Of a stretch of 64,000 nucleotides of DNA, positions 1 through 64,000 are shown one piece after another (positions within the stretch are counted from its first letter, which is position 1; each line of letters starts with the position of its first letter). The stretch is from positions 35,809,706 through 35,873,705 of the forward strand of contig NC_045139.1 of assembly GCF_008831285.2 (NCBI RefSeq), given 5' to 3'. The notes under the pieces are model-generated. The model was not told where the DNA came from. It saw nothing but the letters and a program-made list of their open reading frames with translations, and searched no databases. The stretch is from Nymphaea colorata (taxonomy: Eukaryota; Streptophyta; Magnoliopsida; Nymphaeales; Nymphaeaceae). The position numbers and the translations under genes are program-made.

Positions 1-1917
1 ATTCATCTACAACTTCAGTTCTGAAATCTGTGAGGAAATCAAATATCCAGTCTAGGTAGGTATCATACTCTGGTTGAGCCAGAATTCCCAACATTTTCTT
101 TATTTATTTCTATGTCAGAAATCAGAACTACTTTGATTCATCGTGAGAGACACTAGATAAAATATCTAAGAAAAACCTATCAACTTTGTTGACATTGAAG
201 TAGAATAAACTTGTGTGGCTTGTATTGCTATCTAGCTTTAAGAGGCTCAAATCTTGCTGTACTGCAAGTAATCATGTGTAGGTAATATTGCAAAGTTAGT
301 TTCTTATTGAATATCAATGTTAGGCCTGATGGGTGATGTCTATTTCTCCTTCAATATCTTCTGAAATTCCTTCTCTTTTGGTGAATGGATATTACTATAA
401 TATAGTTGCCAGTTGCTGTTCATTTTTTGAAAATGTGGAACCGCGCTCTGTTTCATTGGCTACATTGTTTCTAGAGCTCTGCTTGTTTAACTACACATCA
501 TTGGTATTCAAATCTAAATTTCAAAATTATTGCATTTTTGGGCTTTCATTTTCTTCTAGGTTCTTGTTTGTAGTATGCCCGATCTTGTATACTAGGCTTT
601 CCTTTTTTTCCTCTGTAGTTTTCTGTGGGTTTCTTAAGTTATTCTCTTCTCTTTTCTTTCTGGTTTTTTCTGTTTTGTTCAAATTATAAATCTGCATGCT
701 AAGGAAGTGAAAAGTATCAAGGAATTCTGAAAATAAGAATAGTTTTTAATAAAAGGAAAGTTACTCGTTCTCAAAATCAAAGAGAAGTTATCAAAATCAC
801 AATGTAAGCATGTCTACTTGAACTTACTGCCCTCCAAATGGCCATTGATCTCAGTTATTGGCTTGAGCCTTGAACTGAGAAAATGTTCTGCCATACAACG
901 TTGTTATTTGCATAGATACAATGAAACTCTATAGTGACTGAAGTGGTTGATAGAGCTTTTGGAGGTTCCTTTCTATATCATATGGGCTTGCCCTAGGAAG
1001 ACAATGCACCTCATTTCAACACGCCAGTCAAGGGTGCAAATGCGGATGAAGGTTTGGACTCAACCACAAGCATGGACAATGCCATTTCGTGTGCACTCCC
1101 TTCACCCGTGGCTAGACTTGTCGAATAGTGAACTTGGTAATTTTGACAAAGTCCTTTTCCATGTTCTCTTTGAGGGTTAAACTAAAATAGTTTACTTTAA
1201 TAATAAAACTATGAAAGGTCAAACAAATCAAAGAGGGTCAAAGTCATCTTCCATGGCAGTCTAATGTTGCTATCTCTTCCACCTGACCACGATGGATTTG
1301 TTGCATCCTTCTGTGTCTCTGTCTTTCTGCAAAGCATGCTAGGCTGCCCCCGGGTCTTACTTTTTTACTCTTTTTTTACCCTTGCAATTTGAAATGTGGC
1401 TACATCTACTGCATGTTGCTGTTTTTGGATTGTGGCTGATTCTTGTTCAGGAGTTTGTCTTATTTTGTTTGATTGTTTGTTTTCTTGCTTGCTCCATAAT
1501 TTAAAAACAAATTGTTAATTTAATTTGGTAATTGTGTGTCACTGTTTCTATGGGGTCATGTCCCTATATTCAAGGTTCTTTCAAATTGCTCCACCCCCAC
1601 GTCTGCACCCATGTGACATAGGTCCCTTTCCATCTTTTGTTATTTCTTTCAATTTTAGGTAGAACATCGAACCTCTCATATAAATGATTCTGATCCTGCT
1701 TTAAATGACTTCTTTTTTTTCTGTTTCTTCCTTTCATTTGATCAACATGAAATATGTAACATATTCTATGCATGTGCATGTGTCTGTGCGAGCATGCTTG
1801 TCAGTTGGAAGTTCGTGCCATAAGACCTGTTAGAGGTTTTGAAATGATAAGATGAAACCCTGTTCCAGTTATCAGTTGGATTCTGTTCTGTTTGATGACC
1901 ATGTTCCAATGTTTCAG
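1..1917 (+). other. Sequence upstream of the STELLO-like exons; no exon recognised
   Basis: This AT-rich stretch precedes the first recognisable exon of the STELLO-like gene and would be intron if that gene is intact. I looked for the glycosyltransferase segment that should lie just upstream in the family and found none. A short open stretch at 947-1180 has no recognisable content. Either the intron extends beyond the left edge of the window or the upstream exons are missing. Confidence 0.5.
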
Positions 1918-2595
1918 GTTTCTTCCCAAGATATTCGACAGGTTCCCAAATGCTGAAGGTTTTCTGTTTCTTCATGACACGACAATTCTCAACTACTGGA
2001 ACCTGCTTGGGGCAGACAAGAATAAGCTATGGATTACTGATAAGGCAATTCTTGATGACTGTTCAGATGTACTTTTTTCTCTACGAAAATCTTTGTAATA
2101 ACAGTCTGTCTGTTTCATCAGGTTCCTGAGTCCTGGAAGACCAAGTTTTCAAATTACAAAGACGCACCTGCATATTTGAAGGAAGGTGCCGAGATCCTGA
2201 GAAAGCTCATTGACACCCTTCCTGTTCATTTTCAAGTTAACTACAAGGAAAATGTGGGCAACGAAAAGTTTGTTGTCTGCACCTCAGATGTATTCTATGT
2301 TCCTCGGCGTTTTGTGGGTGACTTTGCTGACCTTGTGGGTCATGTTGGAGATCAGAAACTGCATCAGAAACTTGCAGTGCCAATGTTTTTCTTGGCAATG
2401 GATTCACCATCTAATTTCGACTCTGAAGCATTTAGGAGCATGGTTTACAGAACCGGCAAGGCATCCGATCCTTTGAGTTTCTATTCAGTGCAAGCTGCTG
2501 CTGTGCACCCTTGGACGGTGTCTGCTGATTCTGAGTTCATGAAGCTCATCAGAGCCATGTCTTCTGGTGACCCCCTTCTACTGGAACTGTTGTAA
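1918..2595 (+). CDS. STELLO-like glycosyltransferase (DUF288), last two exons, 5' partial
   Basis: These are the last two exons (1918-2044 and 2122-2595) of a homologue of plant STELLO proteins. Those are Golgi type II membrane proteins that associate with cellulose synthase and influence its assembly and secretion. The first exon follows a TTTCAG acceptor and encodes FLPKIFDRF, then GFLFLHDTTILNYWNLL, then LWITDK. The second starts VPESWK and continues through HFQVNYKE, AVPMFFLAMDSP and AVHPW to the family-typical end SSGDPLLLELL and a TAA stop. The frame is continuous across the junction, with 42 whole codons after a split codon. Two things are odd. The intron between the exons starts with GC (AAG/GCAATT) rather than GT. 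The acidic motif usually written as DDTILNYW in this family reads DTTILNYW here. The N-terminal three quarters lie outside the window or are absent. Family assignment is strong; whether the locus is functional is uncertain. Confidence 0.85.
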
Positions 2596-4337
2596 CATAT
2601 GGAACATCTACTAGCAGGAAAAGTGCTGGAGATGGTTTGGGCAAGTGGGTTCGGTTGAGAAATTCTTTTTGTAGATGGGTATGTATTGATTTTTGCAGGG
2701 AAACCTGTCTCTGTGAAACAGAAATTTTCTCATTTCTGGAATTGCCTGTATTAGATATGGAGCACTAGTTAATGGAAGAAAAATTTGTCCTCCATCTCTC
2801 GCTCCCATTTTGACATTATTGTTTTCTTAAGCTTCTATCTGTCATGCACAATTGTGGTGCGGACCCATTTTGGTCGCAGGCCATCATAATTGCTTGGCAG
2901 TACCACAACTGGTTGGGTCATACCTAACCCTTTTGAGAGTCTACCATGAAAACGTCTATCGACTGAAACTTAGGTTAACGTGGCTGCAGATTTGCCCGCA
3001 ATGGAAACTGTCTCGAATGGTAAGTAATGCCATTAACGAGGCTTCCAGACGGTAGACCTGAATCCAATTATGGTAAGCAGAAAATGATCCGTTAATAAAC
3101 ATCTGAGTAGTTCACATGTAAACATGCGAATCTTAAGCTAGTCCAGGTCCTGATTTTGTTTGCGACAAATCCGGCCCTGAATTTAAATCCAGATAAGCCG
3201 GACCCCATTGAGTTGGGCTTGGTAAAGCCAGGGCCAAACCCTATTTGGACCCGCTGACATCTCTGTTCTAGATGTTCTGTTTTCTTTCTATGGCAGACTT
3301 GTAGGAGCAAGAGCGAGAATAGCTAGGTTGGTACGCATTCAGACCAAAATGACCAATATGAAGAGTGTAGCTACCAAAGAAAGAACAAAAAACTGTAGAT
3401 ACACCGTACTACCTGTTCTTCGGCCTCTTTTATTCTTTTGTTGCGGATGAGGACTCTGCAACGCTCTCTCCCATCTATGATACAATTAAGGCACATTGAT
3501 CTGCTAACTAACGTTGAAACGACCGATCAATCGGATCCTTCATATGACAAGAGGCCGAAAATCCGTGAGGGAGATCCAATGAGACCAGTCGTCGTCATTC
3601 AGGCTGAAACGACGTCGCCGCGGGAACCCGCTACCTGTGAAAATGCATCTCTCAGTGAGCAAATCAAAACAGACGATGCTTCCGCAATCAACTCAAAGAT
3701 CGGTGAGCTTCAAACTATTTAAGTTGATGGAGCCCTAGAGATTCAACATGTGAGAGTGCAACTCCTGTATCACAAGAGAGGCCTACCCCAGGGGTTCTAG
3801 GTTGAATAATAACCAGAAGACATGGTACGCATGTATCTTATGTGTGGGCGATTATCAATGGAGGTTTTCATGCATGGTCATAAAAAATGAAAAAGAATTT
3901 CCTGTTCAATCCAACCACGTAGGCCATTAGCACTACACATTAGCATCACATAACTAGTTGTTGATGAAGCAATCTCCGCTTTACACTTGTACAAGTACTA
4001 ATAAAATAAATATAAACAGGTTTTGCTCACTAAACGATGGCGATAACCTGCTACGCTGTTAAAGTGACGACAGGATCAGTTCGTCTTAAAAATGCAAGCG
4101 TCATGAATTTATTCATCATCAATTTCAAATTTTGTGTACAGAGGAATTGTCAATTAAGCATGGATAATTTTGAAACAAAGAACCTAAAAGAAATCATATA
4201 TACAAATTTATGCTTGCATGGAGGACCTATGGAGCTCATTAAGGATCTATCGTACGAAAAACTACCGATACATGTAAACTGCTACTACAGCTTCGTCGAT
4301 CACAACTGGACTCAATAGCAGCTACGGGTGTAATGGT
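2596..4337. other. 3' flank of the STELLO-like gene and intergenic DNA
   Basis: The first 200 bp or so after the stop are probably 3' UTR. A worn repeat rich in GGGCC-type words lies at about 3140-3260. An open reading frame with relatively coding-like composition occupies 3438-3722 on the + strand (94 codons) and contains a GTGAGC that could act as a splice donor near 3703. I recognise no family in it and do not call it a gene. Nothing else was identified. Confidence 0.4.
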
Positions 4338-5738
4338 TCATCTTCTGAATAGTCGAATACGCTGCAAGGCAGGTTTAGTCCGCACATGCTGCAATAGAAA
4401 TTAAATAACAAAACACTCGTTCTTTATTTTCAAATCTCACTACGAATGATGCAACCCGCAACAGCACAAGCACGAGTGCTTTAATGATAATAATAAAGTA
4501 ATAACAGCAGCAGCAACAACAACATGGTAGCTATTATTTAAAATTTACTTGAAATTGTAAAGGAATTTTGATGGTCCGTTGTTGGCTTACCGTGTAAAGG
4601 AAAGGATCCGCTCTGCCTCCAACTCCGGACCTCCTTATTTTTTCTGTCCGCAAAAGTCTGAAAAGCAAGATAAGCAAAACTTTTATCTTGGTATAAACAG
4701 GATTTCTATGCGATGTATGAACATTTGCGTGCATTGTAGACGAAATCGGTGATGCATCAACTACATTGTCGATTTATCTCCAAGCGTTAGGTAGCCATAC
4801 GTGTAGGGGCAGACCAAAAAATTCTGATAAAGGGCGCAAATTATAAAATTTAAAGTAACAACAATATATAAAATATTTTTATGAAAATAAATATTTTTAT
4901 ATTTGTCAGTATGGGTAGTTGACCAGACAATGCCTACACGTGCCTTTGTCTTTACGCACATGAATAAAACCTGAGAGACATTGCTTGATGCACCGCAGGT
5001 CTCATCAACTACGCTACACGATAGACAGATACAGCCGGAAGTATACGCTTGGTTAAAGTACAACGGAAAATGGACGAACTAAAGTCATTCTCGACCTAAT
5101 AATTGGTTCCGCAGGCTTCATATGTTTGATAAATTCCAATATGTAGCTCCATGAGAGTCATACAGAAACTCTTAATTACATCAAATAAGATTAGTAAATT
5201 AATTTAATTTTAGGTCTAGGACCAAGAATATTGCGTCCTTAGGGAAAGAAATTTCTCAAGAAACTTCAAAAAATGACTTTCAAATGTAATCAGACAACGA
5301 TGTCGGAAAAGGGAGATCTCGCAGAAACCAAGTAAGTTCCATACGATGATGTCAGAGACCGGTCAGATCGAATAAAACGCAAGGCTTCCCGGGTTGTTAC
5401 GAGGATGAATGTGATACTAAACAAGAAGCAAAGCTAGAAGTGACAAGAAAACGGTAAAGTCGCTGCTTGAGATTGAGGAGAGAGACTTACATTCTCAGCG
5501 CCTTGCTTGTGTCCGGACTGTTGCCGAAGACCCCACGGATATGGAATTCAGAGGAGGCCGAGCTCGCGGTGGAGAGGAAATCCAGGATGGCCTTGGCCCG
5601 ACGACGGATCCCCGGATGGCTCACGTAACCCCGTGTCCACCCAGTCCTCGGCCTCGAGCACTCCAGCTTTCTCGCTGAGGATGGTCGCCCAACGGACTCC
5701 CTGCAGTGGGTGACGCACGACGACGAACTCGAGTTCAT
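4338..5738 (-). CDS. Small winged-helix-like protein, three exons, 121 aa
   Basis: This gene was reconstructed from three exons on the minus strand: 5738-5491, 4657-4591 and 4388-4338. Both introns have consensus ends (GTAAGT...TTTTCAG and GTAAGC...TATTGCAG), and 248+67+51 nt give exactly 122 codons including a TGA. The N terminus is a Ser/Arg-rich tail starting MNSSSSS. The core has a helix around IRRRAKAILDFLS, then HIRGVFGNSPDTSKALRI, then LLRTEKIRRSGVGGRADPF-LYT. The pattern of helix, 'SPDTSKALR' helix, basic turn with GxGGRxDPF and beta strand resembles a winged-helix nucleic-acid-binding fold. The protein ends HVRTKPALQRIRLFRR. The start is the first in-frame ATG, because upstream in-frame codons lack one. 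The first exon is markedly GC-rich compared with its surroundings. I do not recognise a named family, so the DNA- or RNA-binding role is inferred from shape alone. Confidence 0.72.
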
Positions 5739-6306
5739 CGATTCCTCGACCGTGACAACCCCACGCTCTCCCGATCTCTCTTCTTCTTTCCAGGCCTGCG
5801 TTCTATGGCCCCAGCCCGGTTCCCTCGAAGGCCTCCGCTTTGACCGAGCCTTCCTCGCGGCCTGCTGCACGCTAAAAATTGTCACTTCAATTGTTGTTCA
5901 TTAATTTTTTCTTTTTCGTTTTTACGAAATACCGGAGGAAATTAATCAATATCAGGGCTATAAATAAAAACTGAACGGTTAATACAATTATAAGTTACGG
6001 ATATTTCTACAGAATCAATCATTCTTTGCTGTTTTACTTAAAAGTGAAGTTTACAGAAAATAAATAACCAACATCCTTACTTTTTTTTATCGGGGAATAT
6101 CCCCTGCATATTTTCTTAAAAGAAAGCTAGTGCCTTAGTTTATGCCACAAAATTTTGATCTTTTAGCACTAATGAAAACCAGATTGTGTGTCACGTCTTC
6201 CGGCGTTCTGCCTCAAACCTTAAGCATGCCTACATCTCGCTTTGCTTTGCTTCAAAATTTCAGATTAAATTCATATCAAACACTTGGTGTTGACAAAGAT
6301 ACACAC

Positions 6307-6316
<10 letters not shown>

Positions 6317-6376
<60 letters not shown>
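6317..6376. repeat. (TA)n microsatellite
   Basis: An uninterrupted TA run of about 60 bp, preceded by a short (CA)/(CATA) stretch. The overlapping reading frame encodes only Ile-Tyr repeats and is not a gene. Confidence 0.95.
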
Positions 6377-6379
<3 letters not shown>

Positions 6380-7401
6380 TTAATTTATATATACGTTGGA
6401 ACTAGGTTTGATGCGAAAATCATGCTCCCAACCGATTTCATCACTAAACGGTTTACAAGATAATCGACCTTTAAAGTGTAATTACAGGATTTTGCTATTT
6501 CCCTCAACTGTCAACCATTATTCAAATGCAATAATATTTTATATTAGTTAATCATATAATCGAACTGTGCATGTTCTTCATAAAAAAAACTTGGACATAT
6601 TAATTAGATCCTTACAAAAAACGAGTTGTCCAAATTATCTGAAATAAGCAGCAGCATTTTACTTACTCTCAAACAAGATATCCGGTACCTTTATTTTTAC
6701 GGAAGCAAAGAGGGCCGAAGCTTATTTTGGATCTGAAAATGTCTTCAAATTTGACCTTAAGTGCATAAACTGGGCGCGAGTGGAACAAATTCAATCTGGA
6801 TCAAAACCAAATTGCAACACTAAAGCTGGATTCAGTTTTACAATCTGAATCTGGATTCAAACAAATCCGATTGACTATGTTGAACCACTCCCGGAGACAT
6901 TCCAGGATAACTGAATCTGACAAAAAAGTGGTAGAAAACGTGTTGGATCTGGTAGAAAGTCAGAAATGCTCTTCCCATGTAAAAGGATGCATCTGGATCA
7001 GCTATTGTTCTGAATATGAAGAAAAACAGCATTGCCGGATCCAAATCGACTGTAAATTTTATCCAATTTGTCATATAATATTCTCCATCCAATTAAAAGC
7101 TCCTTAGAAAGATAGCTGAATATCAAAATAATTGTTATTTATTCTATCAATATTTCCATTTTTAGGGTACACAAATCCTCTCTCTAATTTTTTGGGATTT
7201 AGTTTCTCGACCAGATGAAGAAATAGCAGGTCAGTTTTGTCTAATTCAAAACCGATCCTACGCAGCTCCATATAAATCCGTGCAAAAAGAAATAGGGCAG
7301 TTCCACTTGGTCATTGAAGTCTAGGCTCCGTTATATATATTCCGTTTCCTGAACCGATATATTAAAAAAAGTTAATAAAATTTACATAATCAATTTTGAT
7401 C

Positions 7402-7540
7402 GAGAAATTTGAATGAAGAATTTAAAAAATGTTTACACAATATCGTTCTGTTTGGCTTGCTTTTGCATAAGGAGAAATTTGAACGAAGAATTTGAAAAAT
7501 GTTATATGAAATCATTCTTGTTTGGCTGGCTTTTGCATAG
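7402..7540. repeat. Two-copy 70-bp tandem duplication
   Basis: The unit starting GAGAAATTTGAA at 7402 is repeated at 7472 with a few substitutions, and both copies end near TTTGGCTxGCTTTTGCATA. Small unequal exchange or slippage is the likely cause. Confidence 0.85.
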
Positions 7541-8354
7541 CGGATTTGATCAACTGGGGCTGAAACAAGTACTGAAACCCGGAAGAAACAAAACGATCAA
7601 AGCTTCTTCTGTTACGATCAATGTGATAACCAGGTTCCTTTGTCCGATTAATTTCTTTAAATAAATGAAATAGACCTGAAAACAACAAAAGAGTTAGGCA
7701 TCTACAAATTGTTTTGGAGCGATCTTGCGGCTTTTTCACTTGAAAATTTGATCATCCTCGGAAATATATGATTGGAATAAGTTGACAAAAGGGTTAATAA
7801 TGATACAAAGCTTGTTAATTCGTCATCTTGTCCATGGATTGTACTTCCAATTTCATTATATCTTCATGAAAAATTGCACGTAATGCTTTAGCTAGCCAAA
7901 GGGCTCGTTACTATTAAAGAGAAAATGATTCAAACATCCTACTGCACCTATTCAGGTTGTAAACATGCATGTTTCAAAATCCCGCACCTGATCAGAACAG
8001 CAGCGGTGTGAATTCCATTAGACACTAACAAACTTTATCGAGATATATGGTTACCTGTCGATGTTGAGAAAGTGATGAACAAAAAAAGAACTATATCTTA
8101 ACAAAAAAGAGAAGTTGATTCCTGATGATTAATCACGTAAAGAAATATCTGTTTCATTTTAAATTTGCTCCTCTGTTCGGGCAGATGAGATGAGGACAGC
8201 AAAACTAAGCTTGAGAAGAACCGCATATCGTTTTCATACCGATCAGCTGGACTCTCATAGTTTTCGATTTGAATTTGGCTGGATTGAGTAAATCGATCAG
8301 AAAAAACTTGCTACGATCTATCCGATCTGACATTTTCTTTCTCTTAATTAAAAG

Positions 8355-8803
8355 TTAACGAGAGATCCTCTGCTTCACGTAAAACTTAAGGAGATCTAGA
8401 GAATTATTCATGATCACCTTGAATTCAACGATCCGGAGGTGAAACGCAGCAAGCGAGAGAAGAAGAAGGCCGTCCACAGAAGTTTCGCCTGCAAGCGTCG
8501 CACTTGAGCTGCAGAAAAACCAAATCGCAACCGTGATGACGGTGAAAAGGTAAGTGCAGGGACCCGATTTCAGGCAGGACGAACGTAACAGGGAAGAGAG
8601 AAAAGGAGAAAGAGATCTTACCTTGTGAGGGAGCCGGAGGGAGTCGGCGCGGCTGAAGGTACAGGGAGGGAGAAGGCGAGCGACAGCAAAGCAGCCGCTA
8701 CTGCCTTCGCCTCCCTCGACCCCGACGCTCTGCGCATTTCGCTCCCGCGTTCGAGTTTCTGCTCGTTTTCTTCGCTTCTTTTCTCCCACAATGGCGCCCT
8801 CAT
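8355..8803 (-). CDS. Possible two-exon gene, 111 aa, unknown
   Basis: A tentative gene. Exon 1 runs 8803-8622, starting at an ATG 39 bp below a TATATAAG box, and ends CACAAG/GTAAGA. The best acceptor is TTTTTCTGCAG, giving exon 2 from 8508 to a stop at 8355. The lengths (182+154 nt) give 112 codons in frame. The predicted protein has a charged N terminus (EENEQKLERGSEMRR), a hydrophobic Ala/Leu stretch (AVAAALLSLAFSLPVP) and a second one (VDGLLLLSLAAF). GC content is high in exon 1, as in the neighbouring gene at 4.3-5.7 kb. I recognise no family. It could be the 5' end of a longer gene whose later exons I could not place, or a non-coding transcript. Confidence 0.35.
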
Positions 8804-8841
8804 CGACCGCGAAACTTTGAATTTCGTCGGAGCGGGAAGCC

Positions 8842-8849
8842 CTTATATA
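8842..8849 (-). promoter_or_regulatory. TATA box of the gene at 8.8 kb
   Basis: TATATAAG on the minus strand, followed by a GC-rich leader and an ATG at 8803. The spacing predicts a transcript start near 8815 and a very short leader. Confidence 0.5.
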
Positions 8850-9256
8850 CAACAACGAGGACAAAATCACCCTCGTTACTCTACAAAACAACGAAAATGT
8901 TCAGCGCTCTTTTGCCGTTCCAGCTGAGAAATGACTAAAGGGCTTTCACGTCATTTCGTGGGCAAGCGCTGCGTAGTAAGCCTGCCTGTCAGTTGGGGAG
9001 CAAACTTTTGCGGACAAAAATGCCATTACGTTTTTCCCAATATTGATCATCACCCAATTAAGGTAGGGAGCGTTAACAAGCTCTTCGGACCGGGTCAGAT
9101 CCAGTGTTCACCTAATCGGACCTAATATGGCTCGGATTCAAACCTGTGTTTTAAAATCAAATCCAGACGAGATATGTTATTTTCGTTATTGAGCATTAAT
9201 TAACAACTTTTTCTCATTTATGATGATTTTTTTACACTCAGAGGTCACCCATTTAC

Positions 9257-9260
<4 letters not shown>

Positions 9261-9334
<74 letters not shown>
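9261..9334. repeat. (TA)n microsatellite
   Basis: An uninterrupted AT dinucleotide run of about 74 bp. Confidence 0.95.
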
Positions 9335-9337
<3 letters not shown>

Positions 9338-9984
9338 CACATTAAATTAACCAATATTAGAAAATTACAAACTTGAGACCCATGAATTTAAGATATCCTC
9401 ATTATTTATCAAATTCATGAAAAGATGGAGACCTGATCTATTTGCATCTCCAAGCAACATGGTTAACAATCATGGATCTCTTCTGATTCAAATATGACAC
9501 ACACTTTTCTTTTTTCATGTTCAAACTCAAATTTGAATATAGAAACATCCCAAAAAGTATATATGGTTAAAATCACATCCTATTCGAACCTGATCTATTT
9601 GGATCCCCGAACATCTAAGTTAACAGTCACGGATCTGAAGTCTTGATAAGTAAGATGCCAATATCTCAAATCTGGACCTGAAATTTCCTTTCTTTGTAAT
9701 ACATCTTAGTTTTCCAACTTGCTCCTTTGCTGTCCCCCAGTTACTTGCCTGTTGTGTTTAATGCTCACAAGGAGCGAGTGATTAGTGCATAGCCTCAAGG
9801 GCATAATCGTGAGTTCGGTCTCTCTGAGGCGTTTGATTAGTGTTCCCAGAGCAGCAAAAGAATGAGGACATCTTGTTCTACATTTCCAGAAACTAAATTA
9901 ATCTGTTCCTCTAGGAGGGGCTGAAAATGCCCCTCCATTTGCATAGATTGGGACAAAGAGAAACTGTTCCTCTACCTATCCGTA

Positions 9985-10285
9985 GAGGTGGGCATCGGAC
10001 CAGGTACCCGACAAGTACCCTGTACCTTACCTGAAAAAACCCACCGGGTCGGCCAATTTGGCTGATTCGATGAGGTCGATTTGGTTCGATAAGTTTTTAA
10101 TAATATTTTTATTTTACTAATAATATATATTTTATTAGAAAAATGTATTTTATATCTAAAAATTTTATTTTGTATTCTATTTTTTTTATTTTAACCACGC
10201 TAAATTTGAGCTTGGGTTTCAGGCCTTTGGCTCAAGCTTGGTTTCGGACACTGGGCACCGGACCGACCCAATGCACACGCCTAGC
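9985..10285. repeat. Dispersed repeat with ACCGGGTC/GGGCACCGGACC ends
   Basis: A roughly 300-bp unit with GC-rich ends and an AT-rich core. The ends carry words such as CACCGGGTCGG and CACCGGACCGACCC. Related units occur at about 30,745-30,960 and 62,660-62,975. No target duplication was resolved. Confidence 0.5.
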
Positions 10286-11298
10286 ACTAACTCAACCTCT
10301 TGGAGGATATAAATAAATAGCAAAAATGATTATGGGACATTATATATAATAAATAAGTAAATGATTGTTGAGGGTCACTTTATATAATAAATAAAAACAC
10401 AACCACACAAAAAGCTCCACATAACAAACACACACTCAAAACACATCCACAAGAACTAGTGCTCACGTAGTTGAGCCATATCGAGCAAAGCTGGTTATGT
10501 GCACCACTCCGTGTACAAAAGAATCAAGAAAACGCTTTTTTTTTTTTGAAACCAATGCCAAGACAAAAAAAAAACGGAAACTCCCTTTTTTTTTCATTTT
10601 CTTTATTTTTTCATGTTTTTTTATGCCAAATTGCTCCCTTTCATTTTTAATTTTTATTTGTTATAAATTCACTTATTTTGTAATATTTATGTTATTAGTT
10701 TTTCACTTATTTTATTTTCTCCTAACTTTTAGTTTTTACTTTTTTAAACACTCACCTTATTTTTTCAGTATTTTTTTTAAGCTCACTATATTATATCTTA
10801 GAAAAACTTCGCCTTCTAAAACGTGAGAATTTTTTTTTTACTATCATTTGAAGAACTTGCTACATCAGTACAACAAAAACATTGTGAATCAGATTTTCCA
10901 AATGCAATGTTCTTAAATTGTCGACTTAGAGGAAGTCAGTGTAAATATACATTTACATAACTAAAAGTAAGTTTTAAATGCAATACATATCATTTTCCAA
11001 ACGCAATGCTCATGCGCGTGACACAAACACACACACTTGCAAATATACCTTTACATAAATACTCCCACGGCCCCGGGCGGCCCTTACCCAACTCATTATT
11101 GTACGTGTTTTCGAAGATTTAAGATGATTTTTATTATTTACATGGTAATTATCATAAAAAACCAACGTATTATTTTGTAAATATAAACACATAAAAGGGA
11201 AGTTTAATATAGTTTTAGAGTTTTGAACTTTAATTTTAATTGTAAAGATTATTAAAATCTAGGGACTTGCTCCTAATTGAACCTAAACATGGTTATGG

Positions 11299-11689
11299 TA
11301 GAGGATGTCAATATATCCGACCGATCCGATCTGTAAAAAATCCGATATGGAAAAGAAATTAATATCCGATTAAGAAATTAGATTGAATTCAGATTTAATA
11401 AATGACATCCGATCAGATACGGATTCGGACCAAATTTATTTTTAGACAAATATCATGTATCTAATGCTATTAAAATTTGAAAATTTGCAAAATCCGGTTC
11501 AAAATTCGGATTCGGATATAAATATAAAAATTGGATTCCGATCGTAAAATTGTATTTCAGATTCGGATTTGGATATGATTTTTCTTTATTTGAATTCGAA
11601 TCCAAATTTAAATCTGAATATGTGAATATCTGAAAAACAAATATGATTAAAGATATATCCAATCCGAATTCGATCCATCGACATCCCTA
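11299..11689. mobile_element. MITE-like element, GGATGTCAAT family, copy 1
   Basis: The left end reads TAGAGGATGTCAAT and the right end reads as its inverted counterpart (CGACATCCCTA). The interior is built from ATCCGAAT/ATTCGGAT words on both strands. Flanks GTTATGG and GTTACGG suggest an imperfect target duplication. No coding capacity. Confidence 0.6.
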
Positions 11690-11880
11690 GTTACGGAGGA
11701 TTTACGGGTGGGTCAATTAACCCATTTTGGACAACGAGGAGTGGAGTTCGGTGGAGTCTCTATGGGGCATACGCACCACAAACCCATTCTTCAAAAGCAC
11801 AATTTAGTTGTTAGACCTAGATAGACTTGGGTTCAGTTACATAGAACAGCCCTACAAGACCTGCGTCACTACTTCACTGC

Positions 11881-11944
11881 TAATTGATAATTTTTAACAG
11901 TATACTTAAAGTTTTATAGAAAAAAATTTCTGGCTCCGCCCCTG
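11881..11944. mobile_element. Truncated hAT-like MITE (right end only)
   Basis: Only the terminal 60 bp or so of the family remains, ending AAAAATTTCTGGCTCCGCC-CCTG. The left part is missing. Confidence 0.55.
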
Positions 11945-12485
11945 TTGTCAACTAAACCAGCCTAGCTGAATCACGAGTGGTTCAGCTGGGTCACTTCCAG
12001 ATTATGACAATAATATTGATGAACATAGAGCTTAACCTCCAGTTGTGACAATAATATCCTTATAAAATTTCATGGAAATTAAGAAAACCTATTAAATAGG
12101 GATCAAGCTCCGCACTCTAACATGCGGCTGGTTCCACATAAACCAACCCCAAGAGAGAGAGAGAGAAATTATTTTAAAATCCCTGATCTAGGCATCTGGT
12201 TTTTACCATTTTCTTGTTACATATATTCATTATAAATAAGAGCTTAAAATATGTGGCAAAAAAGCCTCACTTAAGTGTTGTCAAATTTTATCCCTGATCT
12301 AGGCATCTGGCGTTCATGGGCTCGACCTGAACTGAGGGAATACTATGTTTGGCTTTCATGGGCTATTGGGAACGTGTACTAAATTTTGGACCCTACAGCC
12401 GGGCCAAACCTGATTTAGATCCCAGATCCCAGGGCATTATGAGCCTGACATGCGTTAAGGGAATATTGTCTCTGGGGTTCATGGG

Positions 12486-13020
12486 TAGGGCTGCACACGA
12501 GCCGAGTCGAGCCTGAGCTTGGTCAGCTTCAACTCGACTCTGCTAAAAAAGGACTGGAGCTCAAGCTCTGCTCGAACTCGACTCGAGCTCCTTATAGCAA
12601 GCTTGAGCTCGACTCAACTACACAAAATCGAACTCGAACTCGACTCGTTTAAACCATTTAACTTGTTTACCCATTAACTCTTTTAGCATTAATTCGTATA
12701 AGTATTAACTTGTTCAACTCGTGTCAGCGTTGACTCGTGTAACTCGTTTAACTCGTGTAAGGGTTGACTCATGTAACTCGTATAACGCGAGTAACTTGAG
12801 AAACTGGTATTTTGGCAATATTATATAGAGTATTATCGGTTTGCGAGTTGAATCGAGTGTAAATGAGTTGAGTTCCTAAAACTCGAACTCGACTTGTTTA
12901 TCGTTGAGTATCATTATAAGCTTGAACTCGGCTCGTTTATAAACGAGTCGAGCACGAGCTGCGTTGTTTTGACTGAATTCAAGTCCAGCCCGAGTTGGCT
13001 CGGCTCAGTGTGCAGGCCTA
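12486..13020. mobile_element. GAGCTCGA-rich element, copy 1 (535 bp)
   Basis: It starts TAGGGCTGCACACGAGCC and ends GTGTGCAGGCCTA, the approximate inverted complement. The interior is dense in ACTCG/CGAGT words. It splits a worn repeat, because the motif GGCCAAACC-GATTTAG lies on both sides. A target duplication is not clear. Confidence 0.6.
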
Positions 13021-14808
13021 CTTAGGTGGGGCCAAACCCGATTTAGGTCCCCAGGGCAGAGTCTGCAATATGAAACTGGAAGGTTTCCCACCCTTAATTG
13101 AATTTGAAACTGATTGACTGATACAAGACTAGTTGGGGCTAGGTCGCTTGCTTATTACGAGAATAATTAACATTGACTGAGACGAATTTTTAGATATTTA
13201 CTAAGGACGAGTTTCCATCGTCACTTAAGTAGCATGGATGGACAAAAAGGAAACTTATAACAAAGTTCTAAAATAGAAATAATTAAATTATAAAAAGGAT
13301 AAAGACACTATTGAAGAAATTGACTACACCAACACAGTCACGTGGTGGTGTGCTCATCTAATAAACAAGTCGACAGGTCGGTTAAGCAGATGAGTCGAGG
13401 TGGAGTTATGGGAGCTCAGCTCGTTCAAATTCAAGTAAAGCTGTTAAGAGAATGCATAAAAAGACGTTTCAAATATCATAACAGCAAGTAAATAGCCCCA
13501 CTGGTTTCCCCCTACTAGCAAGTTTGGGTCTCAAGTTCAAACCCACCTGTGCCTTACTCTGCTCAAGCTTAACAGAGCTGAGTTCAAACATCCTTGGGCT
13601 TGATTGAGCTCGTGGCCAAGCTCAAGTTAGTCCACTCAAGCTTTTGAGCCATAACGAGCCCAATTTGTCTATCGAACTAGGCTCAAACTGGGTTCGTGTA
13701 CATCCATGAGAACAATGATTTTTATTTCATGCTTGATTGATGTAACCTTTGGGGAGTGAAGAATAGTCAACTACATGAAAACGACTTCACTTATCGTTTC
13801 ATCTGCTCAATATTACAAGTATCCAAACATCTAAGTCCAAGAGTCATAATCGCTATTTCCTGTTCAGGTCGTGTTTGGAGGTTGTGACTCATTTTTTGTT
13901 GGTGGCACATTTGAGAAAAGCACAACAATTGGGTCTTCAGGGGCACCTTCTCATCGTCGGAGTCTGTGGCGCACGTGCAGAGAGATGTCCACTTTGCTAT
14001 TCGGCTATGGCGTCATCTTCGTCTACTACTGGGTGATTTTGCTGCTCCGTCTGTCCACTCTCTCTTCATCCCTTTTCTCTTCATCCCTTTTATTATGTTT
14101 CATTGTGTTCCTAAATTGTATAGTCTGTTATTCTATTTTGTTTTTACGGTTTGTTCTCGTAGTTAGAAAACTTATTGTTCCTAAATTTTGTTATATATTT
14201 CCATTTTATCGTCTCTCTCTCTCTACATCTCTCTCCCCTTTCATGGCTGATGTTCGTGTTGATGAAGCAGATAAAGGCGATTTCTCTGTTCAAATTAGGA
14301 GAAGCAAGCAGAATCAGAACTACTAGAGTCATGGCTTCCGTTGTCGAATCTAGACTTGTTTGTGCCACACCTTTATCCTAGCTGCTTCTTTGTCTACGAA
14401 AAGCCAATCCTTGAGTTTCGCTCGATGCTGAGCACTCTGAAGAAAGGCTTGTCGAAGCTGCTGATTCCATACCACCCGCTGGCTGGGGAGGTGGTCACCA
14501 GCCCAGCCGGTGAACCAGAGATCCACTGCAACAACCATGGCGTCGAGTTCATTGAAGCCTATGCGGATATCGAGCTCTGCAACCTCGCTCTCCACCACCC
14601 AGATGCTTACTTGGCTGGAAAGCTGCTACCCATGAGGCCAACTGCAGTTCTGTGCCTTCAGGTGAGCTCAGTTTGCAGAGCGCAATATTTTTGACAAAGA
14701 AATATGGATTTGATACTCTGGTCCTAGTTTCGTGCTTTTTTTATAGGTAAACAGAAGGTTAACAGCTTACTTTATGGCAAAAGGTGTGAATGCTCATCCA
14801 GTCCCACT

Positions 14809-15233
14809 TAGGGCTGTTCATGAGCGAGTTCGAGCAGAGTTGAGCCAGCTCGAACTCGGCTCGAGTTCAATTTTATTAGCTTGAGTTCTTAAAACTCGAA
14901 CTCCACTCGATCAAGCTCGAGCCAAAGATTGGCTTGAGTCGAGACAAACATTTCATTAAAAAATTTATTTTTAAAGGAAGAGGCAACATATAGACTTGAA
15001 CATAGAACCCCCCACATACCAGTCACTGTGTACCCATTTGAGCAATCTTTTTTTTTTTGACAATTTTATAAGATGTATATTGTATATTTTCTTTCTCGAG
15101 CTTAACTGAGTTTAACCGAGCCCACCCACTTAACTCGATTTCGACTCAACTCGACTCGTTTAATAAATGAGTTGAGTTCAAGTCAAGTTTATCGGGTGAG
15201 TTCGAGTCGAGCTCGACTCATTAAACAGCCCTA
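14809..15233. mobile_element. GAGCTCGA-rich hAT-like element, copy 2, in the intron of BAHD A
   Basis: A 425-bp element with ends TAGGGCTGTTCATGAGC and TTAAACAGCCCTA. It is flanked by a perfect 8-bp target duplication, GTCCCACT (14801-14808 and 15234-15241). The 8-bp duplication and TAGGG-type ends point to the hAT superfamily. There is no transposase, so it is non-autonomous. Confidence 0.8.
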
Positions 15234-15465
15234 GTCCCACTTGCTTGTGGAGTCATGAGCTACGTCGGGACCTAGGTGGGGTATGGTATGTCCATCAACT
15301 ACAGTATGACGATTCCACTATTTATAATCCAAATAAAATAATTAGCATCCACAAAAGTCAAACTAATGATGTGTTTTCTACATAACCGCTTGCCCAACCA
15401 AAAATCTTATGCACCTCGGGGCTATGCTTTCTATATGTTCCAATCATTTGGGACATGGTTGTATC

Positions 15466-15656
15466 CAGGGGCGGAGCCAAGGCAGGGCTCGCTTGGGCCC
15501 TAGCCCCACCTCAATTTAAAAAAAAAAGTTACATGTAAATTTTAAAAAAATTCACTTGTTTTATATAAAAATTTTGAACATAATATTTCAGTCTTAATCA
15601 AAATTTAAAAACTTTAATTTGGTCTGTCTCATGAAAACTTTCTGGCTATGCCCCTG
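15466..15656. mobile_element. hAT-like MITE, CAGGGGCGGAGCC family, in the intron of BAHD A
   Basis: A 191-bp element starting CAGGGGCGGAGCCAAG and ending TTCTGGCTATGCCCCTG. It has a perfect 8-bp target duplication GTTGTATC (15458-15465 and 15657-15664). The interior contains TTACATGTAAATTTTAAA and TTTTATATAAAAATTTTGAA, shared by all members. This is the clearest copy of the family. Confidence 0.85.
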
Positions 15657-16718
15657 GTTGTATCTAATGTTCAAACTTGGCTAACATTTTGGTGCCAAAC
15701 AACTTTGGAACGGGTTATGAGCTCAAGTATGGACGAATGATTCATTCTTGCATCCAAGATCACAGAGTTTCAGACGGCTACTCTGCCATGGCCTCACTCC
15801 AAGCTATTGATAGCAGCAACGGCTCCAAGAAGACCAAGTTTGAGGCATTTAGTGGCTGCTTGTGGAAGGCAGTGGCGAAGAGTGTTAGTGGTGGGGAAGC
15901 TTGCAAATTAGGAGTGCTTGTAGATGGACGGTTGACATTGATAGATGATGTGAGATCAAAGGATGCAATGGCTATATATTATGGAAATGTGGTGTCACTC
16001 CCTTATAGTGAATTAGATGCCAATGAGTTAACTACTAAGCCATTGAGTTGGCCAGCTGACCAAGTACATGATTTTCTTAGGTCTATAGTAACCCCAGGCC
16101 ATTTTCAAGGGTTTGTGGATTGGATAGAAGCCCAAAGGCCACACATGATCTTACCTACTTCCCTATATAAGGGCACAATGGGAGGACCTTCATTTGCAAT
16201 ACCCTATGGGAGGCTCTTCCATTCCAACAAGCTAGATTTTGGGTGGGGAAGGCCAATTCTTGGCTCATGTTATTTCCCACGGTGTATGGACTCTGGCTAT
16301 GTTATGCCAATGCCGAGCCCGGCCACCAACGGGGATTGGGTTGTCTACATGCATCTCTGCAAGCACCAATTAGATATAGCGGCAGCTGAGCTACGCGATG
16401 TATTGCACCCACTTAATTTTGCGCTCCTCAAACTTCATGAGCAGTAGTTCATGCATGTGTTTGTGTGTGTATGTCTGTGTGTGTCGATGCTTGTCATGTC
16501 GAGCTTATGACAATATCTTGTCATTCTCTTATGGTGAATTAGTTGTCATCTAGTTATCGGGCTCGGAATCCAAAAAAACTGATAGTATATTTTGTTATTA
16601 TGCATAAATAAGAATGTTATATGCTTTTCTAAACTTTCATGCAAAATAAATTAAGGTTCCATGGCAAGCATGGCTCCAGTATGACAAGGGAGTAACAAAA
16701 CTATCAAAACCTGGCTTT

Positions 16719-16745
16719 GGCTCTGATACCAATGTTGAAAATTTA
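16719..16745 (-). mobile_element. Remnant LTR/primer-binding-site junction of a copia element
   Basis: GGCTCTGATACCA (complement of an initiator-tRNA-Met primer-binding site) is followed after one base by TGTTGAAAAT, which looks like an LTR edge. The arrangement matches the complete element at 39,784-39,800. The rest of the element could not be delimited. Confidence 0.5.
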
Positions 16746-17010
16746 CTAAGTTATGTATGATTACTTTTGGAATGGATTATTGATGTTTACCGTTTGTATA
16801 CAATGGAAACAGTCATTTTGGACTTGACAGGTCCGTGGGAGTTAAGACAGATGCTTGCATATACAGTTCAAGTGCAGTGCAGTGGTGTCTTTTTGGTCAC
16901 AAGGGCTGCAGAAATACACCTCTGGCAAACTTATATGTATTCCATGAGAAGTAAGAATGATAAAAGTGATAGAGGTTATCCACTTGGTCTCTCTCACTCG
17001 CTTCCTATCT

Positions 17011-17077
17011 TTCTATAATTGCGATGGAATGGGACATCTCCCTGTCCAATTCCACATGAATGGTAGCAAATGCATGG
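17011..17077. repeat. 67-bp dispersed duplicate (partner at 18,453-18,518)
   Basis: TTCTATAATTGC, GATGGAATGGGACA, AATTCCACAT and GCAAATGCATG occur in the same order in both places. Confidence 0.7.
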
Positions 17078-17230
17078 TAACTTTGTTCTTAAAATAATTT
17101 CAAAAGTGAAAGCACTCTCTAAAGGGGTTATGGAGACTTAACCTAGGTTGTTTCATGAGCCTAAATTCATCTCCGGCCTACATACAAAGACTGAAGTTGA
17201 AAAATCTTCAAAATTATCTTTCCAACTTCA

Positions 17231-17232
<2 letters not shown>

Positions 17233-17301
<69 letters not shown>
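17233..17301. repeat. (TA)n microsatellite
   Basis: A TA dinucleotide run of about 69 bp. The overlapping open frame is not a gene. Confidence 0.95.
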
Positions 17302-17303
<2 letters not shown>

Positions 17304-18710
17304 CTCACTTTGAAAAAAGAAAATTCTCTTTCTCTATCTTTCTTTCCCCTTAACTTCACAATATCTCTTTTAAATTTTCAACATTATGTCTCTTTTATTT
17401 AAATCTTGCTTTAATGACATATATTTGAGTTTTCCTATTTTCCTTTCATTCTTGGACTTCTTTCGCTCCCCCATCTTAACTTTTCTTGCAATCCTCTTTC
17501 ATGGCTACGATCTTACGCCTCTATTTTTTAGTTTCTTAAAATTTTTCATTCTAAATTTTATTTTCGTCTTTCTTTCCAAATCATAGAATCTCTCACTTAT
17601 AAATTTTCTGCATTTTTTTTAAGAAATTTCTTTTACAGTTTGACAATCATCTCCCTTTCAAATGTTTCTTCTTTAAGAACTAAAATTTTGAAATTTCACT
17701 TGTCGACTTCAATAAGACTAAAGTTGAAGTAACTTATCCAACTTTGGAGCTACACTTGATAGTCTACAACACCAATCCACTTTTAAAAACTTTTTCTTTT
17801 CTTGCAAAGAATATCTTGATAAAATGATTTTTTTAATTAGGACACATGACCAAATGCAAAAATTTTAGATGTATGTAATGATAGGACCAAATGCAAAAAT
17901 TTTAGGTGTATGTAATGATAGGAATGTTTTTAGATGAATGTTATTGTAAGCATGAACAGTTTATTTTTAAGTATATAAAATCAATGCATTCAACAATTCA
18001 CAACCACTTATGGAATTCACAAATGATCACATCTTATAAAGAGCTTAAGCAAGATGATGAGATGGAGCTCTAGATAAGTAGTAATCGAATTAGAACAATA
18101 TCTTGAATCTACTTAAGATTTTTAAAAATCACTAAATTGATGGAGAAAAATTTCTCAATTCTAGAAGATTTCACATTTCTAAATGGTTTATTCACTTTGA
18201 AAATACTTTGGAAATTTTCATCCAAAAGTCTATGAGATATTGATTTTCAAAAAGTATTGCCACACCATATACCACATGTCGAATGAAAAGATGTTTAAAT
18301 GAATATGAAATATATCAAGGGTGAACATAATCCTTGGATTAATTGCCATAGGTAAAGACACTGGGAATGACTAATCCTCATAACGACAGGCGAGTCCTTT
18401 TTCCTCTGACAATTTCTGTTTTTTTTTTTGGAGAATTTTGAGATGCAAACAGTTCTATAATTGCAATGGAATGGGACAACTTCGAAAACAATTCCACATT
18501 AATGTTTGCAAATGCATGCTCACTTTTCCTCTGTAAACATCGAATAGAAGGCTTGCAGAATAGTGACAAAAGTATCATGCCTGTCATTCGTGGATTCATA
18601 TCTAAACTTCAATACTAATATAACTTGGACACCCAAGCTAAGCAAGATTTCTATCAAAGCGAACAATGTTAGCAAGTGCATGTGTTCAAATGTATTAAGA
18701 AACTTCTAGT

Positions 18711-18712
<2 letters not shown>

Positions 18713-18751
<39 letters not shown>
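18713..18751. repeat. (CT)n microsatellite
   Basis: A CT dinucleotide run of about 39 bp. Confidence 0.95.
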
Positions 18752-18753
<2 letters not shown>

Positions 18754-20805
18754 TTTCTTCTTGTGGAATGTCAAGTGCTTTCTTTATCTTATGTCAAGGT
18801 TGGCAAACCCATGACTCAGACTTGGATTGGTTGAAGATTGGCAATTGGGTCAGAGAGTATTCACTCATCAACTCAGTTAGGTTAGGTCATAAATTTTTAT
18901 AGTGCCTTTTTTATATCAATAAATGAAGGTAATCCCTTGGGACTTCATGTTTGATTTTTTCATCAACTAAAACAGAATAATATGTAATATGAGTACTTGT
19001 CTATATTTAATAAAATTTGTGATATTTCACAATTAAAAAAAAAACTTTAGCATTCAACAACACACAATAAAATAAAACATATAATTAGTTGACAGTCCCA
19101 GCTAACTCAATGAACCCTGATTTTGTGTCCTAGTAAATAGATGATCCTAGCCGAGGCTCCATCGGACGATTCACGACTCGGATCTAGGGGTTTGCGAACG
19201 ATGTCTCATGTTGTTGCAGGAACAAGGAAAGCTTTCATCAACTTGCCTTTTGTTCCTGGATATTTAAGGAAAGATCTTAGATCCCCACTCTTTCAGAAAC
19301 AAAGAGATCAAAACCCTCTTTGCATCCCAAAAGATGAAACTCTCAAGTGCAAGATCTGCGTGGGCGTTGCAACATACGCAGAAATGGCCAACTAGTCAGT
19401 GAGTTAGCCAGCCCAGTTGATGATGCTAGACGATATTATTGGGTCGCTTTCACCTCATTTAAAAAGAAAGATATTGACATCTTGAAAAAGGCAGATGTGG
19501 CCTGGCATTTATCACCGGATATATAAGCATATAAAGTATTATAAACATTGTATCTGCACCAATAAGACATATTGTGGGCCATTTGGCATCTGGGACATTG
19601 TGTGCATGTCTTTGAATCGCTACAAAATTTAGACAAGCTTATTGAAGACTTGTAATAGTGTTCTATGAATCTAACTTCGATTCATAAAACAATCGCAGGG
19701 CACGTTCCTAATAGTGTTCCTAATGTCAAACAGTTCTGAAGGCCCACATGTCTCAAAATCTCGATGACCAAGGTATCAAATCTGTTTATCAAAAGGCCAA
19801 TGCAGAGCCAGTGCATTATGAAGAATATATATATATATATACTTAATATAATGTTGGCAGGGGCCAAGCCTATCATGCATTGAAGGGGAAGTGTACTGAA
19901 GGAGAACTTCTAAAATTTTCACGAGAGCCACATATTTTTTTTCAAGATTTTTGCTGGGGACAAATTATCATTTTAAGAGACACTAACTATTAAAATTTTA
20001 TTTTCAAATACAAAATTATTCTTGTTTTCTTAATAATGCATTAATGGTTCCGCATTGTCCGATACGGAGAGCTACATGGGGGTTGGTGGGGACATTTGCC
20101 CACACCAGCATGAACTATTTGTTGATTTTTATATATTGGTGGCCTTTAAAGCGTGAAACTTTTAAAACTGTGTCCCTTAGCCTAAAACTTTTAGCTCCAC
20201 CCATGTCATCATCATCAATTGACGTAGCCGACACCGACTTCACCGCCATATAGGTTTCATTGTCAGTTTATAAAATGTTTATATGTTTGTACTTATTTCA
20301 TTTGCATTTCATTTTTACCATCAAGATGGAATGAGTTGAAAGATATATAAGTTTTAACTGGAGATCTGTCCCTGCATATCCCATCTTACAGGTTGGGGTC
20401 TTCTGCCACTTCTAACACTTCTATTAGTCTTATACGTCAGCCCATATTAATATTGGTGATAATAGACAAATGCGGTCCTCCTTCACATTTCGAAAATTAA
20501 AATTTACTCATTAAATTTTTAAAAAATGTGGGTTTGGCCCTTGTAAAACTTTAAAAAATCGATATTGGCCCTTGTATAGATACTCACATGAAGATGATAA
20601 CAACACCGCAAAACATTAAAAGAAAAAGATAAAAATACTTTTATAGAAAGAAATACCCTTAAGCTCGTCCGATCGATGCCAACGTCTCCGGTGCTCTCCA
20701 TAGGGAAGCTAATCTCTCTCAAGCCATCGCTGGATATGAGATTGAGTCTGCTCATGCCAGCCAATGCAGGTGAGTGAGCAATAGAGAATGAGTGAGGGTC
20801 TCAAA

Positions 20806-21306
20806 TAGGGCTGCACAACAAACCGAGCCAACTTGGATTTGACTTTAACTCGATCGAAAAAACTCGGTTCATGCTTGTTTAATTTATAAACGAGTCAAGA
20901 TTGAGCTTACAAAGATACTCGAAATGGTAAATGAATCAAGTTTGAGGTTCAGGAACTCGACTCCTTTATACTCGACTCTACTCACAAACCGGTACTCTAT
21001 TTTGCCAAAACCATTTCACTAAATCACCAGTTTAACTTTTAGGATAAGAACAAATTTTCTCAAGTTCCACTAGTTAAATGCTTACACGAGTTAAATGCTT
21101 GGATGAGTTAAACGAGTTACAAGAGTTAATTATTACATGAGTTAAACGAGTTAATGCTTACACCGAGTTAAATGGGTTAAATGAGTTGAGTTAGAGTTTA
21201 ATTTTGTCTGCTCGACTCAAGTTCGAGCCGAGCTCAAGCTCCAGCTTTTTGAGCCGAGAACTGGGTCGAGCTCAAGCTGGCGGGCTCAAGCTTGTGTGCA
21301 ATCCTA
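20806..21306. mobile_element. GAGCTCGA-rich hAT-like element, copy 3 (501 bp)
   Basis: It starts TAGGGCTGCACAACAAACCG and ends GTGTGCAATCCTA. The flanks GTCTCAAA and GTCTCACA are a 7-of-8 target duplication. The interior repeats ACGAGTTAAA and GAGTTAA words. Non-coding. Confidence 0.7.
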
Positions 21307-21780
21307 GTCTCACACCTGTCGAAGAAAGTAGCCTGAAAGCTAGGAACCATGACTTAGGATATCTTTGTCCAGCTAGTCAGAGCGTCTGACTTGCATTTAT
21401 TATTTTTCACTCCTTTCTCTCTTCCCTACCCTTTCCTCCCTTCCTTTCCCAACTCCTCCATCCCACCCACCTAGGGGCGGATTCAGTATTTTTTTCAGGG
21501 GTGGGTCAAACAGTCCAACATCGAACCCGGGTACGACTAAATTGAACTCGAATGTAAAAAATATATTACACAACTAAAATTTTTTAATTTTTTCAATGTA
21601 TTTTTTTAACAAGTAGTTGGGAACTTCCTCCCAGAAGCAGCCTCCAAAAATGCTGGTGGGAGGGAAGGGACGGAGGAAGGGAGTGAGCAAGGAAGGAATG
21701 ATCGGGCAGAGAGAAAAAATAAAAAATGGACAGCCTGAGAAATCAGCTGTCCATTTGATCTTAAAGTCATGGTTCACTTC

Positions 21781-21817
<37 letters not shown>

Positions 21818-22257
21818 ATATGTTAGGAATCGTTTGGCATCCTAAAGAAGATCAAACAATGGATATTATGTTGTAAAACCATTTTTACAACTGTTATATG
21901 TGTGTATGTAAAACAATTAAATGCTGGGGAAATAAGAAACAATCTCAACCCTTGAACTTATAAGGTCGTCAGTTGAGAGAAAAACAAGTAGACAAAGATA
22001 TAAACTGATGCGATGCTTGGGTATTTGTTGACTCTTTACATGCCCCAGGGTTGCAAACTGGGGTCATTTCGTCTTTCTTGAGACCTGATTTTCATGCTTG
22101 TTTTTGAAAGGATATTTTTCAGTAATATGTCACCTTTTTGTAGTGGGTGTTTTAGGTATTTAAGCACCACAATATTATTGACTCCAATGCAGTGTTTAAT
22201 CTTTTTACCACTTTACATATGTTCCAATCATTTGGACACATTGTTGCCCTCTGCAGC

Positions 22258-22470
22258 TCAAGGAAACGAATACTCCAGCAGGATTTATTACATGTAGGCT
22301 GGAGGCATTGCCTCACTCCAAGCTCTTTTTAGCAGCCGCGCCTCCAAGAGGAGTAAGTTTGAGGCATTTAGTGGCTGCTCATAGAAGGTAGTGGCAAAGA
22401 GCGCTAGGGATGGTGAATCTTGCAAGTTGGGAGCGACTGTAGAGAACAAGGGATACAATGGCTAGATACT
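22258..22470 (+). pseudogene. BAHD acyltransferase B, short gene fragment
   Basis: About 210 bp match the middle of BAHD exon 2, from the RIYYM segment through ASLQALF, KFEAFSGC and AKSARDGESCKLG to the TMARY segment. It has in-frame stops (RIYYM is followed by TAG, and the Trp after FSGCS is TAG). Just upstream, about 22,217-22,250 resembles intron sequence of BAHD A (ATATGTTCCAATCATTTG), so the fragment came from a rearranged genomic copy rather than a cDNA. The right edge is cut by a truncated MITE. Confidence 0.8.
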
Positions 22471-22600
22471 GGGGTGGAGACAGAATTTTTTTATGAGAGT
22501 GGCCGAAATACAGTTTCAAAATTTTAACAAGGCCAAAATACAAATTTTCAAAATTTTATTTTGGATAAATGATTTTTTTTTTTTTAAATTTTACATGTAA
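22471..22600. mobile_element. Truncated hAT-like MITE next to fragment B
   Basis: It starts GGGGTGGAGACAGAATTTTT and continues with the reverse orientation of the family core (AAAATTTTAACAAGGCC). The distal end is missing. Confidence 0.5.
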
Positions 22601-23148
22601 CATGACGTTCAAGTTCTATCCATTGGCGTCAGCTTGTATACAGTGGCCACTGGCCTCTGTCTCTCTTGTCCTTGCAGGAACTGCATGCCTTCTCTTTCTC
22701 TCCTATCACAGTTGGCTAACCCTTGATTCGGACTCGGATCAGCTGAACTTTTTCTTCACCATATTTATAACATGATACTTTTCAATTCGATTCATTTCAG
22801 TGCCAAGAACCTTCATAATTAAAAGTTCGATTCATTTATAGTCTTAATCATCTGAAACATGGTCTAGTTCAACAACAGCATTCCAAGTTTTCAAGTTTCC
22901 ACTAATGAAATCCTCCTGTAGTAGACAATTTTCAAACCCATATCTGTAATTTGATCATTGTTGTCACTCTTTAATGCTTTTAGGGGCACCTATACATATA
23001 AACAATCAAACATACGAAAGCATTAACATAAAACATAAACAAGACCAACCTCCATGTGGCTCCGCCACTGCTTATTGTACATTTTGAGCAAATGGAAACA
23101 CACACACATAAAAAGAGACAAAGCCACATACGCACCACACACGTGAAC
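22601..23148. other. Intergenic DNA downstream of BAHD D
   Basis: AT-rich sequence with no recognisable gene. The part nearest 23,149 is presumably 3' UTR of BAHD D. Confidence 0.4.
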
Positions 23149-24443
23149 TTAGTGCTCAAGTAATTTGAGAAGCGCTAAATTCAGTGGGTGTAATATATCA
23201 CCAAGCTCAGCTTCTACGGTGTCTAATTGGTGTTTGAAAAGATGCATGTAAACAATCCAATCCCCATTCCCAGACGGGCTTGGCATTGGCATTACATAGC
23301 CTGAGTCCAGGCCCCATGGGAAATAACAGGACCCAAGAGTTGACCTTCCCCAACCAAAATCTAGCTTGTTGGCTTGGAAGAACCTCCCACTGGAGATTGT
23401 CACAGAGGGTCCTTTCATATTGCCCTTGAATAGTAAGGTAGCCATTACAGAATGGGGTCTATGATCTTCCACCCAATCCACTAAACCTAAAAGATGATCT
23501 TTAGTTGCTGCAGGCATAAGAAAATCATGCACTTGGTCAGCTGCCCAACTCAAAGGGTTGCTGGTTAACTTACTGGAGTCTAATTCACCATAAGGGAGTG
23601 ACAAGACATTGCCATAATATCTAGCCATTTCATCCTTTGATCTAACACCATCTATCAATCTCGTCCGTCCGTCCACAACCACGCCCACTTTGCATGGTTC
23701 TCCCTTATCAGCACTTTCTGCCAATGCCTTCCACAAGCAGCCGCTAAATGCCTCAACCTTGGTCCTCTTGGTGCCATGGCTGCTAGCAAGAGCCTGGAGA
23801 GAGGCCATGGCTTCCGCCTTCATGTAGTAAATCCTGCCAACATATTCATGTAGTCTTGGCGTCTCGGGCAGCGTCGGCGGTACAACCATATATAGATCAT
23901 TAAGAGACTTGCCAGGCGATCCTGGCCAGCGCGGGCTGAGAAGAGATCGTCGAAAACTTGGAGTCATTGATATGGTGCCTGATGTGGTCATCTCTGCCCA
24001 TGCTACTAAAAACATGTTGGCCGAGTGGCCGTCTGAGACTCTGTGATCAAGAGTGCCAGACAGAACCATTGCTCCACATTTGAGCTCTGTTACCTGTTTC
24101 ATAATTACCGTGCACCACAATGCATGTTAGACGCATTTGAAAAGTTGGTAAAACCATCTGTGGGCTTGCAGTTTCTGCCTAAATATTTGATGGTGTATCT
24201 CTCTCTCTTACACCCACGTATTAGATGATATGAAAAACAAGTAAACATATTCTTAAAATGGAAAAAGGAAATGAGCTGAAAAAAAAGTGTCGTTCCCCTT
24301 AATTTTGAAACTGCTTTTTGCATTTAACCTTTCTAGTCTCTTACACTCATACCCACCTTTCTGTTTCTTTTCTTATTATTTTTTCATTCACGGTAACGTT
24401 GTTCACTATATGATTGGTAAATCGTAGGGTAGGGAACGGTCGG

Positions 24444-24475
<32 letters not shown>

Positions 24476-24891
24476 AAAGCTGACTTCACCTGGAGGCACA
24501 GAACCGAAGTTGCCGTTTTGGGCACAAGCTTTCCGGCCACGGAAGCATCCGGATGGTAAAGATCGAGCTTGAGGAGCTCTATTTCCCCATAAGCTTCAAC
24601 GAACTCGACGCCATTGTTGTTGCAGTGGAGCACCGGTTCACCTGTTGGGCTGGTGACGATCTCCCCAGCCAGAGGGTAGTAAGGAATGAGCAGCTTTGAC
24701 AAGCTTTTCTTGAGAGCGCCCATCATACAGTGAAACTTATAAGGTCTGATGGCGCTTGGCTTTTCATAGACAAAGAAGAAGCTGGGATGAAGGGGAGGGA
24801 GAAGCAAGTCTAGATTTGACAGAGGAAGCCATGATTCCGGCAGTGGCGTCTCTGCAGTGAGTAATTCCTTTCTCCTTACTTCAACAATGAA
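23149..24891 (-). CDS. BAHD acyltransferase D, nearly intact, start codon not found
   Basis: A two-exon BAHD gene: exon 1 from about 24891 to 24490 (donor CTCCAG/GTGAAG) and exon 2 24093-23149 (acceptor AAACAG). Exon 2 is fully open (314 aa plus TAA). It has VTELKCGAMV, the catalytic LDHRVSDGHS, VEAFSGCLWKAL, VVDGRTR, YYGNVLSLPYGEL, LDFGWGRSTLGSCYFPWG and GDWIVYMHL. Exon 1 gives ESWLPLSNLDLLLPPLHP, YYPLAGE and HCNNNGVEFVEAY. The pattern resembles coniferyl alcohol acyltransferases, cytosolic enzymes that esterify hydroxycinnamyl alcohols from acyl-CoA. The first 16 or so codons, including the ATG seen in C and E, are replaced by unrelated pyrimidine-rich sequence. The upstream frame is open to a TGA at 24,970-24,972 without an ATG, and the first internal ATGs lie mid-domain. 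It is either a recent pseudogene or a gene using an unrecognised upstream exon. Confidence 0.8.
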
Positions 24892-24968
24892 GGGAAGAAA
24901 AAGTTGGAGCGGGAGAAGAAGTGTCTTGACAAGGAACAGAGGAGAGGAGAGGAGAGAAGAGGCAATGG

Positions 24969-25943
24969 TTCATACAAGTTGGTCATATACTGGTGCATAT
25001 AAAACCAGGTGGCGTGTAGTGTTAAGGTTGTACGCCTCCATGTGTGCGCAAAGGTTGTACGCCTTCATGTGTGCGCAGCTTACGTACCGAGATGACGTTT
25101 TAATAATTAAAAAAAAAAAACTTGTTCTTTCTAGTCATGTCACTTTTTTATTTTCATTTTAATGTGGATGATTAAAAAAATAAAAGTTTAAAAAAGATAT
25201 TTGGTTTTCACAAATAAAAGGCCCACGTGGGCGGCCTCCAGTTGTAGAAGTCTTCTGTCAAACACTTAAAAAAAATATATATAACTTTTACTTATGATAA
25301 TAAAATAATAAAATGGAGATAAAAGGGGAAACCGTCGGTTTTAGTTTTAAGTATGGCAGGAAATGTTAGTAAGTATAGCTGACATCACTCATGTTTTAAT
25401 CACTTCAAATTTTTAAAAAAGAATGTTCTTTTTATTAAAAACACAAAATCTAATTTTTGAATCTAAATTGGTCCAAAACCATAGTTTGAAATCCAAATTA
25501 GATCCAAAAACTCAAATTCAAATCCAAATCATACTCATTTGCTTTTTCTTTTGACCAAAAAATTTCTTTTTAGAGGGCGATTTTAGTCTTTTTGGTAAAC
25601 AAGACTCATTTACCCCTCCTTTTAACAAAAAAACTTTTTTTTAGAGAATGATTTTGGTCTTTTTGGTGAACAATAAACATTTGTCCTTTTTTTTGACAAA
25701 AAAGCCTCCGTGGTTTTGTTCTTTTTTGTGGACAAGACTCATTTATCCTTTTTTTTTTTTACAAAGAACTTCTTTTTAAAGGGCGATTTTGGTCTTTTTG
25801 TTAAACAAGACTCATTTGTCCCTTCTTTTTTACAAAGAACCTCCTTTTAGAGTGTGTACTGGCTGGATGATACCATATGCTTTCTACAGTAAGGGGTCAT
25901 TGTCCTCTTACAATTTGGTGACAATCTAGACGATGTGTGAGGT
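24969..25943. other. Upstream of BAHD D; imperfect tandem repeats
   Basis: At 25,545-25,860 an imperfect unit of about 80 bp (CTTTTTGACAAAAAA, TTTTTAGAGGGCGATTTT, GGTCTTTTTGG, AACAAGACTCATTT) recurs about four times. Otherwise AT-rich with no gene. Confidence 0.6.
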
Positions 25944-26124
25944 CATGGGTGGAGCCAAGGGAGGCCCCCCAGGGTCAAACCCCACTTAAAAAAAATTATG
26001 TGTAAATTTTTAAAAAAGTTTCTTGTTTTATATAAAAATTTTGAAAAATGATATCTTGACCTATGTCAAAATTTGAAAACTTTAATTTGACTCTTCTCAT
26101 GAAAAATCTATGGCTCCACCCTTA
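25944..26124. mobile_element. hAT-like MITE with 8-bp TSD
   Basis: A family member of 181 bp, CATGGGTGGAGCCAAGG to TATGGCTCCACCCTTA. It is flanked by TGTGAGGT on both sides (25936-25943 and 26125-26132). The core TTTTATATAAAAATTTTGAA is present. Confidence 0.8.
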
Positions 26125-29100
26125 TGTGAGGTTGCAGCTTTTCAGGTGAGCGAAAAGTATTAATTCCACCACCCAAAAAAGGCCCGAAGGCCTCCTCATT
26201 CCTCCTACTTCTGGGGTCTTGAGCTACGTCATTGTCAACGATAACAATGATGCACCCTTTAATTTGGATGTCACGCTCTATCACCTTAAGACACAAGAAC
26301 ATGGCGCCCACGAAAATCTCTGCCTTTATACAAGTACGCTATGTCCCTTAAGGTGAGAATCTTTGCCTTTATACAGGTTCTTAGCATAATTAGTTAAGCT
26401 TATGTTCATTTGTGTTTTCTTTTTTAATTTAATATCACCCCTTGTCTCCCTCCAACCTTTGGCATATGAGTCTGTGCACGGTACAGTACCGATGGTTGTA
26501 AACAGCCACCACTCGTTGTCTCGTTGCCGTCCACTCGTTGTCTCGTTGCCGTCACTTAGCGACAGGAACGGGTCTGTGCACGGTAGATCCTGGTGTAGAC
26601 AGCCACCTCTCATTGTCGTCTCGTTGCCATCACTTAAAATACCGCCAGGAAACACCAACAACTGGCTGTACGACTGAGTTAAGAATGGATTCGACTTTGC
26701 ATGCCAAATTCTTGATCCGCCAAACCTGATGGTTCATAATTCGTTTTTTTATGATGGCCAAATCTTTTGTAACACTATGATTGTTCTCTATTTGATGACA
26801 ATGTCTATCACTTGTGACGTTGCATCTTCCGTCACGTTATTTCTCTTATGTTCGTTGTGTTTTTTCCCTTGAATTTAATGGATCGCTCTTTTTTCCGGTA
26901 CAACTTGCATATGGCTCTGTGCATGGTGCAGCCTGGTCTACGTAACCACCTCTCATTGCAGTCACTTAAAAGAACAATCTAGCAACAGGTAAGTGAGGCC
27001 GGGAAATGCCAACAATTGGCCCTATAGCTCAGGAATTAGACTTTGCAAGTCAAATTTTTGATGCATTAAACGTGATGGTTCGATAATTAGTCTTTTAATT
27101 GTGGCCAAATCTTTTGCAAAACAATGATTGTCCTCCAACAATTTGGTGATGTAGGGGTCACATGGCCCTAGCCCCATGTAAATTTTAGAAACTTTTACTT
27201 GTTATGTATAAAAAATTTTCATTCCTTTTGTTTGCCACTAATGCAAAGCTCTCTTTTCAAAAAGAAGATGCAGCGGTTTGGAAGATTACCAACTATATTT
27301 TGATACTCATAATTCAATGTAAGAAGCATGCCTGCCATTGGAAGGTAGCGTCCTCCATTTTCTTCTATCCTTATGTTTATTTGCTTTCTGGATGTGCATA
27401 CACAAGTCGAGTTGATATTGAAACGAATCAATTTAGTTTGGCTCGACTCAGGGGGAGAGTCAAAAAATTTTCATGAGAGAAGCCGAATTAAAGTTTCTAA
27501 ATTTTGACATAAGCCAAAATATCAACTTTCAGAATTTTTATATCCAACAAGTGAAATTTTTTAAAACTTTACATATAAATTTTTAATTTTTAATTTTTAA
27601 TTTATTTTGCTTTAGCTGGACATCTTTTTTCTCAAAGAAACCATTTGACCATATTTAAGTTCCACCTCCTCAATGGAGAAACAAGAAGAACAAAAGAAAA
27701 AAAGAGAAAATATAAAAAAGAAGACAAAAAGGCGAGAGATGTGTCATATATATGGTATCAGTTAAGCCGACTAAAAAACAGCAACCAGCATTTGCATCTT
27801 TATTGGAACGGTTAAAAAATTTAGAAAAAAAAAAAAAAAAGGCAAGGGAAAGAAAAAAAGGGGCTGTAGTTGCAGCACAGCTAAAGGAGTTGGCAGCAAG
27901 CATGAATTTGTCTTAGCCCACCTCTCTTTTGGAACCCATTTGGTGGTTTGAGTGACTTCAAACAGGTCGAAGCCCTCCCCGCACCCTTCTTTTCCATAGC
28001 TGTTTTGAGGCATGAGTGGGAAATTGAAGTGCGTTCTGAACTTTTACATAACTTCGACAAGGCATGGGATAACGAAAGTGTAAAGAAAAAAAAAACATAT
28101 ATTATACATTGAGATAAACTCTAAAAGGCCCTACATTTTACGGAATTTTCTCAAAAACAAGGTTAAAATTAATGCATATTTATCTCACTACAATTTAAAT
28201 TTGTGAAATTACAAGTCTGAAAATTGGCGGTTAATTCGCACTTGTGTCAACCTATGTACAGCACAGTTTGACAATCAGCTTTCAAAACCATGATTGGTAA
28301 CCGAACCACAAAAAGATGATCTTCATTTCTTGTGCACAAAGGTGTGTGATGACCAAAATACCACTGTATAAAGTAGGAAAATAAAATATTTTAGAAGGAC
28401 AAAAAAGGATTATGCAAAAAGTTAAAAAGTACAAGAAAAAATAAACACTTGTTTTAAAAAAATTTTGAAAAATACCCCAATCCTCCCTCCTTTTACCCTT
28501 GGTGTATACTGGTGCATGCACACCCCTGTGCACGCAACTCGATCTTTTTGGCCCTCCAGACAAAAATTGGAATTGTCTTTTAATAACTTGTTAGCCCCTC
28601 ATATGAGCAGCCTGACATATATTGGCAGATTTGATCTCGTCTCCAACTGATTTTTTCAGACATACATGCTCCCACACACTTCCTAAAGGGGGACTCAAGC
28701 TTTCCGTAGACATTTGTGGATATCAAATCTGGACCGTCTAATTCTACAATGGACGGCCCATATCTCTCCTCCTCCCTCTCTCTCCCACTGCTCATTCTCT
28801 CTCCCGTCTTCTTCCAAAGGGGCCAGCAATGCAGTGTAGCTGGAGTGGTGAGGGAGCCACTTGGGCTCCCCTTGCAAGAAGATGAGAGACACAGAGGATT
28901 TGAAGGTGAGAAAGGGGGAGGGAGGGAGAGAGGGAGCCACTTTTCGTCCAGCCTTTCCATAGCTTTCCTGGTGTTCCCCTTGCATTTTTCTTGCGGAGTC
29001 TTTTTGTTGACTGCCCTTTCTCCTATCGTTTACTTGCCCTTCCCTCCCCCTCACCCTGAAGCAGCTTCTTCTCTTTTCTCCTTCACCCTGCACTTTCCAT

Positions 29101-29788
29101 TTCCTTCTGTACAGGGGCCTTTTCCATTGTGCAGACCATGGCAATATGGTCATTCACAGCCCAGTGCACGAAATATAGTGAAAGGGCCAGCCCATATAAC
29201 CAGTTTCAACACAATTGGGATGTTCAACAAGCCGAGCCAACTTGGACATCATTTCAAGACAATAATGTGTTTCTTCTATAATTGGACAAGAATTGCACGT
29301 CTCATATGTGAGGCAACAAACGCCATAGCTAACATTAAGGACTGAAATACAATCATAATCCTGCACTTTTGAAATGTCTAGTAACACCAAATAACATCAT
29401 GTTTACAAAAGATTCAGTGGTAATTTAAGTCAAAAAGCCAACACAACGGATGCTTTCTCTGCATCTGCTTTGAATTCCACATGGCAATAACCCTGTGGCA
29501 ATTGACCCTCAAAAAAAAAGAAATGAGAAAGGACATAGTCTCCACTATTCCGGCTAAACAACAGGGCCAAGCCATTGTAGGCGGCAACAATTTAGAACCA
29601 CTAATTACCATGATTCGTTGCCAAATGAATTTTGATTAATTGACTGACGATGGTACAACATAGCAAACTGCCATCACTTGGTTCAGGTTACTGTGCAAGC
29701 CATGTACTCATAAGAGTAGGCCAACGATCCAAATCCAATGCAAGTGGGCTAGGAGTACAGTTGAAGGTTTGTGCAACCTCCTTCTCAA
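26125..29788. other. Intergenic DNA with a degenerate duplication
   Basis: About 26,399-26,840 and 26,845-27,160 are diverged copies of one unit: both start TTATGTTC, later have CTGTGCA.GGT, CCACCTCTCATTG, GATGGTTC and GGCCAAATCTTTTG. Truncated MITE pieces lie at 27,155-27,225 and 27,445-27,600. A GC-rich block at 28,695-29,345 is open on both strands (209 codons +, 152 codons -) with no recognisable domain. I regard it as unresolved, possibly a 5' UTR or an old gene remnant. Confidence 0.45.
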
Positions 29789-29989
29789 CAGGGGTGGAGC
29801 CAAGGGGGGCCCCGCATGGGCCCTTGCCAGTTGCCCCACTTCAAAAAAAAAAATCAAAAATTTACATATAAATTTTAAGAAATTTCACTTGTTTTATATA
29901 AAAAATTTGAAAAAGAGTATTTTAACCCCAGCAAAATTTAGAAACCTTAATTTCGGCCCTCTCATGAAAAATTTCTGGCTCAACCCCTG
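29789..29989. mobile_element. hAT-like MITE with near-perfect TSD
   Basis: 201 bp, CAGGGGTGGAGCCAAGG to TTCTGGCTCAACCCCTG. The flanks CTTCTCAA and TTTCTCAA are a 7-of-8 target duplication. Confidence 0.8.
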
Positions 29990-32303
29990 TTTCTCAACTA
30001 ACGGCGCTTCAAATGAATTCATTTCATAATACATGCAATACAAGTAGCATTAAACTCCAAGTAATGACCAAAGGAAAATAAATGAACTAGAGATCATAAT
30101 AGCTTTCGTTTTGAAATTGTCAATTATATTAAATAAAGAAGAATAACAATAAGACTAGTTCCTTTTTAAAAAAATAATACATAAAGGGCCATTGGCACCA
30201 ATATGCTGAACCATTTCTAACTTCCATTTATAAATTATTTCACCTCCATTCCCTTCACAAAGAGCATCGCTTGAGAACAAGCCAAAACTAGTATTAGTGA
30301 AACCAGTTATTATGAAAAGATTAGCCAGTCAATTAAGCAACTTTCACAACCCCACACAAAGTAGCAATGAACAAACATGAAAGAAATTAAATTATAGCGC
30401 ATATAAAAAGTAGCGACAACAAATGAAGTTGATAAGGTATAATAAAAAATTGCAGACCATGGCTACATTTAAGCTGCATTTCCAGCAGTAGCGTGTACAA
30501 GAGAAACAAACAATGATCTTAACAAAAAATGATACTTAAGACGGTGCTTCCAACCGTAAAGAAATAAATCGAGCACAAGCATCTATAGGATAAAACAATT
30601 TGATTCAAAACATATTTTATCTCAAAATAGTTTTTATAAATATATTAGGATGTTTAAATTTTATTTAAAATAAATTTTCAGCAAAAAATTAAAGGGACTT
30701 GTTTTTGTCACGTCATTGCGAAGAGAGGAGAAACCCAACACCCCATTCGACTCAGGCTCACGCCCGAAAAAATGGGCACCATTCTGGCCCGATCAATTAT
30801 TGGGCCGGCTTGGGTGCATGTGATAATTTGTTTAATATAAATTTTATTAATTTTTATACATAATTATAATATTTTATTAAAAATTAATTATATATATATA
30901 TATATATTTTAGTCGAGTCTGGGTTTCAGGCGTCAGGCCGGGCTGGGCCGGACGGAAGCAGAAAGGTAATAATGAATGAGGAAAGAAACAAGGATAAGAT
31001 CTATGTCACATGGTACTTTTGAATAGTTGTGCAACCGTGCCAATGTTAGTACTAGCACTAGTGCTATCCAACACAACACATATGATTTTGTTGGCTGAAC
31101 CAGTTCAAAACTGACCATATCAAATGTATACATAACTAAACTATGTCATGTAAATATAGATAAATAAGACTACTAAACAGCTAAATAACTATTTAACAAA
31201 TGATTTATTACTGCATCCACACCCGCATCCACACTTGCACTTACACCCGCACTAATGTGACCTAAGATAAGGTGATATTATCAAGAGGTGAACATGAACA
31301 AAGATATTGAGCCAAAACTAGTAGGCTTTACAGCAGCTAGCGTGTTTGCTGTACATTGAGAACTTACCCTGGAGATTTACTCTTACCCTCCTAGTGTTAT
31401 CTTTGCAGAATTTAACGACTTTGGTAGAGGCCGCAGAAGATATTTGAGCAAGCAGTTGCGGAATTTGCAGAAGGCGGGCGATAATTGAAAAGCTGCCAAC
31501 TGAGGCATTTTTTCTGGTCAAACTGAATCTAAAGATTGTTGATCACGTAAAGCCCCGTAGCTAGTTATACAATATTTTGTCACTACGGCATTCAATCTTG
31601 CCCAAGGGCAACTGGGTAGCGCTTGGAACTCAAATTTGATTATCATTTAATAACTTGATCATCAAAACTTGGTATTGCACTTTATCTTAGCCAAAAAGTC
31701 AAGACAACATAGCGCACAATAAGGATGTCAATAGATCAAATTCGAATTGGATACCTTCCAACTTTTTTGCATATTTACATATTTCAATTTGAATATGAAC
31801 AAAAAAAAGTCATAACGGAATTCAAATCTGAAACCCAATCTCAAAATCTGCATCCCAACCAAATCCTACTTATACATTCATATGTGAATCCGAATCTAGC
31901 TGATTTTCAAAACATAAGAACACTAGATATAGAATATCTATTTACAACAAAATCAGATCCTAATCAAGATCCAAATCCGATTGGATATTTATGTATATTC
32001 AAATTCAAATCCAACTGGATGTGATTTATTGAATCCAAATATAAATCCAATCGGATTTCTTCATCATCAGATATTCAATTTTTTTTCATTTTTTTGTCAG
32101 AATGTTTTGGTCAGACATTCGACCCAAATAAAATCAGATACATGGACATCCTTATGCAACCCCAGTTTTTTACTTTTGACTGCTAAAATCTTCCACAATC
32201 TTCAAACTCAAATCCATTATCCGATCATTCTTGTACCTTATGAACAAAATGAAACAGAAGCACATAAAACTTAAGATATGGACAGAAGCTGGACACAGTT
32301 GTA
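29990..32303. other. Intergenic DNA downstream of BAHD C
   Basis: It holds a copy of the ACCGGGTC-type repeat at about 30,745-30,960 (with GGCCCGATC and CCGGGCTGGGCCGG words around a TA-rich core) and the element at 31,720-32,154. No gene was found. Confidence 0.5.
31720..32154. mobile_element. MITE-like element, GGATGTCAAT family, copy 2
   Basis: The ends are TAAGGATGTCAATAGATC and CATGGACATCCTTA. The interior is made of ATCCAAATCCGA-type words. No clear target duplication. Confidence 0.6.
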
Positions 32304-33537
32304 CTAGTGCTGAAGCAGTTGGAGATGATCTAAATTGAGTGGGTGTAATATATCCCCAAGCTCAGCTTCCACGACATCTAACTGGTGCTTGAGAAGATGC
32401 ATGTAGATAACCCAATCCCCGTTTTCAGAGAGGCTCGGCATTGGCACTGACATAACATAGCCCGAGTCCGCACCCCATGGGAAATAACAAGACCCAAGAA
32501 TTGGTCTTCCCCACCCAAAATCTAGCTTGTTGGTCTGGAAAATCCTTCCACTGAAGAATGCAAACAAAGGTCCTTTCTTATCGCCATTGCATAGAAAAAG
32601 CGATTAGAGGATGCGGCCTATGGCCTTCGACCCAGTCCACTAAATCTTGAAAATGATCCTTAGTAAGGATAGGCCTAAGAAAATCTTGAACTTGGTCAGC
32701 TACCCAACTCAGTGGTCTCCTCTTCAACTCGTTGGTATTTAATTCACCATAAGGAAGTGACAAGACATTGCCATAATACCTAGCCATTATATCCATTGAT
32801 CTCACATCGTCTACCAATCGCGACCGTCCATCTATAATCACTCCCATCTTCCAAGTTTCCCCTCTCCAGCACTCTTTGCCATTGCCTTCCACATGCAGCC
32901 GCTGAATGCTTCAAACTTGGTCCTCTTGGTGCCATGGCTGCTAATAGCAAGAGCTTGGAGAGAGGCCATGGCTTCCGCCTTCATGTAGTAAATCCTGCCT
33001 ACGTATTCGTGTGCTCGAGGTGGATAGGGCAGTGCTGGTGGTGCAACCCTGTATAGATCATTGAAAGACTTGTCCGGCAATCCCAGCCGGCGCGGGCTGA
33101 GAATGGAGCGCCGGAAAGTTGGGGTTACGGATATGGTGCCGGATGTGGTCATATCTGCCCATGCCTCTAAAAACATGTTGGCCGAGTAGCCGTCTGTGAT
33201 TCTGTGATCTTGGATGCAGGCGAGACCATTGCTCCACACTTGAGCTCCGTAACCTGTTCCATAGTAACCATATGTGGAACATGAGTGCGGGTACGTTTGG
33301 GTGAGGCATCTCTCTATCTCCCATTACCTATGGAAAATAACTAAAAGCAGTCTCAAGATGAGCTCGAAAAACCAGTCTACTCCTATTTTACAATGCTTTT
33401 TCCTGTTGGTTCCTTCCCTATCACTCTCACCTACGTTTTATCTCTCTTTTCTACTTTTTCTTTTCCAGAATTATCTTCCTCACCATATGATTGGTAGACC
33501 ATATGCAAACAGGTTTTAAAATTCGGTACCCATAATA

Positions 33538-33893
33538 TGTTGGGTCAAGTGTATTTGCAGCGGAGGATGCACGTAGTCGCCTGCACAGTAACTTCTCCAG
33601 CCAGCTGGGACGATCCCATGTAAAACCAAACAGAACAAGTGCAAGAGGAGGAGAAAGAAGTAGATGTTAGATTTTCGGGTTTTCTTCCAAGGGGCTGCTC
33701 ACGGCTGATTAGTATGTTCAAGAGAGCTTGCTAGGAATATATAGTCCAGCCCCTTAGGTTTTTCCCAAACCCTAGCTGCGGTTCTTTGGGAGATTTTCTA
33801 GGAGATTTTTTAGGAACAGTTTTAGATTAAAATCTAGTAACTGCTTTGCAATTACTAGATATCCGGATAGGGCTCAATGGCCACTATCCAACA
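33538..33893 (-). repeat. 3' LTR of the copia element (356 bp)
   Basis: It runs from TGTTGGGTCAAGTG to CTATCCAACA (plus-strand view), with TG...CA ends. It differs from the other LTR by 7 substitutions and a 12-bp indel (TGCAATTACTAG present here). Confidence 0.95.
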
Positions 33894-33903
33894 TCTCCCA
33901 CTT
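33894..33903 (-). other. Polypurine tract
   Basis: AAGTGGGAGA on the minus strand directly precedes the 3' LTR, the position where plus-strand DNA synthesis is primed in copia elements. Confidence 0.8.
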
Positions 33904-34058
33904 GGCCATGAGACCGCCAGTTTTCTTCCACTATATGTGGGTTTTCTTTATTCAATTTGTTACGTGGTTTTCCTTAATTGGCTTATCCAACGTAACCTAA
34001 ACCTTTTTCAAGGTTTACAGCGAGGTTTTTCATTCAATGGTTTTTCCTTCGTAACCTA

Positions 34059-35345
34059 TCAAATATATCTTAGCCCCATATGAGCTACATGTTTTGAAAA
34101 CAAGTGTTCAGATATTCCTTTGGTTAAGAGATCAGCCACCATATCATTTGTAGGCAAATATTCAACTGAGATTTCATTTTTCTCGATCATTTCATGAACA
34201 TAATGGTATTTCACCGTTATATGTTTACTCTTTGAGCTAACAGCTCCATTTTTCATAAGAGATATCGCTGCCTGATTATCACAGTATAGTTGGATCTGTT
34301 CATGAACAAGATCTAATTTCAAGTCTTTCAAGAACCGATTTATCCAGACAGCAAAAGTAGTTGCAACATTGCATGCTACATACTCTGCTTCCTGTGTGTG
34401 CTGAGCAACACATCCCTGTTTCTTACAGGACCAGGCTATCGCCCCACCTCCAAAGAGAAAAACATATCCTGAAGTGGATTTACTATCATCTTTGCAGCCT
34501 GCAAAATCTGCATCAGAATAGCAAACTAAAGTTAGCTCATCTGCTTGATAAAACAATTTTAGTCCTTTTGTTCTTTTAATATACCGGAAAATTCTTTTGA
34601 CTGCTTGCCAATGAGGCCATCCAGGATTACTTTGATAACGACTTACCAGACCGATAGGAAAACTTATGTTTGGTCTGATACAAAGCATTAAATACATCAG
34701 ACTACCAACCGCTTGTGTATATGGAACATTTAATTTTTGTTGTCCTTCACCAGGACAATCACTCATGCTTAAGTTTGCTCCTTTAGCTATAGGAGTCTCA
34801 ATTGGTTTGCAGTCTAACATACGACATTTCTTCAAGATATAATCAATATATCGTTCCTGGCTTAAACTCAGGTTTCTTGAGTTTCTATCTCGAGTGATTT
34901 TGATTCCTAATATATAGCATGCTTCACCCAAGTCCTTCATTTCAAAGTTTTTGTTTAGCCAAGTCTTCGTTTTGAGTATCATATCGTTATCATTTCCTGT
35001 TAGCAATATGTCATCAACATATAATGATAGAATACAGAAAAGGCTTCCACTTTTCCAAACATACACACAGTGGTCTAGTTGGTTTTCAACGAACCCAAGT
35101 TTTATAATTGCTTTGTGAAAAGCAAAATACCACTGTCTATGAGACTATTTCAGTCCATACAACGATTTATTCAACTTGTACACTTTGTCTTCTTTTTCCT
35201 TGATGACATATCCCTACGGTTGAGTCATATATATAGTTTCTTTTAACTCACCATTCAGAAAAGCAGTCTTCACATCCATCTGACAAATATCCAAGTCATA
35301 GAATGCCGCGACAGCCAAAATTATTCTGATTGATGCGAACTTTGC
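34059..35345 (-). pseudogene. copia reverse transcriptase and RNase H region
   Basis: Reverse transcriptase motifs are [13 protein letters not shown] and the catalytic LYVDDILLTGND. RNase H follows, with YSDADFAGCKDD, STSGYVF and QEAEYVA, and the polyprotein ends near HMGLRYI. Two in-frame TAG codons at 35214-35216 and 35145-35147 replace expected glutamines, the second in the LYGLKQ motif. A 1-bp loss near 35,348 separates this part from the integrase frame. Confidence 0.93.
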
Positions 35346-36745
35346 ATCGGCGAATAGGTCCCTGAGTAATCAATTCCTTCCTTTTGGGAAAAACCTTTCG
35401 CCACTAGTCTGACTTTGAATTTTTCAACTGATTCGTCAGTTTTATACTTCTTCCTTAGCACCCATTTACATCCAATCGGTTTTCTGTCATTAGGAAGATC
35501 TACTAATTCCCAGACTTTATTCTTTTCTATAGATTCAATTTCTTCATCCATAGCATTCACTGAATCCGACGATTCATGCGAGCTAACCGCTTCATTATAT
35601 GTCAGATTGTCAGACATTTCATCAATATCTGCTAAATAGCATAGCTCCTCTGCCAGATATACATGATAATCATTTAAATATGAAGGAGGAGCTCTAGGTC
35701 TTTTATGACCTGATAACGTCTGAGATGACGAGATATTCATATCAGTTGGTTTATTTCCTAACTGATCTTCAGTCGGTTCATTACCTGACTGTTCCTCAGA
35801 CGATTCCTGCTCAGTTGGTTCATTGTCAAAATGACCTCCAGTCGGCTCATTACCAGACTGATCTCCAGTCAGTTCATTACCAGACTGATCATCTGAATAA
35901 ATCAGATCATCCAGTGTATCGTTTCGATATTCTACTGGATCAAAATCTTTATTGTTGAGTTCTTCTATGAACTCTACATCTCTGCTTTCTATAAGTCTCA
36001 TAAATGAGTGATATAATCTGTAGCCCTTGGATCCTTTTGGGTATCCAATAAATATACATCTCACTGATCTGTTATCTAGTTTATCCAGTTTTGGATCTAG
36101 AATTTTCACGTGTGCTACAGATCTCCATCTCCTTAAATATCTTAGATTTGATTTTACACCAGTCCATCTTTCATAAAGAGTGATTGGGACTGCTTTGCAG
36201 GGCACTCGGTTTATTGTATACATAGTTGTTAACACAGCTTCAACCCAAAAGACTTTTGGTAATTGTGCTCCTGCCAACATGGATCTCACCATGTTTAAGA
36301 GGGTTCTGTTACACCTCTCAGCCACACCATTCTGTTGTGGTGTCATAGGCATTGTCTTTTGCCTATTAATTCCAAGGTCTTTGCAGTATTCGAGGAATTC
36401 GCTAGAAGTGTATTCTCCTCCTCGATCAGACCTTACAATTTTGATATTTCTTCCAAGTTGTCTCTCGACTTCATATTTGTATTCCTTGAATTTCTCAAGT
36501 GCTTCTGATTTATATATGATTAAGTATATGTAACCAAATCTTGAGAAGTCGTCAATAAATGTTATGAAATATAACTTGTCACTGTGAGTTTGGATCCTGA
36601 AAGGTCTACAGATATCAGTATGAATTATCTCTAATAATTCAGTGGCTCGAATTGCTTCAGACAGAAATGGTTTCCTTGTCATTTTTCTGTATACACATGA
36701 CTCGCATTTCGCAAAATTATTTATATTTATGTCAGGTATTAAACC
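35346..36745 (-). pseudogene. copia integrase region
   Basis: It includes KCESC of the zinc-binding part, the catalytic triad in HTDICRPF, DDFSRF and GVAERCNRTLL, and the C-terminal FIGYPKGSKGYRLY. The N-terminal W-H-x-R-L-x-H motif is WPERLSH, so one zinc ligand is lost. Between integrase and reverse transcriptase is a linker with five imperfect repeats of the type QSGNEPT (about 35,745-35,890). The end of this frame has the start of the reverse transcriptase ([28 protein letters not shown]). Confidence 0.92.
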
Positions 36746-37504
36746 TTATTGTGCTAGAGTCTGCATCTTTTTTATGCTTATATGGCTTAATCTTTCAGGC
36801 CATAAGTTTACATTCACACTCATTGCACAGTTTAAATAAGCAGAACTTGAAGCTGCATTCATGTCATTCAGTTTGAACATACCATGTTCTTTCACAAATT
36901 TTCCACCAAACATGAACCTTCCATGTTTTCCCGCTGTTACTTTCCCTGGAATAAAACGTACTTCAAAACCTTTCCCAGTTAGTGCAGGAACAGACACTAG
37001 ATTCCTCCTCATGGAGGGGACATACAAAACCTCGTTAAGTACAACACTTGTACCCTCAACATTTAGACGATATGCCCTAATTCCCATGACATCACAATAA
37101 GAGTTGTTTCCCATATAGACTTTGTGGGTTCCCGGACTCAGATTTTCCATGTGAATCACTCCTTCTTTTGTCTTTGCAATGTGACGAGTAGCTCCCGAAT
37201 CGACTCACCATCCAGTTAGATCTCCATCTGCAAACAGACATTCTGACACGACACAGATGACTCCTTTGTCAGAGTCCCCTTGAGGCTTCCTTCTGTTGTA
37301 GTTGCTCTGACCATTGTTGTCTTTCTTACTCGGGAATTTTGTCCTGCAGTTCTTCTTTATATGTCCAGGTTTTTCGCATCTGTAGCATTTCACTACAGTT
37401 CCTTGAGATTTCTTAGTACCTGCATAATTGCCCTTTAACTTGTCATCGTTTCGATTTTTAAATTGTTTTGGTTTTACAGGCACATGACTACCAGCAGGTT
37501 TTTC
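36746..37504 (-). pseudogene. copia nucleocapsid and protease region
   Basis: A CCHC zinc knuckle (CYRCEKPGHIKKNC) is followed by the protease active site DSGAT. Immediately before it a Trp codon has become TGA (37205-37207). The region continues through LYVPSMRRNLVSV and ends at a TAA (36746-36748) that interrupts the segment leading to integrase. Confidence 0.9.
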
Positions 37505-38169
37505 CTAGACTGTCATCAATTCTATTCTATTTATTTTGGTCAGACGTTGTTGCTGTAGAGCTAACTGTATAGGAAGCTTTTCCAAAGTAAGAGTATCAAA
37601 TTGAATACTCAAAGCAGTAACTGCCATATCCCAAGAAGGAGGTAGGCTATTCAGGATTGTGTTGATCTGCATATTATCAGATATGGCATTCCCTACCACG
37701 GCTAAATCTTTAGCCATGACCAACATCTTATTAACATGGTCCATTACATTGTCTGATTCTTTCATCATATAGGAATTGTACTGTTCTTGCAGCAACTGAA
37801 TGTGCATAGCAATCATGGTGTTGTATTTAGAAGCGATAGTATCAAACATATCCTTGGCAGTTGGACAATTCTCAAAGACTCTGATTTGATCATCTTTCAT
37901 GAAGGCTAACATGATAGTTTTACCATTAGATCATCAGAAGTAAATAACTCATATGCTTTTTTCTCTTCATCTGTGGGTTTGTCTCCTAAAATAGGAAAAG
38001 GCTCGTTGATCACATAAATGAGTCTTTCTAAAGTCAAGGCCAACATTATTCTACGCTTCCTTGCATGGAAATTTGTCCCATTCAGTTTTTCAGTCTTAGC
38101 TAATTCAGAAGCTCCCACTCTTGATGTCATTTCTAAATTAATTTTTGATGGCAAGTAAAGAACAATCAT
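37505..38169 (-). pseudogene. copia gag region
   Basis: It begins near LEMTSRVGASELAKTEKLNGTNF and includes AKDMFDTIASKY, MMKESDNVMDHVNKM and LNSLPPSWDMAVTAL, typical of plant copia capsid sequences. A 1-bp shift near 37,910 breaks the frame, and an in-frame TAG closes it at 37505-37507 before the nucleocapsid segment. Confidence 0.9.
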
Positions 38170-39783
38170 AACAAAGAAAGAAGTTTACTATATTACATCA
38201 AGAGGCCTTAAAGAAAGTACTCTAGAGCATGTACATGAGTCTCAGACAACATTCTAAAATAATATTTAAAATAACAAGACATTAGATTAAATATGAAACA
38301 TACATAATCTCTTTTCAGAGTTATTTTTAGGGCCCTTCTTTTATAATTGTCTAACAAGCTTATGGGTGTCTCTAAGTAATTCTCATAAAATCGTGGTTTC
38401 CTACTGAAATTGCAAAATAATCTTCTGTAACCCTCTTTTAGTAATTTCTAATAATTTTGAAGGTACCAAAAAGCAATTTCTTACAAAGTTCCAGGTTTTT
38501 GATGAAAATAACTTTCGCGAGTCTCTTTTGGAAGAGTTTTTCAGCAAAAAAGTTGCGGCATGAAATTTTAGAATTTATAACAGCCTTTTTGAAAATTTAA
38601 CTAACATGGTGGACTATTTTTGTAATTTTTGAACTTTAACTATAAATGCCTCTTTTCGCCCATTTTTCCTCATTTTCACTTTCATTCTCTCTCTCCTCTC
38701 CAAAGTTCTTTCCTCTCGCGAAACCCTAGCAGAGGGTTTCACCTCCCACGCCACCATTGCTGCCTCTTGCTATCTTCCACCACTGTCACTGAGAGAAGGT
38801 GTCCTCCTCTATTTCTACCACACAGAGGGTTGCAAGAGGAGAGTTTAACTAGCAGAGAGCATATGAGGGCCCTACTCAAGCTGTCTCGATTCTATTTCTA
38901 TCGCACGGCTATCTGGTCCGTGGCCTCCTCTGTGCTTGCTTTGTCTTTGTTGTGAGGAAGACAACCTTCCCAAAACCAGAAGCAGATAAACGACAGGATG
39001 AGCCGGCAATTTCATGTGGGCGTCAAATGCCGTCTTCCTCCTTTACCCAAGTCGCCTCCCTTTTTTCAGCAAGAGAAGATCTCTGCTCCTCACACTTGGA
39101 AGACGACTGGTTTTCAGTCGTTGGGCGTCTGCTTCTGCTCAACGGTAGAGATGGCAGGGGCAGACGGGTCGAGTTAAAAAAATGAGACCCAACAAAAAAA
39201 AATTCCTTCGGTTTTAACAAACAAGAGAATCCCGACTCTTTTCGAGGTATTCGTTGGGTCAGATTCTCAAACTGTGTAGAGAGAGCAAAGGTTGTATATT
39301 TCCTTCCCTCCTTCTTTGTTCATTATTTTGGGTCTGTGTATGTCGAGCAGAGCAGGCTCTGCCTCCTGTTCTACCGTTTCCCAAAGACGCAGATAAAAAA
39401 ATTTTACTCCAGTAGTGGAATTCTTCGGAGACAGATCCTCTACGAGGGTCCTGATCTAAAAAGTTTTTACAGAGTCGTAGGGCTCTGTCTTGGTCTCAGT
39501 CACTCGCAGACACAAAGAACAAAAAGCGACATAATGCTATCATGCTTTATGCTTGAACTCAGTTTAGCCTATGCTTTATTTTCAGTAAATAGATCACAGC
39601 ATGATAAACGCATGATGCACTGATGACACACTTGCATTAACATATAGTATAATCTGCACAGGGACCACAATAGTCGAATTTCACTTACAGAATAGACGTC
39701 TCAGCTGCCTTTCACATGCATTCATAGTTATCACAAGCACCACTGAAAGTCAGAATGGACTTACCGGTATTAGTAGAACCTTT
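38170..39783 (-). other. Long untranslated leader of the copia element
   Basis: About 1.6 kb lie between the primer-binding site and gag, long for a copia leader. Read on the plus strand, 38,630-39,200 looks like a host promoter and 5' UTR: TATAAAT, then pyrimidine-rich leader, then GAAACCCTAGC. No protein domain was recognised. It could be a captured host segment or element-specific leader. Confidence 0.6.
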
Positions 39784-39796
39784 GGCTCTGATACCA
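39784..39796 (-). other. Primer-binding site, initiator tRNA-Met
   Basis: TGGTATCAGAGCC on the minus strand, one base inside the 5' LTR, complementary to the 3' end of initiator tRNA-Met. Confidence 0.93.
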
Positions 39797-39797
39797 C

Positions 39798-40141
39798 TGT
39801 TGGGTCAAGTGTATTTGCAGCGGAGGATGCACGTAGTCGCCTGCACAGTAACTTCTCTAGCCAGCTGGGACGGTCCCCTGTAAAACCAAACAGAACAAGT
39901 GCAAGAGGAGGAGAAAGAAGTAGATGTTAGATTTTGGGGTTTTCTTCCAAGGGGCTGCTCACGGCTGATTAGTATGTTCAAGAGAGCTTGCTAGGAATAT
40001 ATAGTCCAGCCCCTTAGGTTTTCCCCAAACCCTAGCTGTGGTTCTTTGGGAGATTTTCTAGGAGATTTTTTAGGAACAGTTTTAGATTAAAATCTAGTAA
40101 CTGCTTATATTCGGATAGGGCTCAATGGCCACTATCCAACA
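39798..40141 (-). repeat. 5' LTR of the copia element (344 bp)
   Basis: It has the same TG...CA ends as the 3' LTR. It lacks 12 bp relative to that copy and differs at 7 of about 344 aligned positions. Confidence 0.95.
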
Positions 40142-41320
40142 TAATATATATATATATATCATTGGTCCATCCGAATGTCTTACAGACAACCCAAATCTGG
40201 TTGGTATTCCGGATTCATATGGGAGACAGCCGGACGGACGGATGGTTGGAGGAACACAATAACTAAATATATGTATGTATATAAGAACTGCGTTGGCACA
40301 CAAACACCTTGCAACTAAGTTGAGATGGCTCTTATGCTACTGCAAGGCCTTGTGCACAAAGAATTATGCGTCCGATGTAATATAACCGGAATGCCTCTGG
40401 TATGTACAAATGGGAGCATTTTAGGAAGATTTAAAAAAAAAGTAGCGAAAAAGTTTAAAGTTTAAAAAAGATATTTATTTTTAAAATCCTCAAAATACCC
40501 TAACTTCTCCTCCTTTTTTTTCAGCTCACTGTCTCATTTGGCAAAGGCTCTTATGTACTTCTACCAATGAATATTTGAACTATAATTGAGATGAAAATGT
40601 TAACGATCGGCTTCATCCAAGGGGCCAGAACTAAGCGGTGGCGGCGAAGCAAGACATTCCTGAAAGTTTAAAGTCTACGTTGAATTTTTTGAAAAGATCC
40701 TTTCATATTAAATGAGTAAAGAAAGATCTGCCCCACTAAAATTTGTGAAAGATATTCCTAAGATCTTTTTTTTTCGATCCGGTGCTGCCACAGACTTTAC
40801 CTTCCGGCAGAGAACTGCGGATGCACTTCTGGGCACCAGCTTTCTGGCGACGGAAGCATATGGATGGTGAAGGTCGAGGTTCCGGAGCTCGATATCTGCA
40901 TAAGCTTCAATGAACTCGACGCCATTGTTGTTGCAGTGGATCTCCGGTTCACCTGTTGGGCTAGTGACCACCTCCCCAGCTAGCGGGAAGTAAGGAATGA
41001 GCAGCTTTGACAAGGCTTTCTTCAGAGCGCTGATCATGGACTGAAACTTAAGGTGGACGTCAATCGGCTTTTCATAGACAAAGAAGAGGCTAGGATAAAG
41101 GGGAGGCAGCAGCAAGTCTAGATTTGATAAAGGAAACCATGACTCGGGCAATGGTGAATCTGCAGTGACTAATTCCTTTCTCCTAACTTCGACATCGAAC
41201 TCGCCATTATCTGCTGCATCAACATTATCGTTGACAGCCATGAGAGAGAGACAGTCGACAGACAGAGAGAGAGAGAGAGAGATAGATGTTGAGACTTGAA
41301 TTGATGTGAAAAAAAATCCA

Positions 41321-41575
41321 GAGTCTCGACCTCCAAAATAATACTCAATAATAACTTTGGCAGAGTATACTTAATAACAACTTAATAACAACTTGCTATT
41401 TTTAATAATAAAATATTACATGAACACGCAGAAGAGTCTCGACATCCAAAATGATACTCAATAATAACTTTGGCAGAGTATACTTAATAACAACTTAATA
41501 ACAACACCAACAAAATTCACAAAATGAAATTGCTATTTTTAATAATAAAATATTACATAAACACCAATAGTCTAA
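41321..41575. repeat. 113-bp tandem duplication upstream of BAHD C
   Basis: GAGTCTCGAC, CTCAATAATAACTTTGGC, AGTATACTTAATAACAAC and GCTATTTTTAATAATAAA occur in order from 41321 and again from 41434. The second copy has an insertion before GCTATT. Confidence 0.85.
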
Positions 41576-41769
41576 AAAAGACTCACCTCACTAGCTCATG
41601 TAATGAGCTACCCCACTTACACACCTTGCTGCACTCGTACCACCCAAGCAGCTCACGAAGTGAGCACACCCACTCAAAACACTCTTTTTTTTCACACATA
41701 CTCAACTCACAATTTTTTACACACATCACTTACATACCCATCATCCATATTTATTATTTATAGGGAGAG

Positions 41770-41929
41770 GAAGTCGGTGGGGATGCTTCCACCGACTTCT
41801 ACATTTTTTTTTCTTTATTATTTTTGATAATCATGACATCCACAGTCTTAATCCACCGCCCTTGCAAAAGAAAGAGGCTACGAGCCTCTTGAGTCATCTA
41901 GACTCTTTCAAGAGAGTCGGTGATGACTC
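41770..41929. other. Cluster of three perfect hairpins
   Basis: Hairpin 1: GAAGTCGGTGG (41770-41780) pairs with CCACCGACTTC (41789-41799). Hairpin 2: AAGAGGCT (41872-41879) pairs with AGCCTCTT (41883-41890). Hairpin 3: GAGTCATC (41891-41898) pairs with GATGACTC (41922-41929), with an inner GACTCT/AGAGTC stem. The function is unknown. Confidence 0.6.
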
Positions 41930-42119
41930 TCTACAATAGAGAGGGGTTGTGATGCTCGGGCATAGTACACGTCTGCATATTTATAATGCTAGCTCAATCT
42001 TTGACTACTCAAACTCACATGTTAAAACTCAATTCGAATTCAACTTCATTATCAATTTGAATGCAACTTCATTATCAGATTAAAGCATATATAAGATAAA
42101 AATAGATTGTAGTTGTATG

Positions 42120-42288
42120 TAGGGACAGAGTCAAGGGGGCTCGCATGGGACTTGGCCCTACCTTAATTTTTTTTAAATTTACATGTAAATTTTAGAAAAT
42201 TTTACTTATTTTATATAAAAATTTTGAAAAATGATATTTTAAAACTTTTATTTGACCCCCTCATGAAAAATTTTTTGTTCTACCCTTA
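42120..42288. mobile_element. hAT-like MITE with perfect TSD
   Basis: 169 bp, TAGGGACAGAGTCAAGG to TTGTTCTACCCTTA. It is flanked by GTTGTATG on both sides (42112-42119 and 42289-42296). The family core TTTTATATAAAAATTTTGAA is present. Confidence 0.8.
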
Positions 42289-44109
42289 GTTGTATGTTCA
42301 ATCTCTCCCCTCTTATGAGATAACATATAACATACTTTGGCCCAATTGTCACATAGATCATGCTTTATGTGCAAAGACATTTGTTTGTTTAAGTACAATT
42401 TTCACCATATCATGACCAATTAATTGAACAAGCATGTAGGACCTCCAAAGCCATCAATTTAAGCAACTGGGTAGCTCAGTGCATGGAGCCATGGTGAAAC
42501 TGATCAGTATATTTTCCACATGCAAAATATTCTTAGATAGTCACACGGACTTGGTGAAAGTGAGTGTTGTAAAAATCAAATTTCAGCTCAATCCTAAGTG
42601 ACGGTCCCGGGTAAATGTTTACTAATTTTCAGTCTTAAAAACCTTATTTTGGTTTCTATAAAAATCTTAAAAAATATAATCAACTCTTATGAAAAGTCTG
42701 GTTCGGCCTATGCCAGCCTTTGGAATTTGAAGTTGTTGTTTGAATAATGCATCTGATATCAGCATATTCGGGTCTTTTTTGCCTGCTGATTTTTCAAAAT
42801 ACAACGGCCCTCATGGCCCATAGGCTTGGTGCCATTTTCCTGTTTTGCAAGTTGTGCCGACTCTTTGCTTTTCTTTTCCCAGTATAATGCCGAATCGTGC
42901 ATTACCTAAAGTGTATAAATCGCGTGAATGAGGACAAAGTTAAAACTTCAATACCATATTCTCATAATCAGCAACGGTCCTAGCCAAAGCAAAGCACTGA
43001 CTCGGTGATCCATTGTTTAGTTGCTAATGAACCGGTATATGTATATATATATATATAGCAGCTCATATTAAAAGCAATAAAGCCACGGACCATTTGTTCA
43101 ACCAGCAATTGATGCAGCTCTGTTTTACCTCACTAGCTAGCTACGTCATGTGTATAGAAAAAGCCATGGACCATTCGTGACTTCTGAGTCTGAGCCGAGC
43201 TAGCACAATTAAATATGAACTGGGCTCGGTTTTCAATTGTGCAACCAAGTCAGGTTCACGGGATGGAGTTCCCGTACATAAATATATAAGCACGTTTGAA
43301 CTCGGTTAGGTCTCGTAAACCGGATCTCATAATCCAAAAATTCTTTGTCCATGCTTGTGAAATGGACGTTTCATTATACATATGTCTCTTTAATTCGATG
43401 GGCTTCAGAGCAGAGATGACAAGTAGCATTGGTACTAAATGAACACTTATATTAACAATCGAAGTCAGCTAACTGGTCAGTAAAACTCATCAACAAAAGA
43501 TTCATATAAAACTCATCAAAAATTACCAACAAACTCTTAAAGATTAACAAACATAGAAGACACAAGTAGAGTCGAGTTTTAAACGAGTCGATTTCGTGTA
43601 ACTCAAATTCAACTCGTTTATTACTCCAGCTCCACTTGTTTATTAAACAAGTCAAGCTTGGGCTCGACTCGTTGTGCATCAGTTTCTTCTTTGGAAATGA
43701 AGAATGAAACTGGAAAACCTGGCTAGCCCTTTCTCTTTATTTGTAGGGGTCAGGTTTCAATGATCAAAGAATATTCTTCTGAATAACCTGGCTAGACCTC
43801 GTTTTCTAAATGGGAATAAACGCACATATTTTGACGCCACCCACCGGTCAGAACAGGAGGCGACGACCGACTGGAGGTCAAATTGGTCGTCTGGGAATCA
43901 ACAAGATATTTCCTGTTTTTTTTTTTCATTTTGGGCGCTTGACAAAGGGGTTGGTGTGAGTCATCTAACAAAAGTGTGGGTTTCTATGGGCAGTTGCCCC
44001 CACAAACCCACATACTGATTCATAGCATTTCCTTGTTTACATATTGGCACTGTTCAGCCATTGACTTGAAGGATCTTCTCCGGGCGGCCAAAAGTTTCAA
44101 GCTTAGCTG

Positions 44110-44298
44110 CAAGGGTGGAGTCACAAATTTTTTATGAGGGAAGCCAAATTAAAATTACTAAATTTTGATTAGGGTAAAAAAATCATTTTTTCAAAATTTT
44201 TATATAAAATCAAGTAAAAACTTTTAAATTTTATATGTAAATTTAAACAAAAATTGAGGTGAAAGGGCTCATCGAGCCTTACTTTGCCTCCACCCCTG
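44110..44298. mobile_element. hAT-like MITE, reverse orientation
   Basis: 189 bp, CAAGGGTGGAGTCACAA to GCCTCCACCCCTG. The flanks CTTAGCTG and CTTCGCTG are a 7-of-8 target duplication. Confidence 0.75.
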
Positions 44299-44699
44299 CT
44301 TCGCTGGCTAGTTTACCTAAACCCTCGTGTTTTTTGCAGCTTACATACGTTCAATGAGTGAATAGTCGATAGAAGCCTTGAAGAGCATAGCATAGCTTAT
44401 CAGACTAGTGGGCCTCTAGTCGTTACTGCTAGTGCTACTTAATTGCTCTATAAACGGTGACAAATGCTATTCTTGAATTCTTAAATTGAAGAGAATAACT
44501 GTAAGTTCATTTAGATCCCGATACAATTTTAGACCCCACAAATGGGCAGAAGAGGAGGGGGTTCGGTCGCTCACCTGAGTGGTAAGGTTTTTTCCCACTC
44601 ACTTGGAACAGGTTCCAGACTCGCAAGCTTGATAATGAACAAAAGTACCGAGAGGAAGTTGAGTTAACAAAATGTCAGGGTTGAGACTTGATGCAAGAT

Positions 44700-44886
44700 C
44701 AGGGATGGAGGCATGGGCATTGGCCCCTCCTCAAATTTCTAAATATTTAAAAAATTGTACATAAATTTTAAAAATTTTAGTTTAAGCCACATTAAAATTT
44801 TAAAAAAAATATATATTTTTGCTCCTACTAAAATTTTGAAACTATAGTTTAGTCCCTGTGACGAAAAAAACTGGAACCCGCCCCTA
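44700..44886. mobile_element. hAT-like MITE, diverged copy
   Basis: It starts CAGGGATGGAGGCATGGG and ends GGAACCCGCCCCTA, with the AT-rich core of the family. The target duplication is not clear. Confidence 0.6.
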
Positions 44887-47105
44887 GGTGCGATGAAGAT
44901 TCTGAAATGTCAATTCCCGTTTCTATTCCAACAAGCAGAAAATTCTCCCCAATGTTTGATGAAAAATAATTTACTTTTGATTAAAATTTTGAATTTCTCT
45001 CTCTAGGCTACAACGGATTTCCAGAGAAGAGATTGGAGCTAGGATAAAATTCAACCGTCAGGCCTCTATTGACATAAAATATTTATCTAAAACTAAACCT
45101 GGTACAAATCTGAATGCGATCGTATTAATCATTCCTTAAATCCGAATTAATCGAATCCAGTTTCTTAATCAAATGTTTTTTCTTTTCATATCTATTCTTC
45201 TTCAAGCAGTTCGATGAAGTACTGAATCCAAATCAGATATTGACTAGTTCAATCAAATATTGAATCCAAATCGGATACTGACCTACCCAGTAAGGAGCCA
45301 GCGTAGTACGTGCCAGTGCACAGCCTTAGCCAGTGGGCAGACGAAGTTACGGTTTGTGCAGGACAAAGTTCAGACTATACTTGTAGATTTTATTTATTTA
45401 TTTTTAAACCCGGTCCACAGGTAAGGATTTCATATCAGAGATGAAAAGTAGCAGTGGTATGGAATGAACATTTATTGCGAATTGAATTCATTTCATTGGG
45501 CAGTTCGTCATCTGCAAATTACTGTTTCTTTGTGCATTAGTCGCCCTGCTGTGGCGGAGCCGGTGGTGGTGAAGATAGAAAAATGTTTTGTAGGGTACTG
45601 ATTCACAGGTTTTCATACTTAAAAATATTAATTTTTTTTAATGTAAAAACGAAAGAAAATTGAGAAGTTGGTGTCCATGCTCCATAGAATTACCAAAGCC
45701 TCGAAGGAGAAAACCCAATGCCGAAGTCGTGAAATCTAGTTTTTCTTTTTTTTTTTTTTAACTGATGTCGTCATCGGCCTCCTTCTTTCTAAGAAAAACT
45801 TAAGATTCGAAGAGTTGCATAAAAAAAAAGTGTGTTTTGGAAGATCCTCAGTTTAAGTGTCAGTAAATCCATGCTACGTGTTAAAAACCATGGATTTAAG
45901 GTCAGACGATCCAACCTTAAATATGTGGATGTGAGATCTTAGGAATCTCAAATCGGTGGTGAAACAAATATTACCTTAATGACTGAAACATTTTTCATAA
46001 TTTTCTCCAGCATTTCATAGAAAATATTTCATTTCAATTAAAAATTTGAATTGATCTTCTTAGGCTTACGACAAACACACCCTCAAATAATTGATCTAGC
46101 ACAACTTTATAGTCGAGTTATGAATAGGGATGCTGATGGGATTCGATTTGATGTGGATGATGTACTCTTAATCATATCTGCTTTTTAGGATTTTTACATA
46201 TTCAGATTGGAAATTCGATTTGAATTCAAATGAAAAGCGATCCAACTAGTTCTACTGGTACATGCAAATACCATATTTGAAGTCAAATCTCAATCCAAAT
46301 CTGATTCAACTTTAAACTTGTATAGGCATTGGATATAGGACATTTATCTAAAACTAAACGTGGTACAAATCTGAATCAGATCGTATATTTATTTAAATAT
46401 GAACCCAATAGAATATCATTTCTTAAACCTAAATCAAACGAACCCAATTTCTTAATCAAATGGTTTTCTTTTCATATCTCATCTTGTTAGGGCAGTTGGG
46501 TCACATGTTGAATCCAGTAACAAGCCAGCCTAGTACGAGCCAGTGCACAGTTTTTCTCCTCCCACAAACGTCGAAAAGTTTTCTTGGAAAAAAAAAGCTG
46601 AAATGTTTTATTGAACTCTCCCCAAGGGGGTTTTACAGTGACAAACTTGTCAGAAATTTTTGATTGAAGAACTAAAATATAGTTTCAAAATTTTAACAGA
46701 GGCCGAAATAAAAATTTTTTCATTTCATATATATATTAAACTAAAATTTTTTAGATTTAGTATAAATTTTTTAAAGTTTTTAAAATTTGAAGAAGAGCCC
46801 AAGCCCCACACAGCCCCCCTTCCCTCTGCCCCCTGTCGTGATGGTGAGTTTCATTCAGTTATGGCTGTGGATATGATTGAGTTACGTAGCAGAAAAGATT
46901 CTTAAATGGGCACTGATTCTTAGGTTTTCAGGCACTTACATATAACAAAGTAAATATTAAAAGATGTTAATATAAAAATAAAAAAATAAAAATCTACAAC
47001 TGTCCACACCAACTTATATGTGGCCCTTGTTATTGTAAATAGAAAATAATGATTTTTTATCATTGAGCATTTCTTGATAGTTTCTCTCAAAAGCGAGTGT
47101 CTATT

Positions 47106-47275
47106 CAAAGGCGGAGCCAAGAATTTTTTATGAAGAGGGAGGGACGAATTATAGGTTTAAAATTTTGATAAAGACCAAAATATCAATTTTCAAAATTTTT
47201 ATATATGATAAAAGAAATTTTTTAATTTACATGTTAATTTTTAAAAAAATGTAGGCAGGACCTGCTCTATCCCTG
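47106..47275. mobile_element. hAT-like MITE, reverse orientation
   Basis: 170 bp, CAAAGGCGGAGCCAAGAA to GCTCTATCCCTG. The flanks TGTCTATT and TGCCTATT are a 7-of-8 target duplication. Confidence 0.75.
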
Positions 47276-47754
47276 TGCCTATTAATTAACTTGTAAAAGT
47301 TGAGTGGTGGAGTACTTCTTTTTAAATAATTTATTAAGTGCCTACTAGAAGATGATAAATTTGTCTATTGCACGTGAACCACTTAATCATACTTTTAACA
47401 ACCAAAAACATATTATCATTTTTCAAACAATTAGTAGAAGACGTCTAACATTTGGCTCTTTTCAAAAACACACCTATCTTTCAAAATGTTTGAGAGTAGC
47501 CACTCGGGTCAGGAAATTTGTTTTCATATCACTGCCTATGCACTGAAGTGGTCGCTTGTGTATAGAAGCGCAACTTTTTATTGATTATGTTTTCTAATGC
47601 AATGTCCCATCTTCCAAAACAAACAAAAAAACTTACTTAATTTCTGCCTGTCTTGGAAAAATGCCTAAGGAGATGAGAGATCTCGTTTTGTTTATGCCCA
47701 TTATATTGCTTAAGGGGGTTCGCTGACATTGAATTTTAATTCTAGAATTAAAGT

Positions 47755-48090
47755 TCAAGATACAAAATTCCACCTCAAACTTGAATTGTAATGAAAATTT
47801 CAATTGTAGTTTTTCTTTGTCTTTTACAGTTTGCAATTTTGATACTAGAATGAAAAATGCTGTGGTTGATAAAATAAGAATGAAAATTCTAGAATTGATT
47901 AATTAAAACCATTATGACATCTGCTTTAAAGAAAAACATTTAAAAAATTAAAATTTTGGAGTTATAATTCTACCCACTAACAATTCTTGAATTTTGATTG
48001 AAGAATAAGTTTATAATAAAATGAAATCAAAATTTTTGGTTTGAAAACACTATTCCCGTTACATAAAAAGTAAGAATTTTAATTTTGGAA
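47755..48090. repeat. Dispersed 330-bp repeat, copy 1 (partner at 60,888-61,210)
   Basis: Shared words in the same order include CACCTCAAAC, AATGAAAATT, AATTCTAGAATT, AATTAAA.CC.TTATG and TGAATTTTGATT. No inverted termini were resolved. Confidence 0.65.
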
Positions 48091-48583
48091 TTCCAAAATT
48101 ATTGGACCAACAATTAATGCAAAGGCAATCTTAATTCATCCTCTTCCGCCGTTCTTACTCCCTATTTTTTCTAAACACATCCATCAGCAATTTTTTTTCT
48201 TTTACATCATCTTCCTCTTTTACATTGTCGCCACTAAGGGCCCGTTTGATTGCCCGGGTAAAAAGGGAGAAACAGGTGAAATGTGTACGGGTGGATGAAA
48301 TTTCACCCACCCATCCCACGACTTATCAAACGTCGTAAAACTTCACCAGTTTCTCTTCTTTTGACCGGCTGAAATTTCACCCGCTCGAAAGTCCGAGCTA
48401 TGAGGTCGGACTTTCGAGCGGTCACCCGCTCCATTTTTTTCTTCCCTCGTTTCTTTCACTCATCTCCTCTCCAGTCGACGGCACCCTCGACGACCTCGCA
48501 ATCCTTTTGACGCCAACCCTTCCTCCAGTCGACGGCAACCCTCGTCTTCCTCGCTCTCACGATCCAAGCTCTGCTCTGCGCTC

Positions 48584-48835
48584 CAACGCTCTCATCTGCC
48601 CTCCTTCCCATTTGAAGCCCATCTTCCTCTCTGCCCTCCAACGCAGCAACGCTCTCATCTGCCCTCTTTCCCATTTGAAGCCCATTTTCCCCTCTGTCCT
48701 CCAACGCAGCAACGCTCCCATCTGCCCTCCTTCCCATTTGAAGCCCATCTTCCCCTCTGCCCTCCAATGCAGCAACGCTCCCATCTGCCCTCCTTCCCAT
48801 TTAAAGCCAATCTTCCCCTCTGCCCTCCAACGCTC
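48584..48835. repeat. 63-bp minisatellite, four units
   Basis: Units begin CAACGCTCTCATCTGCCC and contain TTCCCATTTGAAGCCCAT. The length is a multiple of three, so both strands stay open (a 21-residue repeat either way). I treat those frames as a by-product. Confidence 0.9.
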
Positions 48836-49345
48836 GTGCCTTCTTGTCTCCCGGCTGAGCTAACTTTAATCTCGTCCCTTTTCTGTTAATTTCTTGTATC
48901 TTTGGAATTTTGATTCGTGTTGTTTTTTGTTTCTCGCATTTTTCTATAGAACAACAGGGAACAATAATGGTAATGCTTATATTCCTATCTGTTTCCATGG
49001 ATCACTTGTTTGGTAAGTTTGAATGGGCTGAAGTCGTCTACTCAATTGTTTATCCATGATTTGACTCTCTCTTCCTGTGAAAACCAGATTCAGCCGCTAC
49101 CAACATATAATTTGACAAAATCGATAGATCTTTTAGTAGATCTGCTATTGATACAAGAAATCGATAGATCTCTTGTTTTGTTGACAGCAGCTTGGTGTTG
49201 ATTTTCATTCCTGCTATTATCTTGATGAGGGAAACATTTTGTTGAGTATATTAGAAGTTCAGACCTGCTTTGCAACATGACATTGGATTATTTTGAATTT
49301 TGGAATTAAGTTAATACAACTTTAGTCGTAGTTTTGAAAGATCAT

Positions 49346-49734
49346 GTTTCAATTTCTTCCCACATCAAATTGGGGAAGAGAAGAAAACAAAAAAGTACTA
49401 ACAATTCTAAAAAAGTCTCTTCATTTTTCTACCTTGTGCATCAAACAAGATTAAATTTACCATGTTAAATTCTTCCTGTGCATCAAACAGAGCCTCAGAT
49501 TGGAAGAGGAGAAATTTCATCCTCTAAATTTTTCCAGAAAAATTTACCATGGTACAGGATGAAATTTTTCCCTCTTCCAATCTGAGGGTCTGTTTGATGC
49601 ACAGGAAAAATTTAACCTGGTAAATTTAATCTTGTTTGATGGACAAGATAGAAAAATGAAGAGACTTTTTTCATAACATTTAGTAGTTGTTGTTTTTCTT
49701 TTCCTCCCCACTTTGACGTGGAAAGAAATTGGAA
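49346..49734. repeat. Large foldback (about 195-bp arms)
   Basis: The left arm has TTTCAATTTCTTCCCAC, AAAAAAGTCTCTTCATTTTT, CATCAAACAAGATTAAATTT and CCTCAGATTGGAAGAGG. The right arm carries their inverted complements in reverse order (CCTCTTCCAATCTGAGG at the centre). It is probably a nested MITE; transcripts would form a long hairpin. Confidence 0.8.
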
Positions 49735-50083
49735 GATATCTTCCTATTGAATGTGAACTACAATTTTTATAGTTGGTTATAAAGTGCTCTATCGATTAGT
49801 CAGAAACAGAAATAATCAGCTTACTGATGATGTAATGCCAATATGCCATCAATGGGATCCTCTAAAAAGTCAGAAACAGACACATTTTCTCAGCATTTCT
49901 ATCACTTGAAGTGAATTTCTCAAATCAAATTATCAGAGCTTCTGTGTGGAACATTGACTACAACTTAAGAAGAACAGTGAAACTCAAACATGGCGTAGCA
50001 GTTGCTATATCAATAAAAACTACTATCGAACCAACAATATACAAAATACAACTGAAAATATTAACAAAGGCCACAAAGAGAGC

Positions 50084-50536
50084 CTAGCATAGGCAGACAT
50101 CAGGCGAACATCTAGACCCAGGAACTCCCATTTTGAATGTGACCTTCTTGAAGTCTCCTAGTCTGCATAGTGCTGCAATCACAGTGTTGTATGCAACCAC
50201 ATCTGGTTTGCACCAGAATTGCTTCATTATGTAGAATGCCATCAACGCTTCCTTCACCAGGCCTTCCTCCCCCAGCACCTTGATGACAGCATTTATAGTA
50301 TTCGTCTTCACCAGCTCGTTTGGGACACCCCTTTTGCTCATTTCGTGAAGAAATCGCCACAGCTTCTTCAAGCAGTTCGCTTTTGCCAACACGTAGGCCA
50401 TCTCTCTGCAAGTGATGTCAGTGTGGGAGAAACCTCCCTCTGATTCAACCCAAGTGTAGAAGTCTAATGCTGAAGTGATAGATAAGGAACATTTAAGAAA
50501 CATACATGCCCAGTAAGAAGCTTGCTCATTTTCCAC
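50084..50536 (-). pseudogene. Pentatricopeptide-repeat (PPR) protein gene fragment
   Basis: An open stretch of 150 codons covers PPR-like sequence: ALDFYTWVESEGGFSHTD, CREMAYVLAKANCLKKLW, INAVIKVLGEEGLVKEALM, the repeat-typical CKPDVVAYNTVIAALCRLG, and a degraded end (GVPGSRCSPDV). In full genes of this type many 35-residue repeats follow, and the proteins bind organellar RNA. Here the repeats stop after about three and the end is altered, so it is a fragment. It lies inside the 4.2-kb element, antisense to the hydrolase exon. Confidence 0.8.
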
Positions 50537-51157
50537 AACAAAGGATTATTTAATGCATCACGAAGGGCAGCATAAGAAGTTTTAATTTTTTTTTATTAGT
50601 GGTGTTTCTGTTTCAAAAGCATTGTAACATTTGTATCAGCTATTATAAGCTTTGGACCTTTGCAGTCATGCCAGTTCCCTTGAGTTATTTCAACTCCTGA
50701 CTCTCATTCTCTGTGCATAAAAGTGCAAATTTGTTCTTCCTTCCTATTGTACCCATTCTTCTTACAGAAAATTCATGACACTAACTCAATTGAATCCTGG
50801 CAGATTCGTCATGTTCTTCTAGTGAGCTATTCCAGAGGAAACTAGGCATAACAGACATAGATGCATGCAGAAGGAGTTCATGCTAGTGCTTTTCTCTCTA
50901 GGTCCATACATTCTGCAATTAGGAACATTGATCCTTGTGCTTTTCTGCTTATTAGATTGCAATAATCCGCATATCTGACATATATCTTTCTACAACTTTG
51001 ATGCACAATTGTTGAGTTGTTGGTTCCGTATGTTGTCAGTATTAGTTATCTGATGGTCATCTCCTCTGTTCTGAAATCCTATTTCTTTTATGTAGATGGC
51101 ACCTCTTTTTCTCCCTCACACATTGTTTGTTGTTTCCTTTCTGGTATGAATTTTCAG

Positions 51158-51367
51158 GGGTATAGTAGACAGCAAGGTGCCTATGTTTCTATCCATCAAG
51201 ATATGAATATTGGATTCGGAAGCTGGGAAGTTAATCCTATGGATCTAGATAACCCATTTCCTAACGGTGAAGCTTCTGTTCACCTCTGGCAGGGGGATGA
51301 CGATGGCCTGGTTCCAGTATCTCTGCATGCTACGTTTCTGAAAGGAGAATACCCAACTTCTGGTTGA
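51158..51367 (+). pseudogene. Alpha/beta-hydrolase gene exon fragment
   Basis: It follows a good acceptor (AATTTTCAG). The sequence GYSRQQGAYVSIHQDMNIGF, then GSWEVNPMDLDNPFPN and SVHLWQGDDDGLVPVSL matches the late part of plant alpha/beta-hydrolase-fold proteins, where GDDD includes the acid residue of the triad. The exon runs into a non-homologous tail (KGEYPTSG, stop), and the region that should carry the catalytic histidine is absent. Captured fragment. Confidence 0.8.
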
Positions 51368-51856
51368 AAAGAGAAAACCCAACTTCTGGTACCTGCACCT
51401 TGGTTAACCCTGTACCCATTTGACGTAGCTTCAGACGTTTTTAGTTGAAACAATCTGGTCATGAGCCTTCCCATGCTCAGCTTATGCATCAAACAAAGGA
51501 CAGGGAGACAGTACACAAGAATTGTTCAAGTACCACAAGAAAGGCTACAGGAACAAAGTTTTACAACCCATTGTTGAGCAACTGCTAAACTTGCAAAGAT
51601 AATGTAAGACCACCGATAGAGCTCATTTGATTTAGCAGAAGATGACAGGAAAAGACACGGCTGTCTCAAACCTCCCAAAGAACAACTGAAAATCAAATGG
51701 ATATGGGAAGACGAACCTTTTTCTTCAATAGAAACTCACGTTTAATCTTCCAATCTTCAATAAAAAAATGTATACATGTGTACGATAATCAAATACCCCC
51801 CTCCCTCCCCAATTAAAAAGAAAACTAAACAGGAAGAAAAGGCAGAAAGGGAAAAA

Positions 51857-51955
51857 AACCAGGAGTTCATAGGGATCGACCACCTCTGGACCCAAAACCT
51901 TCAAGCCCTTCTCCAGTTGTCTCTTGGCCAGCCACTCCTCCCCGTCCAATTTCAC
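51857..51955 (-). pseudogene. Possible captured first exon
   Basis: On the minus strand an ATG at 51955 opens MKLDGEEWLAKRQLEKGLKV, then LGPEVVDPYELL, after a GC-rich leader-like block (51,975-52,290). It reads like the start of a real gene, but I cannot name the family and no clear downstream exon follows. It could be a third captured fragment. Confidence 0.3.
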
Positions 51956-52464
51956 ATCCCAACAGCCCTAATTTGAAGAACCACGGCGATGGCTGGAGGC
52001 AGAGTGGTGGCCGTGCACGGCGAGCGATCAGGCATGCGGTAGAAGAGGAAGGAGAGAGCGACAGAGGAGAGGAAGGAGAGAGCAGTAGGGCATCAGAGAA
52101 AGGGAGGGAAGAAAGGGAGGGAATCAGAGGGAGAAAGGGAAAAAGCGTACCGGCGGTGGAGCGGAGAGGCAGCGGCGACGGTGCAACCTCCTTCCACTCT
52201 GGTGTGATGTGAGAAGGCTCGAGGGAGGAGGAGCTGCGGTGCGATGTGAGCTGCCGAAGGAGGTCGTGCGCTGAGGAGGGAGGTCGAGCGCCCGAAACAG
52301 GAGCTCGGACTTTCGAGCGGGTGGAATTCCACCCGCTCCCTTTTGGGTTAAACGGGTGGAATTTCATCCCGTTTGACGGGATTTCAATCGGACGGGTGAA
52401 ATTTCACTCGCCCGTACCAATTTCTCCTCCTCCGATGGATTTCAACCGCCCATCAAACGGGCCC

Positions 52465-53463
52465 TAAGGGTGAACAACGAGCCGAGCAACTCGAGCTCGG
52501 CTCGTTTAAACTCGACTCGAAATCGAGTTCGAGCCGATTATTTCAATAAACGAGCCGAGCTCGAGCTCATTTTTTCGACTCATTTTTTTATCGAGTCGAG
52601 CTCGAGCTCATTTTTCGACTTGTTTTTTTAGTCGAGCCAGCTAGACTCGGCTCGAGCAAAAGCAATACTTATTTTGATTTTTTCGTTTTACGTTTCATTT
52701 CATCCCGTGCATTCTCTCTCCCCTCTTTCTTCTTCTTCTTCCACGCTTCATCCCCTGCGTTCTCTCCCTGCTCTTTCTTCTTCTTCTTCCCTCTTTCTTG
52801 TTCTTCTCCTTCGCTTTTTTTTTATTTGTTGTTTTCTCACCTCTCTCTTCACTGGTTTTCTCCTTCATTCTCATAAGCCCCCACCGGCCACCGATTCTTC
52901 AACATCAACATTAAGGTATACACCCTCTTGCTCTCGGCTGCTCTTATCCCTCTACTCTCTTCTACTCTCCCCTTCTCTCTCTCCCTCTCTGATCTCACGG
53001 TCTCTCTCGTTTTGCCAAAGGAGGCTTTCTGAAACCCTCTCTTGGGCGAGGGTTTTGCCCAAGCGAGGGTTTCCCTCACTCCCTGGATCGGGCGAGGGTA
53101 TTTGCCCAAATGTGGGTTGCGAGGGTTTTAGAAACCCTAGCTTGAGCGAGAGCCCCTTAACCATTGCAGGGCTTAAGGTGGATTGTGGGTGGGGGAGAAT
53201 CATGTGAAAATGCCAATGGTTGGTGTTGGCAGTGGTGAAGAGAGTGGTGGGGGTGGACCGGTGGTAGATCTCCATGATTTCAAGGGGAAGCAGGATTCAG
53301 TTGAGCCTAGTTTGTCGACTTCGAGCTCGACAAATTCTGCCAAGCCGAGCTGGAGTTGCTTTGGACAAGCTCGAGCCGAGTTCGAGCTCGAAGATTTAGT
53401 AGCCAAGCCGAGCTCGAGCTGGCTGAACTCGAGCTCGACTCGGCTCGCTCGTGTTCACCCCTA
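52465..53463. mobile_element. GAGCTCGA-rich hAT-like element, copy 4 (999 bp)
   Basis: It starts TAAGGGTGAACAACGAGCC and ends GCTCGTGTTCACCCCTA, near-inverted. The outer 200 bp on each side are the family's CTCGAGCTCG-rich sequence. The middle (about 52,670-53,290) is different: pyrimidine-rich leader-like sequence, then GGGCGAGGG / GCGAGGGTTT repeats. This may be foreign sequence captured by the element. Its left edge coincides with the right TAA of the Harbinger-like element. Confidence 0.6.
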
Positions 53464-55499
53464 GTGGCCACATAGGAAAGTGATAGTGATGTTTTTTGAG
53501 TTTAAACAGATTGAGAGTGTCTTCTTTTATGAAAATTAACTCTGAGCTAAGCTGAGGATCAATTATAAATAAGTAGAATGAGTATTTCATCATACCATTC
53601 ATACATATTTGAGAGTCAAAGCTCACACCCTTTTTCCATCTCCCCAAAATACCAGACATGCTTTATTGTTTCGATGTGACTCCTTCGCGATACTTCAACT
53701 TGCATATTTGTACATCTTTTTTTTGCTGTACAGGGAGTTGATGTCACAAAAACTGGAAATGAAGACTTGGCTACTTGTTACCCCTGCTCCATCCATTGGA
53801 CCAATCTCCTTGGAGTTTAAGCTAGCGTTAAGTTAGTGGTTTGTTTTCTATTAACTTTCAATGATTGAACTTTTTATTTAAATTATATGAAAAACATATG
53901 GGACTTAATTAAAAAACATAGTTGATGAACCCTCCACATTGGTGATAGTGTATCTGGCTCTTACTCCTTTTCACTGGCCTGTCAACATGTTGTCTTACAC
54001 TGAAGATTTCCTACTTACGAAAACTAGAAATTTGAACAATTAAAACCTATTCTAAATAGGTGCAAGTAGGGATGTATTCACATGTTTGGTTTTGAATTTG
54101 GATTTGTGGATTTGAATACAAATGAAAAAATGTCATATCCAAATCTAAATCGCTTTCACAATACTAATCCAATCTGAATCTGATTCTTACATTTATATCC
54201 AAATCTGATATCCGAATTTGGAGCCAGATCCATTCGATTTTCAAAATGTAAGAATATTAGATGATTTGAATCCATATTTATGTACACCCGAATTTGAATA
54301 TGATCGGATGTCATTTCTTAAATTTGAATCAGACCTGATTTTTTAATCGGATATCGAACTTTTTTTTCATATCAATTTTTTGGAAATATATGATCGAATA
54401 TATTGACATGCAAGACACAAAGGTAGCAACCTAAAACACTGATAATCAATAGAACAAGAGCATGACCTAATAGAGGTCATAGAACAAAACGAAAAAGAAT
54501 GAGAAAATTAACAAGGACAGCCGGCTGAGTCCTACTATATGTAATGAACTCTTGATCCGATCTTATGAACTTGAAAACGTGACTGCATACAAATAGAGGC
54601 TTACGCATTTTCAAGCGTCTGCACTTCTTGTGCCTTTGTCAAGCTATTTGCTAGTGGAGAACGAGGACAACAGTGGCGGCGGGGGCGGAGGGAGGTGTGG
54701 GCAATTGCCTGCACAGGCTCGCAAAAAAATGATTATTTTTATATTGAAATTTTACAGCTGCTTTTGGTATGTGCGTTTTCCAGCAACACATTGCCGACGT
54801 ACTCTCCACACGTCGGTACAAGTTCTCCTTTCATCTATACCTCATTCTTAAATGTCGGTAATAGCCGTTTTACCAACGTCTTCCACGCATCTGTCATAGT
54901 TTTCACTGACATTTTCTTCACCAACTACTTTCTTAGATAACAGTAAAAGTTATACGAATGTTTGTTTCTATTTTGTCGATTTTTTTCCACTGGTCGGTAA
55001 ATCCACCCTTTTTTTTAATATCCACCAATGCCAAGGTTGGAATTTCTGTATTTTTCGGCTCTCATTTTTAAAATTTTTAATATATTTTTTTCAAAAAAAA
55101 ATGTGTTTTTTTTTGTTATGCATGGTCTCACCTAGTCCAACCGAGGAGGTAAAATTTGGTGCAGATAACTGAACTATCAAAACCAAAACTTTTCCTCCCC
55201 TGTAGATCTTCTCAAGCAATTCATTTTTCTGCCAAGAACAATCTTAATAAAATTTTGATTTAATTGGAAACTCAGTCGTCCGAAACAAGAACAGTTCAAC
55301 ATATTCCTAATTTTTTCAACTAATTATATTTCCCTGGCATTTTTCCAAACTCAATAACATGCAATCTCATGGTTGTACATTTTGAATACATCTAAGCACA
55401 ATCACATAAATATATATACATATATAGGTAGAAAACAAGTCTAAGAACAATCACATAAAAAATATATATAGAACAACCGTGGTTGTACATTTACACCAG
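53464..55499. other. Intergenic DNA downstream of BAHD E
   Basis: It contains the element at 54,067-54,410 and AT-rich sequence. A near-tandem copy pair (GGTTGTACATTT, AACAATCACATAA) lies at 55,370-55,495 just beyond the E stop. No gene was found. Confidence 0.5.
54067..54410. mobile_element. MITE-like element, GGATGTCAAT family, copy 3 (diverged)
   Basis: It starts TAGGGATGTATTCACATG and ends ATATTGACA. The flanks TGCAAG (left) and TGCAAG (right) suggest a short target duplication. The interior is GAATTTGAAT/ATCCAAAT-rich. Confidence 0.5.
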
Positions 55500-57555
55500 C
55501 TAAAATGTAGCTCCGCCACGGCAGATAGGTGAACTGGAGCTCATGAGATTGGCTAACTTGAGTGGCTCTAATATATCACAAAGCTCAGCTTCCACCATGT
55601 TGAGTTGGTGGTTGAAGAGATGCATGTAAACAACCCAATCTCCGTCCCCGACGGGGCTCGGCATTAACATAACATAGCCCGAGTCCACGCCCCATGGGAA
55701 ATAACAAGACCCAAGGATTGGCTTTCCCCAGCCAAAATCTAGCCTGCTGGGTTGGAAAACCCTCCCATTGGAGACTGCAAACGATGGTCCCTCCATAGTG
55801 CCTTTGTACACTAAGCTAGTCATGAGTTGATGTGGTTTATGGGCTTCCACCCAATCCACTAACCCTAGAAAATGATCTGTGGTGACTCTAGACTCAAGAA
55901 AATCATGTACTTGGTCAGCTACCCAACTCAAGGGGTTACAAGTTAACTCCTTGGCTTCTGATTCACTATAAGGGAGTGACAACACATTTCCATAATATCT
56001 AGCCATTGTATCCATTGATCTCACATCATCTACCAATCGCGACCGTCCATCTATAATCACTCCCATCTTGCAAGTTTCCCCATCTCCAGCACTCTTTGCC
56101 ATTGCCTTCCACATGCAGCCGCTGAATGCTTCAAACTTGGTCCTCTTAGTGCCATGGCTGCTGCCAGCAAGAGCTTGGAGAGAGGCCATGGCTTCCGCCT
56201 TCATGTAGTAAATCCTGCCTGCGTATTCGTGTGCTCGGGGTGTGTAGGGCAGTGCTGGTGGTGCAACCCTGTATAGATCATTGAGAGACTTGTCCGGCAA
56301 TCCCAGCCGGCGCGGGCTAAGAAGGGAGCGTCGGAAAGTTGGGGCTGCGGATATGGTGCCGGATGTGGTCATCTCTGCCCAAGCATCTAAAAACATCTTG
56401 GCGGAGTAGCCGTCTGAGACTCTGTGATCCAGAGTGCAAGAGAGAACCGTTCCTCCGCACTTGAGCTCAGTAACCTGCTCCAGATTAGCCGTGCATGCAC
56501 TATGATATTGTTAACCACATCTGGAAAACTAAGTGCAACCAATTTATGTGTGAAAATTTGTAAGGCTCCAAACATATAATTTGCACACGAGTGAGGGTAT
56601 GGCCAATCTTGAATATATATATATATATATATTCATTAAGTCTTGTTCATGAAAGGCAGCTGCCCGGTGGATTTTATCAGGAGGCTGTTAGTGAATCAAA
56701 TCCAATGGATATCATTGGGCAGCTGTTAGGGTTGAAATTCAGTTCTATCTTGAATATATATATATATATATGTGTGTGTACAAGATAGAACTGGATTTCA
56801 AGTTCCTTGTTCCTTTAAGATTTTTATTGTGGAAGCAACAGTTGGAAAAGAAAAACGTGAAGAGATGAAAATTAGGTGAAATGTGAATTGAACTAAAAAA
56901 ATGAGGCAAAAGGATTAGTCGGCTTCACCTACAAGCAATAGCTCACTGTAAAGGTTAAGGGGCACCAGTGTCCGTCAGATTTCAAGAAAATTTAAAATTT
57001 ACAATGAGTTTTTTGTTTTGAATTTTTTTTTTTTTTAATGTCCCTGCAGATCAACCCTCTTAAAACTTGTCAAGGCCCTCCCGGAATTAAATTTTTGTTC
57101 GGGCTCGCGTTCACCTGAAGGCACAGAACTGCTGTTGGCCTCTTGGGCACCAGCTTTCCGGCGACGGAAGCATCGGGATGGTGAAGGTCGAGGTTCCGGA
57201 GCTCGATATCTGCATAAGCTTCAATGAACTCGACGCCATTGTTGTTGCAGTGGATCTCCGGTTCACCTGTTGGGCTAGTGACCACCTCCCCAGCTAGCGG
57301 GAAGCAAGGAATGAGCATCTTTGACAAGGCTTTCTTCAGAGCGCTGATCATGGACTGAAACTTAAGGTGGATGTCAATTGGCTTTTCATAGACAAAGAAG
57401 AAGGTGGGATAAACGGGAGGCAGAAGCAAGTCTAGATTTGATAAAGGAAGCCATGACTCTGGCAATGGTGAATCTGCAGGGACCAATTCCCTTCTTCTAA
57501 CTTGAACAGAGAAATCGCCATTATCTGCCTGTTCAACATGACCGTTGACAGCCAT
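55500..57555 (-). CDS. BAHD acyltransferase E, intact, coniferyl alcohol acyltransferase-like, 471 aa
   Basis: Two exons, 57555-57115 (147 codons, start MAVNGHVEQADNGDFSVQ) and 56474-55500 (324 codons plus TAG). The intron ends CTTCAG/GTGAAC and GAGCAG/GTTACTGAG. All BAHD landmarks are present: ESWLPLSNLDLLLPP, FPLAGEVV, HCNNNGVEFIEAY, VTELKCGGTVLSCT, the catalytic LDHRVSDGYS (His and Asp of HXXXD), FEAFSGCMWKAM, GVIIDGRSRL, YYGNVLSLPY, LDFGWGKPILGSCYFPWGVD, SGYVMLMPSP and GDWVVYMHL. The overall pattern is closest, from memory, to coniferyl alcohol acyltransferases, which use acyl-CoA in the cytosol to esterify monolignol-type alcohols on the way to phenylpropene volatiles; the substrate here is inferred. 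The C terminus is about 14 residues longer than in paralogues (MSSSSPICRGGATF). This is the only member with start, stops, splice sites and motifs all intact. Confidence 0.93.
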
Positions 57556-57657
57556 GAGGGAGAGAATTATGGAGAGCCAGGAGAGGGGCTGTGCAAACAA
57601 GGAGGGAGAGATGTAGAGAGAGAAACAGAGTTGTGACTCTTGGGTATATATGTCTGG

Positions 57658-57666
57658 CTATTTATA
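57658..57666 (-). promoter_or_regulatory. TATA box of BAHD E
   Basis: TATAAATAG on the minus strand, about 103 bp upstream of the ATG, in a suitable place for a leader of about 70 nt. Confidence 0.65.
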
Positions 57667-60279
57667 ATATTCAGCAGATCAAAAGATCTGCCTCATCGTT
57701 TTTCCGAAGCCAGAACTTTTCTACAAAACTAACATTCTGCTGATTTTAGTCATGTATGGCAAAAATAACCACGAAAGCAGGATCTTCCTTTTTCAAATAT
57801 AAATTCTAAAGTTACTGTTTCATTGTATGTGCCAAAATTTAATATGTTGACCATTCATTTAAAAACCCTCTCGTTGTACATAGTCCGCAAATTTTTATTA
57901 AAAAAATAAAGTCGGAAGCCGAAACCCTAGCCGGAGTTCACCGGAAAAACTCTCTCCCATATGACCATAAATCGAACAAGGACATGGGTTTTCCTATTTC
58001 ATATTGTCAATATATGGTAATTAGTTATCAAGGCGAATTGGCATATTTTCCAAATGCAGTATTGACTCGGTGAAAATGGGATTCCGTCTCGTATCAGAGT
58101 CCTAAATGACATGCAAGTTAGGAATTTAAAATTACTTTTAAAAATCTAGTTGAGAGAGAGCACCTTATAGCCGTTGGAGCTATGGTTAATCAATGGCGCC
58201 GACAGCATCGGCAATGGAGGATTAGGTTACTGTTCATTCCTTCGTATGGTTTGACTTTCCATACTCTTTAGGGGTTGGCATAAAGGTAAGGATCGATAAG
58301 CATTGGTAGACCGCCAGTTTCTGTTTTGAATATCTAAAACGTCAGTTCTTCTACTGTAAATGGGAAGTCACTAACGTGCAAGTTGAAGCATTGTAGGACC
58401 AGTATCCCAATGTACCAAAAGCAGATAATAGGTTTGGACACCTAAGAGCTTCAACTCTCTTTTGAGTAGTAAGATGAAATTCATCTAGAAAGAGAATTTT
58501 ACCTCTATCTATATACTATATATAGAAAAGGTTGGAAGAATTAGGTCTCTGATTCCAAGATTAGTTTGATGAACTAGAGACCTTCTCTAACAGTTCAAGG
58601 TTGTGCTTATTTAAGGGGTTTGGCAACTGTAACACTAACACAGTGTTCTATAAATATATCCTAAAAATTGAGAAGTTTTGTAGAACACTGCATTATGATG
58701 TTTTATGAATTTGACCCAACCATATTCATGAAATACTGTGTTAGCATTCCTATCACCAAACACCCCATAAAATGCTTTTATAACCATGGGTTTGGTACCT
58801 TAAGTGTGCCTTTTCATAAGAATATTCTTTTTTTTATTCAAAAGGATTTATGGCACAACATGGGAAGATGGATAGTTAAAGAAGTAGGCAAATTCAATTC
58901 ATGCACAGGTAAGGCCTAAATTTGTTCTAAGGTCAGCGGATCTCTTAATTGCAAAATGTGCAAGCTTAAATTTTTCTTTTACTATGAATGCTTCATCATG
59001 AGTAACTATGAAGGCAAAAGGTTAAAATGCAAAACATCTGAAAGCAAATTAAGCAAGATTCAAATAGTTTGCTGAATAGTAACACTGTAGGTTGATTCCG
59101 GCCGTTAGACAGCAAGTTACTCGCAGATAATTAGGTTCAATGTCAATACCATGACAGAAGTGTAAAGAGAACGAATTCCGGCTGTCCCTTTGCCCAATAC
59201 CTTAGATACAGCGTCCCTATCCCAAAGTTTATTGAACATGTCGCGATTGAGACTGCCTACTTTAACTATCCACTTTCTGCAGTATTCCGATCTTTCCACA
59301 ATGCTTGCTCTTTAAGTCTAGGTGAACAAGAAGATACCCAAAAAGAGCTGAATGTCCGACCTAACCCCGAGCCTCGGGGTGCTGCCCTCACTGCGCGTCG
59401 TTGACCCTCCATTTGCAGAATAGAGAGTTGATTCACTAGGGTTTCTAAACATGATCTAACTTCCTACCATTGCACCAGCCCCCTCGGGGTTCGCTTACTC
59501 TTTACTTTACCTAATGTATAGACATGCTATATCTAGAAAAATGCATGTGTCCGTGCAAGAATCAACCCATCGCAGCTTATTTCAAATCTTTCAAGAACTT
59601 TTTGATGTGAATGTCTTTGCAATTTTCGCAACTCAACTTCCCATACTTCTTTATGATCTATATTTGTTGAGGAAAAGTTGGTATAAATTTTTCATGGTTG
59701 AAAACATAAATTCTCTTTATATATGATAGTTTTCCAATAACAACTTGGTTTTGGAGTTTTGGACCACCTTGGGGGACTCCTTTTGCAAATGGAAGCCGGC
59801 AAGTTTCCGGGCAACCTATTGTCGCATGGGTTCTCTACCACGTTTACAGGGATGGAGTTAGGAATTTTTATTTGTAGTTACAACGGTATTTTCAAACACT
59901 TTACATGAGTTAAACAATAATTTTCAAAAATTTTACTAGGGCCAAATGAAAAGTTTTCAAAATTCAGGTAGTAAATTTGGTTTTCAAAAATCTGAAGCGG
60001 GGCCATGGCCCCTCCCTGCCCCCTAGCTTTGCTCCTGCACATTCTCCTTCTCTCTTTTTTCCCTCCTTGAAACTTCTTTTTTTTTTTTTCTAGCCGTCAG
60101 TTGGTCGCGAAAGGAGCTGGTGAGCGTCGTCTGAAAAGGGAAATTCCAACCGTCATTCTCCGGCAGCTGATAGTTTTTATCAATGGTGGAAGAAGAGTCT
60201 TGATAAGTACTCCAGATTGACAAAAGACAGCACCAATTATAAGATTTGAGATTGTCTAGTTTTCAGCTTAAAAGTCCTT

Positions 60280-60561
60280 AAGAAATGAGATTTGTAGCAT
60301 TCAAACAGGAAAAAGTCATGTTCTAGGTGAAGTTGATCTTGAAGGAACCACTAGTTTAAAGGCCAAACCTAACTTGCACAACCCTTTTTTGTACCAAAAG
60401 CCTCATCACATATCAAACTTAAGAAATGAGATTTGTAGCATTCAAACAGGAAAAAGTCATGTTCTAGGTGAAGTTGATCTTGAAGGAACTACTATTTTAA
60501 AGGCCAAACCTAACTTGCACAACCCTTTTTTGTACCAAAAGCTTCATCACATATCAGTTCC
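60280..60561. repeat. 141-bp tandem duplication, both copies open
   Basis: Two head-to-tail copies beginning AAGAAATGAGATTTGTAGC, about 97% alike by eye. The unit length is 47 codons and one frame stays open through both (LRNEICSIQTGKSHVLGEVD in each). No start codon or domain supports a gene. Confidence 0.9.
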
Positions 60562-60887
60562 TTGGGGGTCAGGATGATTAGCAGAAAGGCAGAAATCCAA
60601 ACAAGGTGGACAACATTAGAGATTGAAGCGCAGCGGAAGGAAGGCGGTTCGATATTAAAAGTTGCAAGAAATTGAGCTGTCGAGCAAATAACAGTGGTTT
60701 TTGGGAGCGGTTAATTCGCGTGGATGCTTAACGGAGTGTTTGATTAAATGAACATTCCAACAGTGTTTCATAAACCCACCTCAATGATTAAAAGTGTTTC
60801 ATGAATCTATTTCAAAGCCATCTTCACTTGGGCCCATTAAGACCGACTTCTGACCTATTGTGAGGAATGGGGTGGGCCTGGTAAATT

Positions 60888-61210
60888 TCACCTCAAACCG
60901 GAATTGGAATGAAAATTCGGCTGCTAGTTTCTTTTTGTGTTTGATTGCCCATAACTTTGGTTGCAGAACTAAAAATGATGTGTTTGATACAACATGAATT
61001 AGAATTCTAGAATTAATGAATTAAAGCCGTTATGGCATGTGCCCTAAAACAAGATGAAAAATTATAAAATTTTGAAATTCATAATTTCACTCTTAGGGTA
61101 GAATCATAATTCTGGAATTTTGATTCAAGAATGAGCCTACGATTCCGGAATCAAAAGTTCTTTTGATAATGCAATTCTCATTTCATCAAACACTATTATT
61201 CACATTTCCT
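60888..61210. repeat. Dispersed 330-bp repeat, copy 2
   Basis: Partner of 47,755-48,090, with the shared words listed there, for example AATTCTAGAATTAAT and AAAGCCGTTATGGCATG. Confidence 0.65.
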
Positions 61211-63114
61211 TGTTCAAAGAATTATACGCTATGGAATTGCAAAAAAAAAAAAATACAATTATGCATGTTATAAAATGATGGATTTGAGGCGCTCGAGGTT
61301 GGTTAATTTCACTTCTCTGTTTCTAATTTTTGCTTCTAGCTGGATTTAGTAGTTCAGCTTTTTCACACGTTAAACTAATTATCTGCCTACTTCTTTACTT
61401 GGTTTCTCTATAAAGGCTTGTTGGTTTTTCTCTAGTTTCTACTATGCAATTTCAAATATAGAAAGTTCTTTGAATGATGACTTTGGCAAATTGTGATTCA
61501 AGTTTAGACGCTTGTTGAAAAAGAAGCATTCACCAACTTGATTTGAACATGAAAGGTTTTTTTAGCTTATGTGCTTATTGGATCAAACAAATAATGTTAA
61601 TGATGTAGAAAGAAGTGGGTAGTAAATCACAGTCCTGTAAATTTGCAGCAAAGTTTTTAGGTCAAAAAAACCACACTAGGATTCTGCCACTTGTTTTTCA
61701 TAAGTTGAATTACCAAATCAAGGACAATGTGCTGTGAACCTATGCTGATCTACAAATTTCTTGTTGGAGGGGTCGAACTATAGTTTCAAAATATTAACAG
61801 GGGTCAAAATATAATTTTTAAGATTTTCTATATAGGTTAAATAATTTTTTTTGTAAAATTACATATAAAGCTTTGTTATCCAAAATTTTGAGGGGGGAAC
61901 ATGGCCCCTGCCGGTTATCATTGCTTTCACGAAAAATAAACTATATTATACATGCTGAAAATGAGTACAATAAGATTCAAATGTAAGCTGATACCTCTCT
62001 AGTTTTACTTTGAGACAGGTTTTTTAGGATCCACTAATCTTAGGATAGCGAACATTTTTAAAAATTTAGGAAAAATAATAAGTGCCAAGTGGACAAACAC
62101 TCCCATCACAACCTACCATATATAAAGTTTAAATAATAAGACCTTCTTAAGAACATTTGAAGGATTATCATTTTTCAAAACTTTTATATAAGACAAAGTA
62201 AAATTTTCTAAAATTTACGTGTAAATTTTTTTAAAGAAAAAAATTGAGGTGGAGCCAGGACCCATGTAGCGCCCCCTTGTCTCTGCCCCTTACATTGGAT
62301 TACAACCCACCACCAGAAAACACCCCAAGGCCAAGGCGGTAACCAAAAGTGAGTATCTACAACTCATACTCAAAGGGCTAAAGATGGGTTGATTTTTATT
62401 GGATTTGGAAGGTTGGGTTTGGATTTGTTCTGAAAAGTTATCACCATCATGTACTCTCCTATGAACAATAGGGTTATCCTACCACCCAAGTGAGAGTCGA
62501 ATCCCCCTTCCTTTCTCTTGCCCTTAGAATCTAGGGCTACCACGGTGCCAAGCAGTGAGATCGTTGTGTGATTCAACTTGCACATAGAACTCACCCCCTT
62601 TATGGTCCAAAAAGCATAACGGGTTTCAAATTTGCGACGCACCTTCAATGAAGGCTGGGTACCCATACCCTACTCGACTCGGGCCCGAAAAAAGGGCACT
62701 GGTTATCTGGCTGGCTTGGGTGGGCCTGATATGCCCAGTTCAGTTTGAGAATATTTTATTGATTTTTTATATAATTTATTGTGATTAATTTTATTTATTT
62801 ATTATTTTATATTAAATATATAATTTTTTAATCTAATCGGGTTGGGCCCGAGCCGGGTATGAGCTCATGTTCTATGTGTCAGGCCGGGCTGTAGACCGGG
62901 TTTCGGGTGTTGGGTCAACCCGAGCCCGACCTTTTATCGGGTCGGGCCGGCCTTTCAATGTGCCTCCAAGTCCACCCATTTGCGCTATGCCTTTCGAGAC
63001 ATCATGCAAGCACTCTCTTCACATAAACACTTACACATGTATATAAGAAAAGACTGCAACTTAAAGAAATTGTGCAGTCACATGTTTTGGCTACTGTTGC
63101 AGCATTAGCATGCT

Positions 63115-63427
63115 CAGGTGGCCTACAAATCAAAATTGGCATAAAGTATGATAAATTAAGTTGTATATTCTTAAAATAGTTTAGTAGAGTTTAATATTTT
63201 GACACCCATATTAAAAATGTGCTTGTTTTTAATAAGACTTAATTTACATGGATGTGAACCGCAATAGGTAACAGGTGGCCTATAAGTCAAAATTGGCATA
63301 AAGTATAATAAACTAAGTTGTACATTCTTAAAATAGTTTAGTAGAGTTTAATATTTTGACTCCCATATTAAAATGTTTGTATTCTTAGTATGACTTAATT
63401 TCCATGGATGTGAACCGCAATAGGTAA
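63115..63427. repeat. 157-bp tandem duplication
   Basis: CAGGTGGCCTA at 63115 and again at 63272. Both copies continue with AAAATTGGCATAAAGTAT, AATAGTTTAGTAGAGTTTAA and end GATGTGAACCGCAATAGGTAA. Confidence 0.9.
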
Positions 63428-64000
63428 GCTTCATCTGATTACTGTTCTTAGAGAGAATGTAACATTTTTTTTTATGTCGAAGGAATATTTTCGTTACAGT
63501 GGACATAATTTCATGGACTTTATCCTTGCCGCACCATTGGGTAGGAGAAAATGGGTACGGGTATGGCGTTTTTGTCAATGTGCGCCGGGTTTTCTTTTTT
63601 GGTTTGGATCTGACTTCGACCCAGAACCATATCCAAACATACCACCATGTACCGGCCTACTGGTACTGCCATACCAGTATGGGTACACGGGTTGACCTGA
63701 CATACCACGGTGACATAGGTGTTACCTTGTGAAAACCATAGATTTATAGTCGGAAAAGAAGATACATGGTTTTAGTTTTTAAAATTTAAGGTAGCCTTGG
63801 ATTTGAAATCTAAAGTTATCAAACATGTCCTTAAGTTGTGTTTGATAACTTCAGATCTCAGATTCAAGGTTGGATTTGCTGCGTAAATATGGCGTTTATC
63901 ACAGTGTAAATTTGAGGACCACAGGTTTCAAATCTATGAGAATGTTAAAAATCCATGGATCTCAACTTGGGGAGGGAGTTTCTGACTTCAACTGTGGATT

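Follow-up and report, generated by a model that had tools for sequence, protein, structure and literature searches.

Capture of host gene fragments by PIF-type elements has already been published for grapevine in 2008 (PMC2528002) and for maize and rice in 2022 (PMC8903248), according to the accessible parts of these reports, and the accessible text of a 2026 review (PMC13317346) considers that an undiscovered capture mechanism may exist besides the fusion of neighbouring elements. The route by which cut-and-paste transposons gain unlinked gene pieces is a standing question. A preliminary description of a Harbinger-like element from Nymphaea colorata called gene capture less well documented for this superfamily than for Mutator-like elements and Helitrons; novelty of such capture is not supported, given the available portions of the grapevine (PMC2528002) and maize and rice (PMC8903248) reports. 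Here, the element was analysed within a stretch of 64,000 nt (the window; NC_045139.1:35,809,706-35,873,705), and coordinates given without a locus or chromosome name are window positions. With a probability of roughly 85%, the element is a non-autonomous, gene-carrying Pack-PIF which was built by the fusion of two family members.

Ends and target site of the element

The whole element (48238-52464) is of the PIF/Harbinger type and has a length of 4,227 bp. Motif and inverted-repeat searches located the left terminal inverted repeat GGGCCCGTTTGAT at 48238-48250 (+) and the right one at 52452-52464 (-); these 13-bp ends match each other perfectly and are adjoined on the outer side by the two copies of a TAA target-site duplication (48235-48237 and 52465-52467), the right copy being at the same time the first three bases of a hAT-like element. 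With up to one mismatch allowed, GGGCCCGTTTGAT occurs in the window at these two positions only, while 0.02 matches are expected by chance and two matches were obtained in none of 100 shuffles. The pairing of the ends is additionally backed by three inverted repeats (37, 35 and 26 nt), the shortest of which covers the termini. Terminal inverted repeats of PIF/Harbinger elements are of the GGGCC..GTTTG kind, and this type is present here together with the 3-bp target duplication of that superfamily (TAA/TAA). Target duplications of Mutator-like elements (Pack-MULE) are about 9 bp long and Helitrons have neither inverted ends nor target duplications; the former identity was ruled out by the 3-bp duplications and the latter by these and the 13-bp inverted ends. 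No transposase was found within 48238-52464, either in the list of open reading frames or in the three frames scanned against Pfam.

The TAA occupied by the element lies at the tip of the hAT-like element (TAAGGGTGAACA...TGTTCACCCCTA; 52465-53463, +; relatives L048 and L049), which was thereby parted from its own left 8-bp target duplication GTCGCCAC (48227-48234), the right copy GTGGCCAC being located at 53464-53471. The two copies agree at seven of eight bases, a match short of 8/8 that is a caveat on the split duplication; perfect 8-bp duplications are present in two of the three retrieved relatives, the third (L047) being seen at its start only. Because the insertion splits the hAT-like element from its duplication, the element boundaries are independently supported, and insertion of the 4,227-bp unit into the TAA at the hAT-like tip is strongly supported on sequence grounds. 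Therefore, the element described in the preliminary account, with inverted termini, a TAA duplication and no visible transposase, was confirmed at 48238-52464 by its 13-bp ends, the TAA/TAA flanks and the split hAT duplication. The hAT-like neighbour came to light through a DNA search for the uninterrupted site, in which no match to the joined flanks was found among the 40 of 395 candidates scored; besides the window itself, no alignment extended into the left flank beyond its last 19 bases, and a few started at query bases 132-147.

Two family members joined at their 3′ regions

Alignments to stand-alone copies revealed that the window element consists of two family members fused at about 49555, with their 3′ ends facing and both inner termini gone. 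The left element (48238-49554, +) is of the L012 type and is complete from the 5′ end except for the last ~40 bp, which include the 3′ terminus and are missing. It can be aligned with the stand-alone loci L010, L011 and L012, the stand-alone copies of this type being about 1.3-1.4 kb long, and is 96.5% identical to L012 over 1262 ungapped positions, with 67 gapped columns. Within it lies a 63-bp tandem repeat (48579-48893, +; repeat family D1), the copy number of which varies among the relatives, and no host gene was recognised in 48238-49554. The right element, R (49555-52464, -), reads from right to left and lost its 3′ terminus at the fusion. Its sister copy at locus L037 (2933-5077), which has both ends and TTA/TTA flanks, is 98.8% identical to R over 1899 ungapped positions; the right end of L037 diverges by 2.4% from the window, against 1.2% elsewhere. 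At the fusion junction (ACCATGGTA/CAG, 49546-49557) the 3′ regions of both elements are joined in inverted orientation, and the captured DNA is confined to R. Of the possibility, named in the preliminary description, that the two ends belong to separate short elements each with its own pair of termini, one half thus proved true, as the ends stem from two family members, but the inner termini are lost.

The odds are about even between arrival of the fused unit as one piece and its fusion in place after two insertions in the same TAA. In the latter case, successive insertions would have produced an arrangement TAA-L-TAA-R-TAA, from which the facing termini were later deleted, so that the fused unit never moved whole; its probability is put just short of one half. 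In its favour, each half occurs alone elsewhere (L010-L012 for the left, L037 for the right), the lost sequence amounts to just both inner termini with no recognised host DNA between the halves, and only one copy of the fused form appears in the scored matches, the window alone spanning the junction among the 40 of 538 candidates that were scored. However, two insertions at the same TAA are required, whereas a single insertion also yields the identical outer TAA. Movement as one unit is unproven, since no second fused copy was found among the candidates scored in three DNA searches (150/487, 40/310 and 40/538).

Captured fragments in the right element

The cargo of R comprises a PPR and an alpha/beta-hydrolase-like piece, both of which are also present in L037. 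Further stretches of R correspond to loci on C4 and C7, and R also includes the 5′ half of an L044-type element. The captured PPR gene fragment (49804-50471, -) is made up of a coding piece (50098-50471) and downstream pieces (49804-50091). In the Pfam scan the minus-strand stretch 50084-50545 matched PPR_2 (E=2.3e-16), and the frame in the window is open for 153 aa. The presumed parent (L039:3929-5404, C1:11.203 Mb) has an open frame of 492 aa (PPR_2, E=2.6e-53) and is 93.5-93.9% identical to the window piece. Two deletions relative to this parent are common to all four PPR copies compared, which also share changed residues, and these common changes point to a single capture of the PPR piece. 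Synonymous and non-synonymous differences of the window copy, all small counts, number 3 and 2 against L037, 5 and 3 against L038, and 8 and 15 against the parent; in-frame stops are present in the copies at L038 and L040.

The hydrolase-like fragment (50580-51343, +) contains presumed intron sequence, an acceptor-like AG (51156-51157) and part of a last exon beginning at 51158. Neither this exon nor its parental counterpart has a Pfam match. Its presumed parent, L042 (C1:14338184-14339237, minus), is 97.2-97.7% identical over ungapped positions, and the window exon matches the last open stretch of that locus. An upstream exon of L042 on the same strand matches Abhydrolase_6 with 26.2 bits (E=1.5e-5), marginally below the curated threshold of 26.3, and we infer that it forms one gene with the matched last exon. 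Mapping to presumed parents elsewhere, both on C1 (L039 and L042), thus bore out the reading of a minus-strand PPR fragment and a plus-strand hydrolase exon with its splice acceptor as pieces of two unrelated host genes in one PIF/Harbinger element.

The remainder of R is formed by shorter pieces and by the L044-type part. Filler piece 1 (50476-50589, -) is 95% identical to a C7 locus (L041 4028-4142), and filler piece 2 (51650-51694, -) is 100% identical to the same locus (L041 3039-3083) and colinear with the first. Between them lies a third fragment (51363-51653, +), 97.9% identical to C4:18519228-18519517, with near-copies at C6:17762280 and C6:17787237. The 5′ half of the L044-type family element (51691-52464, -; L044 380-1932, flanks TAA/TAA) is 99.3% identical to L044 in 51691-51967 and 79% in 51964-52464. 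The seams between the pieces are abrupt. At three of the five, adjacent pieces overlap by about 3 to 10 bases, the longest overlap being a T-rich run; a 26-bp direct repeat (51339-51390, +; repeat family D18) lies across a fourth, between hydrolase and third fragment, and at two of the five the pieces do not overlap and are separated by 4 and 19 bases without assigned source.

It is rather improbable that this cargo was gained solely by neighbouring insertions, in which a gene is mobilised together with the elements on both sides of it, without template switching. This model is published for Pack-TYPE elements, as set out in the accessible part of PMC8903248, the window element is itself a fusion of two members, and the PPR parent on C1 is ~110 kb distant from a relative carrying the PPR piece only (L040); however, the pieces of R are short, match loci on C4, on C7 and at two sites of C1 separated by 3 Mb, and are joined without termini between them. 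Capture took place at the DNA level, because presumed intron sequence and the acceptor were retained in the hydrolase-like piece and the gaps of the PPR piece have no GT-AG borders. Retro-copying of spliced RNA, with which the absence of two stretches of the PPR parent would agree, was rejected on these grounds and because one gap is coding sequence; its probability is minimal. That two intact host genes lie here between short elements unrelated to each other is very unlikely, despite the open PPR frame of 153 aa, because each piece is a truncated copy of a longer gene located elsewhere and the hAT target duplication encloses the entire 4.2 kb.

Family relatives and comparison with described gene carriers

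The search for copies with the same termini and different inner sequence, proposed in the preliminary description, retrieved relatives with the same ends and differing interiors. Identical flanking triplets were found in 13 of 14 cleanly paired relatives, and in 10 of those 13 the triplet was TAA or TTA. Left out of the pairing were 10 of the 20 loci of one retrieval, which had no clean second end in the stretch (L009, L013-L017, L021, L024, L026 and L027; L016 has TTA/TTC flanks), as well as L020, in which an additional pair of internal ends made the pairing ambiguous, and L041, which has one end only. One relative that shares the ends, L023 (3658 bp, or 3.7 kb; CCA/CCA flanks), carries a PIF/Harbinger-type DDE transposase, which is broken (DDE_Tnp_4, E=6e-14; Plant_tran, E=7.3e-10; broken frames in three ORFs scanned). 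Autonomous PIF/Harbinger partners carry a second ORF with a Myb-like domain. Transposase would have been supplied in trans by relatives of the L023 kind.

A second captured gene, CAF1, was detected among the relatives. Open stretches of at least 55 aa numbered 203 in 14 relatives; of the 108 scanned against Pfam (all of L018, L019, L020, L022, L025 and L028, and 8 of 13 of L044), CAF1 in L025 alone passed an E value of 0.001. An Mpv17-like stretch in L018 (E=0.021) was left out of the cargo count. PPR-only elements are L038 (TAA/TAA) and L040 (CCA/CTA); the flanks of the latter are unlike each other, a point against the Pack-PIF reading. In the cargo-free relative L045 (790 bp) the halves meet at the PPR edge, and it could be a deletion derivative and not an empty vehicle.

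As in Pack-TYPE elements, the window element has host fragments inside, parents elsewhere and no transposase, and mobility after capture is indicated for R by copies sharing ends and cargo (L037 with TTA/TTA flanks, PPR-only L038 and L040). Judged from sequence relationships, the PPR-only relatives, the 98.8% identical sister copy and the 790-bp relative suggest a stepwise capture. The PPR piece would have been captured first and the remaining pieces later, possibly through template switching during the repair of breaks within the element. Tentatively, one genome may keep the steps to a multi-gene carrier, from the vehicle (L045) via PPR-only elements (L038, L040) and multi-fragment elements built by template-switching repair (L037, R) to the fused window unit; this reading is held at somewhat below even odds, because seam overlaps occur at only three of five seams. 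If it is true, order and mechanism of capture are directly readable, and Pack-PIF elements are built by patch repair as well as by neighbour fusion. A single locus alone changes little. Within one genome, however, the family provides graded stages together with their sources, their seams and their relative divergences, which makes the capture steps testable.

According to the available parts of the literature, rice Pack-MULEs and Arabidopsis Pack-CACTA are likewise non-autonomous carriers of gene pieces but belong to other superfamilies. In the accessible text of Benjak et al. 2008 (PMC2528002), the grapevine CACTA element Cactavine-5 also carries a PPR gene piece, but differs in its superfamily, its transposase ORF and its one captured gene. 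The grapevine PIF element Pifvine-3 from the same source resembles the present element in its exon and intron cargo, some of it common to several copies, whereas it has long extra 5′ regions and belongs to a transposase-defined family, unlike the window element without transposase. Also comparable are the Pack-PIF elements of maize and rice (Gisby and Catoni 2022, PMC8903248), which, in the available part of that report, are non-autonomous, have PIF-type ends and host gene fragments inside, and grow by fusion of neighbouring insertions, the added fragments measuring 163 and 58 bp in one example. In comparison with these, the present case concerns another plant, a 3′-to-3′ inverted fusion and a mosaic from several unlinked sources with intermediates, several probable intermediate steps being still legible in one genome.

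Ends, insertion site and composite structure

The element at 48238-52464 was compared with the Nymphaea colorata genome (408 Mb, 783 contigs, some denoted here C1-C12; the window is C2:35809706-35873705, and extracted loci carry L numbers). The two inverted ends with TAA reported in the preliminary description were borne out: with one mismatch allowed, the 64-kb window contains only two copies of GGGCCCGTTTGAT, one at 48238 and one, in inverted orientation, at 52464, each with TAA on its outer side, and longer inverted repeats lie internal to these termini.

The right flank is a repeat, since in the search with the joined flanks 22 of 53 match rows (among the best 40 of 395 candidates; window rows excluded from the 22) begin at query base 149-151, which is TAA. 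A true empty site was not found among these candidates. The flank starts with a hAT-like element (52465-53463; TAAGGGTGAACA...TGTTCACCCCTA), and perfect 8-bp target duplications were present in two of its three extracted relatives (L048 and L049), while L047 showed the start only. Its right target duplication, GTGGCCAC, is at 53464. The left copy, GTCGCCAC, is found not adjoining the hAT-like element but 4.2 kb away, at 48227-48234, directly before the left TAA, and agrees with the right copy at seven of eight bases (chance of about 0.0004 at a given place by hand calculation). Because this duplication is split across 4.2 kb, it is very probable that the two flanks originally adjoined each other and that 48238-52464, together with one TAA, was inserted at the TAA with which the hAT-like element starts. 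Additionally, the left flank segment 47847-48068 is repeated at 70% at 60965-61190. Around the insertion, ORFs resembling BAHD acyltransferases form a local cluster (15668-16447, 23149-24969, 40708-41370 and 55500-57657), three of the four places having a DFGWG motif, which we take to indicate this enzyme family; long ORFs at 34059-36745 (minus strand) resemble, by eye, copia-type retrotransposon integrase and reverse transcriptase.

The alignments show that the window element consists of two elements with their 3′ ends facing and both inner termini lost. Starting at the 5′ end, the left part (48238-49554) can be aligned with the 1.3-1.4-kb elements L010, L011 and L012 up to about 40 bp short of their 3′ end; it differs from L012 by 3.5% of ungapped positions. 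From about 49555 the window matches the stand-alone element L037 (C8, 2145 bp, TTA/TTA) in opposite orientation, the L037-type terminus being missing. The possibility raised earlier that the two ends belong to separate elements was thus half right: two members are joined, but neither has its own pair of termini. Among the matches scored (best 40 of 538 candidates) the junction was spanned by the window only, and the left element was absent, within the stretches examined, beside all close matches to the PPR fragment (at least 82% across the greater part of the query; one each on C8 and C5 and two on C1, among the best 150 of 487 candidates), so that the fused form appears to be single-copy as far as seen. 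The fused unit may have moved as one piece or, about as likely, the fusion may have happened in place.

Family and superfamily

Other copies with the same termini, which the preliminary description had proposed to look for, do exist. The first 363 bp gave at least 68 match rows among the best 40 of 221 candidates, a count that includes the window's own match and second pieces of one locus. Fifteen relatives had paired ends; L020 was set aside as ambiguous, and 13 of the remaining 14 had identical flanking triplets (TAA in eight, TTA in two, and TGA, TAG and CCA, read on the extracted strand), the exception being L040 with CCA/CTA. A clean second end was missing, within the stretch examined, in 10 of the 20 first-extracted loci and in L041. 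L020 has a second end pair at 1753-3265 (GGCCACGTTTG...CAAACGTGGCC, TAA/TAA), adjoining or inside the family member there. Three pairs of matches whose scores are equal or similar, each on one contig and separated by 15-25 kb (C8:24460338/C8:24479204, C1:7595080/C1:7610294 and C6:17762280/C6:17787237), represent either local hops or segmental duplications.

The family can be assigned to PIF/Harbinger because a transposase of this type (DDE_Tnp_4, E=6e-14; Plant_tran, E=7.3e-10) is present in broken frames in L023 (3658 bp, CCA/CCA), whose end regions match those of the window element, with 80% over 152 columns for the 5′ end and 91% over 129 columns close to the 3′ end of the window element's left part.

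Origin and assembly of the cargo

Both gene fragments noticed earlier were mapped to presumed source genes on C1. The PPR fragment (49804-50471, minus strand) comes from a gene at 11.203 Mb whose open frame spans 492 aa (PPR_2, E=2.6e-53). The hydrolase-like fragment (50580-51343, plus strand), whose name rests on an upstream exon of the source locus just under the Pfam cut-off, matches 14.338 Mb and contains presumed intron sequence, an acceptor and a portion of the final exon. The remainder comprises a third piece with a 97.9% match on C4 (51363-51653), the 5′ half of an element of the type of family member L044 (51691-52464), and two fillers (50476-50589 and 51650-51694) that flank the hydrolase-like and C4 pieces and match a single C7 locus, L041, at 95% and 100%. 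In L041 (C7:3190000-3199000), matches to the two fillers are colinear and 0.95 kb apart (3039-4142), and one family end lies at 4644; the locus may be a donor or another carrier.

All four PPR copies compared (window, L037, L038 and L040) lack the same two parental stretches and have changed residues and a 12-bp gap in common, which points to a single capture. The PPR-only copy L040 lies about 110 kb from the PPR parent and L038, likewise PPR-only, on C5. The pieces were captured from DNA; capture from RNA was rejected, as the missing PPR stretches have no GT-AG borders, one of them being coding, and the presumed intron is kept in the hydrolase-like piece.

With PPR only in L038 and L040, PPR plus hydrolase in L037 and neither in L045 (790 bp, TAA/TAA, halves joined at the PPR edge), the series fits a stepwise build-up of the cargo, although L045 could be a deletion product rather than a stage of build-up. 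L037 itself seems to have arisen by deletion from the fuller right element (49555-52464, reading right to left), because it keeps the contiguous C4 piece only in part. Counted over ungapped positions and with no clock implied, the window differs by 6.1-6.5% from the PPR source, 2.3-2.8% from the hydrolase-like source, 2.1% from the C4 source and 0.7% from L044 in the L044 piece, and its right element differs from L037 by 1.2% over most of its length but by 2.4% in the final 164 bases. Each of the five seams where sources meet is abrupt. At three of them the adjoining matches overlap by about 3-10 bases, with the longest overlap lying in a T-rich run, and the other two have 4 and 19 bases without assigned source, the 19 lying within a 26-bp direct repeat. 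These seams suggest that the source pieces may have been joined by template switching during repair.

Recurrent capture and comparison with known systems

L025 contains, at 4372-4626, part of a gene for a CAF1-type ribonuclease (E=8.5e-16), and a matching open exon on C3 (88% protein; 94% DNA over 333 bp) is presumably its parent. Eight further loci have short partial copies, with matches of 26-39 aa at 67-77% (C3:3186441, C8:20322584, C12:5991009, C1:8831801, C9:3341614, C5:4789350, C1:8294352 and C1:213382), four of them at most about 0.25 kb from a family 5′ end (C3:3186117, C8:20322174, C1:8832107 and C9:3341920), so that five of nine places including L025 are close to family ends. CAF1 therefore represents an amplified second capture, and on the basis of the L025 piece and the partial copies near family 5′ ends, gene capture is recurrent in this family. 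An ORF in L018 (3465-3833, minus strand), weakly Mpv17/PMP22-like with E=0.021 and thus under the cut-off, is possibly another captured piece.

No report on transposable elements or Harbinger in Nymphaea colorata was found in the literature searched. Gene capture by PIF elements, which the preliminary description took to be less well documented than capture by Mutator-like and Helitron elements, is already known: transduplication is reported for grapevine PIF elements in PMC2528002, and Pack-PIF elements are described from maize and rice in PMC8903248, the one paper on Pack-PIF found in the literature searched. The present family stands out for the uncommonly complete series of likely intermediates. 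In the maize and rice Pack-PIF elements, neighbouring insertions fuse, and the window element likewise consists of two fused members.
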